Shown piece after piece: positions 1 to 64,000 of a DNA stretch of 64,000 bases (position 1 is the stretch's first letter; the number at the start of each line of letters is the position of its first letter). Source of the DNA: Limnohabitans sp. JirII-31 (GTDB lineage: Bacteria > Pseudomonadota > Gammaproteobacteria > Burkholderiales > Burkholderiaceae_C); contig NZ_NESA01000001.1 of NCBI RefSeq assembly GCF_002778315.1, positions 1 through 64,000 of the forward strand, given 5' to 3'. The notes below the pieces were generated by a model that made no database searches, was not told where the DNA came from, and saw only the letters and a list, made by a program, of their open reading frames with translations. A program made the translations under genes and the position numbers.

Positions 1-3000
1 ACGGTGCAGGCCGATGGCAGTTGGATGGTCACGGTGTTGGCGGCTGACTTGGCCTTGCTGACAGACCAAAGCACGCTGACGGCGAGCCTGGCCGATGTCT
101 ACGGCAACACCGCTTCGGCCACGCGCTTGTTGGGCGTTGACAAAGTGGCACCCAATGCGCCCACCGTTGCCTATGTGAACGACACCGTGGGCACCATCAC
201 CGGCCATGTGGCCAGTGGCGGTGTCAGCGACGACACCCGCCCCACCGTGCGCGTGAGCTTGAGTGGCACCAACGCGGTGGCCAACGACAGCTTGCAGTTG
301 TACGACAACCTCACGCCCATGGGCACTGCGGTGCAACTCACGGGCGCTCAGGTGACGGCAGGTTATGTGGACATCACCACGCCCCTGTTGAGCAACGGCA
401 ACACCTACGCGTTCAACGCCAAGATCACCGATGTGGCGGGCAACGTGGGCACGGCATCTGCGCTGTACACGGTCACCCTTGACACGGTGTCACCCACGCT
501 GGCCATTACCAGCAGCGCCAGCACGCTCAAGGCGGGCGAGACAGCCACCATCAGCTTCACCTTCAGCGAAGCGCCCACGGGCTTTGCGGCAGGCGACGTG
601 ACCACCACCAACGGCACGCTCAGCGGCCTCACGGTCACAGCAGACCCCAAGGTCTACACGGCCACCTTCACGCCCACGGCCAGCTTGGCCAGCGGCAGCG
701 CCAGCATCACCGTGGCCAGCAGTGCCTACACCGATGCGGCAGGCAACAACGGCGGTGCAGGCACCACGCCCAGCATCAGCATCGACACCCTGGCCCCCAC
801 GCTGGCCATCACCAGCAGCGCCAGCACGCTCAAGGCGGGCGAGACAGCCACCATCAGCTTCACCTTCAGCGAAGCGCCCACGGGCTTTGCGGCAGGCGAC
901 GTGACCACCACCAACGGCACGCTCAGCGGCCTCACGGTCACAGCAGACCCCAAGGTCTACACGGCCACCTTCACGCCCACGGCCAGCTTGGCCAGCGGCA
1001 GCGCCAGCATCACCGTGGCCAGCAGTGCCTACACCGATGCGGCAGGCAACAACGGCGGTGCAGGCACCACGCCCAGCATCAGCATCGACACCCTGGCCCC
1101 CACGCTGGCCATCACCAGCAGCGCCAGCACGCTCAAGGCGGGCGAGACAGCCACCATCAGCTTCACCTTCAGCGAAGCGCCCACGGGCTTTGCAGCGGGC
1201 GATGTGGTCACCAGCAACGGCACGCTCAGCGGCCTCACGGTCACGGCAGACCCCAAGGTCTACACAGCCACCTTCACGCCCACGGCCAGCTTGGCCAGTG
1301 GCAGCGCCAGCATCACCGTGGCCAGCAGTGCCTACACCGATGCGGCAGGCAACAACGGCGGTGCGGGCACCACGCCGAGCATCAGCATTGACACCTTGGC
1401 CCCCACGCTGGCCATCAGCAGCAGCGCCAGCACGCTCAAGGCGGGTGAGACAGCCACCATCAGCTTCACCTTCAGCGAAGCACCCACGGGCTTTGCGGCG
1501 GGCGACGTGACCACCACCAACGGCACGCTCAGCGGCCTCACGGTCACAGCAGACCCCAAGGTCTACACCGCCACCTTCACGCCCACGGCCAGCTTGGCCA
1601 GCGGCAGCGCCAGCATCACCGTGGCCAGCAGTGCCTACACCGATGCCGCGGGCAACAACGGCGGCGCGGGCAGCACGCCCAGCATCAGCATCGACACCGT
1701 GTCACCCACGGTCAGCAGTGTGGCCATCACCAGCGCCACGGGCATACAAAACAGCACCCTCAATGCGGGTGACGTGGTGAGCGTGACCGTGACGATGAGC
1801 GAAGCCACGGTGGTCGACACCACGGGTGGCACACCGCGCATTGCCTTGAACATCGGTGGCACCACCGTGTATGCCAGTTATGCCTCGGGCAGCGGCGGCA
1901 CGGCCCTGGTCTTCAACTACACCGTGTTGGCAGGCCAGACCGATGCCAATGGCATCAGCATTGCGGCCAACAGCCTAGCGCTCAACAGCGGCACGCTCAA
2001 AGATGCGGCTGGCAACAGTGCCGCGATCACGCACAGCTTGGTGGCCGACAACGCCAGTTATCTGGTGGACACCACCGCACCCACGGTCAGCAGTGTGGCC
2101 ATCACCGGGGCCACGGGCATTCAAAACAGCACCCTCAATGCGGGGGATGTGGTGAGCGTGACCGTGACCATGAGCGAGGTCACCACCGTCACCGGTACGC
2201 CACAACTCGCCTTGAACATTGGTGGTAACACGGTACAGGCCAGCTACGCCTCGGGCAGTGGCAGCACGGCCTTGGTGTTCAGCTACACCATCTTGGCCGG
2301 ACAGACCGATGCCAACGGCATCAGCATCGACGCCAACAGCCTGGCGCTCAACAGCGGCACCCTCAAAGACGCGGCAGGCAATGTGGCCACGTTGACGCAC
2401 AGCGCCGTCACCGACAACCCGAGCATCTTGGTGGACACCACCGCACCCACGGTCAGCGGTGTGGCGATCACCAGCGCCACCGGCATTCAAAACAGCACCC
2501 TCAATGCGGGCGACGTGGTGAGTGTGACCGTGACCATGAGCGAGGCCACGGTGGTGGACCTCACGGGTGGCACACCGCGCATTGGCTTGAACATCGGTGG
2601 CACCACGGTGTATGCCAGCTACGCCTCGGGCAGTGGTAGCACGGCCTTGGTCTTCAACTACACGGTGCTGGCAGGTCAGACCGATGCCAACGGCATCAGC
2701 ATCGCGGCCAACAGCTTGGCGCTCAACAGCGGCACCCTCAAAGACGCAGCGGGCAACAACGCCACCATCACGCACAGCTTGGTGGCTGATAACGCCAGCT
2801 ACTTGGTGGACACCACGGCACCCACGGTCAGCAGCGTGGCCATCACCGATGCCACGGGCATTCAAAACAACACCCTCAACGCGGGGGACGTGGTGAATGT
2901 GACGGTGACCTTGAATGAGGCCATCACCGTCACCGGTACACCTCAGTTGGCGTTGAATATCGGTGGCACCACCGTGCAAGCCAGCTATGCCTCGGGCAGC

Positions 3001-6000
3001 GGAACCAGCGCTTTGGTGTTCAGCTACACCGTGTTGGCCGGTCAGACCGATGCCAACGGCATCAGCTTGGCGGCCAATGCCTTGAGCTTGAATGGTGGCA
3101 CCCTCAAAGATGCGGCTGGCAACGCCGCCACCCTGAGCAGCAGTTTGGTGTCAGACAACATCAATTACATGGTGGACACCACGGCACCGACCGCTACCTT
3201 GGTGAGCACAGGCAGCATTGCCAGTACCAGCAGCGCCACGGTGAAGAGTTCAGAGGCAGGTACGGCCTATTTGGTCAACAACAGCAACACGGTGTTGAGC
3301 GAGGCAGACATCCTGGCATTGGATGGTTCGCAATGGGTTTCGGGCGCTGTCAGCAGTGCCAACACCAACACCACTGTGGCTTTGTCTGGCTTGGCCGCCG
3401 GAACCATCAAGCTCTACACCGCAGACGCTGCGGGCAACTTGAGCGCCGCTGCCAGCACCAGCATCACCGTCACTGGCACGATTGACTTTGTAGAACTGGG
3501 CTCGACCAAGAGCGGCGACACGGGGGTGAGCAACACCGACTTCATCACCTCGATACAAACCCCCAACAGCATTCGGGTGCACTTCTTGGCGTCCATCATC
3601 ACGGCTGCCAATGCGTCGAGTTACGAAATCAGTGTGGACGGCGGCTTGACCTACACCGTGGCCAGCTATGTGCACTCCAAAGAAGTGTTGATCACATCGC
3701 CCACCTTGTTGATGGGCACCAGCAGCGTGGTGGTGCGCCACAACGAAGGCGGTGGCAACTACTCGCAGATTTACAGCAATCCCTACACCGTCGATCAGAC
3801 CGGCCCCACCATCACCACCGTCACCGACAACGTGGCGGCGGCGGTGACCAACGGTGTGATCGATTTCACGGTGACCTTTGACGATGCCATTTACGGCACT
3901 GTGAGCACCACCAGTTTCACCGCCACCAACGGCACGGTCAGCAGCGTGACCAGCCTGGGCAACAACCAATACACCGTGCGCGTCACGCCCACCGCCAACG
4001 TGGCCAGTGGCAACGTGGCTTTGAGCTTGGTGGGCACAGGCTTGAGCGACACCGCCGGCAACACGGCCACCAACGCCAGCCTGAGTGGTTTGGACAGCCA
4101 AGCGATTGACACCAAAGTGCCCACGGTGAGTGGTGTGGCCATCAGCGGTGCCACGGGCATTCAAAACAGCACCTTGAACGCAGGCGATGTGGTGAGCGTG
4201 ACCGCCACCATGAGCGAAGCCACCGTGGTGGACACCACAAGCGGCACGCCACGCTTAGCCCTCAACATCGGCGGCACCACGGTGTATGCCAACTACGCCT
4301 CGGGCAGTGGCAGCACGGCGCTGGTGTTCACCTACACCGTGTTGGCCGGTCAGACCGATGCCAACGGCATCAGCATTGCGGCCAACAGCTTGGCACTCAA
4401 CAGCGGTACCCTCAAAGATGCCGCTGGCAACAACGCCACGCTCACGCACACGGCGGTGGCAGACAACGCCAGTTATCTGGTGGACACCACCGCACCCACG
4501 ACATTGACAGCGCTCACCCTGACCCCCAGTGGGGGCACGGTGGTGACCAACACGCTCAACGCCAGCAACACCGCCATGGCTTTCTCGGCCACGGTGACGG
4601 CTGGGCAGGCGACCGGTGGCAAGGCCGAGTTTTATGTGGGAGCCAACTTGATTGGCACCGACAGCGCCATTGCAGCAGCAGACACCACGCTGGTTTACAC
4701 CACCAGCGATGGCACCCCCACCGCTGCCGAGGTGCAAGCGGCCATCACGGCGGGCGGGCAAATGAGCGTGATCTTGTACGACGCCGCAGGCAACACCCTC
4801 ACGGCCACCGGCCCCACGTTGACGCGCGATGTGGCGGCGCCCACCGTCAGCAGCGTGGCCATCAGTGGCGCCACAGGCATTCAAAACAACACCCTCAACA
4901 CGGGCGATGTGGTGAGTGTGACCGTGACCATGAGTGAAGTCACCACCGTCACCGGTACGCCGCAGCTGGCCTTGAACATTGGGGGCACCACGGTGCAGGC
5001 CAGCTACGCCTCGGGCAGTGGCAGCACAGCCTTGGTCTTCAACTACACCGTGTTGGCAGGGCAGACCGATGCCAATGGCATCAGCATCGACACCAACAGT
5101 CTGGCGCTCAACAGCGGCACGCTCAAAGACGCCGCGGGCAACAGCGCCACGCTCACACACGCCTCAGTCACGGACAACGCCGGCTATTTGGTGGACACCA
5201 CCGCACCTGTCGCGCCCAACATCACCAGCGTCACCGATGATGTGGGGTCGATCATGGGCGTGGTCAGCAACGGCGGGCGCAGTGACGACACGCTGTTGGT
5301 GGTGCGCGTCAGCCTGAGTGGTACCAATGCAGTGGTGAACGACACCTTGCAGCTGTACGACAACACCAGCGCCGTGGCCAGTGCCGTGACTTTGAGTGCC
5401 AGCCACATCAGCAACGGCTATGTGGACGTCACCACCAACACGCTGACCAACGGCAGCAGCTACGCCTTCAACGCCAAGATCACGGACTTGGCAGGCAACA
5501 TCAGTTCGGCATCGAGCACTTACACGGTGACGGTGGACACCACCGCGCCGACCATGACCATCAGCACCCCCTTGTCGGGAAGCGACAACCTGCTGAGCCA
5601 AAGCGAACTGGATGCGCTGGCCGGTGTGTCTCCGTTTGTGATTCAAGGCACAGGTGTTGGCTTGGAGGTGGGGTCGAGCTACACCCTGGTGCTCAACCGC
5701 ACCACCTACACAGGCACCGTCACGACGGCGAACACCTGGAGTATTGATGTGCCCTATGACGCCATCCAGGCGTTGATGGACGGCAATGCTTACGACGTGC
5801 AGGTGCGCGGTGTAGACGTGGCGGGCAATATGTCTGCGGCAACCACTCAGACCTTGACGGTAGACCTTGCCAACAACGGCGCACCCACCGTGCAACAGGT
5901 GTTGACCAACAGCTTGACACCTACCTTGACGGGCGCAGCTTTTCGGTTGGTGTCTGGGGCTCACACTGCGCTGAGCAATGGCGATGCGTTCACGGTCACC

Positions 6001-9000
6001 ATTCAAAATGCTTCTTACACCTACACCGTGGGCGGTGGCTCCAATCCTGCGGCGCTGAGCTACAACTCGGTGAACCAGTCGTGGAGTTTGGCCTTGCCAT
6101 CGGGCGTGATCACGGCCGATGGTCAATACGATGTGGCGGTGCGCCTGGTGCTGTCCAACGGCACCACTTTGTATGACGGCAGTTCCGGTGAATTGACGGT
6201 GGATCGTGTAGCCCCCAACTTGACGATTTCCACGCTGGCCGGTGACAACACACTCAATGCGCTGGAGGTGCAAAGCGATTTGACCGTGAGCGGCACAGCC
6301 GATATGACCGAGGTGAACAACACGGTCAGCCTCACCGGGTTCAACGGAAAAACCTACACCGCCACCGTCAATGCCTCAGGGCATTGGAGCGCCAACATTG
6401 CTGCGGCTGATCTGGCAGCAACCACAGCGGGCACTGTGCGTGCCCAGCTCACCGACGTCTATGGCAACGTGGCCAGCACCACGCAAGCCTTGGCGGTAGA
6501 CAAAGTGAGCCCCACGGTGACCAGCGTCACCGACAACGTGCCCGGCACAGTGACCTACAACTCGGGTCGTGTCACCTACACCTACACCTTCTCGGAGGCC
6601 GTGACCGGTGGCTTGACCGCCGCTGACTTCACGGTGACCAACGGCACGGTCTACAGCATCACCAGCTTGAATGTGCCTGCCACCCAATGGCAAGTGGTGG
6701 TTGACCCGCAAATGGGGGTGAACAACAGCACCATCACCTTGGTCTTGTCCAGCAATGCGGTGCAAGATTTGGCCGGTAACCCCAGTGTGGCGTATACCGA
6801 CAGCAGCCAAGCCATCAACACCCAAAACCCTGGCTCGCCTTACATCGAAAGCGTGACCGACAACGTGGGCACGATCACGGGTCGCTTGGCCAATGGCGCC
6901 GTCACAGACGATACGGTGCTGCAAGTTCGCGTCGGGTTGGTCAGCTCTGGGGCTGTGGCTGGCAACGTGGTGCGTTTGTTCAACAGTGCTTCTGATTTGA
7001 GCGTTGCGGTCACATTGCAGGCTTCGGACATTTCGAACGGCTATGTCGATGTGGCAACTCCCACGCTGACCACTGGCAACACCTACGTGCTGAACGCGCG
7101 CATCACAGACGCGGGTGGCGGCACGGTCTACAGCACCTCGGGCAACCATTCGGTCACCATTGATGCGACAGCGCCCACCTTCACCAGTGCGGCCACGCCT
7201 TCTGTGACAGACACGGGGGCGGGTGTGACAACTGCCACCACGGTGTACACCGCGGCCAGCACCGATGCTTATGCCGTGACCTACAGCTTGGCTACACCCA
7301 ACACGGGTGACGCACGCTGGTTCACGATCAACAGCAGCACCGGGGTGTTGACGTTCAATGCCACCGAAAAATATGGCGAAACCAACGATTCGGGTGGCGA
7401 CCATGTGTACGACTTCAGCGTCATCGCCAGCGACACAGCGGGCAACACCAGCACCCAGGCGGTCACGCTGACGATGCGCGCCAACGCCGTGTATTTGCAC
7501 GACCTGACCTTGGGCTTGGGTGGCTTTGTCATCAATGGACAAACGCACCGCGACCAAAGTGGCTGGTCGGTCAGCAGTGTGGGCGACGTCAACGGCGATG
7601 GCTTGGGCGATGTGATGGTGGGTGCGTGGCACCCGTGGGGCATTGTGGACGGCTACAGCGGCAGAAGCTATGTGGTGTTTGGCAAGACCGACAGCACAGC
7701 GATTGATTTGTCGGCGGTGGCTGCGGGCACGGGTGGCTTTGTCATCAATGGCCAATGTTCTGCCGACTTCAGCGGCGTGTCGGTCAGCGGCATTGGCGAC
7801 ATCAACGGCGACGGCTTTGCCGACGTGGTGGTGGGCGCCCATTGGGCCGATCTGACTGGCGCAGCCAACGCGGGACGCAGTTATGTGGTGTATGGCAAGT
7901 CCACCACCACCGCTGTGGACTTGTCGGCCATTGTCGCGGGCAGTGGTGGTTTTGTGATCAACGGCGAGTGCTTCAACGACCACAGCGGTTTTTCTGTGCA
8001 CGCCGCAGGCGATGTCAACGGCGACGGCTTGGCCGACCTGATCATTGGCGCGCCGCAGTCAGACTTGCTGGCGGGCAATCGCGCCGGGCGCAGCTATGTG
8101 GTGTTTGGCACCACGGCTTCCACAGCAATTAATTTGTCCAGCATCAGCGCGGGTACGGGCGGCTTTGTCATCAACGCGCAAAGTGCCGAAGACCAAAGCG
8201 GCATCACGGTGACTGGCATTGGCGACTTCAACGGTGACGGCGCAGCAGACCTGCTGGTGGCCACGCCACAGCCCGACCCCACCAGCGGGACCGATGTGGG
8301 ACGTTTTTATGTGGTGTATGGCAAGACCAGCACCAGCGCCGTGAGCTTGTCGGACGTGGCCTCGGGCAGTGGCGGCTTGTTGATTCAAGGCTCAGGTGCA
8401 GGCTATTTGAGTGGTTACTCCAGGGGCCCGGCCAGCGCCGCAGGCGACGTCAACGGCGACGGGTATGCCGATGTGATTTTGGGTGCTTACCAATCGGACA
8501 CTGCCGCTGGCATCAACGCCGGGCGGACTTACGTGGTATTTGGCAACTCAGGCAACAGCACCATTCAAATGTCCAACGTCGCCGCGGGCAGCGGCGGTTT
8601 TGTGATCAACGGTCAATGTGCGGGCGACCAAAGCGGCATGTGGGTGAGCGTGGCCGGGGACATCAACGGGGACGGTTTGGCGGACATGATCATTGGTGCG
8701 CCATTGGCGTCTTCCCTCGGGGGCGCTGGTGCTGGGCGCAGCTATGTGGTGTTTGGCAAAACGGGCACCACCACCGTGGAGTTGTCGGCGATTGCGGCAG
8801 GCTCGGGCGGTTTTGTGATTTACGGTGAAAGCACTTCCGACAACAGTGGCTCGGTCAGCGGTGCTGGCGATGTCAACGGCGATGGCTTGGCCGACTTGAT
8901 CGTGGGTGCTTGGGGCAGCGATGTGGCTTCGGGCAACAACGCAGGGCGCAGCTATGTGATTTTTGGCAGCACCACTGGTGCTTTCGCGCAGACGGCGGTG

Positions 9001-12000
9001 GACCAGATGGGCGACGCCAGTGCCAACACCCTCACCTCAACAGGTACCCAAACCTTGGTGGGCGGTGCGGGCAACGACACCCTCATTGGCGGCGGGGGTG
9101 CCGATGTGCTGTACGGTGGCTCGGGCAACGACGTGTTCGTCATCGGCAGCGGCAACATCAGCAAGTTGACCAGTACCTACAGCGCCGCCGATGGACAACT
9201 GGCGCGCATTGATGGCGGCACAGGGCTGGACACGATTCGCCTGACGGGCGGTGCTAACCTGGACTTGACAAGCATCAGCAATCTGTCGGTCAGTGACCCT
9301 GAGGTGGGCAGCCGCATCAGCAGCATCGAAAAAATAGACCTCTCCACGGACAGCAGCGCCAACACACTGACCTTGGGTGTGCGCGATGTGCAAGACATGG
9401 CAGGCATGAACCTGGTCAACAGCTCTGTCGGCAGCGGTTGGGCCAGTGGCACCTACACCTTGGCCAGCACGGTGCGCATGCATCAGTTGGTGGTGAATGG
9501 CACCGCCAGCGATACCTTGAATTTTGCCAACGCATTCAACAACCTGGGCACGGTGACCAACGCTGGCAACACCTACAACGTGTGGCAAGACAACACCAAC
9601 AGTGTGCAGGTGATTGCTTTCCGTGCGATTGCTCAGCCGAGTGTGGACTTGTCTGCAATCGCAGCGGGTACGGGTGGCTTTGTGATCAATGGCCAATGTG
9701 CGAGCGACCAAAGCGGGTATTCGGTCAGCAGCGCCGGTGACGTGAACGGCGATGGTTTGGCCGACTTGATTGTGGGGGCGCGCCAGTCAGATCCCGCGGC
9801 GGGCGCCGATGCAGGGCGCAGTTATGTGGTGTTTGGCAAGACCGACAACACGGCGATCAATTTATCCGCTGTGGCCGCAGGCACCGGTGGTTTTGTCATC
9901 AATGGCCAATGCGCCAGTGACCAAAGTGGCTATTCGGTCAGCAATGCCGGCGATGTGAACGGTGATGGTCTGGCTGACTTGATTGTTGGGGCATGCTTGT
10001 CGGACCCTGCGACGGGCACAGATGCGGGACGCAGCTATGTCGTGTTTGGTAAGACAGACAGCGCGGCGATCAACCTGTCCGCCATAGCTGCGGGCATAGG
10101 TGGTTTTGTGATGAATGGCCAAGCCGCCAGTGATCAAAGTGGCCTGTCACTCAGTGCCGCGGGTGATGTGAACGGGGATGGTTTGGCCGATTTGATTGTG
10201 GGGGCGCGATTATCAGACCCTGCGGCGGGTCTAGACGCGGGACGCAGCTATGTGGTGTTTGGCAAGACCACCACCACAGCCATCGATTTATCGGCAGTGG
10301 CAGCAGGCACGGGTGGCTTTGTGATCAACGGCCAATGTGCTGGTGAGAACATTGGCAATGCAGTTAGCGCCGCAGGTGACGTGAACGGTGACGGCTTGGC
10401 TGATGTGATTGTGGGCGCAAGCCAGTCTGACCCCGCTGCTGGAGTAGATGCTGGGCGCAGCTATGTGGTGTATGGCAAGACCAACACCACGGGGATTGAT
10501 TTGTCTGCCGTGGCTGCGGGCACGGGTGGCTTTGTGATCAATGGCCAATGTGCTGCTGATATCAGTGGCTGTGCAGTCAGTGCCGCAGGTGACGTGAACG
10601 GTGACGGCTTGGCCGATTTGATTGTGGGTGCACGCAATGCAGACCCTGCGGCTGGCGCGGACGCAGGGCGCAGCTATGTGGTGTTTGGCAAGACCGACAG
10701 CACGGTGATCAACTTATCCACTGTTGCAGCAGGCACCGGCGGTTTTGTGATCAACGGACAGTGCGCTGGTGAGTACAGCGGTTATTCGGTTAGCAATGCA
10801 GGCGATGTGAACGGAGATGGTTTAGCCGATTTGATCATTGGGGCTACTGCTTGGTCGCCTTTTAGTGGGCGTGGCTACGTGGTGTTTGGCAAGACTGGGA
10901 CCACAGCGGTTGATTTATTGGCGGTGGCAACGGGTGTCGGTGGATTTGTGATCAACGGACAGTGCGCGATGGACCAAGTAGGCGTGTCGGTGAGCGCCGC
11001 TGGTGACGTGAATGGTGATGGTTTGGCCGATTTGATCGTAGGCGCAAGTGGGGGTGACCCAGCAGGGGGTACAGACGCAGGTCGCAGCTATGTGATTTTT
11101 GGCAGCACCAGCGGTGCGTTTGCACAGAGCGCGGTGGACCAGATGGGCACTTCAGCCGCTGACACGTTCACTTCAACAGGCAGTCAAACCTTGATGGGTG
11201 GGGCAGGCAACGACACGTTGACGGCCAGTGCGAGCACAGGTGCTGACATTTTGTACGGTGGCTCAGGTGACGATACTTTTGTGGTGACTTCGGCCATGGT
11301 GACCGCTTTGCAAAGCGGCTTTGGCTCGGGCGGCAACACCTCGCAGTTGGCCCGCATCGACGGTGGTGGTGGCAACGACACGCTGCGTGTGACGGGTGGG
11401 GCCAACCTGGACTTGACGCTCATCAGCAACGCGGCGGCATCCAGCCCAGATGGCGGCAGCCGCATCAGCAGCATTGAAAAAATAGACCTGTCCACGGACA
11501 CCAGTGCCAACACACTCACCCTGGGTGTGCGCGATGTGCAAGACATGGCGGGCATGAACCTGATCAACAGCGCCACCAGCGGCTGGGCCAGTGGCACCTA
11601 CACCTTGCCTAGCACGGTGCGTATGCACCAGTTGGTGGTGGACGGTAGCGCGCTTGATACCTTGAACTTTGCCAACGCCTTCAACAGTGTGGGCACGGTG
11701 ACCTACGGCGGCAACACCTACACGGTGTGGCAAGACAACACCAACAGCGTGCAGGTGATGGCCAACCGTGCGATCGCGCAGCCCAGCCTGAATTTATCGG
11801 CCATTGCGGCGAGCACGGGTGGCTTTGTCATCAACGGCCAATGCGCGAGCGATCAAAGCGGCTTTTCGGTCAGCAGTGCCGGTGATGTGAACGGCGACGG
11901 CTTGACAGACTTGATCGTGGGCGCGCCTTATTCAGACCCGGCAGGCGGTGCCAATGCAGGGCGCAGCTATGTGGTGTTTGGCAAGACCGACAACACGGCG

Positions 12001-15000
12001 ATCAATTTGTCTGCGGTGGCCGCAGGCACGGGTGGTTTTGTCATCAATGGCGAGTCGGGCTCGTATGTGGTGGCTGGAAGTACGATTGTTTGCAACGATC
12101 TGAGTGGCTATTCCGTGTCAGGCGTTGGAGACTTCAACGGCGATGGCTTGTCTGATTTGATCGTTGGTGCTTATGCCTCCTCTGCTTCGGGGGCCTTGCA
12201 AAGAGGCCGTAGCTATGTGGTGTACGGCAAAACAAGTGGACTGGCGGTGCAGTTGACCGATGTGTCCAACGGGACCGGTGGTTTTACTGTGGTGGGTCAG
12301 AACGGTTATGACTTCTCCGGCATATCGGTGAGTGCCGCTGGTGACGTCAACGGCGATGGTTTGACCGATGTGATTCTGGGCGCCTGGGGCAACGACGCCG
12401 CAGGGTCTGATCGTGGCTCCAGTTACGTGATGTTTGGCACCACTGCTGCGTTGACAACCGTCAACGTGGCAGCAATAGCCTCAGGCACGGGGGGCTTTGT
12501 CATCAAAGGTCAATGCAACAACGAATGCAGCGGCTACTCTGTGAGCAATGCAGGGGATGTGAACGGGGACGGCTTGTCTGACTTGATCGTTGGCGCACCC
12601 TACTACTACCCGGGCGGCAGCTTCATTGAGCACACCTATGTGGTGTTTGGCCAAACGGGAACGACGGCTGTGGAGTTGTCCGCAGTGGCTGCTACGTCGG
12701 GTGCCACGGGCGGCTTTGTGATCAACGGGCAAGGTTTCAGTGATCGAACAGGTTACTCGGTCAGTGCGGCCGGTGACGTCAACGGCGACGGTTTGGCCGA
12801 TGTGATTGTGGGCGGTTACCTCTCCGATCCAGCATCGGGCGCCAACGCAGGACGCAGCTATGTGGTGTTTGGCAAAACAGGCAGCGCGGCAGTTGATTTG
12901 TCTCTGATCGCTGCCACAGCCGGTGCCACGGGTGGCTTTGTGATCAACGGGCAATGCGCTGCTGATCAAAATGGCATCTCGGTGAGCACGGCCGGTGATA
13001 TGAACGGCGACGGTTTGGCTGATTTGATCGTGGGCGCGAACTACTCTGATCCAGTGTCTGGTAACAACGCAGGGCGCAGCTATGTGGTGTGGGGCAAAAC
13101 GTCGTTCACCGCAGTGGACCTGTCCGCAGTGGCCTTGGGTGTTGGTGGCTTTGCGATCAACGGGCAGTCGGCCAATGACCAAAGTGGTATCTCGGTCAGC
13201 GCAGCAGGGGATGTGAACGGCGATGGCCTGGCTGATTTGATTGTGGGCGCTAACGGTGCAACTTCTTCTGCGGGTCGCAGCTATGTGATTTTTGGCAGCA
13301 CCAGCGGTGCGTTTGCACAGAGCGCGGTGGACCAGATGGGCACTTCAGCCGCTGACACGTTCACTTCAACAGGCAGTCAAACCTTGATGGGTGGGGCAGG
13401 CAACGACACGTTGACGGCCAGTGCGAGCACAGGTGCTGACATTTTGTACGGTGGCTCAGGTGACGATACTTTTGTGGTGACTTCGGCCATGGTGACCGCT
13501 TTGCAAAGCGGCTTTGGCTCGGGTGGCAACACCTCGCAGTTGGCCCGCATCGACGGTGGTGGTGGCAACGACACGCTGCGTGTGACGGGTGGGGCCAACC
13601 TGGACTTGACGCTCATCAGCAACGCGGCGGCATCCAGCCCAGATGGCGGCAGCCGCATCAGCAGCATTGAAAAAATAGACCTGTCCACGGACACCAGTGC
13701 CAACACACTCACCCTGGGTGTGCGCGATGTGCAAGACATGGCGGGCATGAACCTGATCAACAGCGCCACCAGCGGCTGGGCCAGTGGCACCTACACCTTG
13801 GGTAGTACGGTGCGCATGCACCAGTTGGTGGTGGACGGTAGCGCGCTTGATACCTTGAACTTTGCCAACGCCTTCAACAGTGTGGGCACGGTGACCTACG
13901 GCGGCAACACCTACACGGTGTGGCAAGACAACACCAACAGCGTGCAGGTGATGGCCAACAGCACGATTTCACAGCCGACTGTGAACTTGTCTGCGATTGC
14001 AGCAGGCACGGGGGGCTTTGTGATCAACGGCCAGGGTGTGAGTGATCGCAGTGGGTATTCGGTCAGCAACGCCGGCGACGTCAACGGCGACGGCTTGGCC
14101 GACTTGATGGTGGGCGCACTTTATTCCTCTGGCATTGCGGGGGCCAATTCGGGCCGCAGCTATGTGGTGTTTGGCAGCTCATTGGGCACGGCCATCAACC
14201 TGTCGAATGTGGTTGCGGGCACCGGTGGCTTTGTGATCAACGGTGCCAGCGCTGGTGATAACGCAGGCTTTTCGGTGAGCGGGGCTGGCGACGTCAACGG
14301 TGACGGTTTGGCCGATGTGATCGTTGGTGCCAACAGTGCGGTTCTTTCCGGTGCCGGGTCTAACACCGGTGCGAGTTATGTGGTGTTTGGTCAGACGGCA
14401 GGTACAGCCATCAATTTGTCCGATGTAGCCGCAGGCACAGGCGGCTTTTTGATCAAAGGGACGAACTTCACATCCAGCGGCAACTCGGTCAGTGGTGCCG
14501 GTGATGTGAACAACGACGGACTGGCCGACTTGATTGTGGGCGCACGTTTTGGTGACCCGACTGCTTTGACCGGCAACAACAATGCTGGCACCAGTTATGT
14601 GGTGTTTGGCAAAACCGACACGGCGGTTGTGAATTTGTCGGCCATCGACACGACAGGCGTGGCCGTGGGCGGCTTTGTCATCAACGGCCAGGGATCGTCT
14701 GACCAAAGCGGCTACTCGGTCAGCAGCGCAGGCGATGTGAACGGCGACGGATTTGCCGACGTGATTGTTGGTGCTGCATATGCAGACCCGGCTGGCGGCA
14801 TCGATGCGGGCCGCAGCTACGTGGTGTTTGGCAAGGCCAGCACCACGGCCATCAATTTGTCAGACGTTGTGTCGGACACAGGTGGCTTTGTGATCAACGG
14901 GCAAAGTGCCAGCGATCAGGCAGGCTTTTCTGTCAGTGGTGCCGGCGACGTCAACGGCGATGGCTTGTCTGACGTGATTGTGGCTGCGAATCTGTCTGAC

Positions 15001-16161
15001 CCCTTGGCGGGCACCGATGCAGGCCGCAGCTACGTGGTGTTTGGCAAGACCATCTCGGGGGCCATTGACTTGTCGGCTGTGGCTGCGGGCACCGGTGGTT
15101 TTGTGATCAATGGGCAATGTGCTGCGGATCAGCAAGGCAACACGGTCAGCAGTGCGGGTGACATCAACGGGGACGGCTTGGCCGATCTGATTGTGGGGGC
15201 ACCTTTATCGGACCCCAGCGCAGGCAGCAACGCCGGGCGCAGCTATGTGGTGTTTGGCAAGAGCAGCACGACGGGCATTGACTTGTCGGCTGTGGCCATG
15301 GGCATTGGCGGATTTGCCATCACAGGCGAGACGACGAGCGACCAAAGTGGTTACGCCGTCAGCGCTGCAGGGGACGTCAACGGCGACGGTTTGGCCGACT
15401 TGTTGGTGGGAGCCCGGCTTTCTGATTGGGGCGGCGGCGTTGATGCAGGACGCAGCTATGTGATCTTTGGCAGCACCAGTGGTGCGTTTGCGCAAAGCGC
15501 TGTGGACCAAATGGGTACCTCAGGCGCTGACACGCTCACCTCGACGGGCGGGCAAACCTTGATCGGTGGCGCAGGCAATGACACCTTGATCTCCAGCGGT
15601 GCCGACGTGCTGTACGGCGGTCTAGGCAACGATGTGTTTGTGTGGTCATCCGGTATGGCTACGGCGATGAACAACGGTTTGGGCGCTGGAGGCAACACCA
15701 CCCAACTGTCGCGTATCGACGGTGGTGCCGGGATCGATACCTTGCGTTTGTCGTCGGGTCTGGGTTTCAACTTCACCACCCTCAACAACCTCAACTTCTC
15801 TCAGGCCGACGATCCTTCCCGCTTCGCCTCCATGGAAGTCATTGACTTGAAAACCGACACGGCGGTCAATGCGCTTTACATCCGGGCTCACCATGTGATG
15901 GAGACCAGCGAGATGAATGTGTTCAACAGCAGCAACACCACCTACGTCAGTGGCACGGCCTTGGCAGCTTCGATTGCCAAGGTTCAAACCATGATTTGGG
16001 GGGATGCGGGTGACACGCTGAACATTGGCATCACAGGGTGGACCAAACTGGACACGGTGGTCAGTTACCAAGGGCATACCTTGAATGTCTACAACAGCAC
16101 GTCGTATGCTGCACAGTTGTTGATTGAACAAACCATCGTCAATGCGTCACACGTGGTTTGA
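1..16161 (+). CDS. Giant Ig-like / FG-GAP / RTX surface or secreted protein, 5' partial
   Basis: The reading frame is open at the first base, so the true start lies upstream; at least 5386 codons are present. Bases 1-7490 encode Ig-like and cadherin-like beta-sandwich repeats: a run of four 101-residue copies (481-1692), six copies of a roughly 122-residue domain containing ATGIQNSTLNAGD, and a cadherin-like unit near 7165-7490. From about 7507 the protein switches to FG-GAP blades of the type GGFVINGQ...SGYSVSSAGDVNGDGLADLIVGA. These are grouped in four sets of seven, and each set is followed by RTX nonapeptides (GGAGNDTLIGGGGADVLYGG) and a spacer with SSIEKIDLSTD. Family knowledge: RTX repeats bind calcium and usually mark type I secretion, while FG-GAP blades form integrin-like beta-propellers. 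I infer a large extracellular adhesin or matrix protein. No transporter, catalytic domain or outer-membrane anchor is visible in the window. Several long antisense frames inside it are codon-bias shadows. Confidence 0.93.
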   Translation, partial: TVQADGSWMVTVLAADLALLTDQSTLTASLADVYGNTASATRLLGVDKVAPNAPTVAYVNDTVGTITGHVASGGVSDDTRPTVRVSLSGTNAVANDSLQLYDNLTPMGTAVQLTGAQVTAGYVDITTPLLSNGNTYAFNAKITDVAGNVGTASALYTVTLDTVSPTLAITSSASTLKAGETATISFTFSEAPTGFAAGDVTTTNGTLSGLTVTADPKVYTATFTPTASLASGSASITVASSAYTDAAGNNGGAGTTPSISIDTLAPTLAITSSASTLKAGETATISFTFSEAPTGFAAGDVTTTNGTLSGLTVTADPKVYTATFTPTASLASGSASITVASSAYTDAAGNNGGAGTTPSISIDTLAPTLAITSSASTLKAGETATISFTFSEAPTGFAAGDVVTSNGTLSGLTVTADPKVYTATFTPTASLASGSASITVASSAYTDAAGNNGGAGTTPSISIDTLAPTLAISSSASTLKAGETATISFTFSEAPTGFAAGDVTTTNGTLSGLTVTADPKVYTATFTPTASLASGSASITVASSAYTDAAGNNGGAGSTPSISIDTVSPTVSSVAITSATGIQNSTLNAGDVVSVTVTMSEATVVDTTGGTPRIALNIGGTTVYASYASGSGGTALVFNYTVLAGQTDANGISIAANSLALNSGTLKDAAGNSAAITHSLVADNASYLVDTTAPTVSSVAITGATGIQNSTLNAGDVVSVTVTMSEVTTVTGTPQLALNIGGNTVQASYASGSGSTALVFSYTILAGQTDANGISIDANSLALNSGTLKDAAGNVATLTHSAVTDNPSILVDTTAPTVSGVAITSATGIQNSTLNAGDVVSVTVTMSEATVVDLTGGTPRIGLNIGGTTVYASYASGSGSTALVFNYTVLAGQTDANGISIAANSLALNSGTLKDAAGNNATITHSLVADNASYLVDTTAPTVSSVAITDATGIQNNTLNAGDVVNVTVTLNEAITVTGTPQLALNIGGTTVQASYASGSGTSALVFSYTVLAGQTDANGISLAANALSLNGGTLKDAAGNAATLSSSLVSDNINYMVDTTAPTATLVSTGSIASTSSATVKSSEAGTAYLVNNSNTVLSEADILALDGSQWVSGAVSSANTNTTVALSGLAAGTIKLYTADAAGNLSAAASTSITVTGTIDFVELGSTKSGDTGVSNTDFITSIQTPNSIRVHFLASIITAANASSYEISVDGGLTYTVASYVHSKEVLITSPTLLMGTSSVVVRHNEGGGNYSQIYSNPYTVDQTGPTITTVTDNVAAAVTNGVIDFTVTFDDAIYGTVSTTSFTATNGTVSSVTSLGNNQYTVRVTPTANVASGNVALSLVGTGLSDTAGNTATNASLSGLDSQAIDTKVPTVSGVAISGATGIQNSTLNAGDVVSVTATMSEATVVDTTSGTPRLALNIGGTTVYANYASGSGSTALVFTYTVLAGQTDANGISIAANSLALNSGTLKDAAGNNATLTHTAVADNASYLVDTTAPTTLTALTLTPSGGTVVTNTLNASNTAMAFSATVTAGQATGGKAEFYVGANLIGTDSAIAAADTTLVYTTSDGTPTAAEVQAAITAGGQMSVILYDAAGNTLTATGPTLTRDVAAPTVSSVAISGATGIQNNTLNTGDVVSVTVTMSEVTTVTGTPQLALNIGGTTVQASYASGSGSTALVFNYTVLAGQTDANGISIDTNSLALNSGTLKDAAGNSATLTHASVTDNAGYLVDTTAPVAPNITSVTDDVGSIMGVVSNGGRSDDTLLVVRVSLSGTNAVVNDTLQLYDNTSAVASAVTLSASHISNGYVDVTTNTLTNGSSYAFNAKITDLAGNISSASSTYTVTVDTTAPTMTISTPLSGSDNLLSQSELDALAGVSPFVIQGTGVGLEVGSSYTLVLNRTTYTGTVTTANTWSIDVPYDAIQALMDGNAYDVQVRGVDVAGNMSAATTQTLTVDLANNGAPTVQQVLTNSLTPTLTGAAFRLVSGAHTALSNGDAFTVTIQNASYTYTVGGGSNPAALSYNSVNQSWSLALPSGVITADGQYDVAVRLVLSNGTTLYDGSSGELTVDRVAPNLTISTLAGDNTLNALEVQSDLTVSGTADMTEVNNTVSLTGFNGKTYTATVNASGHWSANIAAADLAATTAGTVRAQLTDVYGNVASTTQALAVDKVSPTVTSVTDNVPGTVTYNSGRVTYTYTFSEAVTGGLTAADFTVTNGTVYSITSLNVPATQWQVVVDPQMGVNNSTITLVLSSNAVQDLAGNPSVAYTDSSQAINTQNPGSPYIESVTDNVGTITGRLANGAVTDDTVLQVRVGLVSSGAVAGNVVRLFNSASDLSVAVTLQASDISNGYVDVATPTLTTGNTYVLNARITDAGGGTVYSTSGNHSVTIDATAPTFTSAATPSVTDTGAGVTTATTVYTAASTDAYAVTYSLATPNTGDARWFTINSSTGVLTFNATEKYGETNDSGGDHVYDFSVIASDTAGNTSTQAVTLTMRANAVYLHDLTLGLGGFVINGQTHRDQSGWSVSSVGDVNGDGLGDVMVGAWHPWGIVDGYSGRSYVVFGKTDSTAIDLSAVAAGTGGFVINGQCSADFSGVSVSGIGDINGDGFADVVVGAHWADLTGAANAGRSYVVYGKSTTTAVDLSAIVAGSGGFVINGECFNDHSGFSVHAAGDVNGDGLADLIIGAPQSDLLAGNRAGRSYVVFGTTASTAINLSSISAGTGGFVINAQSAEDQSGITVTGIGDFNGDGAADLLVATPQPDPTSGTDVGRFYVVYGKTSTSAVSLSDVASGSGGLLIQGSGAGYLSGYSRGPASAAGDVNGDGYADVILGAYQSDTAAGINAGRTYVVFGNSGNSTIQMSNVAAGSGGFVINGQCAGDQSGMWVSVAGDINGDGLADMIIGAPLASSLGGAGAGRSYVVFGKTGTTTVELSAIAAGSGGFVIYGESTSDNSGSVSGAGDVNGDGLADLIVGAWGSDVASGNNAGRSYVIFGSTTGAFAQTAVDQMGDASANTLTSTGTQTLVGGAGNDTLIGGGGADVLYGGSGNDVFVIGSGNISKLTSTYSAADGQLARIDGGTGLDTIRLTGGANLDLTSISNLSVSDPEVGSRISSIEKIDLSTDSSANTLTLGVRDVQDMAGMNLVNSSVGSGWASGTYTLASTVRMHQLVVNGTASDTLNFANAFNNLGTVTNAGNTYNVWQDNTNSVQVIAFRAIAQPSVDLSAIAAGTGGFVINGQCASDQSGYSVSSAGDVNGDGLADLIVGARQSDPAAGADAGRSYVVFGKTDNTAINLSAVAAGTGGFVINGQCASDQSGYSVSNAGDVNGDGLADLIVGACLSDPATGTDAGRSYVVFGKTDSAAINLSAIAAGIGGFVMNGQAASDQSGLSLSAAGDVNGDGLADLIVGARLSDPAAGLDAGRSYVVFGKTTTTAIDLSAVAAGTGGFVINGQCAGENIGNAVSAAGDVNGDGLADVIVGASQSDPAAGVDAGRSYVVYGKTNTTGIDLSAVAAGTGGFVINGQCAADISGCAVSAAGDVNGDGLADLIVGARNADPAAGADAGRSYVVFGKTDSTVINLSTVAAGTGGFVINGQCAGEYSGYSVSNAGDVNGDGLADLIIGATAWSPFSGRGYVVFGKTGTTAVDLLAVATGVGGFVINGQCAMDQVGVSVSAAGDVNGDGLADLIVGASGGDPAGGTDAGRSYVIFGSTSGAFAQSAVDQMGTSAADTFTSTGSQTLMGGAGNDTLTASASTGADILYGGSGDDTFVVTSAMVTALQSGFGSGGNTSQLARIDGGGGNDTLRVTGGANLDLTLISNAAASSPDGGSRISSIEKIDLSTDTSANTLTLGVRDVQDMAGMNLINSATSGWASGTYTLPSTVRMHQLVVDGSALDTLNFANAFNSVGTVTYGGNTYTVWQDNTNSVQVMANRAIAQPSLNLSAIAASTGGFVINGQCASDQSGFSVSSAGDVNGDGLTDLIVGAPYSDPAGGANAGRSYVVFGKTDNTAINLSAVAAGTGGFVINGESGSYVVAGSTIVCNDLSGYSVSGVGDFNGDGLSDLIVGAYASSASGALQRGRSYVVYGKTSGLAVQLTDVSNGTGGFTVVGQNGYDFSGISVSAAGDVNGDGLTDVILGAWGNDAAGSDRGSSYVMFGTTAALTTVNVAAIASGTGGFVIKGQCNNECSGYSVSNAGDVNGDGLSDLIVGAPYYYPGGSFIEHTYVVFGQTGTTAVELSAVAATSGATGGFVINGQGFSDRTGYSVSAAGDVNGDGLADVIVGGYLSDPASGANAGRSYVVFGKTGSAAVDLSLIAATAGATGGFVINGQCAADQNGISVSTAGDMNGDGLADLIVGANYSDPVSGNNAGRSYVVWGKTSFTAVDLSAVALGVGGFAINGQSANDQSGISVSAAGDVNGDGLADLIVGANGATSSAGRSYVIFGSTSGAFAQSAVDQMGTSAADTFTSTGSQTLMGGAGNDTLTASASTGADILYGGSGDDTFVVTSAMVTALQSGFGSGGNTSQLARIDGGGGNDTLRVTGGANLDLTLISNAAASSPDGGSRISSIEKIDLSTDTSANTLTLGVRDVQDMAGMNLINSATSGWASGTYTLGSTVRMHQLVVDGSALDTLNFANAFNSVGTVTYGGNTYTVWQDNTNSVQVMANSTISQPTVNLSAIAAGTGGFVINGQGVSDRSGYSVSNAGDVNGDGLADLMVGALYSSGIAGANSGRSYVVFGSSLGTAINLSNVVAGTGGFVINGASAGDNAGFSVSGAGDVNGDGLADVIVGANSAVLSGAGSNTGASYVVFGQTAGTAINLSDVAAGTGGFLIKGTNFTSSGNSVSGAGDVNNDGLADLIVGARFGDPTALTGNNNAGTSYVVFGKTDTAVVNLSAIDTTGVAVGGFVINGQGSSDQSGYSVSSAGDVNGDGFADVIVGAAYADPAGGIDAGRSYVVFGKASTTAINLSDVVSDTGGFVINGQSASDQAGFSVSGAGDVNGDGLSDVIVAANLSDPLAGTDAGRSYVVFGKTISGAIDLSAVAAGTGGFVINGQCAADQQGNTVSSAGDINGDGLADLIVGAPLSDPSAGSNAGRSYVVFGKSSTTGIDLSAVAMGIGGFAITGETTSDQSGYAVSAAGDVNGDGLADLLVGARLSDWGGGVDAGRSYVIFGSTSGAFAQSAVDQMGTSGADTLTSTGGQTLIGGAGNDTLISSGADVLYGGLGNDVFVWSSGMATAMNNGLGAGGNTTQLSRIDGGAGIDTLRLSSGLGFNFTTLNNLNFSQADDPSRFASMEVIDLKTDTAVNALYIRAHHVMETSEMNVFNSSNTTYVSGTALAASIAKVQTMIWGDAGDTLNIGITGWTKLDTVVSYQGHTLNVYNSTSYAAQLLIEQTIVNASHVV
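481..1692 (+). repeat. Four tandem 303-bp repeats
   Basis: Four head-to-tail units begin at 481, 784, 1087 and 1390. Each encodes a 101-residue Ig-like domain starting around SPTLAITSSASTLKAGE and ending at SISID. The units differ at only scattered bases, for example the linker codons and the GDVVTSNG stretch of unit three. This near-identity suggests recent amplification or ongoing recombination, and it makes copy number prone to change or to assembly error. Confidence 0.95.
1705..5205 (+). repeat. Six diverged copies of an Ig-like domain
   Basis: The signature VAI(T/S)xATGIQN(S/N)TLNAGDVV recurs with starts near 1717, 2095, 2458, 2836, 4132 and 4852. The first four are in tandem with a period of about 363-378 bp. 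The last two are separated from them by other Ig-like units (3190-4120 and 4500-4840). The copies share the core SGSGSTALVFxYTVLAGQTDANGIS. They are more diverged than the 303-bp array, so this is an older expansion. Confidence 0.85.
11080..11766 (+). repeat. Near-identical 687-bp block, copy A
   Basis: This block matches 13273-13959 (offset 2193 bp) with only a few differences, such as the codons around 11597-11616. It covers the end of the second blade set, the RTX segment and the spacer. The surrounding blades are far more diverged. Confidence 0.9.
13273..13959 (+). repeat. Near-identical 687-bp block, copy B
   Basis: This is the partner of 11080-11766. The near-identity starts at the last SYVIFGST strand of the third blade set and stops at QVMAN, where the next blade set begins. 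That fits gene conversion or recent segmental duplication within the gene. Confidence 0.9.
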
Positions 16162-16189
16162 TCGGGCATGGAATGATTTCAGAAATTTG

Positions 16190-16218
16190 TTATTAATACC
16201 TAATAATTCATTTATACT
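16190..16218 (+). promoter_or_regulatory. Possible sigma-70 promoter for 16246 gene
   Basis: The AT-rich gap after the giant gene holds a -10 like TATACT (16213-16218), preceded at 17 bp by TTATTA (16190-16195). The -35 match is weak. The local base composition contrasts sharply with the GC-rich flanks. Confidence 0.35.
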
Positions 16219-16245
16219 GAAATTAACAAAAAATCGATCGAACTG

Positions 16246-16641
16246 ATGATGGACTATTTCAAAATTTACCCGCAGGCCATCTACCTCTATCCGGATGCGC
16301 CCCGTCAATTGACGGGGCTGTTGCACTACCAGCTAGAGCAATATGGTTGCTTTTACAAAAGCCGCACTTGCAGTGTGAGCTTGGTCAAAGACGAATCCTT
16401 GGGTGGCAAGTGGTCCATCGTGGCCGAAGAGTTCGAGGCGGGCAACAGCACCTTCACAGGTTTCATGGAGGCCTTGAATTACTACATGATTGGTGTGCTG
16501 GGTGTCGACCCATTTGAAGAGATCGAACGTGGCCAAAAGGCCAGTGTCAATGTGCACTTCAACGATGTGTTGTTTGACGTGGAGTCGCGTCAGATTGTCA
16601 AAATTCCCAAAGCCAAATCAAAATCTAGACTGAGTGCGTGA
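16246..16641 (+). CDS. Hypothetical protein, 131 aa
   Basis: I do not recognise this family. The product is a soluble mixed alpha/beta protein with no signal peptide and no membrane segment. It has an aromatic N-terminus (MMDYFKIYPQAIYLYP) and a lysine-rich tail (KIPKAKSKSRLS). Two adjacent ATG codons open the frame and no clear Shine-Dalgarno is visible. It sits 85 bp after the giant adhesin gene, in the same direction, with an AT-rich promoter-like gap between them. A role linked to the adhesin is possible but rests only on position. Confidence 0.7.
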   Translation: MMDYFKIYPQAIYLYPDAPRQLTGLLHYQLEQYGCFYKSRTCSVSLVKDESLGGKWSIVAEEFEAGNSTFTGFMEALNYYMIGVLGVDPFEEIERGQKASVNVHFNDVLFDVESRQIVKIPKAKSKSRLSA

Positions 16642-16657
16642 AGCGACGCTCAGGGCC

Positions 16658-16873
16658 ATGACTGAAATTAGCAAACAAGACCTCGCGGTGATGAATGCAG
16701 AAATGGCTGCACGCATCTTCATGCACATCGCGGAACAAAAAAATACTCAAACGGTGGCTCCCGCCAAGACCTACGAACTCACCGACGAAGAACAACAAGC
16801 TTTGCGTGACATGTTTGGTCCAGCCGAGGGTGATGCTGACCCACAGTCACCCGACAACCATTCCAAGCCCTGA
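16658..16873 (+). CDS. Hypothetical small protein, 71 aa
   Basis: This is a small acidic protein beginning MTEISKQDLAVMNAEMAARIF, with a predicted helical N-terminus and a disordered, proline- and acid-rich C-terminus. An in-frame GTG at 16634 would overlap the upstream gene by 8 bp. I prefer the ATG at 16658, 16 bp after the upstream stop. It probably forms a two-gene unit with the 16246 gene. No family is recognised. Confidence 0.6.
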   Translation: MTEISKQDLAVMNAEMAARIFMHIAEQKNTQTVAPAKTYELTDEEQQALRDMFGPAEGDADPQSPDNHSKP

Positions 16874-16940
16874 ACGATCCATTTTCAAGCGACAAGGGTA
16901 AGTCCTAGGCCCTCGTGTGCTGTTGCTTGAGGGCTCATCG

Positions 16941-16961
16941 GTATACTAATAGTACGCATAC
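16941..16961. promoter_or_regulatory. Imperfect inverted repeat before gentisate operon
   Basis: The 21-bp sequence has half sites GTATAC and GCATAC separated by 9 bp, and it lies 26 bp before the ATG of the 3-hydroxybenzoate hydroxylase gene. It overlaps the only AT-rich, promoter-like bases in the gap (TATACT at 16942). It could be the operator for a regulator encoded elsewhere. Confidence 0.3.
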
Positions 16962-16986
16962 TGAATATATTTGAAAAGGGCTCAAC

Positions 16987-18195
16987 ATGAACAACACAAC
17001 GCAAACTTTGCCCGTGCTGGTCGCAGGCGGCGGCATTGGTGGATTGGCCGCAGCTTTGGCACTGACGCGCCAGGGCTTTCACGTCAAGGTGCTGGAGCAA
17101 GCGCCCGAGATTGGCGAGATTGGTGCCGGCATTCAGTTGGGGCCCAACGCTTTCCATGCCTTTGACGCCTTGGGTGTGGGTGAGAAAGCCCGCAGCCGCG
17201 CGGTCTATACCGATTACATGGTGATGCATGACGCGATCGACGAATACCAGGTGGGCAAGATCCCTACCGGCGAAGCTTTCATTCAGCGTTTTGGCAACCC
17301 CTATGCGGTGATTCACCGCGTGGACGTGCACACCTCGCTCTATGAAGGCGCACAAGAAACCGGCAAGGTCGAGGTGGTGACGTCCACCCGTGTGGAGCGC
17401 ATCGAGCAAGACGCGCACAGCGTGACGGTGTTCGACCAACATGGCAACGCGCACAAAGGCATTGCACTGATTGGGGCCGATGGCGTGAAGTCGGTCGTGC
17501 GAGCCCAGTTTGTGAACGACCCCGCGCGCATCACGGGCCATGTGGTGTACCGCGCCGTGGTGGACAAAAAAGACTTTCCGGTGGACTTGCAGTGGAACGC
17601 GGCCAGCATTTGGGTGGGGCCGAACTGCCACTTGGTGCATTACCCCTTGCGTGGTGGCGAGCAGTACAACGTGGTGGTGACTTTCCACAGCCGCAAGCAA
17701 GAAGAGTGGGGCGTGACCGATGGCAGCAAAGAAGAAGTGCAAAGCTACTTCCAAGGCATTTGCCCCAAAGCGCGTCAACTGATTGATTTGCCCAAGAGCT
17801 GGCGTCGTTGGGCCACGGCCGACCGCGAGCCCATTGGCCAGTGGTCGTTTGGTCGCGTGACCTTGTTGGGCGATGCCGCCCACCCCACCACACAGTACAT
17901 GGCGCAAGGTGCGTGCATGGCGATTGAAGATGCGGTGACCTTGGGCGAAGCCCTGCGTGTGAACAACAACGACTTTGTCAAAGCCTTCGATTTGTACCAA
18001 CGCGCCCGTGTGGCGCGCACCGCACGCATTGTGTTGTCGGGCCGCGAGATGGGGCGTCTCTACCACGCCAAAGGTGTGGAGCGTTTGGTGCGTAACGATT
18101 TGTGGCGTGGCCGCACGCCTGAGCGCTTCTATGATGCGATGGAATGGCTCTACGGCTGGAATGTGGGCAACTGCTTGTCTGCGGCCACGAACTGA
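16987..18195 (+). CDS. 3-hydroxybenzoate 6-hydroxylase (FAD monooxygenase)
   Basis: This is a single-component flavoprotein hydroxylase of 402 aa. It has an N-terminal FAD fold GGGIGG at residues 14-19, the DG motif (GADGVKSVVR) near residue 160, and the second FAD motif GDAAHP near residue 295. The family adds a hydroxyl para to the existing one using NAD(P)H and O2. The next genes degrade gentisate, so 3-hydroxybenzoate to gentisate is the best assignment. Salicylate 5-type chemistry is less likely because there are no ferredoxin or reductase genes. The ATG is preceded by AAGGG. It is the first gene of a five-gene operon and the protein is cytoplasmic. Confidence 0.82.
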   Translation: MNNTTQTLPVLVAGGGIGGLAAALALTRQGFHVKVLEQAPEIGEIGAGIQLGPNAFHAFDALGVGEKARSRAVYTDYMVMHDAIDEYQVGKIPTGEAFIQRFGNPYAVIHRVDVHTSLYEGAQETGKVEVVTSTRVERIEQDAHSVTVFDQHGNAHKGIALIGADGVKSVVRAQFVNDPARITGHVVYRAVVDKKDFPVDLQWNAASIWVGPNCHLVHYPLRGGEQYNVVVTFHSRKQEEWGVTDGSKEEVQSYFQGICPKARQLIDLPKSWRRWATADREPIGQWSFGRVTLLGDAAHPTTQYMAQGACMAIEDAVTLGEALRVNNNDFVKAFDLYQRARVARTARIVLSGREMGRLYHAKGVERLVRNDLWRGRTPERFYDAMEWLYGWNVGNCLSAATN

Positions 18196-18221
18196 TCAAT
18201 GTCACTCAGATTGGAATTTGC

Positions 18222-19259
18222 ATGAACGATCTTGGAAAACTCGAAGACCTGCCAGCCGACTACCGTGCCGAGCTGACCAGCCACAACCTGGTGCCACTGT
18301 GGCCCAGTCTGCGTGGCGTGCTGCCGCCGGGCAAGCCGCGTCCCAACACCCGTGCCACGTTTTGGGCTTACAACACCATCAAGCCCTTGTTGCTCAAAGC
18401 GGGTGAGTTGACGCCCATCGAAAAAGCCGAGCGTCGCGTGCTGGTGCTGGCCAACCCTGGCCACGGTTTGGAAAAAATGCAAGCCAGTGCCGCCATGTAC
18501 TTGGGCATGCAACTGTTGCTGCCTGGTGAGTGGGCGCCTTCGCACCGTCACACGCCCAATGCTGTGCGCATGATTGTGGAAGGCGAGGGCGCTTACACCA
18601 CGGTAGACGGCGAGAAGTGCCCGATGAGCCGGGGCGATTTGATTTTGACCCCCACCGGTCTGTGGCACGAACACGGCCACGACGGCGACCAGCCGGTGGT
18701 GTGGTTGGACGTGCTCGATTTGCCACTGGTGTATTACATGGAAGCGTCGTACCACATCAACGGCGAACGTCAAACCGTGCAGCCTGGTCGTGGCGATCGC
18801 CAGTACGCCCGTGGCGGCATGTTGCCCACGCCGGTGTTTGAGCGCTCAGCCAAGACGTACCCCATGTTGCGTTACCCCTGGGCCGAAGCGCGTGCTGCCT
18901 TGCTGACCATGGGCGAAGACATGCCGCAACAAGAGGCTGTGCAGCTGACCTATGTGAACCCCGAAACAGGCGAAGACGCTGAAAACATTCTGGGCTTTTA
19001 CGCGCTGATGTTGCGCCCTGGTCAAAGCTTGCGTTTGCCCGCTCGCTCACCCGCGTGTGTGTTCCACGTCATCGAAGGCGGGGCCGACATCACGGTGGAA
19101 GATCAGGCCTTCAGCCTGACAGAAGCCGACACCTGCTGTGCGCCCGGCTACACCGCGGTGACTTTGAAAAACCGCCACGCTGACAAGCCCACGTTTGTGT
19201 TCATGGCCGACGAGTCGCCCTTGCATCGCAAACTGGGTGTGTACGAAAACCGCGGCTAA
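18222..19259 (+). CDS. Gentisate 1,2-dioxygenase
   Basis: This 345-aa bicupin ring-cleavage enzyme converts gentisate and O2 to maleylpyruvate using Fe(II). The N-terminal cupin carries PSHRHT near residues 106-111, which supplies the iron-binding histidines. The second cupin (ACVFHVIEGGADITVED) starts near residue 277. The length fits the family (about 340-350). The start is ATG 18222, 26 bp after the hydroxylase stop. It sits between the hydroxylase that would make gentisate and the hydrolase and isomerase that consume maleylpyruvate. Confidence 0.92.
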   Translation: MNDLGKLEDLPADYRAELTSHNLVPLWPSLRGVLPPGKPRPNTRATFWAYNTIKPLLLKAGELTPIEKAERRVLVLANPGHGLEKMQASAAMYLGMQLLLPGEWAPSHRHTPNAVRMIVEGEGAYTTVDGEKCPMSRGDLILTPTGLWHEHGHDGDQPVVWLDVLDLPLVYYMEASYHINGERQTVQPGRGDRQYARGGMLPTPVFERSAKTYPMLRYPWAEARAALLTMGEDMPQQEAVQLTYVNPETGEDAENILGFYALMLRPGQSLRLPARSPACVFHVIEGGADITVEDQAFSLTEADTCCAPGYTAVTLKNRHADKPTFVFMADESPLHRKLGVYENRG

Positions 19260-19329
19260 ACCGCTGTACTTTTTCCCTTTTCTGCGGGGCCACGGCGTGT
19301 GCCCCGCATTCATTTTTTAGAAAACTCTC

Positions 19330-20034
19330 ATGACCACCACCTACCTCTGGACCCCGCCTGCCGTTCAATCCTTGCCCGTGCGCGGCAAGACCGAGCGTTT
19401 GCCGATCAACCGTTTGTTTTTTGTGGGTCGCAACTACCACGCGCATGCGGTAGAAATGGGCAAGCCCGTGGACAAGTCGGTGGAGCGCCCGTTCTACTTC
19501 ACCAAGGCACCACAAACCTTGGTGCACTCGGGTGCCACCATTGCCTACCCACCTGAAACCCAGAACTACCACTTTGAAATGGAGTTGGTGTTGGTGGTGG
19601 GCAAGGCGGGCTTTCGTGTGAAAGCCGAAGACGCCCACACCGTGATTTACGGCTACGCCACGGGTTTGGACATGACCCGCCGCGATTTGCAACTGGTGGC
19701 ACGCGACAAAGGCCGTCCTTGGGACTTGGGCAAAGACGTGGAGCACTCCTCGGTGTGCAGCGAAGTGGTGCCCATGCCTGAGGTGGTGATTGAAAGCGGC
19801 GAAATTGCCTTGACCGTCAACGGCCAGACCAAGCAGCATTCGGATGTGAACAAGCTGATTTGGGGTATTCGCGAAATCATTGCCGACTTGTCCTTGTTCT
19901 ACCACCTGCAACCCGGCGACCTGATTTACACCGGCACCCCCGAAGGCGTGGGCCCCGTGGTGGCTGGCGACCGCATTGAAGGCCATGTGGCCGGTGTGGG
20001 CGAGGTGGCCTTGAACATTGCAGCCGCAGAGTGA
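19330..20034 (+). CDS. Fumarylpyruvate hydrolase (FAH family)
   Basis: The product is a 234-aa fumarylacetoacetate-hydrolase-fold protein. Visible family features are FVGRNYHAHAVEMG near residue 31, the metal-binding acidic pair in FEMEL near residues 82-86, and the C-terminal GDLIYTGTPEGVGPV. In the gentisate route this enzyme splits fumarylpyruvate into fumarate and pyruvate (NagK role). It is followed, 7 bp after its stop, by the isomerase gene, so the two steps are co-expressed. The 70-bp gap before it shows no strong terminator. Confidence 0.88.
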   Translation: MTTTYLWTPPAVQSLPVRGKTERLPINRLFFVGRNYHAHAVEMGKPVDKSVERPFYFTKAPQTLVHSGATIAYPPETQNYHFEMELVLVVGKAGFRVKAEDAHTVIYGYATGLDMTRRDLQLVARDKGRPWDLGKDVEHSSVCSEVVPMPEVVIESGEIALTVNGQTKQHSDVNKLIWGIREIIADLSLFYHLQPGDLIYTGTPEGVGPVVAGDRIEGHVAGVGEVALNIAAAE

Positions 20035-20041
20035 GGCACTG

Positions 20042-20680
20042 ATGAAGCTCTATAACTTTTTCCGCAGTGGTACCTCGCACCGTCTGCGCATTGCCTTGAA
20101 CCTCAAGGGCGTGAGCGCAGAGTACATCGCGGTGGATTTGCGCACCGAAGAGCATTTGAAAGAGGCCTTCAAGTCGCTCAACCCACAGGGCTTGGTGCCT
20201 GCGCTGGTGCACGACGACAAGGTGCTGATTCAATCGCCCGCCATCATCGAATGGCTGGAAGAGCGTTACCCCACGCCCGCGTTGCTGCCCCAAGACGCCG
20301 ACCAACGCGCCCATGTGCGTGCGCTGGCCGCCATCGTGGGCTGCGACATCCACCCCCTGAACAACCGCCGCGTGTTGGAGTATGTGCGGCATCAGTTCAA
20401 AGCCGACGAAGCGGCCATCAACGCTTGGTGCGCCACTTGGATTTCTGCGGGCTTTGACGCGCTGGAAGCCTTGCTCAAAGCCGACACCCAACGCGGTCGT
20501 TTCTGCTTTGGTGACAGCCCCACGCTGGCCGATGTGTACTTGGTGCCGCAGGTGGAGAGTGCGCGTCGCTTCAAGGTGGATTTGACGCAATGGCCTTTGA
20601 TTGCCGCAGTGGAGGCTGCTTGCATGCAGTTGGAGGCGTTCAAGCAAGCGTCGCCCATGCAACAGCCAGATGCTGGTTGA
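20042..20680 (+). CDS. Maleylpyruvate isomerase (zeta-class GST, NagL type)
   Basis: The product is a 212-aa glutathione-transferase-fold enzyme with an N-terminal thioredoxin domain. Its active-site stretch RSGTSHRLRIALNLKG (residues 8-23) matches the NagL/zeta-GST pattern. It isomerises maleylpyruvate to fumarylpyruvate with glutathione as cofactor. The helical domain contains the typical GDSPTLADVYLVPQ near residue 160. ATG 20042 follows GTGAGG with good spacing. It is operonic with the fumarylpyruvate hydrolase gene. Confidence 0.9.
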   Translation: MKLYNFFRSGTSHRLRIALNLKGVSAEYIAVDLRTEEHLKEAFKSLNPQGLVPALVHDDKVLIQSPAIIEWLEERYPTPALLPQDADQRAHVRALAAIVGCDIHPLNNRRVLEYVRHQFKADEAAINAWCATWISAGFDALEALLKADTQRGRFCFGDSPTLADVYLVPQVESARRFKVDLTQWPLIAAVEAACMQLEAFKQASPMQQPDAG

Positions 20681-20756
20681 GGCCGCTTGAAGCTGCTTGA
20701 AGCCGCTAAGCTCCAACTGCTTCATTGATTATTCTTTTCACACAAGGAACCCCTCC

Positions 20757-21752
20757 ATGTCTTTGCTTTCCAACCGTGTTGCCAAGATGCTGTGTCTGTC
20801 AGCATCGCTGATGCTTAGCAGCTTGGGCGTATCGGCTCAAACCGCTGCCACTTTCCCTAACAAGCCGGTGACCATTGCCACACCTTTTCCAGCGGGCAGT
20901 GGGCCCGATGCGGTGCTGCGTCAGGTCAGTGAAAAGCTGTCCAAGTTGTGGGGTCAGCCTGTGCTCATCGTCAACCGCCCCGGTGCCAGCGGCTTCATTG
21001 CCATCGACTCGGTGGTGCGCTTGCCAGCAGACGGCTACAACCTGCTGCAACTCGACAGCGAACACATTGGCGCTGTGCCATACCTCTACAAGTCCAAAGG
21101 TTTCGTGCCATTCAACACTTTTGACCCGGTGGCCGCTTTTTTCAAAACTCCGTTCCTTGTGGCCGTGGCCACCGACTCGAAGTGGCAAAACATGAAGGAT
21201 CTGATTGCTGCCGCCAAAGCCGAGCCCACCAAGGTGAACTACGGTTCATGGGGCATTGGCAGCCCAGGTCACCTGGGTGGCGAAGAGCTGGAGTTGCTCA
21301 CCGGGACCGAGATGACGCATGTGGCGTTTCGTGAAATGTCGCAGCTCTTCACATCGGTGGGATCCAGCGATGTGCAGTGGTCGTTTGGCAGCATTCCCTC
21401 TAGCCAGGGCTTGTACAAGGCCGGCAAGATTCGCTACATCGCGGTGGCGGCCCCCAAGCGCCTGCCGCAAATGCCTGAGGTGCCCACCATGGCCGAGTCG
21501 GGCGGCCCGGCTGGCTTTGAAGTCAACTCGTTCGTGACCTTGGTCTCGCCCAAAGGTTTGCCAAACGACATCAAGGCCAAGATCAACGCTGACGTGATCA
21601 AGGTCTTGGCCGACCCCGAAGTCAAAGCGCGTTTCAACACCTTTGCCTTTGAACCCTTGAGCTGGTCACCCGATGAGATTCGCAAAAACGCAGACATCAA
21701 GAGCAAGACTTACGAGCAGTTGATCAAGCGCAAAAACATCACCCTTGATTGA
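20757..21752 (+). CDS. TctC/Bug-family periplasmic binding protein
   Basis: The 331-aa protein has a signal peptide (positive start, then LCLSASLMLSSLGVSAQ) followed by the Bug core: FPNKPVTIATPFPAGSGPDAVLR and a LPADGYNLLQ loop. The family binds organic acids in the periplasm for tripartite tricarboxylate transporters. No TctA or TctB gene is present in the window. Its place at the end of the gentisate operon suggests that it captures 3-hydroxybenzoate, gentisate or a related acid. The start ATG has AAGGA upstream. A terminator follows directly. Confidence 0.88.
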   Translation: MSLLSNRVAKMLCLSASLMLSSLGVSAQTAATFPNKPVTIATPFPAGSGPDAVLRQVSEKLSKLWGQPVLIVNRPGASGFIAIDSVVRLPADGYNLLQLDSEHIGAVPYLYKSKGFVPFNTFDPVAAFFKTPFLVAVATDSKWQNMKDLIAAAKAEPTKVNYGSWGIGSPGHLGGEELELLTGTEMTHVAFREMSQLFTSVGSSDVQWSFGSIPSSQGLYKAGKIRYIAVAAPKRLPQMPEVPTMAESGGPAGFEVNSFVTLVSPKGLPNDIKAKINADVIKVLADPEVKARFNTFAFEPLSWSPDEIRKNADIKSKTYEQLIKRKNITLD

Positions 21753-21795
21753 TCACCGCAGCGCCCTAGGCGTTGATGGCGCGGTCACTCAGACA

Positions 21796-21828
21796 AGCGA
21801 TCCCAAGGCCATTGGGGTCGCTTTTTTT
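21796..21828 (+). terminator. Rho-independent terminator of gentisate operon
   Basis: A 9-bp stem (AGCGATCCC / GGGGTCGCT, one G-T pair) is followed by a run of seven T. It lies 44 bp after the TctC stop and its T run reaches the stop codon of the convergent YhhQ-family gene. Confidence 0.85.
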
Positions 21829-22534
21829 ACACCGACACCTTGAACGGCGTGAAGTTGGTGTGTGTGTCGTAGAAGTCTTCGTTTTCTTTGCGCTTTAAAA
21901 ACGCCACGATACGGTAGGTCATGGGTGTGGCCAGCACTTCCCAACTGGTCTTCAAGATGTACTGCGTGATGGCCACCTGAACCACCTGCTCGGTGGGCCA
22001 AATGGCGTAGAAGGCCAGTACGTAAAACAGCGATGAGTCGACCAACTCGCCCGCCATGGTCGAGCCAATGGTGCGCATCCACAAACGTCGGCCCTGAGTC
22101 AAGATTTTGAGTTTGGCCAACACAAAGCTGTTGACCAAGCTGCCGGCCCAAAATGCCACGATTGAGCCCATCACAATGCGCCAGGTGTTGCCAAACACCA
22201 CTTGCAAGCCCGATTGCAACTGGCTGTTGTAGTCACCGGGCGCGGCAGGCAGCGCAGTGACCACAAAGGCCATCAGCGCTGCAAAGGCCAAAGCGCCAAA
22301 GCCGCACCACACCGCACGGCGGTCATGGGCGTAGCCATAGACCTCGGTCAAGATGTCGCCAAAGAAATACGAGATGGGAAAGAACAACACGCCAGCACCA
22401 AACACCAAGGTGCCCACCAGCGGCAACTCCACCTGGGCCACCTTGCCTGCGCCAATCAGGTTGGCGCACAGCAGCACGGTGACAAAGGCGGCGACGATCA
22501 GGTCGTAGTAGCGGTAAGTGCGGCGGTTGTGCAT
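21827..22534 (-). CDS. Queuosine precursor transporter, YhhQ/VUT family
   Basis: The product is a 235-aa inner-membrane protein with about six hydrophobic segments. Typical YhhQ-family stretches include YYDLIVAAFVTVLLCANLIG at the start, FFPISYFFGDILTEVYG, and SNxxLDS-like GELVDSSLFYVLAFY. The family imports preQ0/preQ1-type 7-deazaguanines for tRNA queuosine. It is convergent with the gentisate operon and downstream of the aromatic operon on the same strand (48-bp gap), so it may have its own promoter. queD and queE lie 14 kb away in this window. Confidence 0.85.
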   Translation of the reverse strand: MHNRRTYRYYDLIVAAFVTVLLCANLIGAGKVAQVELPLVGTLVFGAGVLFFPISYFFGDILTEVYGYAHDRRAVWCGFGALAFAALMAFVVTALPAAPGDYNSQLQSGLQVVFGNTWRIVMGSIVAFWAGSLVNSFVLAKLKILTQGRRLWMRTIGSTMAGELVDSSLFYVLAFYAIWPTEQVVQVAITQYILKTSWEVLATPMTYRIVAFLKRKENEDFYDTHTNFTPFKVSV

Positions 22535-22581
22535 GTCTGAGATTGTGAAGACTTCGCGCCGATTGCGCCACTGGCTGGCGC

Positions 22582-23571
22582 TTAAACCTTCACGCTGTCT
22601 TGGACTTCTTTGACAAAAATCTCTTCGAGCTTGAGGTGACGTGTGGTGATGCCTTGTTCCCAGGCGTACTGGCTGAAGGCTTCCAGCGTCGAGCGATTGC
22701 CCTGGATGCCATAGGGCCAGAAGTCGTCGCCCATGATGGCTTGCGACTGCGCCGCATAGTCGGCCACCCAGGGCAGGGGGTAGGACGAGGCGGTGATGTC
22801 AGCGGCACGGTGCAGGCTGCGGGTTTTGGCTTCTTCGAAACCTTTGAGCAAGTTGGTGGCGATCCAGCGGTTCTTTTCGTACACCTCGCGCTTGATGGCC
22901 ATGACATGCATGATGGGGAAGATCTGGGTCTTTTGCCAATACGCCATCTCGACCTCGCGGTAGTTGGGGATCAGGCGTTCCACCAACTCGGGGTGGTTGA
23001 CAAACGCGCCGGGTGGGCGCGCGCTGAGGGCAGCGTCGAGCGTGCCGTTGAGCAGCATCTCTGACAGCGAGGTGTGGGGCATGGGCGTGTAGCGCAAGCC
23101 TGGGGGCAGTTGCAGGGCGACTTTCTCGCGTCGACCGGCGTCGTTCACACCGGCTTGGTGCCAGTCGATGCTGTTGAGGTCCACACCGTATTCGTGGGCC
23201 AACATGCCGCGCGAGTAAATGGCTGCGGTTTGTGCCCATTCAGGCACGCCTACTTTTTTGCCTGCCAGGTCGGCGGGCGTTTGGATGTTGCGGTCTTTGC
23301 GCACATAGATGGAGGAGTGGCGAAAGGCCCGCGATGGAAACACAGGCACCAGCACCAGCCAGGGGTCGGCTTGCGACACCAGCGAGATGGCCTTGGCAAA
23401 CGACATTTCAGACACGTCCCATTCCTGAAACTTGGTGAAGCGAAAGAACATTTCTTCCACCGGCACGTGGATGGGGGTGATGTCAATGCCTTCGGCGCGC
23501 ACGCGTCCAGACATGAGGTCGCGCACATGGTCGTAGTCACCGACGGCGACAGAGAGGTTGAGGTTGGACAA
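22582..23571 (-). CDS. 4,5-dihydroxyphthalate decarboxylase-like (Pht5 family) protein
   Basis: The protein resembles the Pht5 family, which has a periplasmic-binding-protein-like fold but is cytoplasmic. Visible features are LSVAVGDYDHVRDLMSG at the start, a following VPVEEMFFRFTKFQEWDVSEM and GKKVGVPEWAQTAAIYSRG. There is no signal peptide, which argues against a transport binding protein. I chose TTG 23571 because GGAG lies 6 nt upstream; a longer frame begins at TTG 23613 but lacks such a site. It is the last gene of a five-gene operon with an MhpA-like hydroxylase and an extradiol dioxygenase. I infer decarboxylation of a ring carboxylate. The substrate is unknown. Confidence 0.68.
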   Translation of the reverse strand: MSNLNLSVAVGDYDHVRDLMSGRVRAEGIDITPIHVPVEEMFFRFTKFQEWDVSEMSFAKAISLVSQADPWLVLVPVFPSRAFRHSSIYVRKDRNIQTPADLAGKKVGVPEWAQTAAIYSRGMLAHEYGVDLNSIDWHQAGVNDAGRREKVALQLPPGLRYTPMPHTSLSEMLLNGTLDAALSARPPGAFVNHPELVERLIPNYREVEMAYWQKTQIFPIMHVMAIKREVYEKNRWIATNLLKGFEEAKTRSLHRAADITASSYPLPWVADYAAQSQAIMGDDFWPYGIQGNRSTLEAFSQYAWEQGITTRHLKLEEIFVKEVQDSVKV

Positions 23572-23626
23572 GAGAGGCTCCGTGAGAAAAGTGAATTGAA
23601 AAAAAGTGCTCAAGAACCGACAGGGT

Positions 23627-24610
23627 TCAGTCGGGCTTGATGGCTAAATCGCGAATGATCTTGCTGTACTTGGCTTGGTCGCGTTTGATTTGCGCTTGCA
23701 ATTCGTCGGGTGTGGTGACCATGGGCTCAATGCCCCCCGCCTTGTTGAAGGCCTCGATCAGATCGGGCGCTTGCAAGGCCTTGGCCACTTCTGCGCGCAA
23801 GCGCTGCACCACGGCGTCGGGTGTGCCTGCGGGGGCAAACAAGCCAATCCAAATGCTGTTGTCAAAGCCGGGGTAGGTCTCGGCGATGGTGGGTACATCG
23901 GGCATTTCTTTGAGGCGTTGTGCGCTGCTCACCGCAATGGCTTTGAGCTTGCCCGCCTTGATGAGGGCGGCGTTGGAGGTGCCCGAGAACATGGCGATGG
24001 TCTCGCCGCCAATGGTGGCCGTAGTGGCCGGCGCGCCGCCTTTGTAGGGCACGTGCAGCATGTCCATGCCGGCGCGGGCTTTGAGCATCTCCATCGTCAG
24101 GTGGTGCTGGCTGCCGTTGCCGCCCGAGGCATAAGCGGGTGGTGGCGAGGTTTTTTTCACATAGGCCACAAACTCGGCCAGTGTCTTCACAGGCAAGGCC
24201 GCGTTGACCGACAGCACAAACTGGTTGCTGCCCAGCGAAGCGATGGGGATGAGTTCTTTGTTCACATCCACCGCGCCCTTGGCGTACAGGTAGGGGTTGA
24301 TGACAAACAAGCTGTCCATGCCCACCAGCAGGGTGTAGCCATCGGCGGGGGCACGGGCCACGAACTCGGCGGCGATGTTGCCGTTGGAGCCCACCTTGGT
24401 GTCGATCACCACGGCTTGGTTGAGGCCTGTGGAGAGCTTGTAGCCAATGGCGCGTGCAATCAAATCGGGCGCACCACCGGGTGGGATGGGCGACACCAGC
24501 TTGATGGCGCGGTTGGGATAGGGCGCTTGTGCCCAAGCCACGGGTGCGCTGATGCCAATCAGCCACAGTGCAGCGCAAAAGAAGGTGCGAGCCAAGTTGT
24601 GCAAAGACAT
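23627..24610 (-). CDS. TctC/Bug-family periplasmic binding protein
   Basis: The 327-aa protein has a signal peptide (MSLHNLARTFFCAALWLIG... ending near AWAQ). The Bug core follows: YPNRAIKLVSPIPPGGAPDLIAR, and APADGYTLLVGMDS. ATG 24610 is preferred over the in-frame TTG at 24619, which would overlap the upstream stop. It lies 5 bp after the MhpA-like gene and 55 bp before the Pht5-like gene. I infer that it binds the aromatic acid degraded by this operon. No cognate membrane subunits are nearby. Confidence 0.87.
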   Translation of the reverse strand: MSLHNLARTFFCAALWLIGISAPVAWAQAPYPNRAIKLVSPIPPGGAPDLIARAIGYKLSTGLNQAVVIDTKVGSNGNIAAEFVARAPADGYTLLVGMDSLFVINPYLYAKGAVDVNKELIPIASLGSNQFVLSVNAALPVKTLAEFVAYVKKTSPPPAYASGGNGSQHHLTMEMLKARAGMDMLHVPYKGGAPATTATIGGETIAMFSGTSNAALIKAGKLKAIAVSSAQRLKEMPDVPTIAETYPGFDNSIWIGLFAPAGTPDAVVQRLRAEVAKALQAPDLIEAFNKAGGIEPMVTTPDELQAQIKRDQAKYSKIIRDLAIKPD

Positions 24611-24615
24611 GGTGT

Positions 24616-26208
24616 TCAAGCCTGCGAGGGGTAGACCGAGTGAAAAATCTGCGCGATGGTGCCACAGGCTTGGTGCCTGTCCTGTCCCACATAGGCCAGC
24701 ACATAGCGGTCGGGTCGCAACACCACGGCTTGCGCTTGGGCACTGTCGAGCACGGCTGCCAGTTCGTGTTGCACATCACGCACACACAATGCGTGTGCAG
24801 CGGTGCTGGCGGGCAAGAAGTCGTCGGCGTGGCGAATCACGCGCACCACGCGTGCTTGCATGCCCGCAGGCAAGGGCAACTCGGGCGCATCGGCCCATTG
24901 CAGCACGGCATAGCCTGTGCCTAACAAGTCGTCCAGCAGCAGGGTCTGGCCATTGGGCAACTCCATCAAAGGCTGGGTCATGAGTTGGCCGCTCGGAATT
25001 TTGGCTTCGGGTATGTCCCAGCGGGCAAAAAATCCCTCAAAGAAACGGGGCTTGGGTTTGAACTTGAGGTGCAAGATGTAGTCGCGCGCCTCGGGGATCA
25101 GGCACACCACTTTCAACAAGGTTTGCGCCAACGCAGCACCCAGGCGCGACTTGGGCTGCATGAAAGCGCCAATGCGCAAGGCCATTTGAATCAAGGCCCA
25201 GGCGTGCGGTTTGCGCTCTTTCTGGTAGCTGTCCAGCAGTTGGGGCGAGGCACCGTGTTGCAAGTTGGCCGCCAGTTTCCAGGCCAGGTTGGCGGCGTCA
25301 CGCACGCCGCTGTTCATGCCTTGGCCGGCGAAGGGCGGTGTCAGGTGCGCGGCGTCACCCGCCAGCAGCACGCGACCTGCGCGCCATTGCGTGGCCACGC
25401 GTGCGTGGAAGGTGTAGACCACTTTGCGCAGCAAGGTGAGTTGCGCGTCTTGTGGGTCACGGCTATGGATCCACTGGCGCAGTTGAGTGTCTTCCAGCAC
25501 GGCCTCGGGGTCTTCGCCGGGGTGCAACATGAACTCGTAGCGCACCGTGCTTTGCGGACCGGGCAGGCGAATGGCCGGACGCTGGGGGTCGCAGTAAGTG
25601 CGGGTGTGACGAAACGGCGAGGCGCGGCCAATCAAATCGGCGATCAACCATTTCTCTTTGTAGGTGCTGCCCTCCAGCGTGATGCCCAGCAGCTCACGCA
25701 CCGTGCTGCGCCCGCCGTCGCAGGCCACCAGCCAGCGCGCCGTGTAGGTTTGTGTTTGACCCTCGTGCATGACGGTGGCGTTCACATGGTCGGGGTGTTG
25801 TTCCAGGCTGATCAGCTCGTGGCCATAGCGCAGGCTGACATGGCCTTGGCGTGCCATGCCTTCGCTTAAGGCTTGTACCAACAGCTGCTGGCGAAAGGCG
25901 TTGCGCTTGGGGTAGCCGTATTCGCGCGAGCTGGGCTCGATCTTGGCAAACAACTGGTTCGTCCACGAGTAGTAATGCACGCCATAGCCTTGCACTACGT
26001 TGGGCAACACCCCGGGCAACATGCCTGTGGCTTGCAGGGTGCGCAGGCTCTCGTCGTCGATGGTGACGGCACGCGCTTCATCCACGGGGCCGTTGTTTTT
26101 GTCGATCACCAAGGCGTGTAGCCCATAGTTGCCCAGCAGGTGTGCAAGCACCAAGCCGGTGGGGCCGGTGCCCACCACGATCACGTCGAAATTCAAAGGG
26201 GTGTTCAT
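24616..26208 (-). CDS. MhpA-like FAD-dependent aromatic hydroxylase
   Basis: The 530-aa product is close in pattern to 3-(3-hydroxyphenyl)propionate hydroxylase. It has the FAD fold GTGPTG at residues 13-18, then DEARAVTIDDESLRTLQATG, a strong MhpA-family signature. The second FAD motif, GDAAHLTPPFAGQGMNSG, is near residue 280. Such enzymes hydroxylate a phenol ortho or para to make a diol for ring cleavage. An extradiol dioxygenase in the same operon fits that order. MhpA is about 550 aa, so this is full length. Its ATG overlaps the IclR stop (ATGA), which indicates translational coupling. The exact substrate cannot be read from sequence. Confidence 0.82.
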   Translation of the reverse strand: MNTPLNFDVIVVGTGPTGLVLAHLLGNYGLHALVIDKNNGPVDEARAVTIDDESLRTLQATGMLPGVLPNVVQGYGVHYYSWTNQLFAKIEPSSREYGYPKRNAFRQQLLVQALSEGMARQGHVSLRYGHELISLEQHPDHVNATVMHEGQTQTYTARWLVACDGGRSTVRELLGITLEGSTYKEKWLIADLIGRASPFRHTRTYCDPQRPAIRLPGPQSTVRYEFMLHPGEDPEAVLEDTQLRQWIHSRDPQDAQLTLLRKVVYTFHARVATQWRAGRVLLAGDAAHLTPPFAGQGMNSGVRDAANLAWKLAANLQHGASPQLLDSYQKERKPHAWALIQMALRIGAFMQPKSRLGAALAQTLLKVVCLIPEARDYILHLKFKPKPRFFEGFFARWDIPEAKIPSGQLMTQPLMELPNGQTLLLDDLLGTGYAVLQWADAPELPLPAGMQARVVRVIRHADDFLPASTAAHALCVRDVQHELAAVLDSAQAQAVVLRPDRYVLAYVGQDRHQACGTIAQIFHSVYPSQA

Positions 26209-26987
26209 GGAAGCGTTGTAGGTGAAGAAGATATTTTTCGTTGGCCGCTGGAGGCCATGCGGGCTTCGATGCGCCGTGCCGCACTGTGCAACTCACGCAG
26301 GTTGCGGGCTTGTTGTTCGGGCGTGAGCGCCGAGGCGGGCAACACCACACTCAGGCTGCCCAGCACGCGTTTGCCATGCAGCAGGGCCACGGCACAGCCC
26401 ACGTTGTGAGGGTCGATCTCGGCCACGGTGGTCACGCTGCCTTCGTTGCGCCAGGCTTTGAGCAAGGCGTTCAGATCGTCCAGGCTGTTAGCCAAACCTG
26501 CGGCTTGCAGGGCGGCATGGTCTTTGGCATACAGCTCGGCCACTTTCTTGGGCGGTAAATGGGCCAAGATAATTTTGGAGGTGGCCCCTCGGTGCAGCGG
26601 CATGGCTTTACCTCGTTCGTAGCTCACGGCTGATGGCGCATGCTGGCCCGAGGTGTCTTGGATGCACAGCACTTTGTCGTCATGCAAACGACAAATCAGC
26701 ACCGTGCCGCCTGTGGTGTGGGCCAGTTGTTCTGCAATGTCTGCGGCCGCGCGCAGCAGGGGGTCGGACTGGCGAATTTGCCGGTCCAGCTCCACAATTT
26801 TGGGCCCCAGCGAGTAGCCCCGCTCACTCACCCGTTCGATCAAGCCCACGCGGCTGAGCTGCTGGAGGTCGCGGTAAATACTGGCGCGCGAAGCGCCCAA
26901 CTCGGCCATCAACCATTCGGGAGAAATTTCGGTGCGCTCTGGCGTGAACGCATTGAGCACACGCAAGATGCGGTGGGTGGTGGGCAT
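26205..26987 (-). CDS. IclR-family transcriptional regulator
   Basis: The 260-aa protein has an N-terminal winged helix (HRILRVLNAF, then MAELGASRASIYRDLQQLSRVGLI) and a C-terminal IclR effector domain with GGTVLICRLHDDKVLCI and RGATSKIILAHLP. It lies inside the aromatic operon, 9 bp after the dioxygenase gene and overlapping the hydroxylase by 4 bp. It is therefore probably autoregulated with its targets. A perfect 6-5-6 palindrome at 27902-27918, just upstream of the operon promoter, is its likely binding site. The effector is presumably an aromatic acid. Confidence 0.88.
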   Translation of the reverse strand: MPTTHRILRVLNAFTPERTEISPEWLMAELGASRASIYRDLQQLSRVGLIERVSERGYSLGPKIVELDRQIRQSDPLLRAAADIAEQLAHTTGGTVLICRLHDDKVLCIQDTSGQHAPSAVSYERGKAMPLHRGATSKIILAHLPPKKVAELYAKDHAALQAAGLANSLDDLNALLKAWRNEGSVTTVAEIDPHNVGCAVALLHGKRVLGSLSVVLPASALTPEQQARNLRELHSAARRIEARMASSGQRKISSSPTTLP

Positions 26988-26996
26988 GCCAGGGCC

Positions 26997-27830
26997 TCAG
27001 CTGCGCATGATGGCTTTGCCCCACACATTGAGCGTGCGCTCTTCGTGGGGCCACACGCCCATGGGCCGGTCGGGGGCGCAGACTTCAATTTCGGAGGAGA
27101 TCTCTGCCAAATTGCCATCGGGGTCGCGCACCATGAAAAACACGTCGTCCCCGGGGCCGTGGCGCCCGACGCCCCAAACAATTTCGGTGCGCAGGCGACC
27201 CATGTGGTCGGCCCAGTCTTTGAGGTCGTTCCAGCTCGGGGTTTCAAACGACTGGTGGTCAAAGCAATTCACGGGCGCGCCAAACAGGGCCAAGCAGTGG
27301 TGCAGGTGCTCGGTGCGCAAGAAGCAGGCTTTGAGCTGGCCGCTGTCGTCTTGCACCCGGTCTGACACGATGAAGCCCAGCTGCTCGGTGTAGAACGTCA
27401 CCAAGGTCTCGATGTGTTGGGTGCGCACCGCGAAGTGCTGGTTGGTGGCCCCAGGCAATGCGCTGTTGACGGACTGAGCTATCGAAGACGTTTGGGGCGG
27501 CACAAACACCAGGCACAGGCCTTGTGGGTCGCGCACACCCACGGCGTTTGCGGGCAGGTCTGCAAAACCGCTCAGGTCTTGCTGGGGCAGCGTCGCTGTT
27601 TTGGCGCGCAGTCGCGCCCACGCCTCTTGGGTGTTGCAGGCCCACAGCGCGTAGTGCAACTGGTTGGCTTGACCGGGGGAGATGTGCACGGCACGTTGTG
27701 GTGCTTCGCACACGTGCGTGTTGCCGACTGTGCGCTGCTGCATGTCGTAGCAGCGCGTGTAGAACGCCGCCAAGGCAGCGGGATCGGGGGATTGCAGGTG
27801 CAAGCGCACCAGGTGGGCATCAAGACTCAA
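26997..27830 (-). CDS. VOC-family extradiol ring-cleavage dioxygenase
   Basis: The 277-aa protein has two vicinal-oxygen-chelate repeats, the size and layout of type I extradiol dioxygenases. The expected metal ligands are visible in the second half: His132 (NQHFAVRT), His192 (FDHQSFE) and Glu243 (GNLAEISSE). The family opens catechol-type diols next to the hydroxyls with Fe(II) or Mn(II). It is the first gene of the minus-strand aromatic operon. The start appears to be TTG 27830, because an in-frame stop lies four codons upstream and no better ATG is available. The Shine-Dalgarno is weak, so the start is uncertain. Confidence 0.75.
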   Translation of the reverse strand: MSLDAHLVRLHLQSPDPAALAAFYTRCYDMQQRTVGNTHVCEAPQRAVHISPGQANQLHYALWACNTQEAWARLRAKTATLPQQDLSGFADLPANAVGVRDPQGLCLVFVPPQTSSIAQSVNSALPGATNQHFAVRTQHIETLVTFYTEQLGFIVSDRVQDDSGQLKACFLRTEHLHHCLALFGAPVNCFDHQSFETPSWNDLKDWADHMGRLRTEIVWGVGRHGPGDDVFFMVRDPDGNLAEISSEIEVCAPDRPMGVWPHEERTLNVWGKAIMRS

Positions 27831-27866
27831 AGCGGGCTTTCAGGGCAGAACATTCAAAACGCGCCG

Positions 27867-27895
27867 ACTATCGTGTGAGCGGCCCAACGCGTCAA
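27867..27895 (-). promoter_or_regulatory. Candidate sigma-70 promoter of the aromatic operon
   Basis: On the minus strand TTGACG (27895-27890) and GATAGT (27872-27867) are separated by exactly 17 bp, matching 5 of 6 and 4 of 6 consensus bases. The -10 lies 36 bp before the dioxygenase start. Confidence 0.5.
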
Positions 27896-27901
27896 TGATG
27901 C

Positions 27902-27918
27902 ATCTCATTATTTGAGAT
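27902..27918. promoter_or_regulatory. Perfect palindrome, candidate IclR operator
   Basis: ATCTCA-TTATT-TGAGAT is a perfect 6-5-6 inverted repeat, 6 bp upstream of the minus-strand -35 box. It is 1 bp from a consensus TTGACA (27920-27925) on the plus strand. It could control both divergent operons. Confidence 0.55.
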
Positions 27919-28063
27919 TTTGACAGCAAGGTGACCCACCCGAGGCTTGCTTCTTGCTGACGCGCAGGCGTCAGTTCTAGGTCGTTTTGGGGGCTTTCAC
28001 GCTGGCGGGAACGGAGGGACTTGGCTACCCTACGCGCTTCTTTCAACCTAGGTGGCAGACAAC

Positions 28064-28525
28064 ATGAAACTCAACATCAACGGACGTGTGCACGAGGCCG
28101 ACGTCGAGCCCGACATGCCTCTTTTGTGGGCCCTGCGCGATGAACTCGACATCAAAGGCCCCAAATTCGGTTGTGGTGTGGCCCAGTGTGGTGCTTGCAC
28201 GGTGCTCTTGAACGGCGAACCCGTGCGTTCGTGCTCTTACCCCGTGTCGGCTGCTGCGTCACAGAAGGTGGTCACCATCGAAGGTCTGGCCAACAAGAAT
28301 GGCACCCTGCATGCGGTGCAGCAAGCCTGGATTGACCATGAAGTGCCCCAGTGCGGGTATTGCCAAGGCGGCCAAATCTTGACGGCCGTGGCCTTGCTCA
28401 AGAAAAAGCCCAAGCCTACGGACGAAGACATCGATGCCGCCATGAGCAACATCTGCCGCTGTGGCACCTATGCGCGCATGCGCCAAGCCATCCACGCGGT
28501 GGCCAACAAAGGAGCACGCGCATGA
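28064..28525 (+). CDS. 2Fe-2S small subunit of molybdenum hydroxylase (IorA type)
   Basis: The 153-aa protein has a plant-type 2Fe-2S domain ([17 protein letters not shown]...RSC) followed by the all-helical second 2Fe-2S domain (QCGYCQGG...[15 protein letters not shown]). This is the classic small subunit of two-subunit hydroxylases such as isoquinoline 1-oxidoreductase. I use ATG 28064; a GTG 12 bp upstream is also in frame. Its stop overlaps the start of the large subunit. It has no export signal of its own and could be co-exported with the large subunit. Divergent from the aromatic operon. Confidence 0.9.
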
Positions 28526-30684
28526 CCACCTCACACCTTACCGCTGGCGTGGATCGCCGGGGCTTTTTGAAGGTTTCCAGCACCGCCGCTGCGGCTTTGT
28601 CGCTGGGATTTTTCTTGCCAGAAAAAGGCATGGCTGCCACGGCAGAACGCGTCAATGCCTGGATTGAAATTCAAGCCGACGAGACCATCATCATTCGTTA
28701 TGCCCGTACCGAAATGGGCCAGGGCAGCCGCACCTCGGCACCACAGTTGGTGGCCGACGAGCTCGAAGCCGACTGGAAGCGTGTGCGCGTGGAATACGCC
28801 ACCGCGCACGAGAACCTGCGCCAAAAACGTGTCTATGGCGACATGGCCGCCGTGGGCAGCCGCACCATCCGCAACTCGCAAGAGTATTTGCGCAAAGCCG
28901 GTGCCACTGCGCGTGAAATGCTGATTGCCGCCGCCGCCCAGCAGTGGGGCGTGCCCGCCAGCGAATGCGTGGCCGCTTTGGGCGTGGTGACCCACACCCC
29001 GAGCAAACGCAAACTCAGCTACGGCAAGTTGGCCGCCGAGGCCGCCAAGTTGGAGCCACCGAAAGAGGTCCAACTCAAAGACCCGAAAGACTGGAAGATC
29101 ATTGGCAAGCCGATCAAGCGGGTGGACATTCCCGACATCGTGACGGGCCGTGTGCGCTACGGCATCGACGCGCAACTGCCTGGCATGTTGTACGCCGCTG
29201 TGGCGGCCTGCCCGGTGTTCAATGGCACGGTCAAGTCGCTGGATTCGTCCAAGGTCGACAACCGCCGTGGCATCGTGAAGGTGCTCAACCAAGGCACCTT
29301 TGTGGCGGTGGTGGGGGACAACTGGTGGCGTGCCAAAGAGGCCCTCAAAGATGTGGCGATTGAGTGGGACACGGGCGACAACGCCAAGCTCTCCAGCGCT
29401 TCCATCATGGCCAGCTTCAAGGAGGGTTTGGACCAGCCCCAACTGGCGGTGGCCCGCAATGACGGTAACGCGCCCGAGGTGTTGGCCAAGGCCAGCAAGG
29501 TGCACGAGGCTGAGTACTTCACGCCTTATCTGGCCCACGCCACGATGGAGCCGTTGGTGTGTACCGCTTGGGTGCACGACGGCAAAGTCGAGGTGTGGAC
29601 CTCCACCCAAAACCCAGAAGGCGTGTTGGCCACCGCGGCTGCGGCTGCAGGCGTGCCCCAAGACCAAGTGTTGGTGCACCCCATGCAACTCGGTGGTGGT
29701 TTGGGCCGCAAGGGCGCACAAGACTTCACGCGCCAAGGCGTGTTGATTGCCAAGGCCATGGCGGGCAAGCCCGTGAAGATGGTGTGGACCCGCGAGGAAG
29801 ACACCCAGCACGACCTGTACCGCCCCGCCAGCTTGGTGCGCATGAAGGCGTCGATGGACGACGCAGGCAAGGTGCAAGCCCTGCACATCCGCGTCAGTGC
29901 GCCCTCCATCTTGGCGACCTTGCTCAAGCTGCCTTTGCCCAACGGCATCGACGGCCAAGCGGTGGCGAGTTTCAACGACCACCCCTACAACATTCCCAAC
30001 AGCTTGGTCGATTACGCGCAGCGCAACACCAATGTGCCCGTGGGCTTTTGGCGCACCGTGGGGCACTCACAAAACCCGTTTGTGCGCGAGTCGTTCATCG
30101 ACGAGTTGGCTCATGCCGCAGGCAAAGACCCGCTGGCGTTTCGCCAGTCCTTGTTGGGCGAAAAGTTCGTCAAAGACCGTGCAATTTTGGAAGCCGTGGC
30201 CAAGGCCGCCGACTGGGGCAAGCCTTTGCCCAAGGGCGTGTTCCGTGGCATTGCCGAAACCGAAGGCTATGGCAGCTACACCGCCTGTGTGTGTGAGGTG
30301 TCGGTGAACGCCAAGTCAGAGGTCAAGATCCACCGCGTGGTGATGGGCATTGACTGCGGCTACGCCGTCAACCCCAACAACATCGAGGCGCAAATTCAAG
30401 GCAGCGTGGTGCACGGTTTGACAGCGATTTTCTGGGGCGAGATGACGGTCAAAGATGGCCGCATCGAGCAATCGAACTTCCATGACTACCGCATGATGCG
30501 TTTCAACGAAATGCCCAAGGTGGAGGCTGTGATTGCCCCCACCGGCGGCTTCTGGGGTGGCGTGGGCGAACCGGCCCAAGCACCGCTGGCACCGGCTTTG
30601 GCCAACGCCATCTTTGCGGCCACCGGCAAGCGCTTGCGCTCGTTGCCACTCAAGAACCACGGCTTGAGCTTGGCCCGCGGATGA
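28522..30684 (+). CDS. Molybdopterin large subunit of isoquinoline-1-oxidoreductase-type enzyme
   Basis: The 720-aa protein belongs to the xanthine dehydrogenase/CoxL family. Its N-terminus has a Tat-like motif (DRRGFLK, residues 11-17, then a hydrophobic stretch to about residue 38), so it is probably exported with its 2Fe-2S partner. Family motifs include TEMGQGS near residue 67, LGGGLGRKG near residue 395 and the C-terminal GVGEP with the active-site Glu. The family hydroxylates N-heterocycles or oxidises aldehydes with water as oxygen donor. No FAD subunit or cytochrome gene is adjacent, so the electron acceptor is unknown. It starts by ATGA overlap with the small subunit and its own stop overlaps the SoxY-like gene. 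Substrate unknown. Confidence 0.88.
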
Positions 30685-31160
30685 TGCAGCGCAGGCAGTG
30701 GCTGCACGCCAGTGCGGCGCTGGGGTGTGGCGCGCTGGGTCTGTCGGTGGGGCAGACCAGCGCTTGGGCCCAGGGCATGGTGTCTGGGCGTTTGCGTTCC
30801 TTGTCGGAAATGTTGGCACCTTGGCGTCAGGGGGCAGCCCCGGTGCGTCAAGCGGTGCATTTGCAACTGCCCTTGTTGGCCGACAACGGCCATTTGGTGC
30901 CGCTGAGTGTGCGCGTGGACAGCCCGATGACCGAGGCAGATCACGTGCAGGAAATCGTGCTGGTGTCACAACGCAACCCGGTCGAGCGCATGGCCACGTT
31001 CCATGTGGGGCCGTGGTCTGGGCGGGCTGAGGTCAGCACCCGGGTGCGCCTGGCAGGCTCGCAAATGGTGTTGGCGCTGGCGCGTATGTCAGACGGTCGT
31101 TGTTGCTATGACTTGGCGGATGTGATCGTCACCGAGTCGGCCTGCGTGGACGGGTCGTGA
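30681..31160 (+). CDS. soxY: SoxY-like sulfur-carrier protein with atypical C-terminus
   Basis: The 159-aa protein has a twin-arginine start ([10 protein letters not shown] followed by a hydrophobic segment to AWAQ) and a SoxY-like Ig-type core, and it is followed by a clear SoxZ. In thiosulfate oxidation SoxY carries sulfur intermediates on a cysteine in a C-terminal GGCGG arm. Here the tail reads VTESACVDGS: a cysteine (Cys155) is kept near the end but its glycine neighbours are lost. Its ATG overlaps the stop of the molybdenum hydroxylase large subunit. I infer a periplasmic carrier serving that enzyme or a divergent sulfur pathway. No SoxA, SoxB, SoxX or SoxCD genes are in the window. Confidence 0.75.
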   Translation: MMQRRQWLHASAALGCGALGLSVGQTSAWAQGMVSGRLRSLSEMLAPWRQGAAPVRQAVHLQLPLLADNGHLVPLSVRVDSPMTEADHVQEIVLVSQRNPVERMATFHVGPWSGRAEVSTRVRLAGSQMVLALARMSDGRCCYDLADVIVTESACVDGS

Positions 31161-31164
31161 CGCC

Positions 31165-31512
31165 ATGGCTTTGAATTTGGCGCGCATGTCCTGGCCCGAC
31201 CGTGTGGTGGTGGGGGATGTGTTCAAGGTTCGCATCTTGGTACAACACCCCATGGAGACAGGCTACTTGCAAGACAACGAGGGTCGCACCGTGCCGCGCA
31301 ATGTGATCCAAACCTTGAGCTGCCAATGGGTGGGCGAGGGCGCACCACCGCAAGAGGTGTTTCGGGTCGAGCCTTCATCGGGCATTTCGGCCAACCCCTT
31401 GTTTGAGTTTTATTTGCGTGCCACGCGCTCGGGTGAGCTGTGGCTGCGCTGGATCGACGACGCAGGGCAAATGGGGCAGTTGCGCCAAGTGTTGACGGTG
31501 CTCAGCGCGTAA
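31165..31512 (+). CDS. soxZ: SoxZ-like partner protein
   Basis: The 115-aa Ig-fold protein shows SoxZ features: HPMETGYLQDNEGRTVPRNVI in the middle and a C-terminal GELWLRWIDDAGQ strand pair. SoxZ has no signal peptide and is exported by riding with Tat-exported SoxY; the same arrangement is seen here. It starts 4 bp after the SoxY-like stop. In the known system SoxZ stabilises SoxY and positions its arm for SoxAX, SoxB and SoxCD. It is the last gene of the IorAB-SoxYZ operon and converges with a small minus-strand gene. Confidence 0.85.
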   Translation: MALNLARMSWPDRVVVGDVFKVRILVQHPMETGYLQDNEGRTVPRNVIQTLSCQWVGEGAPPQEVFRVEPSSGISANPLFEFYLRATRSGELWLRWIDDAGQMGQLRQVLTVLSA

Positions 31513-31518
31513 CACGTA

Positions 31519-31752
31519 TCAAGCGTAAACGTCGACTTCACTGCCCTTGCCTTCAAACAGGGCGGCAGCACTGGGATGGCCTTGTGCTGCATTGGATGCC
31601 GCCATCAACAGGCTGTCGGCGCTGGCGCTGAAGGGTCCATCAACCTCTTCAATGGGCGTAGCGCCTTTGGTGACGCGCGACACTTTGGCCACGGGTGGGT
31701 AGACCTTGGCCGAGGGGCGGTTGCTGTGGATGCTGCTGACACTCAAGCCCAT
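31519..31752 (-). CDS. Hypothetical small protein, 77 aa
   Basis: This is a short gene with a strong ribosome site (AAAGGAG, 6 nt before ATG 31752), which argues that it is real. The protein begins MGLSVSSIHSNRPSAKVYPP and is rich in Ser, Ala and Pro, with no signal peptide, membrane segment or recognised motif. It may be largely disordered. It is convergent with soxZ (6-bp gap) and divergent from the next TctC gene. Confidence 0.6.
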   Translation of the reverse strand: MGLSVSSIHSNRPSAKVYPPVAKVSRVTKGATPIEEVDGPFSASADSLLMAASNAAQGHPSAAALFEGKGSEVDVYA

Positions 31753-31881
31753 GGCCAACTCCTTTCTATGTCTGTTTGATAGATCGGCACGACAGCGTGC
31801 GGCTTGAGGGGTCGCTCAAATGACTCGGGTACTCCAGCCCCTGTGCGCTGGTTCGCGGGGGGCGTGATACGCTGCACCTCT

Positions 31882-32865
31882 ATGACGACATCGCGCATTT
31901 TCTTAGGGCTGATTCTGGTTGGGCTGGGGTCGTTGGGCATAGGCAGTGCTTGGGCGCAAGATTACCCAACACGCCCCATCACCATGGTCATGCCCTACGC
32001 GCCAGGCGGGCCTGGCGATGTCATCACCCGCATCTATGCCGCAGCGATGCAAAAGGCTTTGGGGCAACAAATCGTGGTGGACAACACCGCGGGCGCTTCG
32101 GGCACGATTGGCACGGCCAAGGTGGCGCGCAGCAAGCCCGATGGCTACACGCTGCTCATGATCCATGTCAGCCACGCCACCAACTTGGCGATGTTCAAAA
32201 ACCTCTCCTACAGCCCGGTGGACGACTTTGAACCGATTGGCTTGGCCACCGAAGGCCCGATGGTGGTGGTGGCGCGGCGTGACTTTCCGGCCAAAGATGC
32301 CAAAGAGTTCGTGGCCTATGTGCGCGACAACGCAGCCAAGTTGAGCATGGGCCACGCTGGCGTGGGCTCGGCCTCGCATTTGTGCAGCTTGATGTTCATG
32401 AACGCGCTCAACGTGCAACTGACTTCCGTGCCCTACAAGGGCGCAGCCCCTGCCTTGAACGATGTGATGGGTGGCCAACTGGATGTGATGTGCGACCAAA
32501 CCACCAGCACCACGCCAGCCACCACCAGTGGTCGCGTCAAGGCCTATTTGGTGGCGGGCAAAACCCGTTTGGCCTCGCTGCCCGATTTGCCGGCCTTGCC
32601 CGAGTTGGGGACCTCGGGCTTTGACATCAGCATCATGTTTGGCCTTTACGCGCCCAAGGGCACACCCAAGGCCGTGATCGACAAACTCACCGTGGCGTTG
32701 CAAGCCGCCATCAAAGACCCGGATGTGAAATCGCGCCTGGGCTCGTTGGGTGCCTTGCCGGTGACGGCAGAGAAGGCTCGGCCTGACTATTTGCGCGCCC
32801 ATTTGAAACACGAAATTGAAACGCTCAATCCCTTGTTGATCAAGGCCGGCGTTCAGCCAGACTGA
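31882..32865 (+). CDS. TctC/Bug-family periplasmic binding protein
   Basis: The 327-aa protein has a signal peptide (MTTSRIFLGLILVGLGSLG, cleavage near SAWAQ). It then has the Bug core YPTRPITMVMPYAPGGPGDV and SKPDGYTLLMIHVSHAT. ATG 31882 is chosen because it places the signal peptide at the N-terminus. It is followed 14 bp later by azlC, so the three genes may be one unit, although Bug and Azl proteins do not normally share a substrate. The ligand is unknown. Confidence 0.87.
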   Translation: MTTSRIFLGLILVGLGSLGIGSAWAQDYPTRPITMVMPYAPGGPGDVITRIYAAAMQKALGQQIVVDNTAGASGTIGTAKVARSKPDGYTLLMIHVSHATNLAMFKNLSYSPVDDFEPIGLATEGPMVVVARRDFPAKDAKEFVAYVRDNAAKLSMGHAGVGSASHLCSLMFMNALNVQLTSVPYKGAAPALNDVMGGQLDVMCDQTTSTTPATTSGRVKAYLVAGKTRLASLPDLPALPELGTSGFDISIMFGLYAPKGTPKAVIDKLTVALQAAIKDPDVKSRLGSLGALPVTAEKARPDYLRAHLKHEIETLNPLLIKAGVQPD

Positions 32866-32879
32866 AGTGAGGCTGTGAG

Positions 32880-33614
32880 ATGACTGGGATACGGTTTGCC
32901 AACCGACGAGACGCGTTTGTGGCCGGTGTGCGTGCCGCCTTAGGAGCGCCCATGGTGGTGTTGTTTGCAGGCATGGTGGGCTTTGGTGCCATGGGCCGCA
33001 GCAACGGCTTCGATGTGTGGCTGATGACGGCCAGCAGTTTGCTGATGTTTGCCTTGCCCGGGCAGGTGGTGTTGTTTGAAATGCTGATCACCGGCTCGTC
33101 CTTGTTTGCCATGGTGCTGGCGGTGACTCTGTCGTCCTCGCGCTTCATCACCATGACCGTCACTTTGTTTCCGCAGTTCCACCGCCGTGACCGCAACAAC
33201 CGTTTGTATGCCGCGGTGCATGTGTTGGCCATGACGGCCTGGGCGGTGTCGATGCGGGAGTTTCAATCGATGCCTGCGAAACACCGCTTGGCCTACTTCT
33301 TAGGACTGGCCGTGCCGTGCTGGTTGGTGTCGGTGCCTGGCACGTACTTGGGCTACCAAGTGGCGGGTTGGGTATCACCGCCCGTGACCTTGGCCTTGGT
33401 GTTTTTGAACCCCTTGTTCTTTTTGTTGACCTTCACCGAGGTCAAGCCTTGGGCCAACCGCTTGGCGATTGCTTTGGGTTGCGTGCTGGGCCCGTTGTTT
33501 TACCTCTGGGACCGTGACACGAGTTTGTTGACCACGGGTTTGGTGGGCGGAACGTTGGCGTATTGGGTGGACCGCCGCTGGCTGCGCCCGGCACCCCAAG
33601 AGGTGCGCGCATGA
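32880..33614 (+). CDS. azlC: AzlC-family branched-chain amino acid exporter, large subunit
   Basis: The 244-aa inner-membrane protein has several hydrophobic segments. It carries the AzlC pattern near the start (GVRAALGAPMVVLFAGMVGFGAMGRSNGF), then SSSRFITM and the acidic-basic stretch before helix four. AzlCD pairs export branched-chain amino acids and analogues. It overlaps azlD by 4 bp (ATGA), as is usual. The start ATG 32880 has a GAGG just upstream. Confidence 0.88.
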   Translation: MTGIRFANRRDAFVAGVRAALGAPMVVLFAGMVGFGAMGRSNGFDVWLMTASSLLMFALPGQVVLFEMLITGSSLFAMVLAVTLSSSRFITMTVTLFPQFHRRDRNNRLYAAVHVLAMTAWAVSMREFQSMPAKHRLAYFLGLAVPCWLVSVPGTYLGYQVAGWVSPPVTLALVFLNPLFFLLTFTEVKPWANRLAIALGCVLGPLFYLWDRDTSLLTTGLVGGTLAYWVDRRWLRPAPQEVRA

Positions 33615-33952
33615 CGGCCCCCATGCAAGACTGGACGCCTTGGTTGGCCTTGGTCGGGGCCAGCGTGGGCACGTATTTTTGCCGCGCCATTGGTGTGCTG
33701 TTGTCAGACCAAATCAACCAAGAGAGCGAGATTTTTCGCTGGCTTTCTGCCGTGACCTATGCCATGGTGGCGGCCCTGACGGTGCGCATGATCTTGATGC
33801 CAATTGGCGTCTTGGCCCAGGTGCCAATGGTGGTGCGTGTGGCGGTGTGTGCGGTGAGTGTGGCGGTGATGATGTCGCACCCGCAACGTCGCTTGGTGCC
33901 CGCCTTGTTGACGGGCACTTTGCTGATCATGAGCTACGGCATCATGGCTTGA
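33611..33952 (+). CDS. azlD: AzlD-family branched-chain amino acid exporter, small subunit
   Basis: The 113-aa hydrophobic protein has about four membrane segments. The stretch VGASVGTYFCRAIGVLLSD matches the AzlD family start, followed by EIFRWLSAVTYAMVAALTVRM. It acts with AzlC in the inner membrane. The start is ATG 33611 inside the azlC stop; an upstream GTG in frame lies within azlC. A T-rich 16-bp gap separates it from the MFS gene. Confidence 0.88.
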   Translation: MTAPMQDWTPWLALVGASVGTYFCRAIGVLLSDQINQESEIFRWLSAVTYAMVAALTVRMILMPIGVLAQVPMVVRVAVCAVSVAVMMSHPQRRLVPALLTGTLLIMSYGIMA

Positions 33953-33968
33953 TCTTTTTTTAAATTCA

Positions 33969-35183
33969 ATGAGCACCAATTCTTTCTCCGCGCTGCTCAA
34001 ACAGCGCCAGTTTCTTCGGTTTTGGTTTGCGCGTTTGGTGGGCATCATGGCCAACCAGATGCTCATGTTGGCTGTGGCCTGGCATGTGTACGACATGACT
34101 TCCAGCGCTTGGGACTTGGGGCTGGTGGGCCTGTTTCAGTTCATCCCTGCGTTGCTGATGACCTTGCCAGCGGGGCATGTGGCCGACCGGGTGCATCGCG
34201 GGCGCTTGTTCGCCGTGTGCATGTTGGCCCAGGCTGCGGTGGCTTTGGTGTTGGTGTGGGGCATTGAGGGTGGTTTTGCCAGCCGTGAGTTGATTTTTGC
34301 CTTGTCGGTGGTGCTGGGTGTGGCACGCGCTTTTCAAATGCCCGCGCAGCAAGCCATCACGCCCACCTTGGTACCCGGCCATTTGTTGCAACCGGCCGTG
34401 GCCCTGAGTTCGAGCGGTGTGCAAGTGGCCATCATTGGCGGACCGGCTTTGGGTGGTTTGCTCTATGTGTTGGGGCCCACCACGGTCTACCTCACCTGCG
34501 CGGTGTTGCTGTCGCTCGCTTTTGTGTTGACCTGGTGGGTGGTGATGCCGCACACCAAGGTGGCGCACACGGCCGCCACATGGCGCACGGTCATGGCGGG
34601 CGTGATGTTTGTGTGTGAGCGTCAAATCTTGCTGGGTGCCATGGCGCTCGATTTGTTCGCCGTGTTGCTGGGTGGCGCGACCGCCTTGTTGCCGATTTAC
34701 GCGCGCGACATTTTGCATGTCGGACCCGAAGGCTTGGGGCTGCTGCGTGGCGCACCTGCGGTGGGGGCCTTGGTGGTGTCGCTGATCTTGGCGCGTTGGC
34801 CGATGCAGCGCCATGTGGGCCATCGCTTGCTGCTGGCGGTGGGCGTGTTTGGTTTGGCCACGGTGGTGTTTGGCTTGTCCGAATCTTTCTGGCTGTCCAT
34901 GCTGGCACTGGCCGTGACGGGTGCGGCAGACAACATCAGTGTGGTGACCCGCTTGACCTTGATGCAAATGGAAACCCCCGACGACATGCGCGGGCGCGTG
35001 GCGGCGGTGAATGGCATTTTCATTGGTGCGTCGAACCAGCTTGGTGAGTTTGAGTCGGGAGCCACAGCCGCGTGGCTGGGGCCGGTGGGCTCGGTGGTGT
35101 TTGGTGGCATTGGCACCATGGTGGTGGCGGTGCTGTGGTTGCGCTTGTTCCCCCAGCTGGCGCACCGTGACCGCATGACTTGA
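33969..35183 (+). CDS. MFS transporter, EntS-like
   Basis: The 404-aa protein has about 12 membrane segments. The N-terminal half has the EntS/MFS_3-type features FWFARLVGIMANQMLMLAVAWHVYD and the loop AGHVADRVHRGRLF between helices 2 and 3. The C-terminal half has ETPDDMRGRVAAVNGIFIGASNQLG in two stretches typical of this branch. The family exports siderophores, drugs or metabolites by proton antiport. The substrate cannot be predicted from context. It lies between azlD and a TctC gene, all in one direction. Confidence 0.83.
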   Translation: MSTNSFSALLKQRQFLRFWFARLVGIMANQMLMLAVAWHVYDMTSSAWDLGLVGLFQFIPALLMTLPAGHVADRVHRGRLFAVCMLAQAAVALVLVWGIEGGFASRELIFALSVVLGVARAFQMPAQQAITPTLVPGHLLQPAVALSSSGVQVAIIGGPALGGLLYVLGPTTVYLTCAVLLSLAFVLTWWVVMPHTKVAHTAATWRTVMAGVMFVCERQILLGAMALDLFAVLLGGATALLPIYARDILHVGPEGLGLLRGAPAVGALVVSLILARWPMQRHVGHRLLLAVGVFGLATVVFGLSESFWLSMLALAVTGAADNISVVTRLTLMQMETPDDMRGRVAAVNGIFIGASNQLGEFESGATAAWLGPVGSVVFGGIGTMVVAVLWLRLFPQLAHRDRMT

Positions 35184-35207
35184 ATTTTTTTCCCAAAGGA
35201 TGTCCCG

Positions 35208-36188
35208 ATGAAGATCACTCCATGGCTGTTGTGCAGCCTGATGCTGGGCGCTGCTGGCGCTCAAGCGCAAACCCAAGTCGCACACAAAGACTACCCCAAC
35301 CATCCAATTCGCATGGTGGTGCCTTATGTGGCGGGAGGGCCGATGGACTTCATTGGCCGCACCTTGAACCAAAAAATGGCGCCATCCCTGGGGCAGAACT
35401 TTGTGATCGACAACCGCGCGGGCGCGGGGGGTGCCATTGGCACTGGGGTGGTCGCCAAGTCGGCACCCGATGGCTACACGTTGCTCAACACCTCGTCGAG
35501 CCATGCCAGCTTGCCTGTGGTGTCACCCAGCTTGAGCTATGACCCTGTGAAAGATTTCACGCCCATCACCTTGGTGGCCAACAGCGTGGGCTTTGTGGTT
35601 GCCGTGGGGCCGAGCGTGAAGGCCAACACCTTGCAAGAGTTCATCGCCGATGCGAAAGCGCGGCCCGAGAAGCTCAACTACGGCTCGGGCGGTGTGGGCA
35701 ATGTGATGCAGTTTGCGGCCGAGTTTTTCAACACCAGTGCGGGCACCAAGATCAACCACGTGCCCTACAAAGGCGTGGGCGAGGCGATCACCGACTTGAT
35801 GGCCGGACGCATCGATGTGTGCATTGGCTCGGCCACGGCGCTGTTGCCCTTGGTCAAGTCGGGCAAGCTGCGTGCCTTGGCCATCACGGGCAAAACCCGC
35901 TGGGCGTTGATGCCGGATGTACCCACGGTCGATGAAGCGGGTGTGAAGGGCTTTGTCTACACGCCTTGGTACGGCTTGTGGTACCCAGCTGGCACGCCCA
36001 TGGAATACGTGACGCGCATGCGCCAAGAAGTGGTCAAGGCCTTGGAAGACCCGGAGGTCAAACGCGCATTTGCCGAGCAGGGCTATGTGACGGTGGGCTC
36101 CACGCCCGCTGAGTTTGCCAAGGTGATTGCCGACGAGATCGACGCCAACAAACGCTTGGCCACCAAGATCAACTTTGCGGCACCTTGA
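35208..36188 (+). CDS. TctC/Bug-family periplasmic binding protein
   Basis: The 326-aa protein has a signal peptide (MKITPWLLCSLMLGAAGAQAQ) and Bug motifs: YPNHPIRMVVPYVAGGPMDFI and SAPDGYTLLNTSSSHA. An AAAGGA precedes the ATG. Its 3' end overlaps the convergent queD gene by 20 bp, so expression of the two could interfere. No transporter subunits are nearby. The ligand is unknown. Confidence 0.87.
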   Translation: MKITPWLLCSLMLGAAGAQAQTQVAHKDYPNHPIRMVVPYVAGGPMDFIGRTLNQKMAPSLGQNFVIDNRAGAGGAIGTGVVAKSAPDGYTLLNTSSSHASLPVVSPSLSYDPVKDFTPITLVANSVGFVVAVGPSVKANTLQEFIADAKARPEKLNYGSGGVGNVMQFAAEFFNTSAGTKINHVPYKGVGEAITDLMAGRIDVCIGSATALLPLVKSGKLRALAITGKTRWALMPDVPTVDEAGVKGFVYTPWYGLWYPAGTPMEYVTRMRQEVVKALEDPEVKRAFAEQGYVTVGSTPAEFAKVIADEIDANKRLATKINFAAP

Positions 36189-36540
36189 GGCAGCACTTGT
36201 CGCCACTGGCTGGACGCTCCACCACCACGCGAGCCAAATTGGGCAAGGCGTCTTTGAGTTGGGTATGTAAAAACAGGCACAGGTTTTCCAGCGTGGCCGG
36301 GCCTAAACCTGCCACTTCGTCTAAGAAGTGGTGGTCGAGTTGGGTGCGTACTTTCTCGACTTCTTGGCGCAAGTAAGCCAAGTCCATCATCATGCCGGTG
36401 GCTGGGTCGGGTGTGCCCGCGATGGTGACTTCTGCGTGGTAGGTGTGGCCGTGGATGCGCAGGCTGCCTTGGGCGTCAATCGTTCGGCGCAAGGTGTGGG
36501 CCGCTTCAAAGTAGAAGCGTTGGCTGAGTTCAAACGTCAT
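36169..36540 (-). CDS. queD: 6-carboxytetrahydropterin synthase family (QueD)
   Basis: The 123-aa protein of the PTPS/QueD family acts early in 7-deazaguanine (queuosine precursor) synthesis. Zinc ligands are visible as His15 (FEAAHTL) and His30/His32 (IHGHTYH), and the DHHFLD catalytic pair is present near residue 69. The residue four before HGH, which is the catalytic cysteine in E. coli QueD, is Ser26 here. This may be a lineage feature rather than loss of function. The gene overlaps queE by 4 bp, and its 3' end overlaps the convergent TctC gene. Confidence 0.88.
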   Translation of the reverse strand: MTFELSQRFYFEAAHTLRRTIDAQGSLRIHGHTYHAEVTIAGTPDPATGMMMDLAYLRQEVEKVRTQLDHHFLDEVAGLGPATLENLCLFLHTQLKDALPNLARVVVERPASGDKCCLKVPQS

Positions 36541-37169
36541 CGAATACCGATCAATTTATGGGTTTGCACGCTCAGTCGCCACTGAGGGTGTGACTGGCAA
36601 TAGGCGATGGCGGCTGCGGTGTTGGCCGCGGCCAAGGGGCCGTCCATCGGTTGCAGGTAGTGGTGTTCAAAGTGGAGTTGTTCAAACTCTTCGGGATGGT
36701 TGCCCGCTTGTGGGTAGACCAGCTTGAGCTCTTGCCCGCTGCGCACCACCAAGGCGCTGCCTGCTTTGGGGCTGACGCACAACCAGTCAATGCCGTCTGG
36801 AGGAACCACAGTCCCATTGGTTTCCACGGCGATGGTGAAGTTTTGGTCGTGCAGGGCTTGAACCAGTGCCGCGTCGACTTGCAACAAGGGCTCGCCTCCC
36901 GTGAGCACCACCAAGCGATGCGCTTGACCCTGGGGCCAGAACGCGGCAATGGCGAGGGCCAAGTCTTGGGCCGTGGCAAATTTGCCGCCACCGTCGCCAT
37001 CGGTGCCCACAAAGTCGGTGTCGCAAAACTGGCAGATGGCGCTGCTTCGGTCTTCTTCTCGTCCGCTCCATAAGTTGCAACCTGCGAAGCGACAGAACAC
37101 GGACGGACGGCCCGCGTTTGCCCCTTCGCCTTGCAAGGTGTAGAACATTTCTTTCACGCTGTATGTCAT
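36537..37169 (-). CDS. queE: 7-carboxy-7-deazaguanine synthase
   Basis: The 210-aa radical SAM enzyme converts 6-carboxytetrahydropterin to 7-carboxy-7-deazaguanine. The cluster motif is the long CX14CX2C version (Cys31, Cys46, Cys49: GCNLWSG...CQFCDTDF) known from Burkholderia QueE, rather than CX3CX2C. GGEPLLQ near residue 90 is the SAM-contacting stretch. It is transcribed ahead of queD with an ATGA overlap. queC and queF are not in the window. Confidence 0.93.
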   Translation of the reverse strand: MTYSVKEMFYTLQGEGANAGRPSVFCRFAGCNLWSGREEDRSSAICQFCDTDFVGTDGDGGGKFATAQDLALAIAAFWPQGQAHRLVVLTGGEPLLQVDAALVQALHDQNFTIAVETNGTVVPPDGIDWLCVSPKAGSALVVRSGQELKLVYPQAGNHPEEFEQLHFEHHYLQPMDGPLAAANTAAAIAYCQSHPQWRLSVQTHKLIGIR

Positions 37170-37204
37170 GGGGATGAACTGTACCGGAGTGCTAACCTCT
37201 GCCT

Positions 37205-38020
37205 ATGACACCCATTTCCAGCTTTCTTTTGGTCCGTCGTTTTTTACGCAGTTGTGTCGTCGTGTGCGTCGCGACGTTGGGCTGGGTTCATGCCCAAGCG
37301 CCCAGCTCGCCTGCGGCATTGCTGGCGCCGAGCGGTACCTTGCGTGCTGCTATCAACTTGGGCAATCCGATCTTGGCGCGACGCGACCCTGTCAGCGGTT
37401 TGCCGGTGGGGGTGTCGGTCGATTTGGCGCAGCAATTGGCGCACCGTTTGGGTGTGCCCCTACAGATGGTGGTGCTTGATGCCGCAGGCAAAGCGGTGGA
37501 GGCGGTGACGCAAGACCAAGCCGACATTGGTTTTTTTGCATTGGATCCCCAGCGTGCCCAGGGCGTGGCGTTCACTGGTGCCTATGTGCAAATTGAAGGC
37601 AGTTATTTGGTACGACAAGATTCGCCCCTGCAGCACAACGACGAGGTAGATGTGACCGCACACCGTGTGGTGGTGGGCAAGGGCAGTGCCTACGACTTGT
37701 TTTTGAGTCGTCATTTGAAGCATGCGCAGATCGTGCGCGCTCCCACATCACCGCAGGTGGTGGACTTCTTTCTGGCCCAGCAGATGGAGGTGGCCGCCGG
37801 GGTGAAGCAGCAGTTGGAGGCCGATGCCCAACGTGTGCCCCATGTGCGTTTGTTACCTGGCCGCTTCATGGTGATTGACCAAGCGATGGGCTTGCCCAAA
37901 GCGCGTGGACAAGCGGCGACCGAATGGCTGACCCAGTTTGTGCAGGAGATGAAAGTCAGCGGTTTTGTGGCACAGGCGTTGGTGCGGCACCGTATCGACG
38001 GTGCGTCAGTGGCACCCTGA
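37205..38020 (+). CDS. Family-3 extracellular solute-binding protein
   Basis: The 271-aa protein has a long N-terminal signal region (hydrophobic RSCVVVCVATLGWVHAQA) followed by a PBP type 2 domain: GTLRAAINLGNPIL, then DPVSGLPVGVSVDLAQQLAHRLG. These features match amino-acid-type binding proteins or the sensor domain from which they derive. No ABC permease or ATPase gene is adjacent, so it is an orphan. Its stop overlaps a possible start of the downstream MipA-like gene (TGATG), which suggests coupling. It is divergent from queE across 35 bp. Confidence 0.8.
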   Translation: MTPISSFLLVRRFLRSCVVVCVATLGWVHAQAPSSPAALLAPSGTLRAAINLGNPILARRDPVSGLPVGVSVDLAQQLAHRLGVPLQMVVLDAAGKAVEAVTQDQADIGFFALDPQRAQGVAFTGAYVQIEGSYLVRQDSPLQHNDEVDVTAHRVVVGKGSAYDLFLSRHLKHAQIVRAPTSPQVVDFFLAQQMEVAAGVKQQLEADAQRVPHVRLLPGRFMVIDQAMGLPKARGQAATEWLTQFVQEMKVSGFVAQALVRHRIDGASVAP

Positions 38021-38037
38021 TGTGGCGTGGTGAAAAG

Positions 38038-38778
38038 ATGTTTAAGTTTTTATGTACAGCGATGGCATGCATGGGGCTGCACGTTTCAGCGCAAACACCG
38101 TTGCAAGACCGTTTGACGGGGGACGTGGGGGCCGCTGTTTACAACACGCAGAACATTGTGCCGAGTGACGGTGCGGAAAATTTTGTGCTGCCTTACGCCT
38201 ACTTTGACTATGGTCGTTTTTATACCCGAGTGGACACCTTGGGGGTGAAAACTGCCCGCTTGGGCATGGGCTACTTGGAGCTTGCAGCACGCATCAGCTT
38301 TGAGGGGTTCAAGACAAATACCCCGCGTTTGAGCGGTGTACAGGCGCGTGCCAACCCGGTCCCCGTGGGGTTGGGAACTTACCAAGAGACCCCTTGGGGG
38401 GCCTTCTTTGTGTATGGCTTGTACGACACCACCTCGGGTGGCTTTTTGCAAGAGGCCACGTATGCCGCCGAATTCAAGCTGGGGGAGGTGACGGTGTACC
38501 CGCAATTGGGCGTGGAGCACCGCAGTCGCAAGTATGTGCAGCATCTCTACGGCGTGTCCGCCGCGGAGTCGCTCAGCAGTGTGTACGGGGCTTACGATGC
38601 CAGAGCCTCCACCACACCTGTGTTGGCCATGGCGTTTGAGCTGCCTCTTAGCGAGGCATGGCACCTGAATTTGCAGTTGCGACGTCGCTGGTTGGATTCG
38701 GCCATTACCCAGAGCCCATTGGTCTCGACCAAGCTGCAAGACAGTGGGTTTTTCGCCCTGACGAGATCTTTCAAATAA
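38038..38778 (+). CDS. MipA/OmpV-like outer membrane protein
   Basis: The 246-aa protein has a short signal peptide (MFKFLCTAMACMGLHVSAQ). The mature protein has alternating beta-strand character (LPYAYFDYGRFYTRVDTLG, YLELAARISFEGF) and ends in LTRSFK, as expected for an outer-membrane barrel of the MipA/OmpV group. An alternative start at 38020 overlaps the upstream stop (TGATG) and would add six residues. The function of this group is uncertain (murein scaffolding or a porin-like role). Confidence 0.7.
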   Translation: MFKFLCTAMACMGLHVSAQTPLQDRLTGDVGAAVYNTQNIVPSDGAENFVLPYAYFDYGRFYTRVDTLGVKTARLGMGYLELAARISFEGFKTNTPRLSGVQARANPVPVGLGTYQETPWGAFFVYGLYDTTSGGFLQEATYAAEFKLGEVTVYPQLGVEHRSRKYVQHLYGVSAAESLSSVYGAYDARASTTPVLAMAFELPLSEAWHLNLQLRRRWLDSAITQSPLVSTKLQDSGFFALTRSFK

Positions 38779-38808
38779 GGACGCAGCGCGTGGATGCCGC
38801 GATGACGT

Positions 38809-39687
38809 TCACGCGCGCTTTCTGAGTGCCCGGCGCAGTTCGGGCGATTGCACGGTGGGCACTTCAAAGGCGGGTTCATTCAAAAACTCGTTGACCGTTT
38901 TCTTTAAAAAGCGCGCGGTCTCAAGACTCACGGTTTCGCGTTCGTTGTCGACCGTGATCATGTGGTAGCTGTCGCCCAAGTAAATGAAGTCTTTCTGGCT
39001 GGATGACACACGGCGGTAAGCCCATTCAGCATTGCGGATATGAACGGTCTCATCGTCGACCGCATGAAAGAACAACACAGGTGCGTCCACATCAGGTACA
39101 TGTTTGAGCGCTTCTTTGATGAGCTTGCGTCCTTCTGTGATGTAGTGCATGGTCAAAATATCAGAACCACTTTCAGAGATATGGGCAGACTTCATGGCAC
39201 GTTTGACCATGGCGCGCATCTCCTCGTTTTTCACGCCATAGGGTTCTTCTTCCTCATAGGTGTAGCGGTTGGCAAAAGGCAGCCACGCGGCCCAATCCAG
39301 CAAGAACCGATACCAGGGCATGGCCCAGCCGTCATAGGACAGTGCGGTCGACAACAGCACCAGGGCATGGATGTTTTCTCGTTGTGCCAACACCATGGCC
39401 AACGTGGCGCCCATGGAGACGCCAACCACGGACACCGTGGTGTATTGCTTGCGCAATTCCCACAGATGGTTTTGGGCTTGTTCCACCCAAGCCTCCCAGG
39501 CTTGTCCAGGGGTACCAAAACAATACCCGGTGATGTCGGGTACCACCGCCGTGAAGCCTTGCTGGTGCAAGTCTTTGGCCATGCGCGCCAATTCGACCGA
39601 GCTAGCACCCAGCCCATGTAACATCAAGACGCAGTGCGGCCCGCCTTGAAGGTAAATGCCGTTTGATGCGATCGCGGATTGACTCAT
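38809..39687 (-). CDS. Alpha/beta hydrolase, carboxylesterase type
   Basis: The 292-aa protein has HGLGASSVEL near the N-terminus (oxyanion region), the nucleophile elbow GVSMGAT, an acidic DDETV and a late histidine in GDSYHMITVD. These are consistent with a Ser-Asp-His triad of the Est30-like monoacylglycerol lipase/esterase group. There is no signal peptide, so it is cytoplasmic. I use ATG 39687; an upstream in-frame TTG at 39696 is possible. Its ATG shares bases with the ATG of the divergent membrane-protein gene. Confidence 0.8.
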   Translation of the reverse strand: MSQSAIASNGIYLQGGPHCVLMLHGLGASSVELARMAKDLHQQGFTAVVPDITGYCFGTPGQAWEAWVEQAQNHLWELRKQYTTVSVVGVSMGATLAMVLAQRENIHALVLLSTALSYDGWAMPWYRFLLDWAAWLPFANRYTYEEEEPYGVKNEEMRAMVKRAMKSAHISESGSDILTMHYITEGRKLIKEALKHVPDVDAPVLFFHAVDDETVHIRNAEWAYRRVSSSQKDFIYLGDSYHMITVDNERETVSLETARFLKKTVNEFLNEPAFEVPTVQSPELRRALRKRA

Positions 39688-40471
39688 GGAAATCAAAAAT
39701 TCAAAAAATTGGGTGAAGTTTTCTCAGGAACAGGCGTTCTTGGGGGCTTGCTTCATCACACTGGTGGCGTTTGTGATTCGCTACGTGTTGCATCCCTACA
39801 TAGAACCCTATGCAGTATTTCACTTTTTCATCGTGGGATGTTTGTTAATTCAATATTTGTACGGTTATAAATTTTCTGTCTTTTCAATCTTGGTCAGCAT
39901 TGGGCTGGGCAATTACTTTTTTGTGCCGCCTTATGGGACGTTTGATCAAATCTCACACAAAGATTTGATTACTTCTCTCAACTTCGCCGTGGTGACTGGC
40001 GTGGCTGTGGCCTTCATGGAGTCTTTGCGTCGATCGGTGTACGCCCGTGAGTTGCTGTTGAAGGTGATGGAGTCACGGCACAAAATTTCGCTGCACCGCG
40101 AGAATGATCGGATTTTTTACGCCAAAAAAACCAGCGAGGCGTGGGCCATTCTCGAAGAGTTGTTGACGGACTTTGACAAGATCATCTTGATCAAATTCGG
40201 AGACGCCGACTACAAGTTGGAGCCTTTGTTTTACAAGTTGGCTCAGAACTTTGATCTGCATGAGCCAGTTGAAAATTGGCAATCTGGTGTGGCGCTTGAA
40301 GATGTCCCGGTGTTGAACGGTCATCTCGAAGGATTGGATGCCAACGCCAAAAACACGGTGTTTTTCTCGGTCGGATTTTGCAAGACTTCCGATGTGTTTG
40401 AACGCTACCCAGTCGTGGTGGAGCGCTTTACTTTCATGGGCAAGTCGCTGTCTGTGCTGAAGTTGGCTTGA
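39686..40471 (+). CDS. Membrane protein with KdpD-like DUF4118 domain
   Basis: The 261-aa protein has three to four N-terminal membrane segments. The GLGNYFFVPPYGTF motif resembles the DUF4118 transmembrane part of KdpD-type sensors. The C-terminal half (residues about 120-261) is soluble with no recognisable kinase motif. It could be a sensor fragment or a small signalling protein of its own. Codon use and AT content are noticeably different from neighbours (more A/T in 39686-40000), which hints at different ancestry. It starts head-to-head with the esterase gene. Confidence 0.6.
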   Translation: MEIKNSKNWVKFSQEQAFLGACFITLVAFVIRYVLHPYIEPYAVFHFFIVGCLLIQYLYGYKFSVFSILVSIGLGNYFFVPPYGTFDQISHKDLITSLNFAVVTGVAVAFMESLRRSVYARELLLKVMESRHKISLHRENDRIFYAKKTSEAWAILEELLTDFDKIILIKFGDADYKLEPLFYKLAQNFDLHEPVENWQSGVALEDVPVLNGHLEGLDANAKNTVFFSVGFCKTSDVFERYPVVVERFTFMGKSLSVLKLA

Positions 40472-40494
40472 GTTTTTTGCCGAGATGGCAAGCC

Positions 40495-41157
40495 CTAGAG
40501 CAAGGCTGAGGCCATGTTGATCATCAAGGCCACCACGGTGGTGTTGAAGAAGAAGGCCAACACGCAGTGGAGCAAGCCCACACGGCGTTGCGCACGGCTG
40601 GTGAAGCTCACGTCTGCAGTTTGACCTGAGGTGCCAATGACGCAGGCGACGTACAAAAAATCGCCGTAATCGGGGGCGTGGCCGCCTGGAAAATCCAACC
40701 CACCTGTTTGGTTTTTGATTTCCCCCACGTAGTAGTCGTGGGCGTAATGCAGCGCGAACATGATTTGTGTGAAGCCCCATGAGGACACCATGGTCAATGC
40801 CGCCAAGCCGATGTGGGCATAGCGCAGGGTGCCTTGTGCGGTTTTGGCCAATGCCAATTCGGCCACGATGGCAGCCAGGCAAGTCAGCGCTGACATGACC
40901 ACCATGCCCAGCAAGATGAGACGACCTTCGTCTTGTTGCAGGGCTCGGGTGCGCATGCGTTCGTGGCTGGAGCCGAACATCATGTGCAAAGCTAGCACCA
41001 AGTAAAGCAAGGCCCCGACATTCCAGGCCAGGGTGAGCCGGGTGATCCAATGCAAGGCCCACTCGCTCGGGAACAGCACCAAGCTCATCACCCCTAACGC
41101 GATGCAAAAACTCAACCTTGGACGGTTGCGCACGATGAGGATGATTTTTTGCAGCAT
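40495..41157 (-). CDS. DUF1345 membrane protein
   Basis: The 220-aa inner-membrane protein has about six hydrophobic segments. The late stretch DYGDFLYVACVIGTSGQTADVSF is typical of the DUF1345 family, as is the preceding FALHYAHDYY. The role of the family is unknown. It converges with the DUF4118-like gene (23-bp gap) and lies just downstream of ftsY on the same strand, with 23 bp between them. Confidence 0.82.
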   Translation of the reverse strand: MLQKIILIVRNRPRLSFCIALGVMSLVLFPSEWALHWITRLTLAWNVGALLYLVLALHMMFGSSHERMRTRALQQDEGRLILLGMVVMSALTCLAAIVAELALAKTAQGTLRYAHIGLAALTMVSSWGFTQIMFALHYAHDYYVGEIKNQTGGLDFPGGHAPDYGDFLYVACVIGTSGQTADVSFTSRAQRRVGLLHCVLAFFFNTTVVALMINMASALL

Positions 41158-41180
41158 GCGATCAAATTTATCGCTGAGAC

Positions 41181-42215
41181 TTAACCGAGCAAGGCATCGG
41201 CAAATTCCTGCGCATTGAACGTCTCAAGGTCTTGCACCGATTCGCCCACACCAATGAAATACACCGGCACCGGTGTGCCACCCGCAGCACTGCGGCTTTG
41301 GCTCCACAAGGCAATGGCGGCCAGTACGCCGCCTTTGGCGGTGCCGTCGAGTTTGGTGACGATCAGTCCGGTCAATCCCAGCGCTTCGTCAAAGGCTTTG
41401 ACTTGCGCGAGGGCGTTTTGCCCGGTGTTGCCGTCAATCACCAGCAACACTTCGTGGGGGGCTGTGGCATCTGCTTTTTGCACCACGCGTTTGATTTTGC
41501 TGAGCTCTTGCATCAGGTGCAGTTGCGTTGGCAAGCGTCCTGCCGTGTCGACCAGCACCACATCTCTGCCACGTGCTTTGCCTGCGGTGACAGCGTCAAA
41601 GCTCACCGCGGCGGGGTCGCCGCCAGCCTGGCTGACGATTTCCACTTGGTTGCGGTCTGCCCACACACCGAGTTGTTCTTTGGCGGCTGCGCGGAAGGTG
41701 TCGGCTGCTGCCAGCAGCACGGAGGCACCGCTGTCGCTCAGGTGGCGAGTGAGTTTGCCGATGGAGGTGGTTTTGCCCGCGCCGTTGACGCCAGCCACCA
41801 TGATCACGGTGGGTTTGTGTGCACCAATGACCAAGGACTTTTCCAGTGGTTTGAGCAGTTGGGCAATCGATGCTGCCAGCAAGGCTTTGACTTGTGAGGG
41901 GTCTGTGGTGCGGCTGTCTTTGACACGCTGCTTCAAATCGGCCAGCAAGTACTGGGTGGCCTGCACGCCAGCGTCGGCCATCAGCAAGGCCGCTTCCAGT
42001 TCTTCGTAGAGCGCATCGTCGATTTGCGTGCCGGTGAATACCGTGCTGATGCTTTGACCCGTGCGGCGCAAGCCTTGGCCCAGACGTGCCATCCAGCTTT
42101 GACGTGGGCGCTGTGGGGCGGTTGCTGTCGGTGCGGACGTATTTTCTGCGTGCGTTGCTGAAGGCGTGTCCGCCACAGACGGAGCACTGATTTTTTTCTT
42201 GAAAAAGCTAAACAT
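41181..42215 (-). CDS. ftsY: Signal recognition particle receptor FtsY
   Basis: The 344-aa GTPase docks SRP-ribosome complexes at the inner membrane. A short variable A domain rich in Ala, Thr and Pro (residues 1-40) precedes the helical N domain. The G domain has GVNGAGKTTSIGKL near residue 145, DTAGRLPT, and TKLDGTAKGG. The A domain is shorter than in E. coli, as in many betaproteobacteria. It is divergent from rsmD with 30 bp between starts. Confidence 0.97.
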   Translation of the reverse strand: MFSFFKKKISAPSVADTPSATHAENTSAPTATAPQRPRQSWMARLGQGLRRTGQSISTVFTGTQIDDALYEELEAALLMADAGVQATQYLLADLKQRVKDSRTTDPSQVKALLAASIAQLLKPLEKSLVIGAHKPTVIMVAGVNGAGKTTSIGKLTRHLSDSGASVLLAAADTFRAAAKEQLGVWADRNQVEIVSQAGGDPAAVSFDAVTAGKARGRDVVLVDTAGRLPTQLHLMQELSKIKRVVQKADATAPHEVLLVIDGNTGQNALAQVKAFDEALGLTGLIVTKLDGTAKGGVLAAIALWSQSRSAAGGTPVPVYFIGVGESVQDLETFNAQEFADALLG

Positions 42216-42245
42216 GGGTGGGGGTTTCTAGAATCAAGCCATTCT

Positions 42246-42836
42246 ATGAAACCCACTACCCCTTCTCCCAAATTACCCAAAGGCGCTGGCGAGGTTCGCA
42301 TCATCGGCGGTGAATGGCGTCGTACCAAGCTGCCTGTGGCTTTGAAGCCAGGTTTACGACCCACGCCAGACCGCGTGCGTGAAACCTTGTTCAACTGGCT
42401 CGGCCAATCCCTGTTGGGCTGGCGTTGTGTGGATGCGTTTGCTGGCACGGGGGCTTTGGGGTTAGAGGCTGCCTCCCGAGGTGCTGCCCATGTGCAACTG
42501 TGCGAAAGTGATGCTGGGTTGGTGATGCAGCTCAACACCCAGGTGGCGCGCCTGAAGGCCAGTGCGGTTCAGGTGCAGCGAGGCGATGGCGTGGCGTGTT
42601 TGAAGCAACTGGGCGCGTCGAGCGTGGACCTGGTGTTCATCGACCCTCCGTTTGACAGCGGTTTGTTTGATGCCGCGTTGCAAGCTGCAGCCCAGGCCGT
42701 GAAGGCCGACGGCTTTGTGTACCTAGAGGCGCCCGCGCGTTGGAGTGATGAGGCCTTGGCTGTGTTGGGCCTGACGGCCTACCGTCACCTCAAGGCAGGC
42801 ACGGTACATGCCCACTTGTTGCAGCGAATTGCATAA
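42246..42836 (+). CDS. rsmD: 16S rRNA (guanine966-N2)-methyltransferase
   Basis: The 196-aa SAM-dependent methyltransferase has the RsmD start pattern IIGGEWRRTKLPV and TPDRVRETLFNWL. The SAM site follows in CVDAFAGTGALGLEAASRGA, and the catalytic motif is IDPPF. It methylates G966 of 16S rRNA on assembled 30S particles. It is followed by coaD in the same direction with a 31-bp gap, a common pairing. Confidence 0.95.
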   Translation: MKPTTPSPKLPKGAGEVRIIGGEWRRTKLPVALKPGLRPTPDRVRETLFNWLGQSLLGWRCVDAFAGTGALGLEAASRGAAHVQLCESDAGLVMQLNTQVARLKASAVQVQRGDGVACLKQLGASSVDLVFIDPPFDSGLFDAALQAAAQAVKADGFVYLEAPARWSDEALAVLGLTAYRHLKAGTVHAHLLQRIA

Positions 42837-42867
42837 TCCCTTTCAAGTTGAATTTGCAGGAGTGTCC

Positions 42868-43371
42868 ATGGCCAAAAAGCCCGTGATTGCCGTTTATCCC
42901 GGCACGTTTGATCCCATCACTTTGGGGCATGAAGACATCTTGGTGCGAGCAACGCATTTGTTTGATCGAGTGATCTTGGCGGTGGCGGCGGGGCATCACA
43001 AAAAAACCTTGTTCAATTTGGACGAACGCATGGCGATGGCGCGTGAGGTGATGGTTGCCTATCCTCAAGTCACGGTGGAGCCGTTCAGTGGTTTGGTGCG
43101 TGATTTTGTACGTACCCATCAGGCGCATGTCATGGTGCGCGGTGTGCGTGCCGTGACCGACTTTGACTACGAGTTCCAACTCGCGGGCATGAACCGCCAA
43201 CTCATGCCGGATGTGGAGACGGTATTTCTCACGCCAAGCGCACAGTACCAATTCATTTCGAGCACCTTTGTGCGTGAAATTTCTCAGCTGGGCGGAGAGG
43301 GCGATGCCAGCGATTTGGTGTCACCCGCGGTCTATACGCGTTTGATGGCGAAGAAAGCGGCGGCTGCATGA
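42868..43371 (+). CDS. coaD: Phosphopantetheine adenylyltransferase
   Basis: The 167-aa enzyme catalyses the penultimate step of coenzyme A synthesis. The nucleotidyltransferase TxGH motif is at residues 18-21 (PITLGHEDI) and the ISSTFVREI motif is near residue 132. AGGAG precedes ATG 42868, whereas the frame upstream overlaps rsmD, so this start is secure. It is operonic with rsmD. Confidence 0.97.
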   Translation: MAKKPVIAVYPGTFDPITLGHEDILVRATHLFDRVILAVAAGHHKKTLFNLDERMAMAREVMVAYPQVTVEPFSGLVRDFVRTHQAHVMVRGVRAVTDFDYEFQLAGMNRQLMPDVETVFLTPSAQYQFISSTFVREISQLGGEGDASDLVSPAVYTRLMAKKAAAA

Positions 43372-43387
43372 TGTGGCGTGCTGGGGT

Positions 43388-44062
43388 ATGACCGACTTTT
43401 TACTCATTCGACATGGTGAGACAGACTGGAACAAAGAGCTTCGGTTCCAGGGCCAAGTGGATGTGCCACTCAATGCCATGGGCCAGGCCCAAGCCCAGCG
43501 TTTGCAAGAGCGTGTGCAGCAGTCACTCGTTGCTTGGGCTGAACAGGGCCACGTGCCGACACGTGTGATCAGCAGCGATTTGCTGCGGGCGCAACAAACC
43601 GCCGAACCTGTGGCGCAAGTCTTGGGCTGTGAGCTCTTCTTGGAGATTGGTTTGCGCGAGCAGTGCTTTGGCAGCTTTGAGGGTTTGCGTGTGCCAGAAA
43701 TCAAAGTGCAGCATCCTGAGGCATGGCAGCGCTGGTTGGACTTCGATGCCAACTACGCGGTGACGGGGGCCGAAAGCACTCAGGTGTTCCATGACCGGGT
43801 GGTGTCTGCTTTGCAGCGTTTGGCCCAACAGTACTCTGGCGAGCACTTGGTGGTGGTGACGCACGGTGGTGTGCTCGACATGGTGTGGCGCAACGCGCAG
43901 GCGCTGTCCTTGCATGGTCCGCGCGCGTGTGACATACCTAATGCTGGCTGGAACCAGGTGGCTTGGGCGAGCGGTTTGCATATTCACACCTGGGCTGACA
44001 CTGCGCATTTGCATGGCATGCCGCCCCAACCGGTGTATCGCCCTGCGCAACTGAAGGTTTGA
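43388..44062 (+). CDS. Histidine phosphatase family protein (phosphoglycerate mutase-like)
   Basis: The 224-aa protein has the phosphohistidine motif RHGETDWN at residues 8-15 and the second catalytic histidine in VVVTHGGVLDMVW. It lacks the longer insert of cofactor-dependent glycolytic mutases. It is more likely a phosphatase (CobC/GpmB-like) acting on small phosphorylated metabolites. ATG 43388 is 16 bp after coaD. Confidence 0.85.
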   Translation: MTDFLLIRHGETDWNKELRFQGQVDVPLNAMGQAQAQRLQERVQQSLVAWAEQGHVPTRVISSDLLRAQQTAEPVAQVLGCELFLEIGLREQCFGSFEGLRVPEIKVQHPEAWQRWLDFDANYAVTGAESTQVFHDRVVSALQRLAQQYSGEHLVVVTHGGVLDMVWRNAQALSLHGPRACDIPNAGWNQVAWASGLHIHTWADTAHLHGMPPQPVYRPAQLKV

Positions 44063-44142
44063 GTCGACTAACAACCGCTTTGTGGGTACGGTTGTATGGG
44101 GCGCGTGGCCTGGGACTGGGATAATCGGGTTTTAGCTTTTGA

Positions 44143-44463
<321 letters not shown>

Positions 44464-44469
44464 ACTACA

Positions 44470-44985
44470 TCACGGTTTTTGTGCCGTGTCTGAGCTGGTT
44501 TTTTTCTTGACGGGTTGCTTCGCCTTGCCACTGTTTGAGTGGGTGCTGCCATCTTTTGCGGTGAAGTAAGGGTTGACCTTCTGGCTGTGTGCGTGATGAG
44601 GTGGTGCCAACGTATCTGGTGCTGTGCCTGATGATTGGGGGAGTGCGCTGTCTTGTGGCCAAGCGGGAGTGACTGCTGGCGAATGGACAGATGCTCGGCG
44701 CTCGGATTGGAGGCGGTTTTTCTCCAAGGCTTGCGCCTCGCGCTGTGTTTGCAGTGTCAAACGTTCTTGCGCTTTGGTTTGCTCCGCATTGCGCGTGTCT
44801 TGCACTGCGGGGGCTGTGCTGTTTTGGCACAAGGCCGTGGCGCTGTACTGGTCACCACAACGGTAGACGGTCTGTGCGCGTGTTACAGGTGGTATGAGCC
44901 ACAGCAACGTGGCTGCAATCAGGCAACTGCTTGTGATGCCTCTACTTTGAGTCGGTATCAGACGTCGTGGATGGTGGTGTGACAT
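44470..44985 (-). CDS. Hypothetical secreted protein, DUF4124-like start
   Basis: The 171-aa protein has a signal-type N-terminus ([17 protein letters not shown]) and a short Cys-containing unit [17 protein letters not shown]. That unit resembles the N-terminal DUF4124-type motif. The rest is a charged, glutamine-rich, probably coiled or disordered tail ending in a Lys/Thr stretch. The Shine-Dalgarno GAGGAG, 8 nt before ATG 44985, supports this start even though it lies inside the 3' end of pth (44-bp overlap). It is convergent with the ferredoxin gene. Confidence 0.65.
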
Positions 44986-45613
44986 GCCGTGTCTCCTCTG
45001 GCTTGGCCAGCGTGGCCGGCCTGGGAGGTTTGGGCCGGGGCGGCTTGGCGGTATGGACCATTTGTGTGGCTTTGACCATGTCACCCGATAGCAAATGTGG
45101 CAGTGCCAAGGAAGTTCGCATCACGCAGTCTTCGATGGCACTGCGTTGATCGGGCGCTGGTTTTTTCAGTACCCAATTGGCAACTTCTGATTTCACCCCC
45201 GGATGACCGATGCCGATGCGCAGTCGCCAGTACTGGTCTGTGCCGAGTTGCGCATGGATATCTCGCAAGCCATTGTGCCCAGCATGGCTGCCCCCGAGTT
45301 TGAGTTTGGCTTCGCCGGGTTGAATGTCCAACTCGTCGTGCGCAACCAAAATCTCGTTGGGCTGAATTTTGAAAAACCTAGCCAGTGCTGCCACCGATTT
45401 ACCCGACACGTTCATGAACGTTTGGGGCTCAAGCAGCCAAATGTTGTGGCCGTGAATCGCGGTTCGTGCGACCAGGCCGTGGTAGGCGCGGTCAGGTTGC
45501 ATGTGCACCTTCAGGTCGCGCGCGATGGTGTCAATCCACCAAAAGCCCGCGTTGTGGCGTGTTGCTTCGTATTCGGGGCCTGGATTTCCTAGGCCAACTA
45601 AGAGCTTGATCAT
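44942..45613 (-). CDS. pth: Peptidyl-tRNA hydrolase
   Basis: The 223-aa enzyme releases peptidyl groups from drop-off tRNAs. It has the family start [22 protein letters not shown] with the catalytic His20, then FMNVSGKSV and HDELD, and [11 protein letters not shown]. The C-terminus carries a Pro/Lys extension of about 30 residues beyond the usual length, and its coding end overlaps the next gene. It is downstream of rplY, separated by a terminator. Confidence 0.96.
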
Positions 45614-45642
45614 GGAGGCTGATTATCCGGGGTGCTTTCCAA

Positions 45643-45670
45643 TGAAAAACGGCCCACCGAGGTGGGCCGT
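45643..45670 (-). terminator. Rho-independent terminator after rplY
   Basis: On the minus strand a perfect stem ACGGCCCACC / GGTGGGCCGT is followed by a T run (complement of the A run at 45645-45649). It lies 21 bp after the rplY stop and 30 bp before the pth start, separating the prs-rplY and pth transcripts at least in part. Confidence 0.88.
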
Positions 45671-45690
45671 TAGCAGACAGACCAAGAAGA

Positions 45691-46302
45691 TTACTTCTTG
45701 CCAGCAGCGGCAGCCGCGGCTTCTGCGGGGGTCGGCTCGTCAGCCTTGGTCGCCACCACGGCCACCAACACGGGGTTGGCTTTGCCTTTGGTCACAGCGG
45801 ACACGCCAGCAGGCAGTTTGATGTCGTTGAGGTGCAGCGAGTGACCTTTGGTCAAGCCGCTCAGGTCCACAGCGATGAACTCGGGCAGGTCTTTGGGCAA
45901 GCAAGACACTTCCAGTTCGGTGGCCACGTGGTTGATCAAGCACTGGTCCACTTTGGCTGCAGGGGAGTTTTCTTCACCACTGTAGTGCAAAGGCACTTTC
46001 TTGTTCATTTTGGTGTTGGCATCGATGCGTTGGAAGTCGATGTGCAACACGAGTTGCTTGAACGGGTGGTATTGCACGTCGCGCAACAGCACTTCGGTGT
46101 TCTTCCCGTTGAGTTCCATTTCCAAGACAGAAGCGTGGAAGGCTTCTTTCTTGAGGGCGTGCCACAAAGCGTTGTGGTCGAGCTCAATCAACAAAGGCTC
46201 AGTGGTGCCACCATAGACGATGCCAGGTGTACGACCGGTGATACGCAGACGGCGGCTCGCACCCGTTCCCTGCTTGCTGCGCTCAAAAGCGACGAATTTC
46301 AT
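45691..46302 (-). CDS. rplY: 50S ribosomal protein L25 (Ctc form)
   Basis: The 203-aa protein has an N-terminal 5S-rRNA-binding L25 domain ([20 protein letters not shown]) and a C-terminal TL5/CTC beta domain. It ends in an Ala-rich KK tail. I chose ATG 46302, which matches the family start; a longer frame upstream reaches 46365 by a TTG. It lies between prs and pth, a conserved order in this group. Confidence 0.96.
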
Positions 46303-46405
46303 AGTTTCACTCCAGTGAGAGCCCACCGCGACCAGTGTGGCTCCAGTTTCAAAAAGGGCTGACAAGCAGCCCAGGACAATGTTCGACGACGCGCAATCAG
46401 TCTGT

Positions 46406-47380
46406 TTAGAACAGCTGGTCTTGGTCGGAGAACAAACTCATCACCGACTCGCCTTTGGCAATGCGCTGGATCGTTTCTGCGATCAGCGGTGCCACCGAGA
46501 GTTGGCGGATTTTCTTGCAAGCACGCCCAGCTTCGCTGAGCGGGATGGTGTTGGTGACCACCACTTCATCGAGGGCATCGCCTTTGGCAATGCGTTCGAT
46601 GGCGGGACCCGAAAAAATAGGGTGCGTGCAGTAGGCGTAAACTTTTTTGGCGCCACGCTCTTTCAAGACCTCGGCAGCTTTGACCAAGGTGCCGGCGGTG
46701 TCGATCATGTCGTCCATGATCACGCAGTTGCGGCCCTCGATATCACCAATGACGTTCATCACCTCAGAAACGTTGGCCTTGGGGCGACGTTTGTCGATGA
46801 TGGCCAAGTCGCATCCCAACTGCTTGGCCAATGCACGGGCACGCACCACACCACCCACATCGGGGGAGACCACGATCAAGTCGTCGTAGTTCTTCAGGCG
46901 CAAATCACCCAGGAGCACGGGGGATGCATAAATGTTGTCAACTGGGATGTCGAAGAAGCCTTGAATCTGGTCGGCATGCAAATCCATGGTCAGCACACGC
47001 GCTACACCTACGGTTTGCAGCAAGTCAGCCACCATCTTGGCAGAAATTGGCACACGGCTAGAGCGTGGACGTCGGTCTTGACGTGCATAACCAAAATAAG
47101 GGATGACAGCGCTGATGCGTTCTGCGGAGGCGCGCTTCAAGGCGTCCACCATGATCAGCAATTCCATCAAGCTTTCGTTGGTGGGTGCGCACGTGCTTTG
47201 CACCACGAAGACATCGCGGGCACGTACGTTTTGATTGATTTCAACGGTGACTTCGCCGTCAGAGAAGCGGCCCACATTGGCAGCTCCCAGGTCGATACCA
47301 AGGTGTTTGGCAATTTCGGCTGCCATCGTTGGATTGGCGTTGCCGGTAAAGACCATGAAGTCGGGAGTAGGGGTCGACAT
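46406..47380 (-). CDS. prs: Ribose-phosphate pyrophosphokinase
   Basis: The 324-aa enzyme makes PRPP from ribose 5-phosphate and ATP for nucleotide, histidine and tryptophan synthesis. Motifs include [20 protein letters not shown], the flexible loop [15 protein letters not shown] and the PRPP-binding [14 protein letters not shown] use ATG 47380; an in-frame GTG at 47398 is possible. It is downstream of tRNA-Gln on the same strand. Confidence 0.97.
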
Positions 47381-47439
47381 GATGACGGTGACTTTCACTT
47401 CAAGATGTATGACGCCAAAGTGCCGTCACTTGCAATCTT

Positions 47440-47516
47440 TGGCAGGGGAAGAAGGACTCGAACCTTCGCATGCCGGAATCAAAATCCGGTGCCTTAACCA
47501 ACTTGGCGACTCCCCT
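47440..47516 (-). tRNA. tRNA-Gln (TTG anticodon)
   Basis: The 77-nt cloverleaf has acceptor AGGGGAG paired with TTCCCCT, anticodon stem CCGGA/TCCGG and loop TTTTGAT with anticodon TTG, T-arm GGTTCGAGTCC, discriminator G and an encoded CCA. It lies between ispE and prs, as in related genomes. Confidence 0.96.
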
Positions 47517-47548
47517 ACACAGGTCAGCAGCTTTGCAGCTACCAACCG

Positions 47549-48394
47549 TTAATTGTCGCTGACAACCCAACCAGCCGATGGATGAATTGCCATGTTGCTG
47601 CACACCCGCATTTGCCATGAAGAGGGTGGCTCAGGAAGCAACACACCTTCGGGCAACTGCGCAAAAACTGCACTGCCAGATCCGGTCATGCGTGGGCTTA
47701 ATCCAAAAGAACCTAGCCATTGAAGGGCTTGGTCAATTTCTGGGCACAGCGCCTGAGCCACTGGCTGCAAGTCGTTTCGACCAAAGTCGAAAGGATGAAC
47801 AGCGAAGACCGACATTGTAGCAGCTTCTGTACGCCTCTCCAAGTTCGGATCACGAAAAATTCGCGCTGTCTCCAAGCCCGCATCGGGTTTGATCACGACA
47901 AACTGGCTCGGCGGTAATTCAATCGGTGTAATTTGCTCGCCAATGCCTTCCACCCAAGCGTTGTGGCCGTGCAAGAAAAATGGCACATCGGCACCGAGTG
48001 CAAGCCCTAGAGGTAAAAGTTTAGACAGCGGCCAATTCAAGCCCCACAAGCGATTTAGAGCTAGCAGTGTGCTGGCGGCATCTGACGACCCACCCCCCAT
48101 GCCAGCCTGTGCAGGGATAGATTTTTCCACGGCAATGTGTGCCCCAAATGATGTCTGACTGGCTGCTTGCAAGCTGCGTGCTGCCCGCGTGATCAAGTCG
48201 TCGGGGGGAAGTGGGGTGGTCAGGTCTTCGCGTTGAATCACTGAGCGGTCCAAGCGCTCGAAGTGGAGTGTGTCGCACCAGTCGATCAGCATGAAGGCCG
48301 ATTGCAGCAGGTGGTAGCCATCTGGACGTTGTCCCGTGATGTGCAAAAACAGGTTCAGTTTGGCGGGTGCTAAAACGTCGGTCAGGGTGCGCAT
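47549..48394 (-). CDS. ispE: 4-diphosphocytidyl-2-C-methyl-D-erythritol kinase
   Basis: The 281-aa GHMP kinase phosphorylates CDP-ME in the non-mevalonate isoprenoid pathway. It begins with the substrate-binding PAKLNLFLHITGQRPDGYH, has the ATP-binding loop PAQAGMGGGSSDAAS near residue 95 and the third motif MTGSGSAVFA near the C-terminus. It follows lolB by 13 bp and precedes tRNA-Gln. Confidence 0.96.
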   Translation of the reverse strand: MRTLTDVLAPAKLNLFLHITGQRPDGYHLLQSAFMLIDWCDTLHFERLDRSVIQREDLTTPLPPDDLITRAARSLQAASQTSFGAHIAVEKSIPAQAGMGGGSSDAASTLLALNRLWGLNWPLSKLLPLGLALGADVPFFLHGHNAWVEGIGEQITPIELPPSQFVVIKPDAGLETARIFRDPNLERRTEAATMSVFAVHPFDFGRNDLQPVAQALCPEIDQALQWLGSFGLSPRMTGSGSAVFAQLPEGVLLPEPPSSWQMRVCSNMAIHPSAGWVVSDN

Positions 48395-48407
48395 GGTGCA
48401 ACAGCAA

Positions 48408-48914
48408 TCAGTCGATTTTCAGGCGCAGCACCACTTCGGGCGAGGGGGTTGTACGCCGTGCAACGAGGAGGCCTTGCTCAAGGGCGGATAGGTCAGCTTG
48501 CCAGCCAGGTGTTGTTGACGGTGTGCCTTGCAACCAATCAAACAAGCTTGGCACAGGCAGTGCGGCGCCAGTGGCTTGTTCTGTCAAAGCCTCCAAAGAC
48601 TCGAAGGCTTGCTGGTCATTGCCATGCAGCCAGACCACCGAGCCGGGGGCCCAGCGCACGGCAGCCAAGGTGGTGCCCAGCGGGGAGTACAAATCGAGCG
48701 CGCCATGCAAGGCATTGCCACGTAACAGAAAACTTGCGCTCATCGATTGAGGTGGGCTGTTGTGAACGACTACGCTCAAGCGACCTTGCCATTCGGGCTG
48801 CGTCGGGCTGAGGATGAGCGGGTCACGCGGCATCATGCGCTGGGGGCTTGCGCAGGCAGCAAGCCATAGACAAGTGGCCAAAGCGGCCAAAAGTAGCCAT
48901 GTCTTTCGAGACAC
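48408..48914 (-). CDS. lolB: Outer-membrane lipoprotein receptor LolB
   Basis: The 168-aa lipoprotein has a signal ending in the lipobox LAAC (Cys near residue 21). Then comes the LolB core with WQGRLSVVVH and a central hydrophobic strand GALDLYSPLGTTLAAV. It accepts lipoproteins from LolA and inserts them in the outer membrane. The start is GTG 48914 with AGGGG 6 nt upstream. It is in one operon with the TPR gene and ispE. Confidence 0.9.
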   Translation of the reverse strand: MSRKTWLLLAALATCLWLAACASPQRMMPRDPLILSPTQPEWQGRLSVVVHNSPPQSMSASFLLRGNALHGALDLYSPLGTTLAAVRWAPGSVVWLHGNDQQAFESLEALTEQATGAALPVPSLFDWLQGTPSTTPGWQADLSALEQGLLVARRTTPSPEVVLRLKID

Positions 48915-48924
48915 CGGTTACCCC

Positions 48925-50568
48925 TCAAAGCTCAGGTTTGAGGCGTTGCAGTGTTTCTTGCAAAGTCTCGTTGTCGGGCGCTGACTTGATGCCTTCACGC
49001 CAAATTTTGCGTGCTTCATCGCGTTGGCCCATTTGCCACAGCACCTCGCCCAAATGCGCGGCAATCTCTGCGTCGGCACGGTCGTTGTAGGCTTTTTGCA
49101 GATAGTTGAGCGCACTGGGCAAGTCGCCTAGACGGAACTCGACCCAGCCCAAACTGTCGGTGATGAATGGATCGTCAGGTGCGAAAGTCAGCGCTTTGAT
49201 GATGAGTTGCTTGGCCTCTTGCAGTCGAATTTTGCGATCGGCCAACGAAAACCCCAGTGCGTTGTAGGCGTTGTAGTACGACGGCGCTTTGGCGATGACG
49301 GCGCGCAGCAGTTGCTCCATCTCGTCGAGGCGGTTGAGCTTTTCAGCCAGCATGGCTTGTTCGTACAGCAACTCGGGTGCATTTGATTGAGCATTCGCCA
49401 GTACGTCAAAGGCCGCTTGCCATTGACGCTGGTCACGCAATAACTGCACTTCTGCCAACAAACGGTTGTTTCTTTCTTGGGTGTTGTTGGCGGGTAGTTG
49501 GGCCAGCAATTGGCGTGCCTCATTGAGCTTGCCTTGACGCGCCAAAAGTGTTGCACGTCGTGTCTGTGCTTGGGTGATGCCGCGTACAGCGTCTTCTCCC
49601 GAGTCTTGTTTGACCATGTTGACGTAGCGTGCCAAGGAAGCTTCTGCTTGTTTGTCTTGGCCTTGTTCAAATTGCAGCGAACCCAATACCAACCATGCTT
49701 CAGCTTGCTGTGGGTATCGGCTCGTGACGTCTTGCAACACAACTTGTGCGTCTGCATAACGCTGCAATTCAATCAACACGCGCGCATAGTTCATCGCCAG
49801 TTCGGGCGTGTCTTGCTGGCGCATGGCTTGTATGACCAAGGCCTGGGCTTCTTTGACTTGACGACCCATCAGTTCTAGGCCCAGCAGGGCAGGGCCGATG
49901 GACTGTGGGTCGATGGCCAGTCCCTTCTGGGCAGCTTCCAGTGCACCTGTCAGATCCTTGCTCGCCAAGCGCATTCTTCCTAGGCTGGTCCAGGCGGCGC
50001 CTCCTGTTGTATTGGCTTGCAGGTAAGGTTCGAGCGCCTTGTGTACTACTTCTGTGGCCAGTTTTTTCTCTGTCACCCGGTTGTAGTGTCGAGGAATCAG
50101 ACTGATGACGACTGCTCGCTCAGGCAGCGGGGCCAACGCGATTTCTTTTTTCAGCGGCTCCAAGCTCTCAGCGGTTTGATTGAGTGCCAGCAAGATTTGC
50201 AACACATGGTTGTTGGCTGTTCTGTCTTTCGGATAAGCCTGCGCCCAAGCGCGCGCAGCCATCAAAGCGCCATCGCCTGAGCGCGCTTGTAGCGCGATGT
50301 CGACAGCACGGCTGTAGAGCTGGGTGTCGTTGGATCGACGTGCCGCATCAAGCAACAAAGAAAATCCCGCCCCAGGTTCACCTTGGCGCAAGTTGAGTTC
50401 ACCCAGCAAAATTTCATACAGCAGCTCGCCAGTGAGCGCCGAGTTCTCCACCTTTTCTGGTGCGTCATCGGTTTGCGCGTGACCCCAGGCAGGCCACCCC
50501 CCTGCAATGCTGAGCAGCAAGACCAAACGCCAAGCCTGGATAGGGGCTGAGAACAAGGGCAATTTCAT
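48925..50568 (-). CDS. Tetratricopeptide-repeat protein
   Basis: The 547-aa protein has an N-terminal signal-type stretch (LVLLLSIAGGWPAWGHAQ) followed by many TPR helices from about residue 50. Clear units include AEAWLVLGSLQFEQGQDKQAE and YNAYNALGFSLADRKIRLQEA in two stretches. Exported TPR proteins of this size next to lolB and ispE are conserved in betaproteobacteria. I infer an envelope assembly or scaffolding role. It is divergent from mutM with 41 bp between starts. Confidence 0.85.
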   Translation of the reverse strand: MKLPLFSAPIQAWRLVLLLSIAGGWPAWGHAQTDDAPEKVENSALTGELLYEILLGELNLRQGEPGAGFSLLLDAARRSNDTQLYSRAVDIALQARSGDGALMAARAWAQAYPKDRTANNHVLQILLALNQTAESLEPLKKEIALAPLPERAVVISLIPRHYNRVTEKKLATEVVHKALEPYLQANTTGGAAWTSLGRMRLASKDLTGALEAAQKGLAIDPQSIGPALLGLELMGRQVKEAQALVIQAMRQQDTPELAMNYARVLIELQRYADAQVVLQDVTSRYPQQAEAWLVLGSLQFEQGQDKQAEASLARYVNMVKQDSGEDAVRGITQAQTRRATLLARQGKLNEARQLLAQLPANNTQERNNRLLAEVQLLRDQRQWQAAFDVLANAQSNAPELLYEQAMLAEKLNRLDEMEQLLRAVIAKAPSYYNAYNALGFSLADRKIRLQEAKQLIIKALTFAPDDPFITDSLGWVEFRLGDLPSALNYLQKAYNDRADAEIAAHLGEVLWQMGQRDEARKIWREGIKSAPDNETLQETLQRLKPEL

Positions 50569-50609
50569 GAGGGCATCATAATCGCTGACTGATTTTTGAC
50601 GTCTGCATC

Positions 50610-51425
50610 ATGCCCGAATTACCCGAGGTTGAAGTTACCCGATTGAGTTTTGCCGATCGCATTGCGCAAGCCCGCATCACGGGTGTGCGTGTGGGCAAAG
50701 CCTTGCGTTGGCCTTTGGGGTGTGCGCCGCAGTCATTGCTGAACAGGCAGGTGCTGGGCGTGCGTCGTCGTGGCAAGTACTTGTTGGTCGATTTGGACCA
50801 GGGCTTGCTGCTGTGGCACTTGGGCATGTCTGGCAGTTTGAGGTTCAGTCAAGATCGCAGTCCACCAGGGACCCATGACCACTTTGATTTGGACACTGAC
50901 CAGGGTTTGTTGCGTCTGAACGATCCGCGTCGCTTTGGGGCTGTGGTGTATGCAGAAAGTGAAACCTGTCCACAGGCGGTCAAGCTGTTGGGGCATTTGG
51001 GCATGGAGCCCTTGGGTGGGCAATTCGACCTGGATGCTTTTCACCATGGCTTGCGGCAACGCCGATCTGCCATCAAGCAGGTCTTGTTGGGCGGTGATGT
51101 GGTGGTGGGCGTGGGCAACATCTATGCCTCTGAGGCCTTGTTTTTGGCGGGTATTCGTCCCACGTTGCGGGCGGATCGGGTCAGCCGGCCACGTGCTGAG
51201 AAATTACGTGCAGCCATTGTGGATGTGTTGGCCCGAGCGGTTCTCAAAGGTGGCAGCACATTGCGAGACTTCTCCAGCGCCGACGGTCAGCAGGGCTATT
51301 TCCAATTAGAGGCCATGGTGTATGGCCGTGCAGGCGAGCCCTGCCGTGTGTGCGCGACCCCGATTCGCCAGTTGCGCCAAGGTCAACGCTCGACCTATTA
51401 CTGCCCCACCTGCCAGAAAGCCTGA
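50610..51425 (+). CDS. mutM: Formamidopyrimidine-DNA glycosylase
   Basis: The 271-aa base-excision repair enzyme removes 8-oxoguanine and Fapy lesions. The mature N-terminus PELPEVEVT supplies the catalytic Pro2 and Glu3. The helix-two-turn-helix [13 protein letters not shown] is near residue 168, and the C-terminal zinc finger CRVC...YYCPTCQ is complete. It is followed 4 bp later by mutY, so both parts of the 8-oxoG repair system are co-transcribed. Confidence 0.97.
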
Positions 51426-51429
51426 CCTG

Positions 51430-52470
51430 ATGACTCAACGACACATGGGCTTTGCCGAGGCCGTGGTGGCTTGGCAAAAAAAGCATGGACGACACGACTT
51501 GCCGTGGCAAAACACGCAAGACCCTTATGCGGTTTGGTTGTCTGAAATCATGTTGCAACAAACTCAGGTCAGCACGGTGCGTGACTATTTCGCACGGTTT
51601 TTGCAACGCTTTCCCACGGTTGCCGATTTGGCCGCAGCGCCCTTAGACGATGTGCTGGGCCTGTGGAGCGGTTTGGGCTACTACAGCCGCGCCCGCAACA
51701 TGCACAAGGCAGCGCAAGCCGTGGTGGCTTTGCACGGCGGCGTGTTTCCTCGCAGTTCAGAAGCTTTGCAAACCTTGCCGGGCATTGGCCGCTCGACGGC
51801 GGCAGCGGTGGCTTCGTTGTGCTTTGGCGAACCCATTGCCATCTTGGATGGCAATGTCAAGCGGGTGCTGACGCGTGTGTTGGGTTTCAAGGATGACTTG
51901 GCCTCTTCTCGCCATGAGCGTGCGTTGTGGGAGATTGCGCAAACCATGTTGCCAACACGAGATGTAGCACGCGCCATGCCGCGCTATACCCAAGGTGTGA
52001 TGGACATGGGCGCGACCTTGTGCACGCCCAAGCAGCCGAGGTGCTCCCAATGTCCCGTTCAAGCGCAATGCGTGGCAGCGGCAGAGGGCGCGCCCGAGCG
52101 TTATCCGGTCAAAACGCGCAAACTCAAACGAAGTGCAGAGTCGTGGTGGTTGTTGCTGGCGCAAACGTCTGCGGGTGAGGTGTTGCTGGAACAACGGCCA
52201 CACACAGGAGTGTGGGCCGGTTTGTATGCCTTGCCCATGTTCGCCACTTTGGCGGACTTGCAAGCGGCAGTGCCCAAGCGTCAACGCGCGCACTTGCAAG
52301 AGGAGGGCACGTTCAAGCATGTGCTGACCCACAAAGACCTGCACCTTCACCCGGTGCGTTTGGTGTTGCCAAGCGCTCAGGCCTTGGGGCATGGGCAGTG
52401 GCTGGCGGGCGATGCATGGCCCAGTTTGGGCTTGCCAGCCCCTGTGCGAAAACTCCTCACAAACCCATGA
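51430..52470 (+). CDS. mutY: A/G-specific adenine glycosylase
   Basis: The 346-aa enzyme removes A mispaired with 8-oxoG. Features are the [10 protein letters not shown] stretch with the catalytic Glu, the helix-hairpin-helix [11 protein letters not shown] followed by [10 protein letters not shown] with the catalytic Asp, a 4Fe-4S motif ([17 protein letters not shown]) and a C-terminal NUDIX-like 8-oxoG recognition domain. ATG 51430 is 4 bp after mutM. Its 3' end overlaps convergent rapZ by 14 bp. Confidence 0.97.
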
Positions 52471-53338
52471 TGTCCAATTCGCGATGACGCTTGAGCGTGA
52501 CCCAGTCTTGGGTGAATTGCTGGCTCAGGCGCTCCACCAGATACACCGAACGGTGTTGCCCGCCTGTGCATCCGATCGCCACTGTCACATAGCTGCGGTG
52601 GTCTTGGTTCAGCTGGGGTAGCCACGAGGTCAAGAACGCAGAAATATCCACCGCCATTTTGTCAACCGGTGGGTGTTGCTTGAGCCACTGAGCCACGGGC
52701 TCATCGCGTCCTGTCAGAGGACGCAACTCGGGTTCGTAGTGTGGGTTGGGCAGCATGCGCACATCGAACACATAGTCAGCATGCAAGGGAATGCCGCGTT
52801 TGAATGCAAATGACTCGAACATCAAGGTCAGCTGCGTGGCAGGTGCTGACACCAGTGATTTGATGTAGGCCTGCAACTTGGTGTTGCGCAACAAGCTGGT
52901 GTCAATGATGTGCGAGGCTTCACGCAAGTCAGCCAGCAATTGACGCTCTAACTCAATGGCTTCAATCAAGTCACGTTGCTGGTCAGGCACGGTGTTGGAG
53001 TCTTCTTGCTGCGACAGCGGATGACGACGGCGAGTTTCTGAAAACCGGTGCACCAACACCTCTGTGCTGGCGTCCAAAAAGAGGGGGCGCACATTCACAT
53101 CCAAGGCACGCAGATGGCTGAGTTGCGGCATCACCAACGGCAGCGAGCCGGCACTGCGCACGTCCATGGCAATGGCCACTTTGTTGGCGCGTTGCTGCTG
53201 TTCAAGCTTGACGAACGGCAGCAACAACTCGGGCGGCAGGTTGTCGACGCAGTAATAGCCCGCGTCTTCCAGCGCGTGCAAAGCCACCGACTTGCCCGAG
53301 CCGGACATGCCTGTGATCAGAACAATTTCTTGGTTCAT
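52457..53338 (-). CDS. rapZ: RNase adapter protein RapZ
   Basis: The 293-aa protein has a P-loop (GMSGSGKS, residues 10-17) near the N-terminus and the C-terminal domain with [16 protein letters not shown]. In enterobacteria RapZ guides RNase E to GlmZ and senses glucosamine-6-phosphate; the target RNA in this lineage is not known. ATG 53338 overlaps the recN stop (ATGA) and fits the family start. The frame upstream runs inside recN and is not used. Confidence 0.93.
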
Positions 53339-55017
53339 GCGCTGCGAACTTTTTTCAGGGCGGGTCTGTGCAACATTTCTCGGGCGTGGGCGAGGGTGGT
53401 CTCTGACACTTTCTCTCCCCCCAGCATGCGCGCAATTTCGGCGACGCGTTTGTCGTCTTCCAGTCGGGTCACTTGGCTGGCCGTGCCTTGTGCATCGCTG
53501 TGTTTCGAGACCACCAGATGGTGATCTGCACAAGCCGCGACCTGGGGCAAATGGGTGACAGCCATGACTTGGCGGTCACGACCAAGTTGCTGCATCAGGC
53601 GCCCCACGGTCTCTGCCACGGCCCCACCCACGCCAGAATCGACTTCATCAAAGATCAAGGTTTGTGCACTGCCCAGCTGGCTGGTGGTGACCGCAATTGC
53701 CAACGCAATGCGAGACAGCTCGCCACCTGAGGCTACTTTGCCCACCGGGCGTGGCGTGGTCCCGGGGTGACCCGCCACCAAGAACTGCACGTTTTCCAAG
53801 CCACTGGCTGTGGGTTGGTCGGTTTTGTCGAGCTGTACTTCAAAACGTCCACCTTGCATGCCCAACCCCTGCATGGCCTGTGTGATGGCGGTGGCCAGTT
53901 TGGGTGCTGCTTTGGCGCGGGCTTGTGACACCACACGCGCCTGCGCTTGGTAAGCCACAGCGGCCTGTGCCTGTGTGGCTTCTAAAGCGCCCAAGTCGGT
54001 GGCGGCATCGAGTTGCGACAGCCGTGTGCGCCATTCTTGGTAAAGGGCGGGGAGCTCCTGCGGTGTGCGTTTGAAGCGGCGCGCCAGTGACATCCACAGT
54101 GACATGCGTTCGTCGAGCTGGTGCAAACGCTGGGGGTCCAGCTCGGTATGTCCCAAGTAGCTGTGCAACGAGTGCGCCACATCGGCGGCTTGCGCCAGGC
54201 TAGACGCCAGCACATCGACCCAGTTGGCAAATTCAGCTTCCACGCTGGCTTGGTCTTGCAGCACATCTTGTGCGCGCGCCAGTTGGTGCAAGGCACCGTT
54301 GTCCTCATCTTCGAGCGCGGCTATTGCAGCGCTGGCCGCGTCCATCAGGGCTTGCGCGTTGGTCAAGCGCGTGTGCTGCGTGTTGAGCTCGTCCCACTCG
54401 TCGCTGCCAGGCGAGAGTTTGTCGACTTCAGTCATTTGCCAAAGCAGACGCTCACGCTCTTCTTGCAGTGTGTTTTGTGCGTTGCGTGCATCTTGCAGTG
54501 CTTGCACGCTGCGTCGCCATGTGCTCCACAACTGACCCAATGGCCCTAAGCTCACACCCGCGTAGGCGTCGAGCAAGCCACGCACTGCGTCGGGGCGGGT
54601 CAGGCTTTGCCAGGCGTGCTGGCCGTGGATGTCGAGCACTTTGTCGCCCAAGGCCCGCAACTGGGTGGCAGTGGCTGGGCTGCCGTTTATCCAGGCGCGG
54701 CTTTTGCCTTGTGCGTCGATGGTGCGCTTGAGCAACAAGCTGTCGGCGGGTGCACTGTCAGCGTCAAAGCCTTCTTCGTGAAGCCAACTGTGCAGATCCG
54801 TGTTGACATCAAATTCAGCACAAATCTCGGCCCGTGCAGCACCTTCACGCACCACGCCAGCATCGGCACGCGCACCCAGTACCAGTTGCAAGGCGTCAAT
54901 CAAGATCGATTTGCCAGCACCGGTTTCACCCGTCAGCGCTGTGAAGCCACTCGACAGGTTCAGGTCGAGTTCGCGCACGATCACAAAGTCGCGCAAAACG
55001 ATGTGCTGCAAGCTCAT
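53335..55017 (-). CDS. recN: DNA repair protein RecN
   Basis: The 560-aa SMC-like ATPase acts in double-strand-break repair. Walker A is GETGAGKS at residues 30-37. A long coiled-coil middle (about 150-370) separates the ATPase halves, and the C-terminal part has [16 protein letters not shown] (signature) and [11 protein letters not shown] (Walker B). It overlaps nadK upstream and rapZ downstream by 4 bp each, so the three genes form a coupled operon. Confidence 0.96.
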
Positions 55018-55910
55018 GCCACGCCCTCGTTCCAGTGCAGTTTTTTACGCAAGGTGTCAAAGTAGCTCCAACCCTTGGGGTGCAAAAAGCGCGCCTTGTG
55101 TTGCGAGCGACGCACGGTGATGCGGTCCCCAATCAACAAAGAGGCCAACGATTGCATGTCAAAGTTGGCGCTGGCGTCGCGCCCAGCCACGAGGTCAATC
55201 ACGATCTCTCCGGGGTCTGTCAACACGATGGGGCGGTTGGACAGGGTGTGTGGCGCAATCGGGACCATCACCCAGGCCGGCAAAGAGGGATGCAGCAAGG
55301 GGCCGCCCGCAGACAGTGAGTAGGCGGTTGAACCCGTTGGTGTGGCAATGATCAAACCATCGGCGCGTTGATTGGCCACAAAGTGGCCATCCACTTCCAC
55401 CCGCATTTCCACCATGCCCGAGGTGGCGCCACGGTTGACCACCACATCGTTGAGGGCCAAGGCGTCAAACACACAATGGCCATCGCGCCAGACCTTGGCG
55501 TGCATCATGGCGCGGTTGTCTTCTTCGTATTCACCGCGCAGCATGGCTTGCAAGGTGTCGGCAAAGGCGTTCAGCGGAATGTCGGTGATGAATCCCAGTC
55601 GTCCTTGGTTGATGCCAATCAAGGGCACTTGGTACTGGGCCAGTTGTCGGCTGTAGCCCAGCATGGTGCCGTCACCTCCCACCACCAAGGCCAAATCGCA
55701 GTGTGTGCCAATGCCTCGTACATCCATCACTGGGTAGCCCGACAATCCGGTGTTGGCAGCGGTGTCGTGCTCCAGAACAACTTCACAGTTCTGCGCGTGC
55801 AGAAACTGTGCAATGCTCTCCAGGGTCAGCCGTGTAGATGGCTTGGCACCGCCCGCCGTGGGCAGTTGGTATTTTCCGAGCAGTGCGATGTGGCGAAACT
55901 TCGATTTCAT
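55014..55910 (-). CDS. nadK: NAD kinase
   Basis: The 298-aa enzyme phosphorylates NAD to NADP. The family motif GGDGT is at residues 78-82, and [10 protein letters not shown] and [16 protein letters not shown] follow. ATG 55910 is preferred over TTG 55916. It is the first gene of nadK-recN-rapZ and is divergent from hrcA across 33 bp. Confidence 0.96.
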
Positions 55911-55943
55911 AGCCAAATTACATCATTAAAATTCGAACAAGAA

Positions 55944-56951
55944 ATGACCATGCTAGACGATCGCGCCAAGTTACTGCTCAAAGCGCTGGTAGAGCGCTAC
56001 ATCGCCGACGGGCAGCCCGTCGGTTCACGCACGCTCTCGCGCGCAACTGGCATTGAACTGTCGCCCGCGACGATTCGCAATGTGATGTCTGACCTGGAGT
56101 CTTTGGGCTTGATCGTCAGCCCGCATACCTCCGCCGGACGTATTCCTACTGCGCGTGGTTACCGGTTGTTTGTGGACACCATGCTCACCACCGACCGAAA
56201 ACAGCTGCACACGCCGCAACTGGTGGCGGATCAACCACAAAAGGTGATTGCCAACGCGGCGCATTTGCTGTCTGACTTGTCTCATTTCGTCGGCGTGGTC
56301 ATTGCGCCGCGACGCAGCTCTGTGTTTCGTCACATCGAGTTTTTGCGTTTGTCGGAGAAGCGCTTTTTGGTCATCATCGTCTCGCCCGAAGGCGATGTGC
56401 AAAACCGGGTCTTGTTCACAGAGGCTGATTACACGCAGTCGCAGTTGATTGAGGCCTCGAATTACCTCAACCAACACTTCTCGGGCATGGCCATTGAGCA
56501 GGTGCGTGAAAAGCTGCTGCTGGAAGTCGAGTCCCTGCGTGGAGAGATCGCCACCCTCATGCAAGCGGCGGTGCAAGTGAGCACCGAAGCTTTGACCCAA
56601 GTGCAAGACGATGTGGTGATCAGTGGCGAACGCAACCTCTTGTCGGTCAGCGATTTTTCCAGCGACATGGGCAATTTGCGCCGCGCCTTTGATTTGTTTG
56701 AACAAAAGGCGCAGTTGGTGCGCTTGCTCGATATCTCGGCCCAAGCCGAAGGTGTGCGCATCTACATCGGCGGCGAGAGCCAGATTGTTCCGATGGAAGA
56801 GCTTTCTGTGGTCAGTGCCCCTTATGAGGTGGATGGCCAAGTGGTGGGAACCTTGGGCGTGATTGGCCCAACCCGCATGGCCTACGACCGCATGATTCAA
56901 ATTGTGGACATCACGTCCAAGCTGGTCAGCAACGCCCTCAGCCACAAGTAG
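55944..56951 (+). CDS. hrcA: Heat-inducible transcription repressor HrcA
   Basis: The 335-aa repressor of groE/dnaK-type operons binds CIRCE elements and is kept active by GroEL. The winged-helix start reads [20 protein letters not shown], then [24 protein letters not shown] and [16 protein letters not shown]. Two possible ATG codons (55944, 55950) are in frame. The open frame further upstream lies antisense to nadK and is not coding. No CIRCE element is seen in the short gap. Confidence 0.95.
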
Positions 56952-57065
56952 CGCTGTCACCGGTGCAACTGCTCGCCATATGGATTGCGGGAAACCCTCT
57001 GTCTGAATTGCGGTTTTTACCCAAAGATGCCAAGGTTTCTGCAACCCTTTAAGAAAGATGTACTT

Positions 57066-57914
57066 ATGACACTCACGCGTTGGCTCAAATTGAACTGTGC
57101 CGTGGCGTTGACCGCCGTGGCTTTGTTTGGCATGTCCGCACAGGCTCAAACTGCCCCTGCGTCAAACGGCAAAACCGAAATGCTATGGTTGGGCCAGGCC
57201 GGTTTTCGCATCAAAACGCCCGGTGGAAAAATCATTGTGATTGACCCCTGGCTCAAGGGTGGTCCTAAAACACCGGCCAACATCAAGAATGATTTTTCAG
57301 CACTGGGCAAGATTGACCTGCTATTGGTCACCCACGCCCACGTGGACCATTTAGGCGATGCCCCCGAGCTGGCCAAGCTCAACAACACGGTGTTGTATGG
57401 CCCTGCTGACATGGTCACACCGCTGATCACGCTGGGTGTATTGCCTGCCAACTTGGGTCATCGGTTTAACAAAACCGGCAGCGTCAAACCTTTGCCTGGC
57501 ATCAAGGTCACGGCGGTGGCTGCTGAACATTCATCCTTGATCGTTTGGAACAATCCTGCGACCGGCAAAAACGAATCGCATCCTGCGGGCGAAGCGGTGG
57601 GCTACATCATTGAGCTGGAAAACGGCTTCAAGATTTGGCACATGGGTGATACCGGTTTGTTTGGCGACATGAAATTCATCAGCGAACGCTACAAACCTGA
57701 CCTCGTGCTCATGCCGATTGGTGGCAACTTCACCATGGACCCCGAAGATGCAGCCTTTGCAGCACGCACCTGGATTCAACCCAAGATGGTCATGCCTATG
57801 CACTACAACTCCAACCCTTTGACCAAAGGCACGTTGGCAGAGTTTCAAGATGCTATGAAGGGCAGCCCCATCAAAGTGGTGCCCATGACCGAAGGGCAGA
57901 CGCTGGAGTTTTAA
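57066..57914 (+). CDS. Periplasmic metallo-beta-lactamase-fold hydrolase (UPF0173-like)
   Basis: The 282-aa protein has a signal peptide (residues 1-28, AVALTAVALFGMSAQAQ) and then an MBL domain with THAHVDHLGD (His90, His92, Asp94, His95), AEHSS, and MGDTGLFGDM. This matches the UPF0173/UlaG-like hydrolases, most of which are cytoplasmic. ATG 57066 gives a complete signal; longer frames begin upstream. The substrate is unknown. It converges with an EamA transporter gene, sharing bases of the two stop codons. Confidence 0.83.
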   Translation: MTLTRWLKLNCAVALTAVALFGMSAQAQTAPASNGKTEMLWLGQAGFRIKTPGGKIIVIDPWLKGGPKTPANIKNDFSALGKIDLLLVTHAHVDHLGDAPELAKLNNTVLYGPADMVTPLITLGVLPANLGHRFNKTGSVKPLPGIKVTAVAAEHSSLIVWNNPATGKNESHPAGEAVGYIIELENGFKIWHMGDTGLFGDMKFISERYKPDLVLMPIGGNFTMDPEDAAFAARTWIQPKMVMPMHYNSNPLTKGTLAEFQDAMKGSPIKVVPMTEGQTLEF

Positions 57915-58846
57915 GCCTTACGCACCCCGAACAAAATGCCGCAGGTCACCAGTGCCAGGCCTGCGAGCACGTTCAGGTGCATGGGCTCTCCCAACACCGC
58001 CAACGCGCCCAAGGCAGACAAGCCTGGCACGAGGGCGGTGATCATGGTGGAACGCACGGGCCCATAGTGACGAATCATCATGTTGAACGTGATGCCCGAA
58101 ATCGCCACCGACCCCACACCTTGAAACATGGCCTGAAACCACAACTCGCTCAGCGGGGCAGTTGCCAAGTGGCTGGGTATCCAACCCATCCATGCGGATA
58201 CGCCATAGATTGGCACAAACGTGACGCATGCAAACGCAGTGATGGCCATGGTGGCGCGAATGGCATTCAAGCCTTGGCGACGCACCAGCACGCTGTAGAT
58301 GCCCCAGCACATGGCGGCACTCATGAATAGCACATCGCCTTTCCAAACTTCTCCGCCGTCAAACGCTTTGAGCAAACTGGCGCCTCCTACCAGCACATCG
58401 CCCGCCACGATGCATGCCAAACCCATGGCACGATTTTTTGAGATCGGGTCTTTCAAAATCACCATGGCTAGCAGTGATGTCCACAAAGGCAGACTGCCTG
58501 GTAACAGCACAGAAGCATGCAGTGCGGGCGCATAGAAAAAACCTGAGTACGCCAACACCGCGTAGAGCAGTCCGCCAAACAAGCCCGTGGCAGCTGTGAT
58601 GCGCCATGGCAACGGCGATAGACCTAGAAACGAACAAGTGGCCGTACCTGTTTGTCGAGGCCCGCGCATCAGCCACCAGCCCCAAGGCAGCAACACGGTG
58701 CTGGCACCCAAGATGCGTAGAAATCCAATGTCCAACGGCAACAAGTTGTGCGATGCCGAGGCACGTGCAATCACGATGAATGATGTCCAAATGAGAACAG
58801 TGGTGATGGCAGCAATGAGTCCAATAGACCGGGGTGAAAGTTTCAT
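57911..58846 (-). CDS. EamA-family (DMT) transporter
   Basis: The 311-aa protein has about ten membrane segments arranged as two EamA repeats. Visible parts are IGLIAAITTVLIWTSFIVIAR in the first helix and PVRSTMITALVPGLSALGALAVLGE near the end of the second repeat. The family moves amino acids, nucleosides or drugs. The substrate is not predictable. Its start is 46 bp from the tRNA-Met gene on the other strand. Confidence 0.85.
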   Translation of the reverse strand: MKLSPRSIGLIAAITTVLIWTSFIVIARASASHNLLPLDIGFLRILGASTVLLPWGWWLMRGPRQTGTATCSFLGLSPLPWRITAATGLFGGLLYAVLAYSGFFYAPALHASVLLPGSLPLWTSLLAMVILKDPISKNRAMGLACIVAGDVLVGGASLLKAFDGGEVWKGDVLFMSAAMCWGIYSVLVRRQGLNAIRATMAITAFACVTFVPIYGVSAWMGWIPSHLATAPLSELWFQAMFQGVGSVAISGITFNMMIRHYGPVRSTMITALVPGLSALGALAVLGEPMHLNVLAGLALVTCGILFGVRKA

Positions 58847-58872
58847 TGAAAGATGATACGTGGCAGCACATT

Positions 58873-58878
58873 TACAAT
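58873..58878 (+). promoter_or_regulatory. -10 element of tRNA-Met
   Basis: TACAAT begins exactly 20 bp before the tRNA and is followed by GCT. No good -35 at 16-18 bp is evident (TTGAAA at 58846 is 21 bp away). Confidence 0.35.
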
Positions 58879-58892
58879 GCTCAACTTGGTTT

Positions 58893-58969
58893 GGGGCGTT
58901 AGCTCAGTTGGTTAGAGCAGAGGACTCATAATCCTTTGGTCCACAGTTCAAGTCTGTGACGCCCTACCA
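58893..58969 (+). tRNA. tRNA-Met (CAT anticodon)
   Basis: The 77-nt cloverleaf has acceptor GGGGCGT / ACGCCCT (a G-T pair at the end), D-arm AGCTCAGTTGGTTAGAGC, anticodon loop CTCATAA with CAT, T-arm CACAGTTCAAGTCTGTG, discriminator A and encoded CCA. It is not the initiator. CAT could also be read as tRNA-Ile2 with a lysidine-modified C. I favour elongator Met, but the two cannot be separated with certainty by eye. Confidence 0.85.
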
Positions 58970-58977
58970 ATTTCTTG

Positions 58978-58986
58978 TGATACAAT
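58978..58986 (+). promoter_or_regulatory. Extended -10 promoter of tRNA-Arg
   Basis: TGATACAAT is a TGN-type extended -10 whose TACAAT starts exactly 20 bp before tRNA-Arg. The same TACAATGCT core stands at the same distance before tRNA-Met. Confidence 0.45.
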
Positions 58987-59000
58987 GCTGTCTTTCCAGA

Positions 59001-59077
59001 GCGGCTGTAGCTCAGCTGGATAGAGTACTTGGCTACGAACCAAGGGGTCGTGGGTTCGATTCCTGCCAGCCGCACCA
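59001..59077 (+). tRNA. tRNA-Arg (ACG anticodon)
   Basis: The 77-nt cloverleaf has acceptor GCGGCTG / CAGCCGC, D-arm AGCTCAGCTGGATAGAGT, anticodon stem-loop TTGG-CTACGAA-CCAA with ACG, T-arm GTGGGTTCGATTCCTGC, discriminator A and encoded CCA. It is followed by a terminator. Confidence 0.97.
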
Positions 59078-59085
59078 AATTGAAC

Positions 59086-59118
59086 AAGGGTTTGCATCGA
59101 AAGACGCAAACCCTTTTT
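59086..59118 (+). terminator. Rho-independent terminator after tRNA-Arg
   Basis: A perfect 10-bp stem (AAGGGTTTGC / GCAAACCCTT) with a 10-nt loop is followed by a T run. It starts 9 bp after the tRNA. Confidence 0.9.
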
Positions 59119-59237
59119 CTTTTGTCCCTCATGATGTGTTGCCAATTGCTTTAGGTGACCGTGATATTTGGTTTTATCTCCTCTAATGTGGCCTGAAGTT
59201 TTGGCGCTTCATCCCTAACAATCACGGAGATCACACC

Positions 59238-60215
59238 ATGCATTTCAAACGTCTGTTCACCCTTGCTTGTTTTGCTGCCACCGCTATGGGTGTGCCGTTT
59301 GCTGCACAAGCACAGCAGGGTTATCCCAACCGTCCTGTGAAGATCATCGTGCCGTTTGCCGCCAGTGGGCCGGCCGATAACTATGCACGTTTCATGGCGC
59401 AACGTTTGCAAGATGCCATGGGGCAACCTTTTGTGGTGGACAACCGTCCCGGTGCAGGCTCCATCATTGGGACCGATGCCGCAGCCAAAGCGCCTGCGGA
59501 TGGGTACACCTTGCTGATGATGTCCAACACCCAGACCGTCAATGAATCGTTGATCCCAAACAAGCCCTTCAATTTGTTGAAAGACTTTGCACCGATTGCG
59601 CCCGTCAACTATTCCGACTTGGTGTTGGTGGTCAATCCAGCCGTGAATGCCAATTCCTTGCAAGACCTGATCAAGCTGGCCAAAGCCAACCCGGGCAAGT
59701 TGAACTATGCGTCCTCAGGCAACGGCACGCCGTACCACATGGCCGGCGAGTTGTTCAAGCACATGGCCGATATTCAAATGACCCACATTCCCTACAAAGG
59801 CAGTGCCGCAGCGCGCACCGATGTGTTGTCGGGTCAAGTCGACATGATGTTTGATGCGGTGACCACGATGGCTGAAAACATCAAAGCTGGCAAGGTCCGT
59901 GGCCTGGCCACTACTGGTCGTGTGCGCTCTTCGGTGATGCCTGAAGTGCCCACGGTGAGTGAGCAGGGCGTAGCCAAATATGAGGCGGTCATTTGGTTGG
60001 GCCTGATGGCACCTGCGGGCACGCCTGATGCCATCGTCACGCGCCTGAACACCGAGGTCAACAAGATCATCAACTCAGCCGATGTGAAAACCGCATGGGC
60101 TAAACAAGGCGCCGTGCCAATGTCGATGACGGTGCCCGCTTTCACCAAATACTTGGCAGAGGACGTGGCCAAGTGGGCCACCATCGTCAAAGTATCTGGT
60201 GCCAAAGCCGACTGA
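59238..60215 (+). CDS. TctC/Bug-family periplasmic binding protein
   Basis: The 325-aa protein has a signal peptide (FTLACFAATAMGVPFAAQAQ) and Bug motifs: YPNRPVKIIVPFAASGPADN and APADGYTLLMMSNTQT. ACGGAG stands before ATG 59238. It is the first gene of an operon with a molybdenum hydroxylase. I infer that it captures the hydroxylase substrate, perhaps a heteroaromatic acid such as a pyridine carboxylate, but the ligand is not known. Confidence 0.87.
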   Translation: MHFKRLFTLACFAATAMGVPFAAQAQQGYPNRPVKIIVPFAASGPADNYARFMAQRLQDAMGQPFVVDNRPGAGSIIGTDAAAKAPADGYTLLMMSNTQTVNESLIPNKPFNLLKDFAPIAPVNYSDLVLVVNPAVNANSLQDLIKLAKANPGKLNYASSGNGTPYHMAGELFKHMADIQMTHIPYKGSAAARTDVLSGQVDMMFDAVTTMAENIKAGKVRGLATTGRVRSSVMPEVPTVSEQGVAKYEAVIWLGLMAPAGTPDAIVTRLNTEVNKIINSADVKTAWAKQGAVPMSMTVPAFTKYLAEDVAKWATIVKVSGAKAD

Positions 60216-60226
60216 ACGGGCTTGCC

Positions 60227-60697
60227 ATGCCCATGATTCAGTTTGAACTCAATGGCCACACTCAAAGCGTAGACGCGCAAGACAACGACAGTCTGCTGGA
60301 TGTGTTGCGCAACAGCTGTGGTCAAAAATCGGCGCGGTTTGGCTGTGGTTTGTCGCAGTGCGGTGCCTGCCATGTGATGGTTGACAACCATGCGCTGCCT
60401 GCGTGCAGCACGCCCATGTGGTCGGTGGTGGGCAAGCAGGTAGTGACGCTGGAAGGTTTGGGGCAAGCGGACAATCCCCATCCGTTGCAGACTGCGTTTT
60501 GCCAGCAACAAGCAGCGCAATGTGGCTATTGCAGCAGTGGCATGTTGATGACGGCGGCCGCTTTGCTCAAGCACAACCCGCATCCCACACCCGATCAAGT
60601 GCGTGAGGCTTTGCAGGGTAATTTGTGTCGCTGTGGCGCACACAACCGCATCGTGCGTGCTGTGTGTCAAGCTGCCCAGGCCATGGAGGGCACATGA
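60227..60697 (+). CDS. 2Fe-2S small subunit of a second molybdenum hydroxylase
   Basis: The 156-aa protein has the two 2Fe-2S motifs FGCGLSQCGACHVM...PAC and QCGYCSSGML...NLCRCGAHNRIV. It is of the nicotinate dehydrogenase/isoquinoline oxidoreductase small-subunit type. ATG 60227 or 60233 could serve. It overlaps the large-subunit start by 4 bp (ATGA). No export signal is seen. Confidence 0.9.
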   Translation: MPMIQFELNGHTQSVDAQDNDSLLDVLRNSCGQKSARFGCGLSQCGACHVMVDNHALPACSTPMWSVVGKQVVTLEGLGQADNPHPLQTAFCQQQAAQCGYCSSGMLMTAAALLKHNPHPTPDQVREALQGNLCRCGAHNRIVRAVCQAAQAMEGT

Positions 60698-62895
60698 GCA
60701 CAAGCATTGATAAACCTACGGTCTTGCCGGGTGGTCTCAATACCAACCGTCAGATTGCGCAATGGTTGCAGTTCTTACCCGATGGCCGTGTGCGCTTGCT
60801 GTCGGGCAAGGTTGAAATTGGTCAAGGCATCCTGCATGCGCTGGCGCAAATTGCAGCCCAAGAACTGGCGCTGGATGTGTCATGCATTGATGCGGTCGCA
60901 GCCAGCACCGCGTTGAGTCCAAACGAGGCCGTCACTTCGGGCAGTTTGTCCGTTCAGGATTCAGGCATTGCCGTTCGTCTGGCGTCGCGTCACGCCCGGA
61001 TGTTGTTCACCCAGGCAGCGGCTGCGCAATATGCCGTGCAGGTGCAAGACATTCAGGTGCTCAACGGTCAGTTCATGCACCAGGGGCGGGTGCTGTGTGG
61101 CTATGGTGACTTGTGCCATGCAATGGATTTGCACCTTGAGGTGTTGCCCGCCGAGCGTTTGCCCAGCGTCACATTGGCGCCTGGTTCCTCGCCTGTGCGC
61201 CCTGATCTCGTCCGCAAGTTTTTTGGCGCTGCCGATTACCTGCAAGACCTTGAGTTACCTGGCATGTTGCACGGACGCATGTTGCGTCCACCCAATTTAC
61301 AGGCACGTTTGAACGATGACATCTGGTTGCAGGTGTGTGGCCAAGTTCAGCAGTTGCCAGGCGTGCAAGGTGTTTACCGCGATGGCTGCCAAATTGGACT
61401 GCTGGCTCAAACTGAAGTGCAAGCCGTTCAAGCGGTTGAATCCCTTCGTCAAGCATTGGTGGAGGAGGCCGCTTGGTTTATTCCGTCTGAGTTGCCTGAC
61501 GCCACACAGTTGAACGCTTGGTTGCGCAACAGCCCTTTGCAGACCACCACGGTGGCCAGTTCCACAAAAGCCGTCGATGTGGCGCGCGCCCAAGCCGTTC
61601 GCACCTTGCAGGCTGACTATGCCCGTGGTTATTTGCACCATGGCTCCATGTCACCCTCGTGTGCGCTGGCGCAGTGGCGCGTAGATGGGTTGGACGTGTG
61701 GAGCCATTCACAAGGTATTTTTAATTTGCGCCGCGATCTGGCGCTGGCTTTGGCAATCGCGCCTGAACAGGTCACCATTCAGCACATGCAAGGCGCGGGC
61801 TGCTACGGTCACAACGGGGCCGATGATGTGGCGTTTGACGCTGCTTGGCTGGCCCGCTTTGCAAGTGGTGCGCCTGTGCGTGTGCTGTGGTCACGTCATG
61901 ATGAAATGGCCTGGTCCCCTTTGGGGCCCGCCATGAGCGTGGGCTTGCAGGCCGGCCTGGATGCACAAGATCGTGTGGTCTTTTGGCAGCACGATATCTG
62001 GAGTCAAGGCCATGGCACGCGTCCTGGGCGCAACGCCACGCCTGCCTTGTTGGGCTGTTGGTTGCAGCATGCCGAATTCCCGATCCTGCTGGCTGAAAAC
62101 GCGGCCATGTCAGCCGGTGGTGGCTCCGAGCGCAACGCGGTGCCGCCGTACCAGTTTGATGCGTTGCAGGTGCTCAACCACCGCGTGATGCAGATGCCCA
62201 TGCGCGTGTCAGCCTTGCGTGGTTTGGGTGCGCACACCAATGTGTTTGCAGCCGAGTCGTTCATGGACGAGCTGGCGCATGCCACAGGCCAAGATCCGTT
62301 GGCGTTTCGTTTGCAGTATTTGCAGGACCCACGCGGGCGTGCCGTGCTTGAGCAAGCTGCGACACAAGCCCAATGGCCACACCGCGACGCGCGTCAACAA
62401 GCCCATGCGGCCACAGGCGCTGACACTGCCTGGGGACAAGGGTTGGCCTACGCCCGATACAAAAACACCGGGGCATATTGCGCACTGGTGGCCGAGGTGG
62501 AGGTGGCTGAACAAGTGCGTGTGAAGCGTCTCTACATCGTGGCTGACGTTGGGTATGTGGTGGATGCCGATGGCGCCTCCAACCAGTTGGAGGGCGGAGC
62601 CATCCAAGCCACCAGTTGGACCTTGCTGGAGGCGGCCAAGTTTGACCGAAGCCAAGTACTCAGTGTGGATTGGGAAAACTACCCGATTTTGCGTTTCAAC
62701 GATGTCCCAGAAGTCTCGGTCGAGTTGTTGTCAGACGCTCAGCACCCGTCCGTGGGCGCGGGCGAAGCCACCATCGGTCCTTGTGCCGCAGCGATTGGCA
62801 ATGCGGTGTTCCACGCCTTGGGCGTGCGTGTGCGCGAGATGCCGATCACCCCTGAACAAATTGTCAAAGCCATGGATCAAGCGGACACCGTTTGA
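60694..62895 (+). CDS. Molybdopterin large subunit of nicotinate-dehydrogenase-like enzyme
   Basis: The 733-aa protein is of the xanthine dehydrogenase/CoxL family. It has GKVEIGQGILHALAQIAAQEL near residue 45, GAGCYGHNGADD near residue 367 and the C-terminal GAGEATIGP containing the active-site Glu. Unlike the Tat-marked copy at 28522, it has no signal peptide, so it should be cytoplasmic. It also lacks the cytochrome c domains of Pseudomonas NicB, and no FAD subunit is adjacent. The electron acceptor and substrate are therefore open. Hydroxylation of an N-heteroaromatic acid is the likely reaction. Confidence 0.83.
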   Translation: MSTSIDKPTVLPGGLNTNRQIAQWLQFLPDGRVRLLSGKVEIGQGILHALAQIAAQELALDVSCIDAVAASTALSPNEAVTSGSLSVQDSGIAVRLASRHARMLFTQAAAAQYAVQVQDIQVLNGQFMHQGRVLCGYGDLCHAMDLHLEVLPAERLPSVTLAPGSSPVRPDLVRKFFGAADYLQDLELPGMLHGRMLRPPNLQARLNDDIWLQVCGQVQQLPGVQGVYRDGCQIGLLAQTEVQAVQAVESLRQALVEEAAWFIPSELPDATQLNAWLRNSPLQTTTVASSTKAVDVARAQAVRTLQADYARGYLHHGSMSPSCALAQWRVDGLDVWSHSQGIFNLRRDLALALAIAPEQVTIQHMQGAGCYGHNGADDVAFDAAWLARFASGAPVRVLWSRHDEMAWSPLGPAMSVGLQAGLDAQDRVVFWQHDIWSQGHGTRPGRNATPALLGCWLQHAEFPILLAENAAMSAGGGSERNAVPPYQFDALQVLNHRVMQMPMRVSALRGLGAHTNVFAAESFMDELAHATGQDPLAFRLQYLQDPRGRAVLEQAATQAQWPHRDARQQAHAATGADTAWGQGLAYARYKNTGAYCALVAEVEVAEQVRVKRLYIVADVGYVVDADGASNQLEGGAIQATSWTLLEAAKFDRSQVLSVDWENYPILRFNDVPEVSVELLSDAQHPSVGAGEATIGPCAAAIGNAVFHALGVRVREMPITPEQIVKAMDQADTV

Positions 62896-62920
62896 TCCCA
62901 AACACATTCAAGGAGTATTG

Positions 62921-63619
62921 ATGGAGTTGCATATCTTGAGCGGTGGTGCAGCCGCTGGTTTGGTCGAGCCTTTGCAGGCGGACTTCGAAGCCGCACACAG
63001 CTGTACCTTGCATGGAACATTCAGCGCCGTTGGCGCCATGAAAGAAAAGTTATTGGCGGGCGCACCGTGTGATCTGGTCATCTTGACCCAAGCCTTGGTT
63101 GATGGCCTGGTCGCTTCGGGTCATGTGCAACCGGGCAGCACACGTCGCCTAGGCGTTGTCAAAACCGGATTGGCGGTGAAAACGGGCACCCCACATCCTG
63201 CGATCAAAACACGGGCTGAGTTGCAAGCGGCCTTTCGTGCCGCTGAAGGTATTTATTTCCCTGATCCCAAGTTGGCCACTGCGGGCATTCATTTCTTGAA
63301 GGTGCTCACGACCTTGGGCTTGGATGTTGAGTTGGCTGACCGTTTTCGTACCTACCCCAATGGCGCCACGGCTATGCGCGAGATGGCCAAGGCCAGCGGG
63401 CATGTGTTGGGCGGTACACAGGTGACCGAAATCAACTACACCCAAGGTGTCGATTTGATTGGCTTGTTTCCTCAAGAATTCGAGTTGGCCACGGTCTATA
63501 CCTTGGGCATCGCCTCCCATGCCCAGCAGCCGCAACTCGCCCAGCAACTGGCGGATCAGCTGACGGGTGAGAGTACCCGCGCGTTGCGCATGGCTTTGGG
63601 GTTTGAGCTGCAAGACTAA
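62921..63619 (+). CDS. ModA-like substrate-binding-domain protein without signal peptide
   Basis: The 232-aa protein resembles ModA-type molybdate-binding proteins: LHILSGGAAAGLVEPLQ at the start, FSAVGAMKEKLLAGAPCDLVI, and a late TEINYTQGVDLIGLFP. AGGAG precedes ATG 62921 and no signal peptide is encoded before the domain. It is the last gene of the molybdenum-hydroxylase operon, 25 bp after the large subunit. I infer an intracellular role in handling molybdate, cofactor or substrate. A transport role would need export that the sequence does not show. Confidence 0.72.
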   Translation: MELHILSGGAAAGLVEPLQADFEAAHSCTLHGTFSAVGAMKEKLLAGAPCDLVILTQALVDGLVASGHVQPGSTRRLGVVKTGLAVKTGTPHPAIKTRAELQAAFRAAEGIYFPDPKLATAGIHFLKVLTTLGLDVELADRFRTYPNGATAMREMAKASGHVLGGTQVTEINYTQGVDLIGLFPQEFELATVYTLGIASHAQQPQLAQQLADQLTGESTRALRMALGFELQD

Positions 63620-63629
63620 AATTGCGGGC

Positions 63630-64000
63630 ATGAAAACCCACCTTGCTTTTAGTTGTTTTACCTTCGGGTTGTTATTGCTTGGTGGCTGTGCGACACCTAT
63701 TGCCAAGCCTGCTTTCTATCCGAACGCTTACTACCAGCGTGTAGGCCCTGCGCAAGCAGAGGCAGACAGCCAAGCATGTGCTGATTTGGCACAACGCTCT
63801 GAGGTTGGGTCTGTCAACAAAGTAGACGCGGCCCGCGCAGGTGCTGCGGGTGCCGCAGGGGTGGCAACCGCTGGTGTCGTGGGTTCGGTGCTTCAAGGCC
63901 ACTCACCAGACCTCAGGAACATCGCTGCGGGTGCTGCTGCCATTGGCGCGGGTGGGGCTGCTGCCACGGCGGCTGGTCAATCGGTGGGGGGCAGCAGTTT
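63630..64000 (+). CDS. Lipoprotein with glycine-zipper region, 3' partial
   Basis: The frame is open to the window end (123 codons). It begins with a lipoprotein signal (MKTHLAFSCFTFGLLLLGGCAT, lipobox LGGC) and has a polar segment with YYQRVGPAQAEADSQAC. A glycine/alanine-rich stretch follows (AGAAGAAGVATAGVVG and AAGAAAIGAGGAAATAAG), typical of glycine-zipper outer-membrane lipoproteins. It starts 11 bp after the ModA-like gene, but a functional link is not evident. Confidence 0.75.
   Translation, partial: MKTHLAFSCFTFGLLLLGGCATPIAKPAFYPNAYYQRVGPAQAEADSQACADLAQRSEVGSVNKVDAARAGAAGAAGVATAGVVGSVLQGHSPDLRNIAAGAAAIGAGGAAATAAGQSVGGSS

Follow-up and report, generated by a model that had tools for sequence, protein, structure and literature searches.

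The Locus and Its Genome Setting

We analyzed a window of 64,000 bases, the first stretch of contig C1 (744,320 bases) in a genome of 3.48 Mb and 44 contigs. The window opens within a forward-strand open reading frame (ORF) at 1–16161, hereafter the window ORF, which runs for 5,386 codons and is open at its 5′ end; as contig C1 starts inside the frame, the N terminus of the protein lies outside the window. Ig-like repeats cover residues 1 to ~2495 and are followed by four propeller modules, each with a linker behind it (Table 1). At an E-value of 0.001, the Pfam content of the ORF comprised Big_12/Big_13, FG-GAP, FG-GAP_3, RTX, and a CarG-like match overlapping the FG-GAP region.

Table 1. Feature map of the window ORF, in window positions; the fourth column gives the residue of the ORF at which a feature begins
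Feature	Position	Strand	First residue	Evidence
Ig-like repeat stalk	1..7485	+	1	Big_12, E 6.1e-120 (Pfam, six stretches); Ca_tandemer, E 3.2e-30 (NCBIfam)
Propeller 1, seven FG-GAP blades	7486..8970 (end approximate)	+	2496	Seven PF01839 matches; seven DxNxDG loops
Linker 1: RTX (about 9055–9144) and cap	8971..9639	+		HemolysinCabind, 42.8 bits; alignment
Propeller 2, seven FG-GAP blades	9640..11106 (end approximate)	+	3214	Seven PF01839 matches
Linker 2: RTX (about 11191–11292) and cap	11107..11784	+		HemolysinCabind, 31.4 bits; 276-nt exact match with linker 3
Propeller 3, seven FG-GAP blades	11785..13299 (end approximate)	+	3929	Seven PF01839 matches
Linker 3: RTX (about 13384–13485) and cap	13300..13977	+		Three GGxGxD motifs; near-identity with linker 2
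Propeller 4, seven FG-GAP blades	13978..15474	+	4660	Module with structure prediction
C-terminal RTX (about 15559–15651) and terminal cap	15475..16158	+		HemolysinCabind, 27.9 bits

The first 127 bases of C1 recur nowhere but at an end of contig C19 (3,499 bases), and the opposite end of C19 holds the only exact copy of the first 127 bases of contig C4, inexact copies (74–87%) being found elsewhere. This pattern of contig ends fits an unresolved repeat that would join C4, C19, and C1. On C4, an open frame of 1,011 codons carries Ig-like repeats and matches the window ORF as its candidate N-terminal part, and the contig-end matches indicate that the window gene probably begins there. The likely start of the C4 frame reads MPAELNPP, with no signal peptide evident by eye, and the full protein would exceed 6,000 residues if the frame is its start. 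Near-identical Ig-like repeats stand in tandem at ~500–1700 of the window (LAPTLAITSSASTLKAGET...) and are perhaps related to the upstream assembly break.

Behind the window ORF, a row of genes at 16987–20680 looks like a gentisate pathway from its matches: a 3-hydroxybenzoate 6-monooxygenase (above cut-off), a gentisate 1,2-dioxygenase-like gene (below cut-off), a fumarylacetoacetate hydrolase family protein, and a maleylacetoacetate isomerase-like protein. Further on, at 24616–26987, a 3-(3-hydroxyphenyl)propionate hydroxylase-like gene adjoins a gene for a PcaR/KdgR-like regulator.

Four Propellers of Seven Blades

The FG-GAP profile PF01839 matched the window ORF 28 times above its curated cut-off, in four runs of seven. 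The calcium-loop pattern DxNxDG likewise occurs 28 times, 7 + 7 + 7 + 7, with all 28 of the 28 loops intact; when the 2,891 residues concerned were shuffled with their composition kept (n = 500), it occurred 0.15 times on average and three times at most. The first-pass annotation, made from the letters of the window, had claimed seven blades in each of four modules, and both counts bear this out; its coordinates, 7507–16158, are also compatible with the module starts. Genome-wide, there were 35 PF01839 matches, the remaining seven lying in a sibling gene on contig C42.

Structure prediction of module 4, one of the four modules, returned a seven-bladed integrin-type propeller. Modules 1–3 are 56–62% identical to the modeled one, and similarity to module 1 or 4 ranges from 56 to 67%. 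By profile and loop pattern, we assign modules 1–4 to the integrin-type seven-bladed FG-GAP β-propeller domain family, with calcium binding predicted.

Linkers of RTX and Cap

Behind modules 1–4 we counted 4, 3, 3, and 3 GGxGxD RTX motifs, as expected from the earlier claim of an RTX segment after every propeller. A profile search, proposed at the same time for FG-GAP and RTX, agreed: beside the four sevens of FG-GAP, HemolysinCabind exceeded its Pfam cut-off of 23 bits in all three linkers scanned in isolation (1, 2, and 4). The ORF combines two features of RTX adhesins, namely RTX nonapeptides (3 of 3 linkers scanned) and Ig-like extender repeats (Big_12 and Ca_tandemer). Four propellers on an Ig-like stalk, as first pictured, are consistent with the fold predicted for module 4, the 28 calcium loops, and the Big_12/Ca_tandemer matches, while the "RTX rolls" named as their separators turned out to be composite. 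Of the ~225 residues in a linker, about 35 belong to RTX nonapeptides, and the bulk of each linker is a second, unnamed β-rich domain, the cap. No Pfam family matched the cap at its cut-off in linkers 1, 2, and 4, scanned alone. The cap (e.g., 11292–11784) recurs in homologs and is a candidate new domain family.

Related C-terminal ends occur elsewhere in the genome. Of the sibling gene, the C-terminal 883 codons are present on contig C42; they encode Cadherin-like repeats and a single seven-bladed propeller, together with an RTX-cap end of similar kind, and the final residues of the window ORF resemble those of the sibling in alignment. A third giant protein, of 3,599 codons, is encoded at 89092–99888 of contig C12; by eye, it has two RTX-cap ends, and FG-GAP did not match it. 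For the similar RTX-cap end at its C terminus, a single comparison gave E 9e-7, with 26% identity across 220 columns. As an RTX-cap end is thus present without propellers, each module seems to be a copied C-terminal end in its entirety.

A type I secretion signal is presumed at the extreme C terminus of the window ORF. Among homologs, a QLLI-type motif was found at 52 of 120 terminal ends vs. 51 of 203 internal linker ends, and a stricter version at 31 of 120 vs. 9 of 203; by these counts, a secretion motif exclusive to the true C terminus was rejected in favor of a mere tendency.

Distribution of Propeller Arrays

A single-module query matched at least 7,984 proteins. A four-module query matched 641 long proteins, 120 of which were listed, including the window's own; the four-propeller query and the length window bias this set toward long arrays. 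All the other 119 listed long homologs contain at least two propeller clusters (at least four calcium cores each, by motif count), and the number of clusters was two in 15 proteins, three in 30, four in 30, five in 27, six in 9, seven in 7, and ten in 1. Exactly seven cores were present in 424 of their 488 clusters. The search for further proteins with repeated propeller–RTX units, suggested in the first-pass annotation, was therefore successful: RTX stands behind every cluster in 91 of the 119, including 52 with at least four clusters, and 68 have at least two clusters, all of seven cores and each with RTX behind it. A unique four-fold array was accordingly rejected. In a 300-residue range, RTX motifs followed the last propeller in 93 of 108 cases and preceded the first in 12 of 80.

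We also considered a less biased set of 79 named loci, in which 14 of the 72 having a cluster showed at least two clusters with RTX behind each. From their titles, we take these 14 to belong to Pseudomonadota lineages, Magnetococcales included. RTX behind a cluster was additionally seen in some planctomycete, cyanobacterial, and Chloroflexi named loci, and in none of the cluster-bearing loci titled archaeal, Bacteroidetes, or Acidobacteria. Among 60 genomes of the same family (own included), 15 had any match, five of them to most of a module and the other 10 weak; within the genus, any match was found in 13 of 41 genomes. Homologs with a single propeller made up 104 of the 120 proteins listed from the single-module search, which admitted solely proteins of 0.55–1.75 × 727 residues, many entries being fragments. 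The longest frame that we encountered, 13,784 codons at about 69,065–110,400 (upper end reckoned from length) of contig C3 in the same-genus genome G070, has three seven-bladed propeller clusters and RTX motifs near its end.

Secretion Genes near Propeller Genes

The annotation had further proposed finding a linked type I secretion system. No secretion genes adjoin the window gene, and the linkage was instead found beside propeller genes of three same-genus genomes. In G070, the row consists of TolC (391088–392428), ABC (from 392432), HlyD (394588–395751), and a propeller ORF (395787–409577) of 4,597 codons with two seven-bladed clusters. In G069 and G089, ABC and HlyD genes directly adjoin propeller ORFs having four to five cores per piece (motif count); at another propeller cluster of G070, on its contig C21, they lie some 20 kb away. 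Direct adjacency of ABC and HlyD was thus seen in 3 of 14 neighborhoods from related genomes, several of them on short contigs and none from the genomes with weaker matches. Among the 79 named loci, eight had any match to the query set, and one, Serratia oryzae (L091), had both ABC and HlyD; the other seven were weaker and without HlyD. With 1 of 79 loci and 3 of 14 neighborhoods, type I linkage as a general rule was rejected. The same-genus gene rows nevertheless suggest type I secretion as the export route of the propeller proteins.

The own genome has a row of TolC, ABC, and HlyD genes on contig C10, unlinked to the window gene. Its HlyD scored above the curated cut-off, the ABC protein matched the LssB model best (635.9 bits; cut-off 693.1), and the outer-membrane gene matched the type I TolC model best (110.7; cut-off 225.15). 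A second secretion set, with a double ABC protein, is located on C4, the presumed N-terminal ORF being about 100 kb away. At about 101,700–112,000 of that contig, two ABC transporter units of type I secretion share a 1,484-codon ORF, next to which lie HlyD, a gene for an outer-membrane channel with the NodT family as its best match, and a VCBS-RTX protein. The LapG protease profile PF06035 had no match in the own genome at an E-value of 0.001, the Caulobacter control being matched, and Lap-type retention and release is not supported. An N-terminal domain common to the C4 ORF and the G070 adhesin gave a weak signal (E 3e-6 with composition correction off) and was not relied on.

Linker Similarity and Blade Variability

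At the DNA level, linkers 2 and 3 show 98% identity across their RTX-cap parts, as against 71% protein identity for propellers 2 and 3. Across 63 proteins, the median identity of linkers within the protein exceeded that of propellers in 43 and did not in 20, the window protein included. Linker identity was above propeller identity in 191 of 260 pairs within proteins vs. 56 of 600 random pairs between proteins, the pairs not being independent, which weakens the explanation of linker similarity by simple constraint. That linkers tend to homogenize and propellers to diverge suggests recombination at the linkers, and the pattern points to homogenization or exchange there.

We computed blade entropies from 17 window blades and from the 564 homolog blades of 71 residues out of 2,523. 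The calcium loop was almost invariant (mean 0.35 bits in window blades and 0.61 in homolog blades), and variability was highest in the BC and DA loops (1.64 and 1.62 bits; 2.56 and 2.56 in homologs), with the CD segment just below (1.32 and 2.29 bits). By strand topology, the BC and DA loops lie on one face, opposite the calcium loop; a bias toward them would also be expected from the constraint on the calcium loop.

A Probable Secreted Multivalent Adhesin and Alternative Readings

We consider it likely that the window ORF encodes the C-terminal portion of a giant RTX adhesin that combines an Ig-like stalk with a multivalent binding head of four propellers and leaves the cell by type I secretion. 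The reading draws on the blade and calcium-loop counts, the one predicted fold, the order of propeller then RTX, and the type I genes by same-genus propeller genes. The Ig-like repeats would serve as the stalk, and the four integrin-α-type propellers, with seven calcium loops each, as the binding head, with a short RTX roll and a cap standing behind every propeller. Type I substrates exit C terminus first, and RTX rolls, reportedly the subject of work by Bumba in 2016, fold on calcium outside the cell. With RTX behind each propeller, each RTX would therefore emerge just ahead of its propeller; once outside, it would bind calcium and should fold first, and the folded roll may help to draw out the next propeller and seed its folding in a stepwise calcium ratchet. 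The repeated RTX units would lend themselves to a natural test of stepwise calcium-driven pulling of type I substrates. Extending this more tentatively, one possible picture is a family of modular integrin-like arrays exported by type I secretion, whose unit is a copied export end working as a serial RTX ratchet and in which recombination at the linkers adds, removes, and swaps propellers, altering the number and specificity of the heads.

The propellers could instead be spacers: a surface or matrix protein would be lengthened or made more rigid by tandem calcium-stabilized discs, and its ligand site would lie in another part, such as the stalk or the terminal cap. The likeness of the modules to one another and the range of 2 to 10 clusters in the listed arrays would suit extender repeats, and published RTX adhesins have calcium-bound tandem repeats as extenders (available text of PMC7493085). 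We regard this as unlikely, given that variation peaks in the BC and DA loops, that diverging propellers with homogenizing linkers fit diversified heads better than uniform spacers, and that many of the listed homologs have a single propeller. Far less probable still is a four-fold array created by misassembly or left by a decaying repeat. Contig C1 does start inside the gene, and the 98% identity of linkers 2 and 3 across several hundred bases is a spot where short reads can mislead, but the frame stays open through 5,386 codons, its propellers differ among themselves (60–71% in amino acids), and similar arrays recur in the 119 other long homologs among the 120 listed of 641.

We likewise give very little weight to a cytoplasmic protein for calcium storage or signaling. 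The cytoplasm was considered for bacterial propellers, and their cellular location stated to be unknown, in the available part of PMC3192720, and no signal peptide is evident by eye in our protein. Against this stand the RTX motifs behind most last propellers and the finding, in four genomes, of homologs with type I secretion genes adjoining or close by. Type I substrates normally lack an N-terminal signal peptide, so its absence fits the secreted adhesin as well.

Comparison with Known Systems

Seven-bladed bacterial propellers are already known. In the portion available, Chouhan et al. (2011; PMC3192720) describe seven FG-GAP repeats with one calcium site per blade, in two tandem copies in some sequences, and leave the location and role of these proteins open; the main text contains neither "RTX" nor "secretion." The repeats and calcium sites are shared with the window ORF, which differs in having four units, each with RTX and cap, an Ig-like stalk, and type I genes beside some homologs. 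Other papers, as far as their accessible text goes, concern highly repetitive FG-GAP propellers (PMC9218822), the propeller superfamily (PMC8023676), and a wild boar integrin targeted by RTX toxins (PMC2151945, which contains both FG-GAP and RTX). The first-pass annotation did not recognize the architecture as described. Tandem propellers are in fact published (PMC3192720, available part), and arrays of 2–10 clusters are widespread in sequence databases; our literature search, run with one spelling and with most subscription journals outside its scope, found no paper joining FG-GAP, RTX, and type I secretion, so that a prior description is possible. The same-genus gene rows suggest that, in at least some bacteria, propellers sit on exported adhesin-type proteins, and through them the location question of the 2011 study, as posed in its accessible text (PMC3192720), becomes testable. 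If the propellers are ligand-binding heads, bacteria would have used integrin-like recognition heads multivalently for adhesion.

LapA and SiiE are RTX adhesins exported by type I secretion, and classical RTX adhesins carry one C-terminal RTX block, whereas in the window ORF RTX and cap recur behind each propeller. Otherwise the likeness to type I-secreted RTX adhesins, as treated in the available text of PMC7493085, is close: giant size, a stalk of Ig-like repeats, a C-terminal RTX, and, beside some homologs, ABC–HlyD–TolC genes. "Propeller" and "FG-GAP" do not occur in that source. BapP of Pseudoalteromonas tunicata is likewise a calcium-dependent biofilm adhesin with a β-propeller and Ig-like repeats, possibly exported by type I secretion, but it has one predicted five-bladed N-terminal propeller and a Sec signal peptide (PMC12153261, part available, where "FG-GAP" and "integrin" are absent). 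By Pfam at an E-value of 0.001, no thigh/calf or other integrin domain besides FG-GAP was found in the window ORF, nor on the C4 ORF. Compared with the human integrin α head, in which the calcium motif stabilizes only several blades (PMC3192720, available part), the propellers of the window ORF have calcium loops in all seven.
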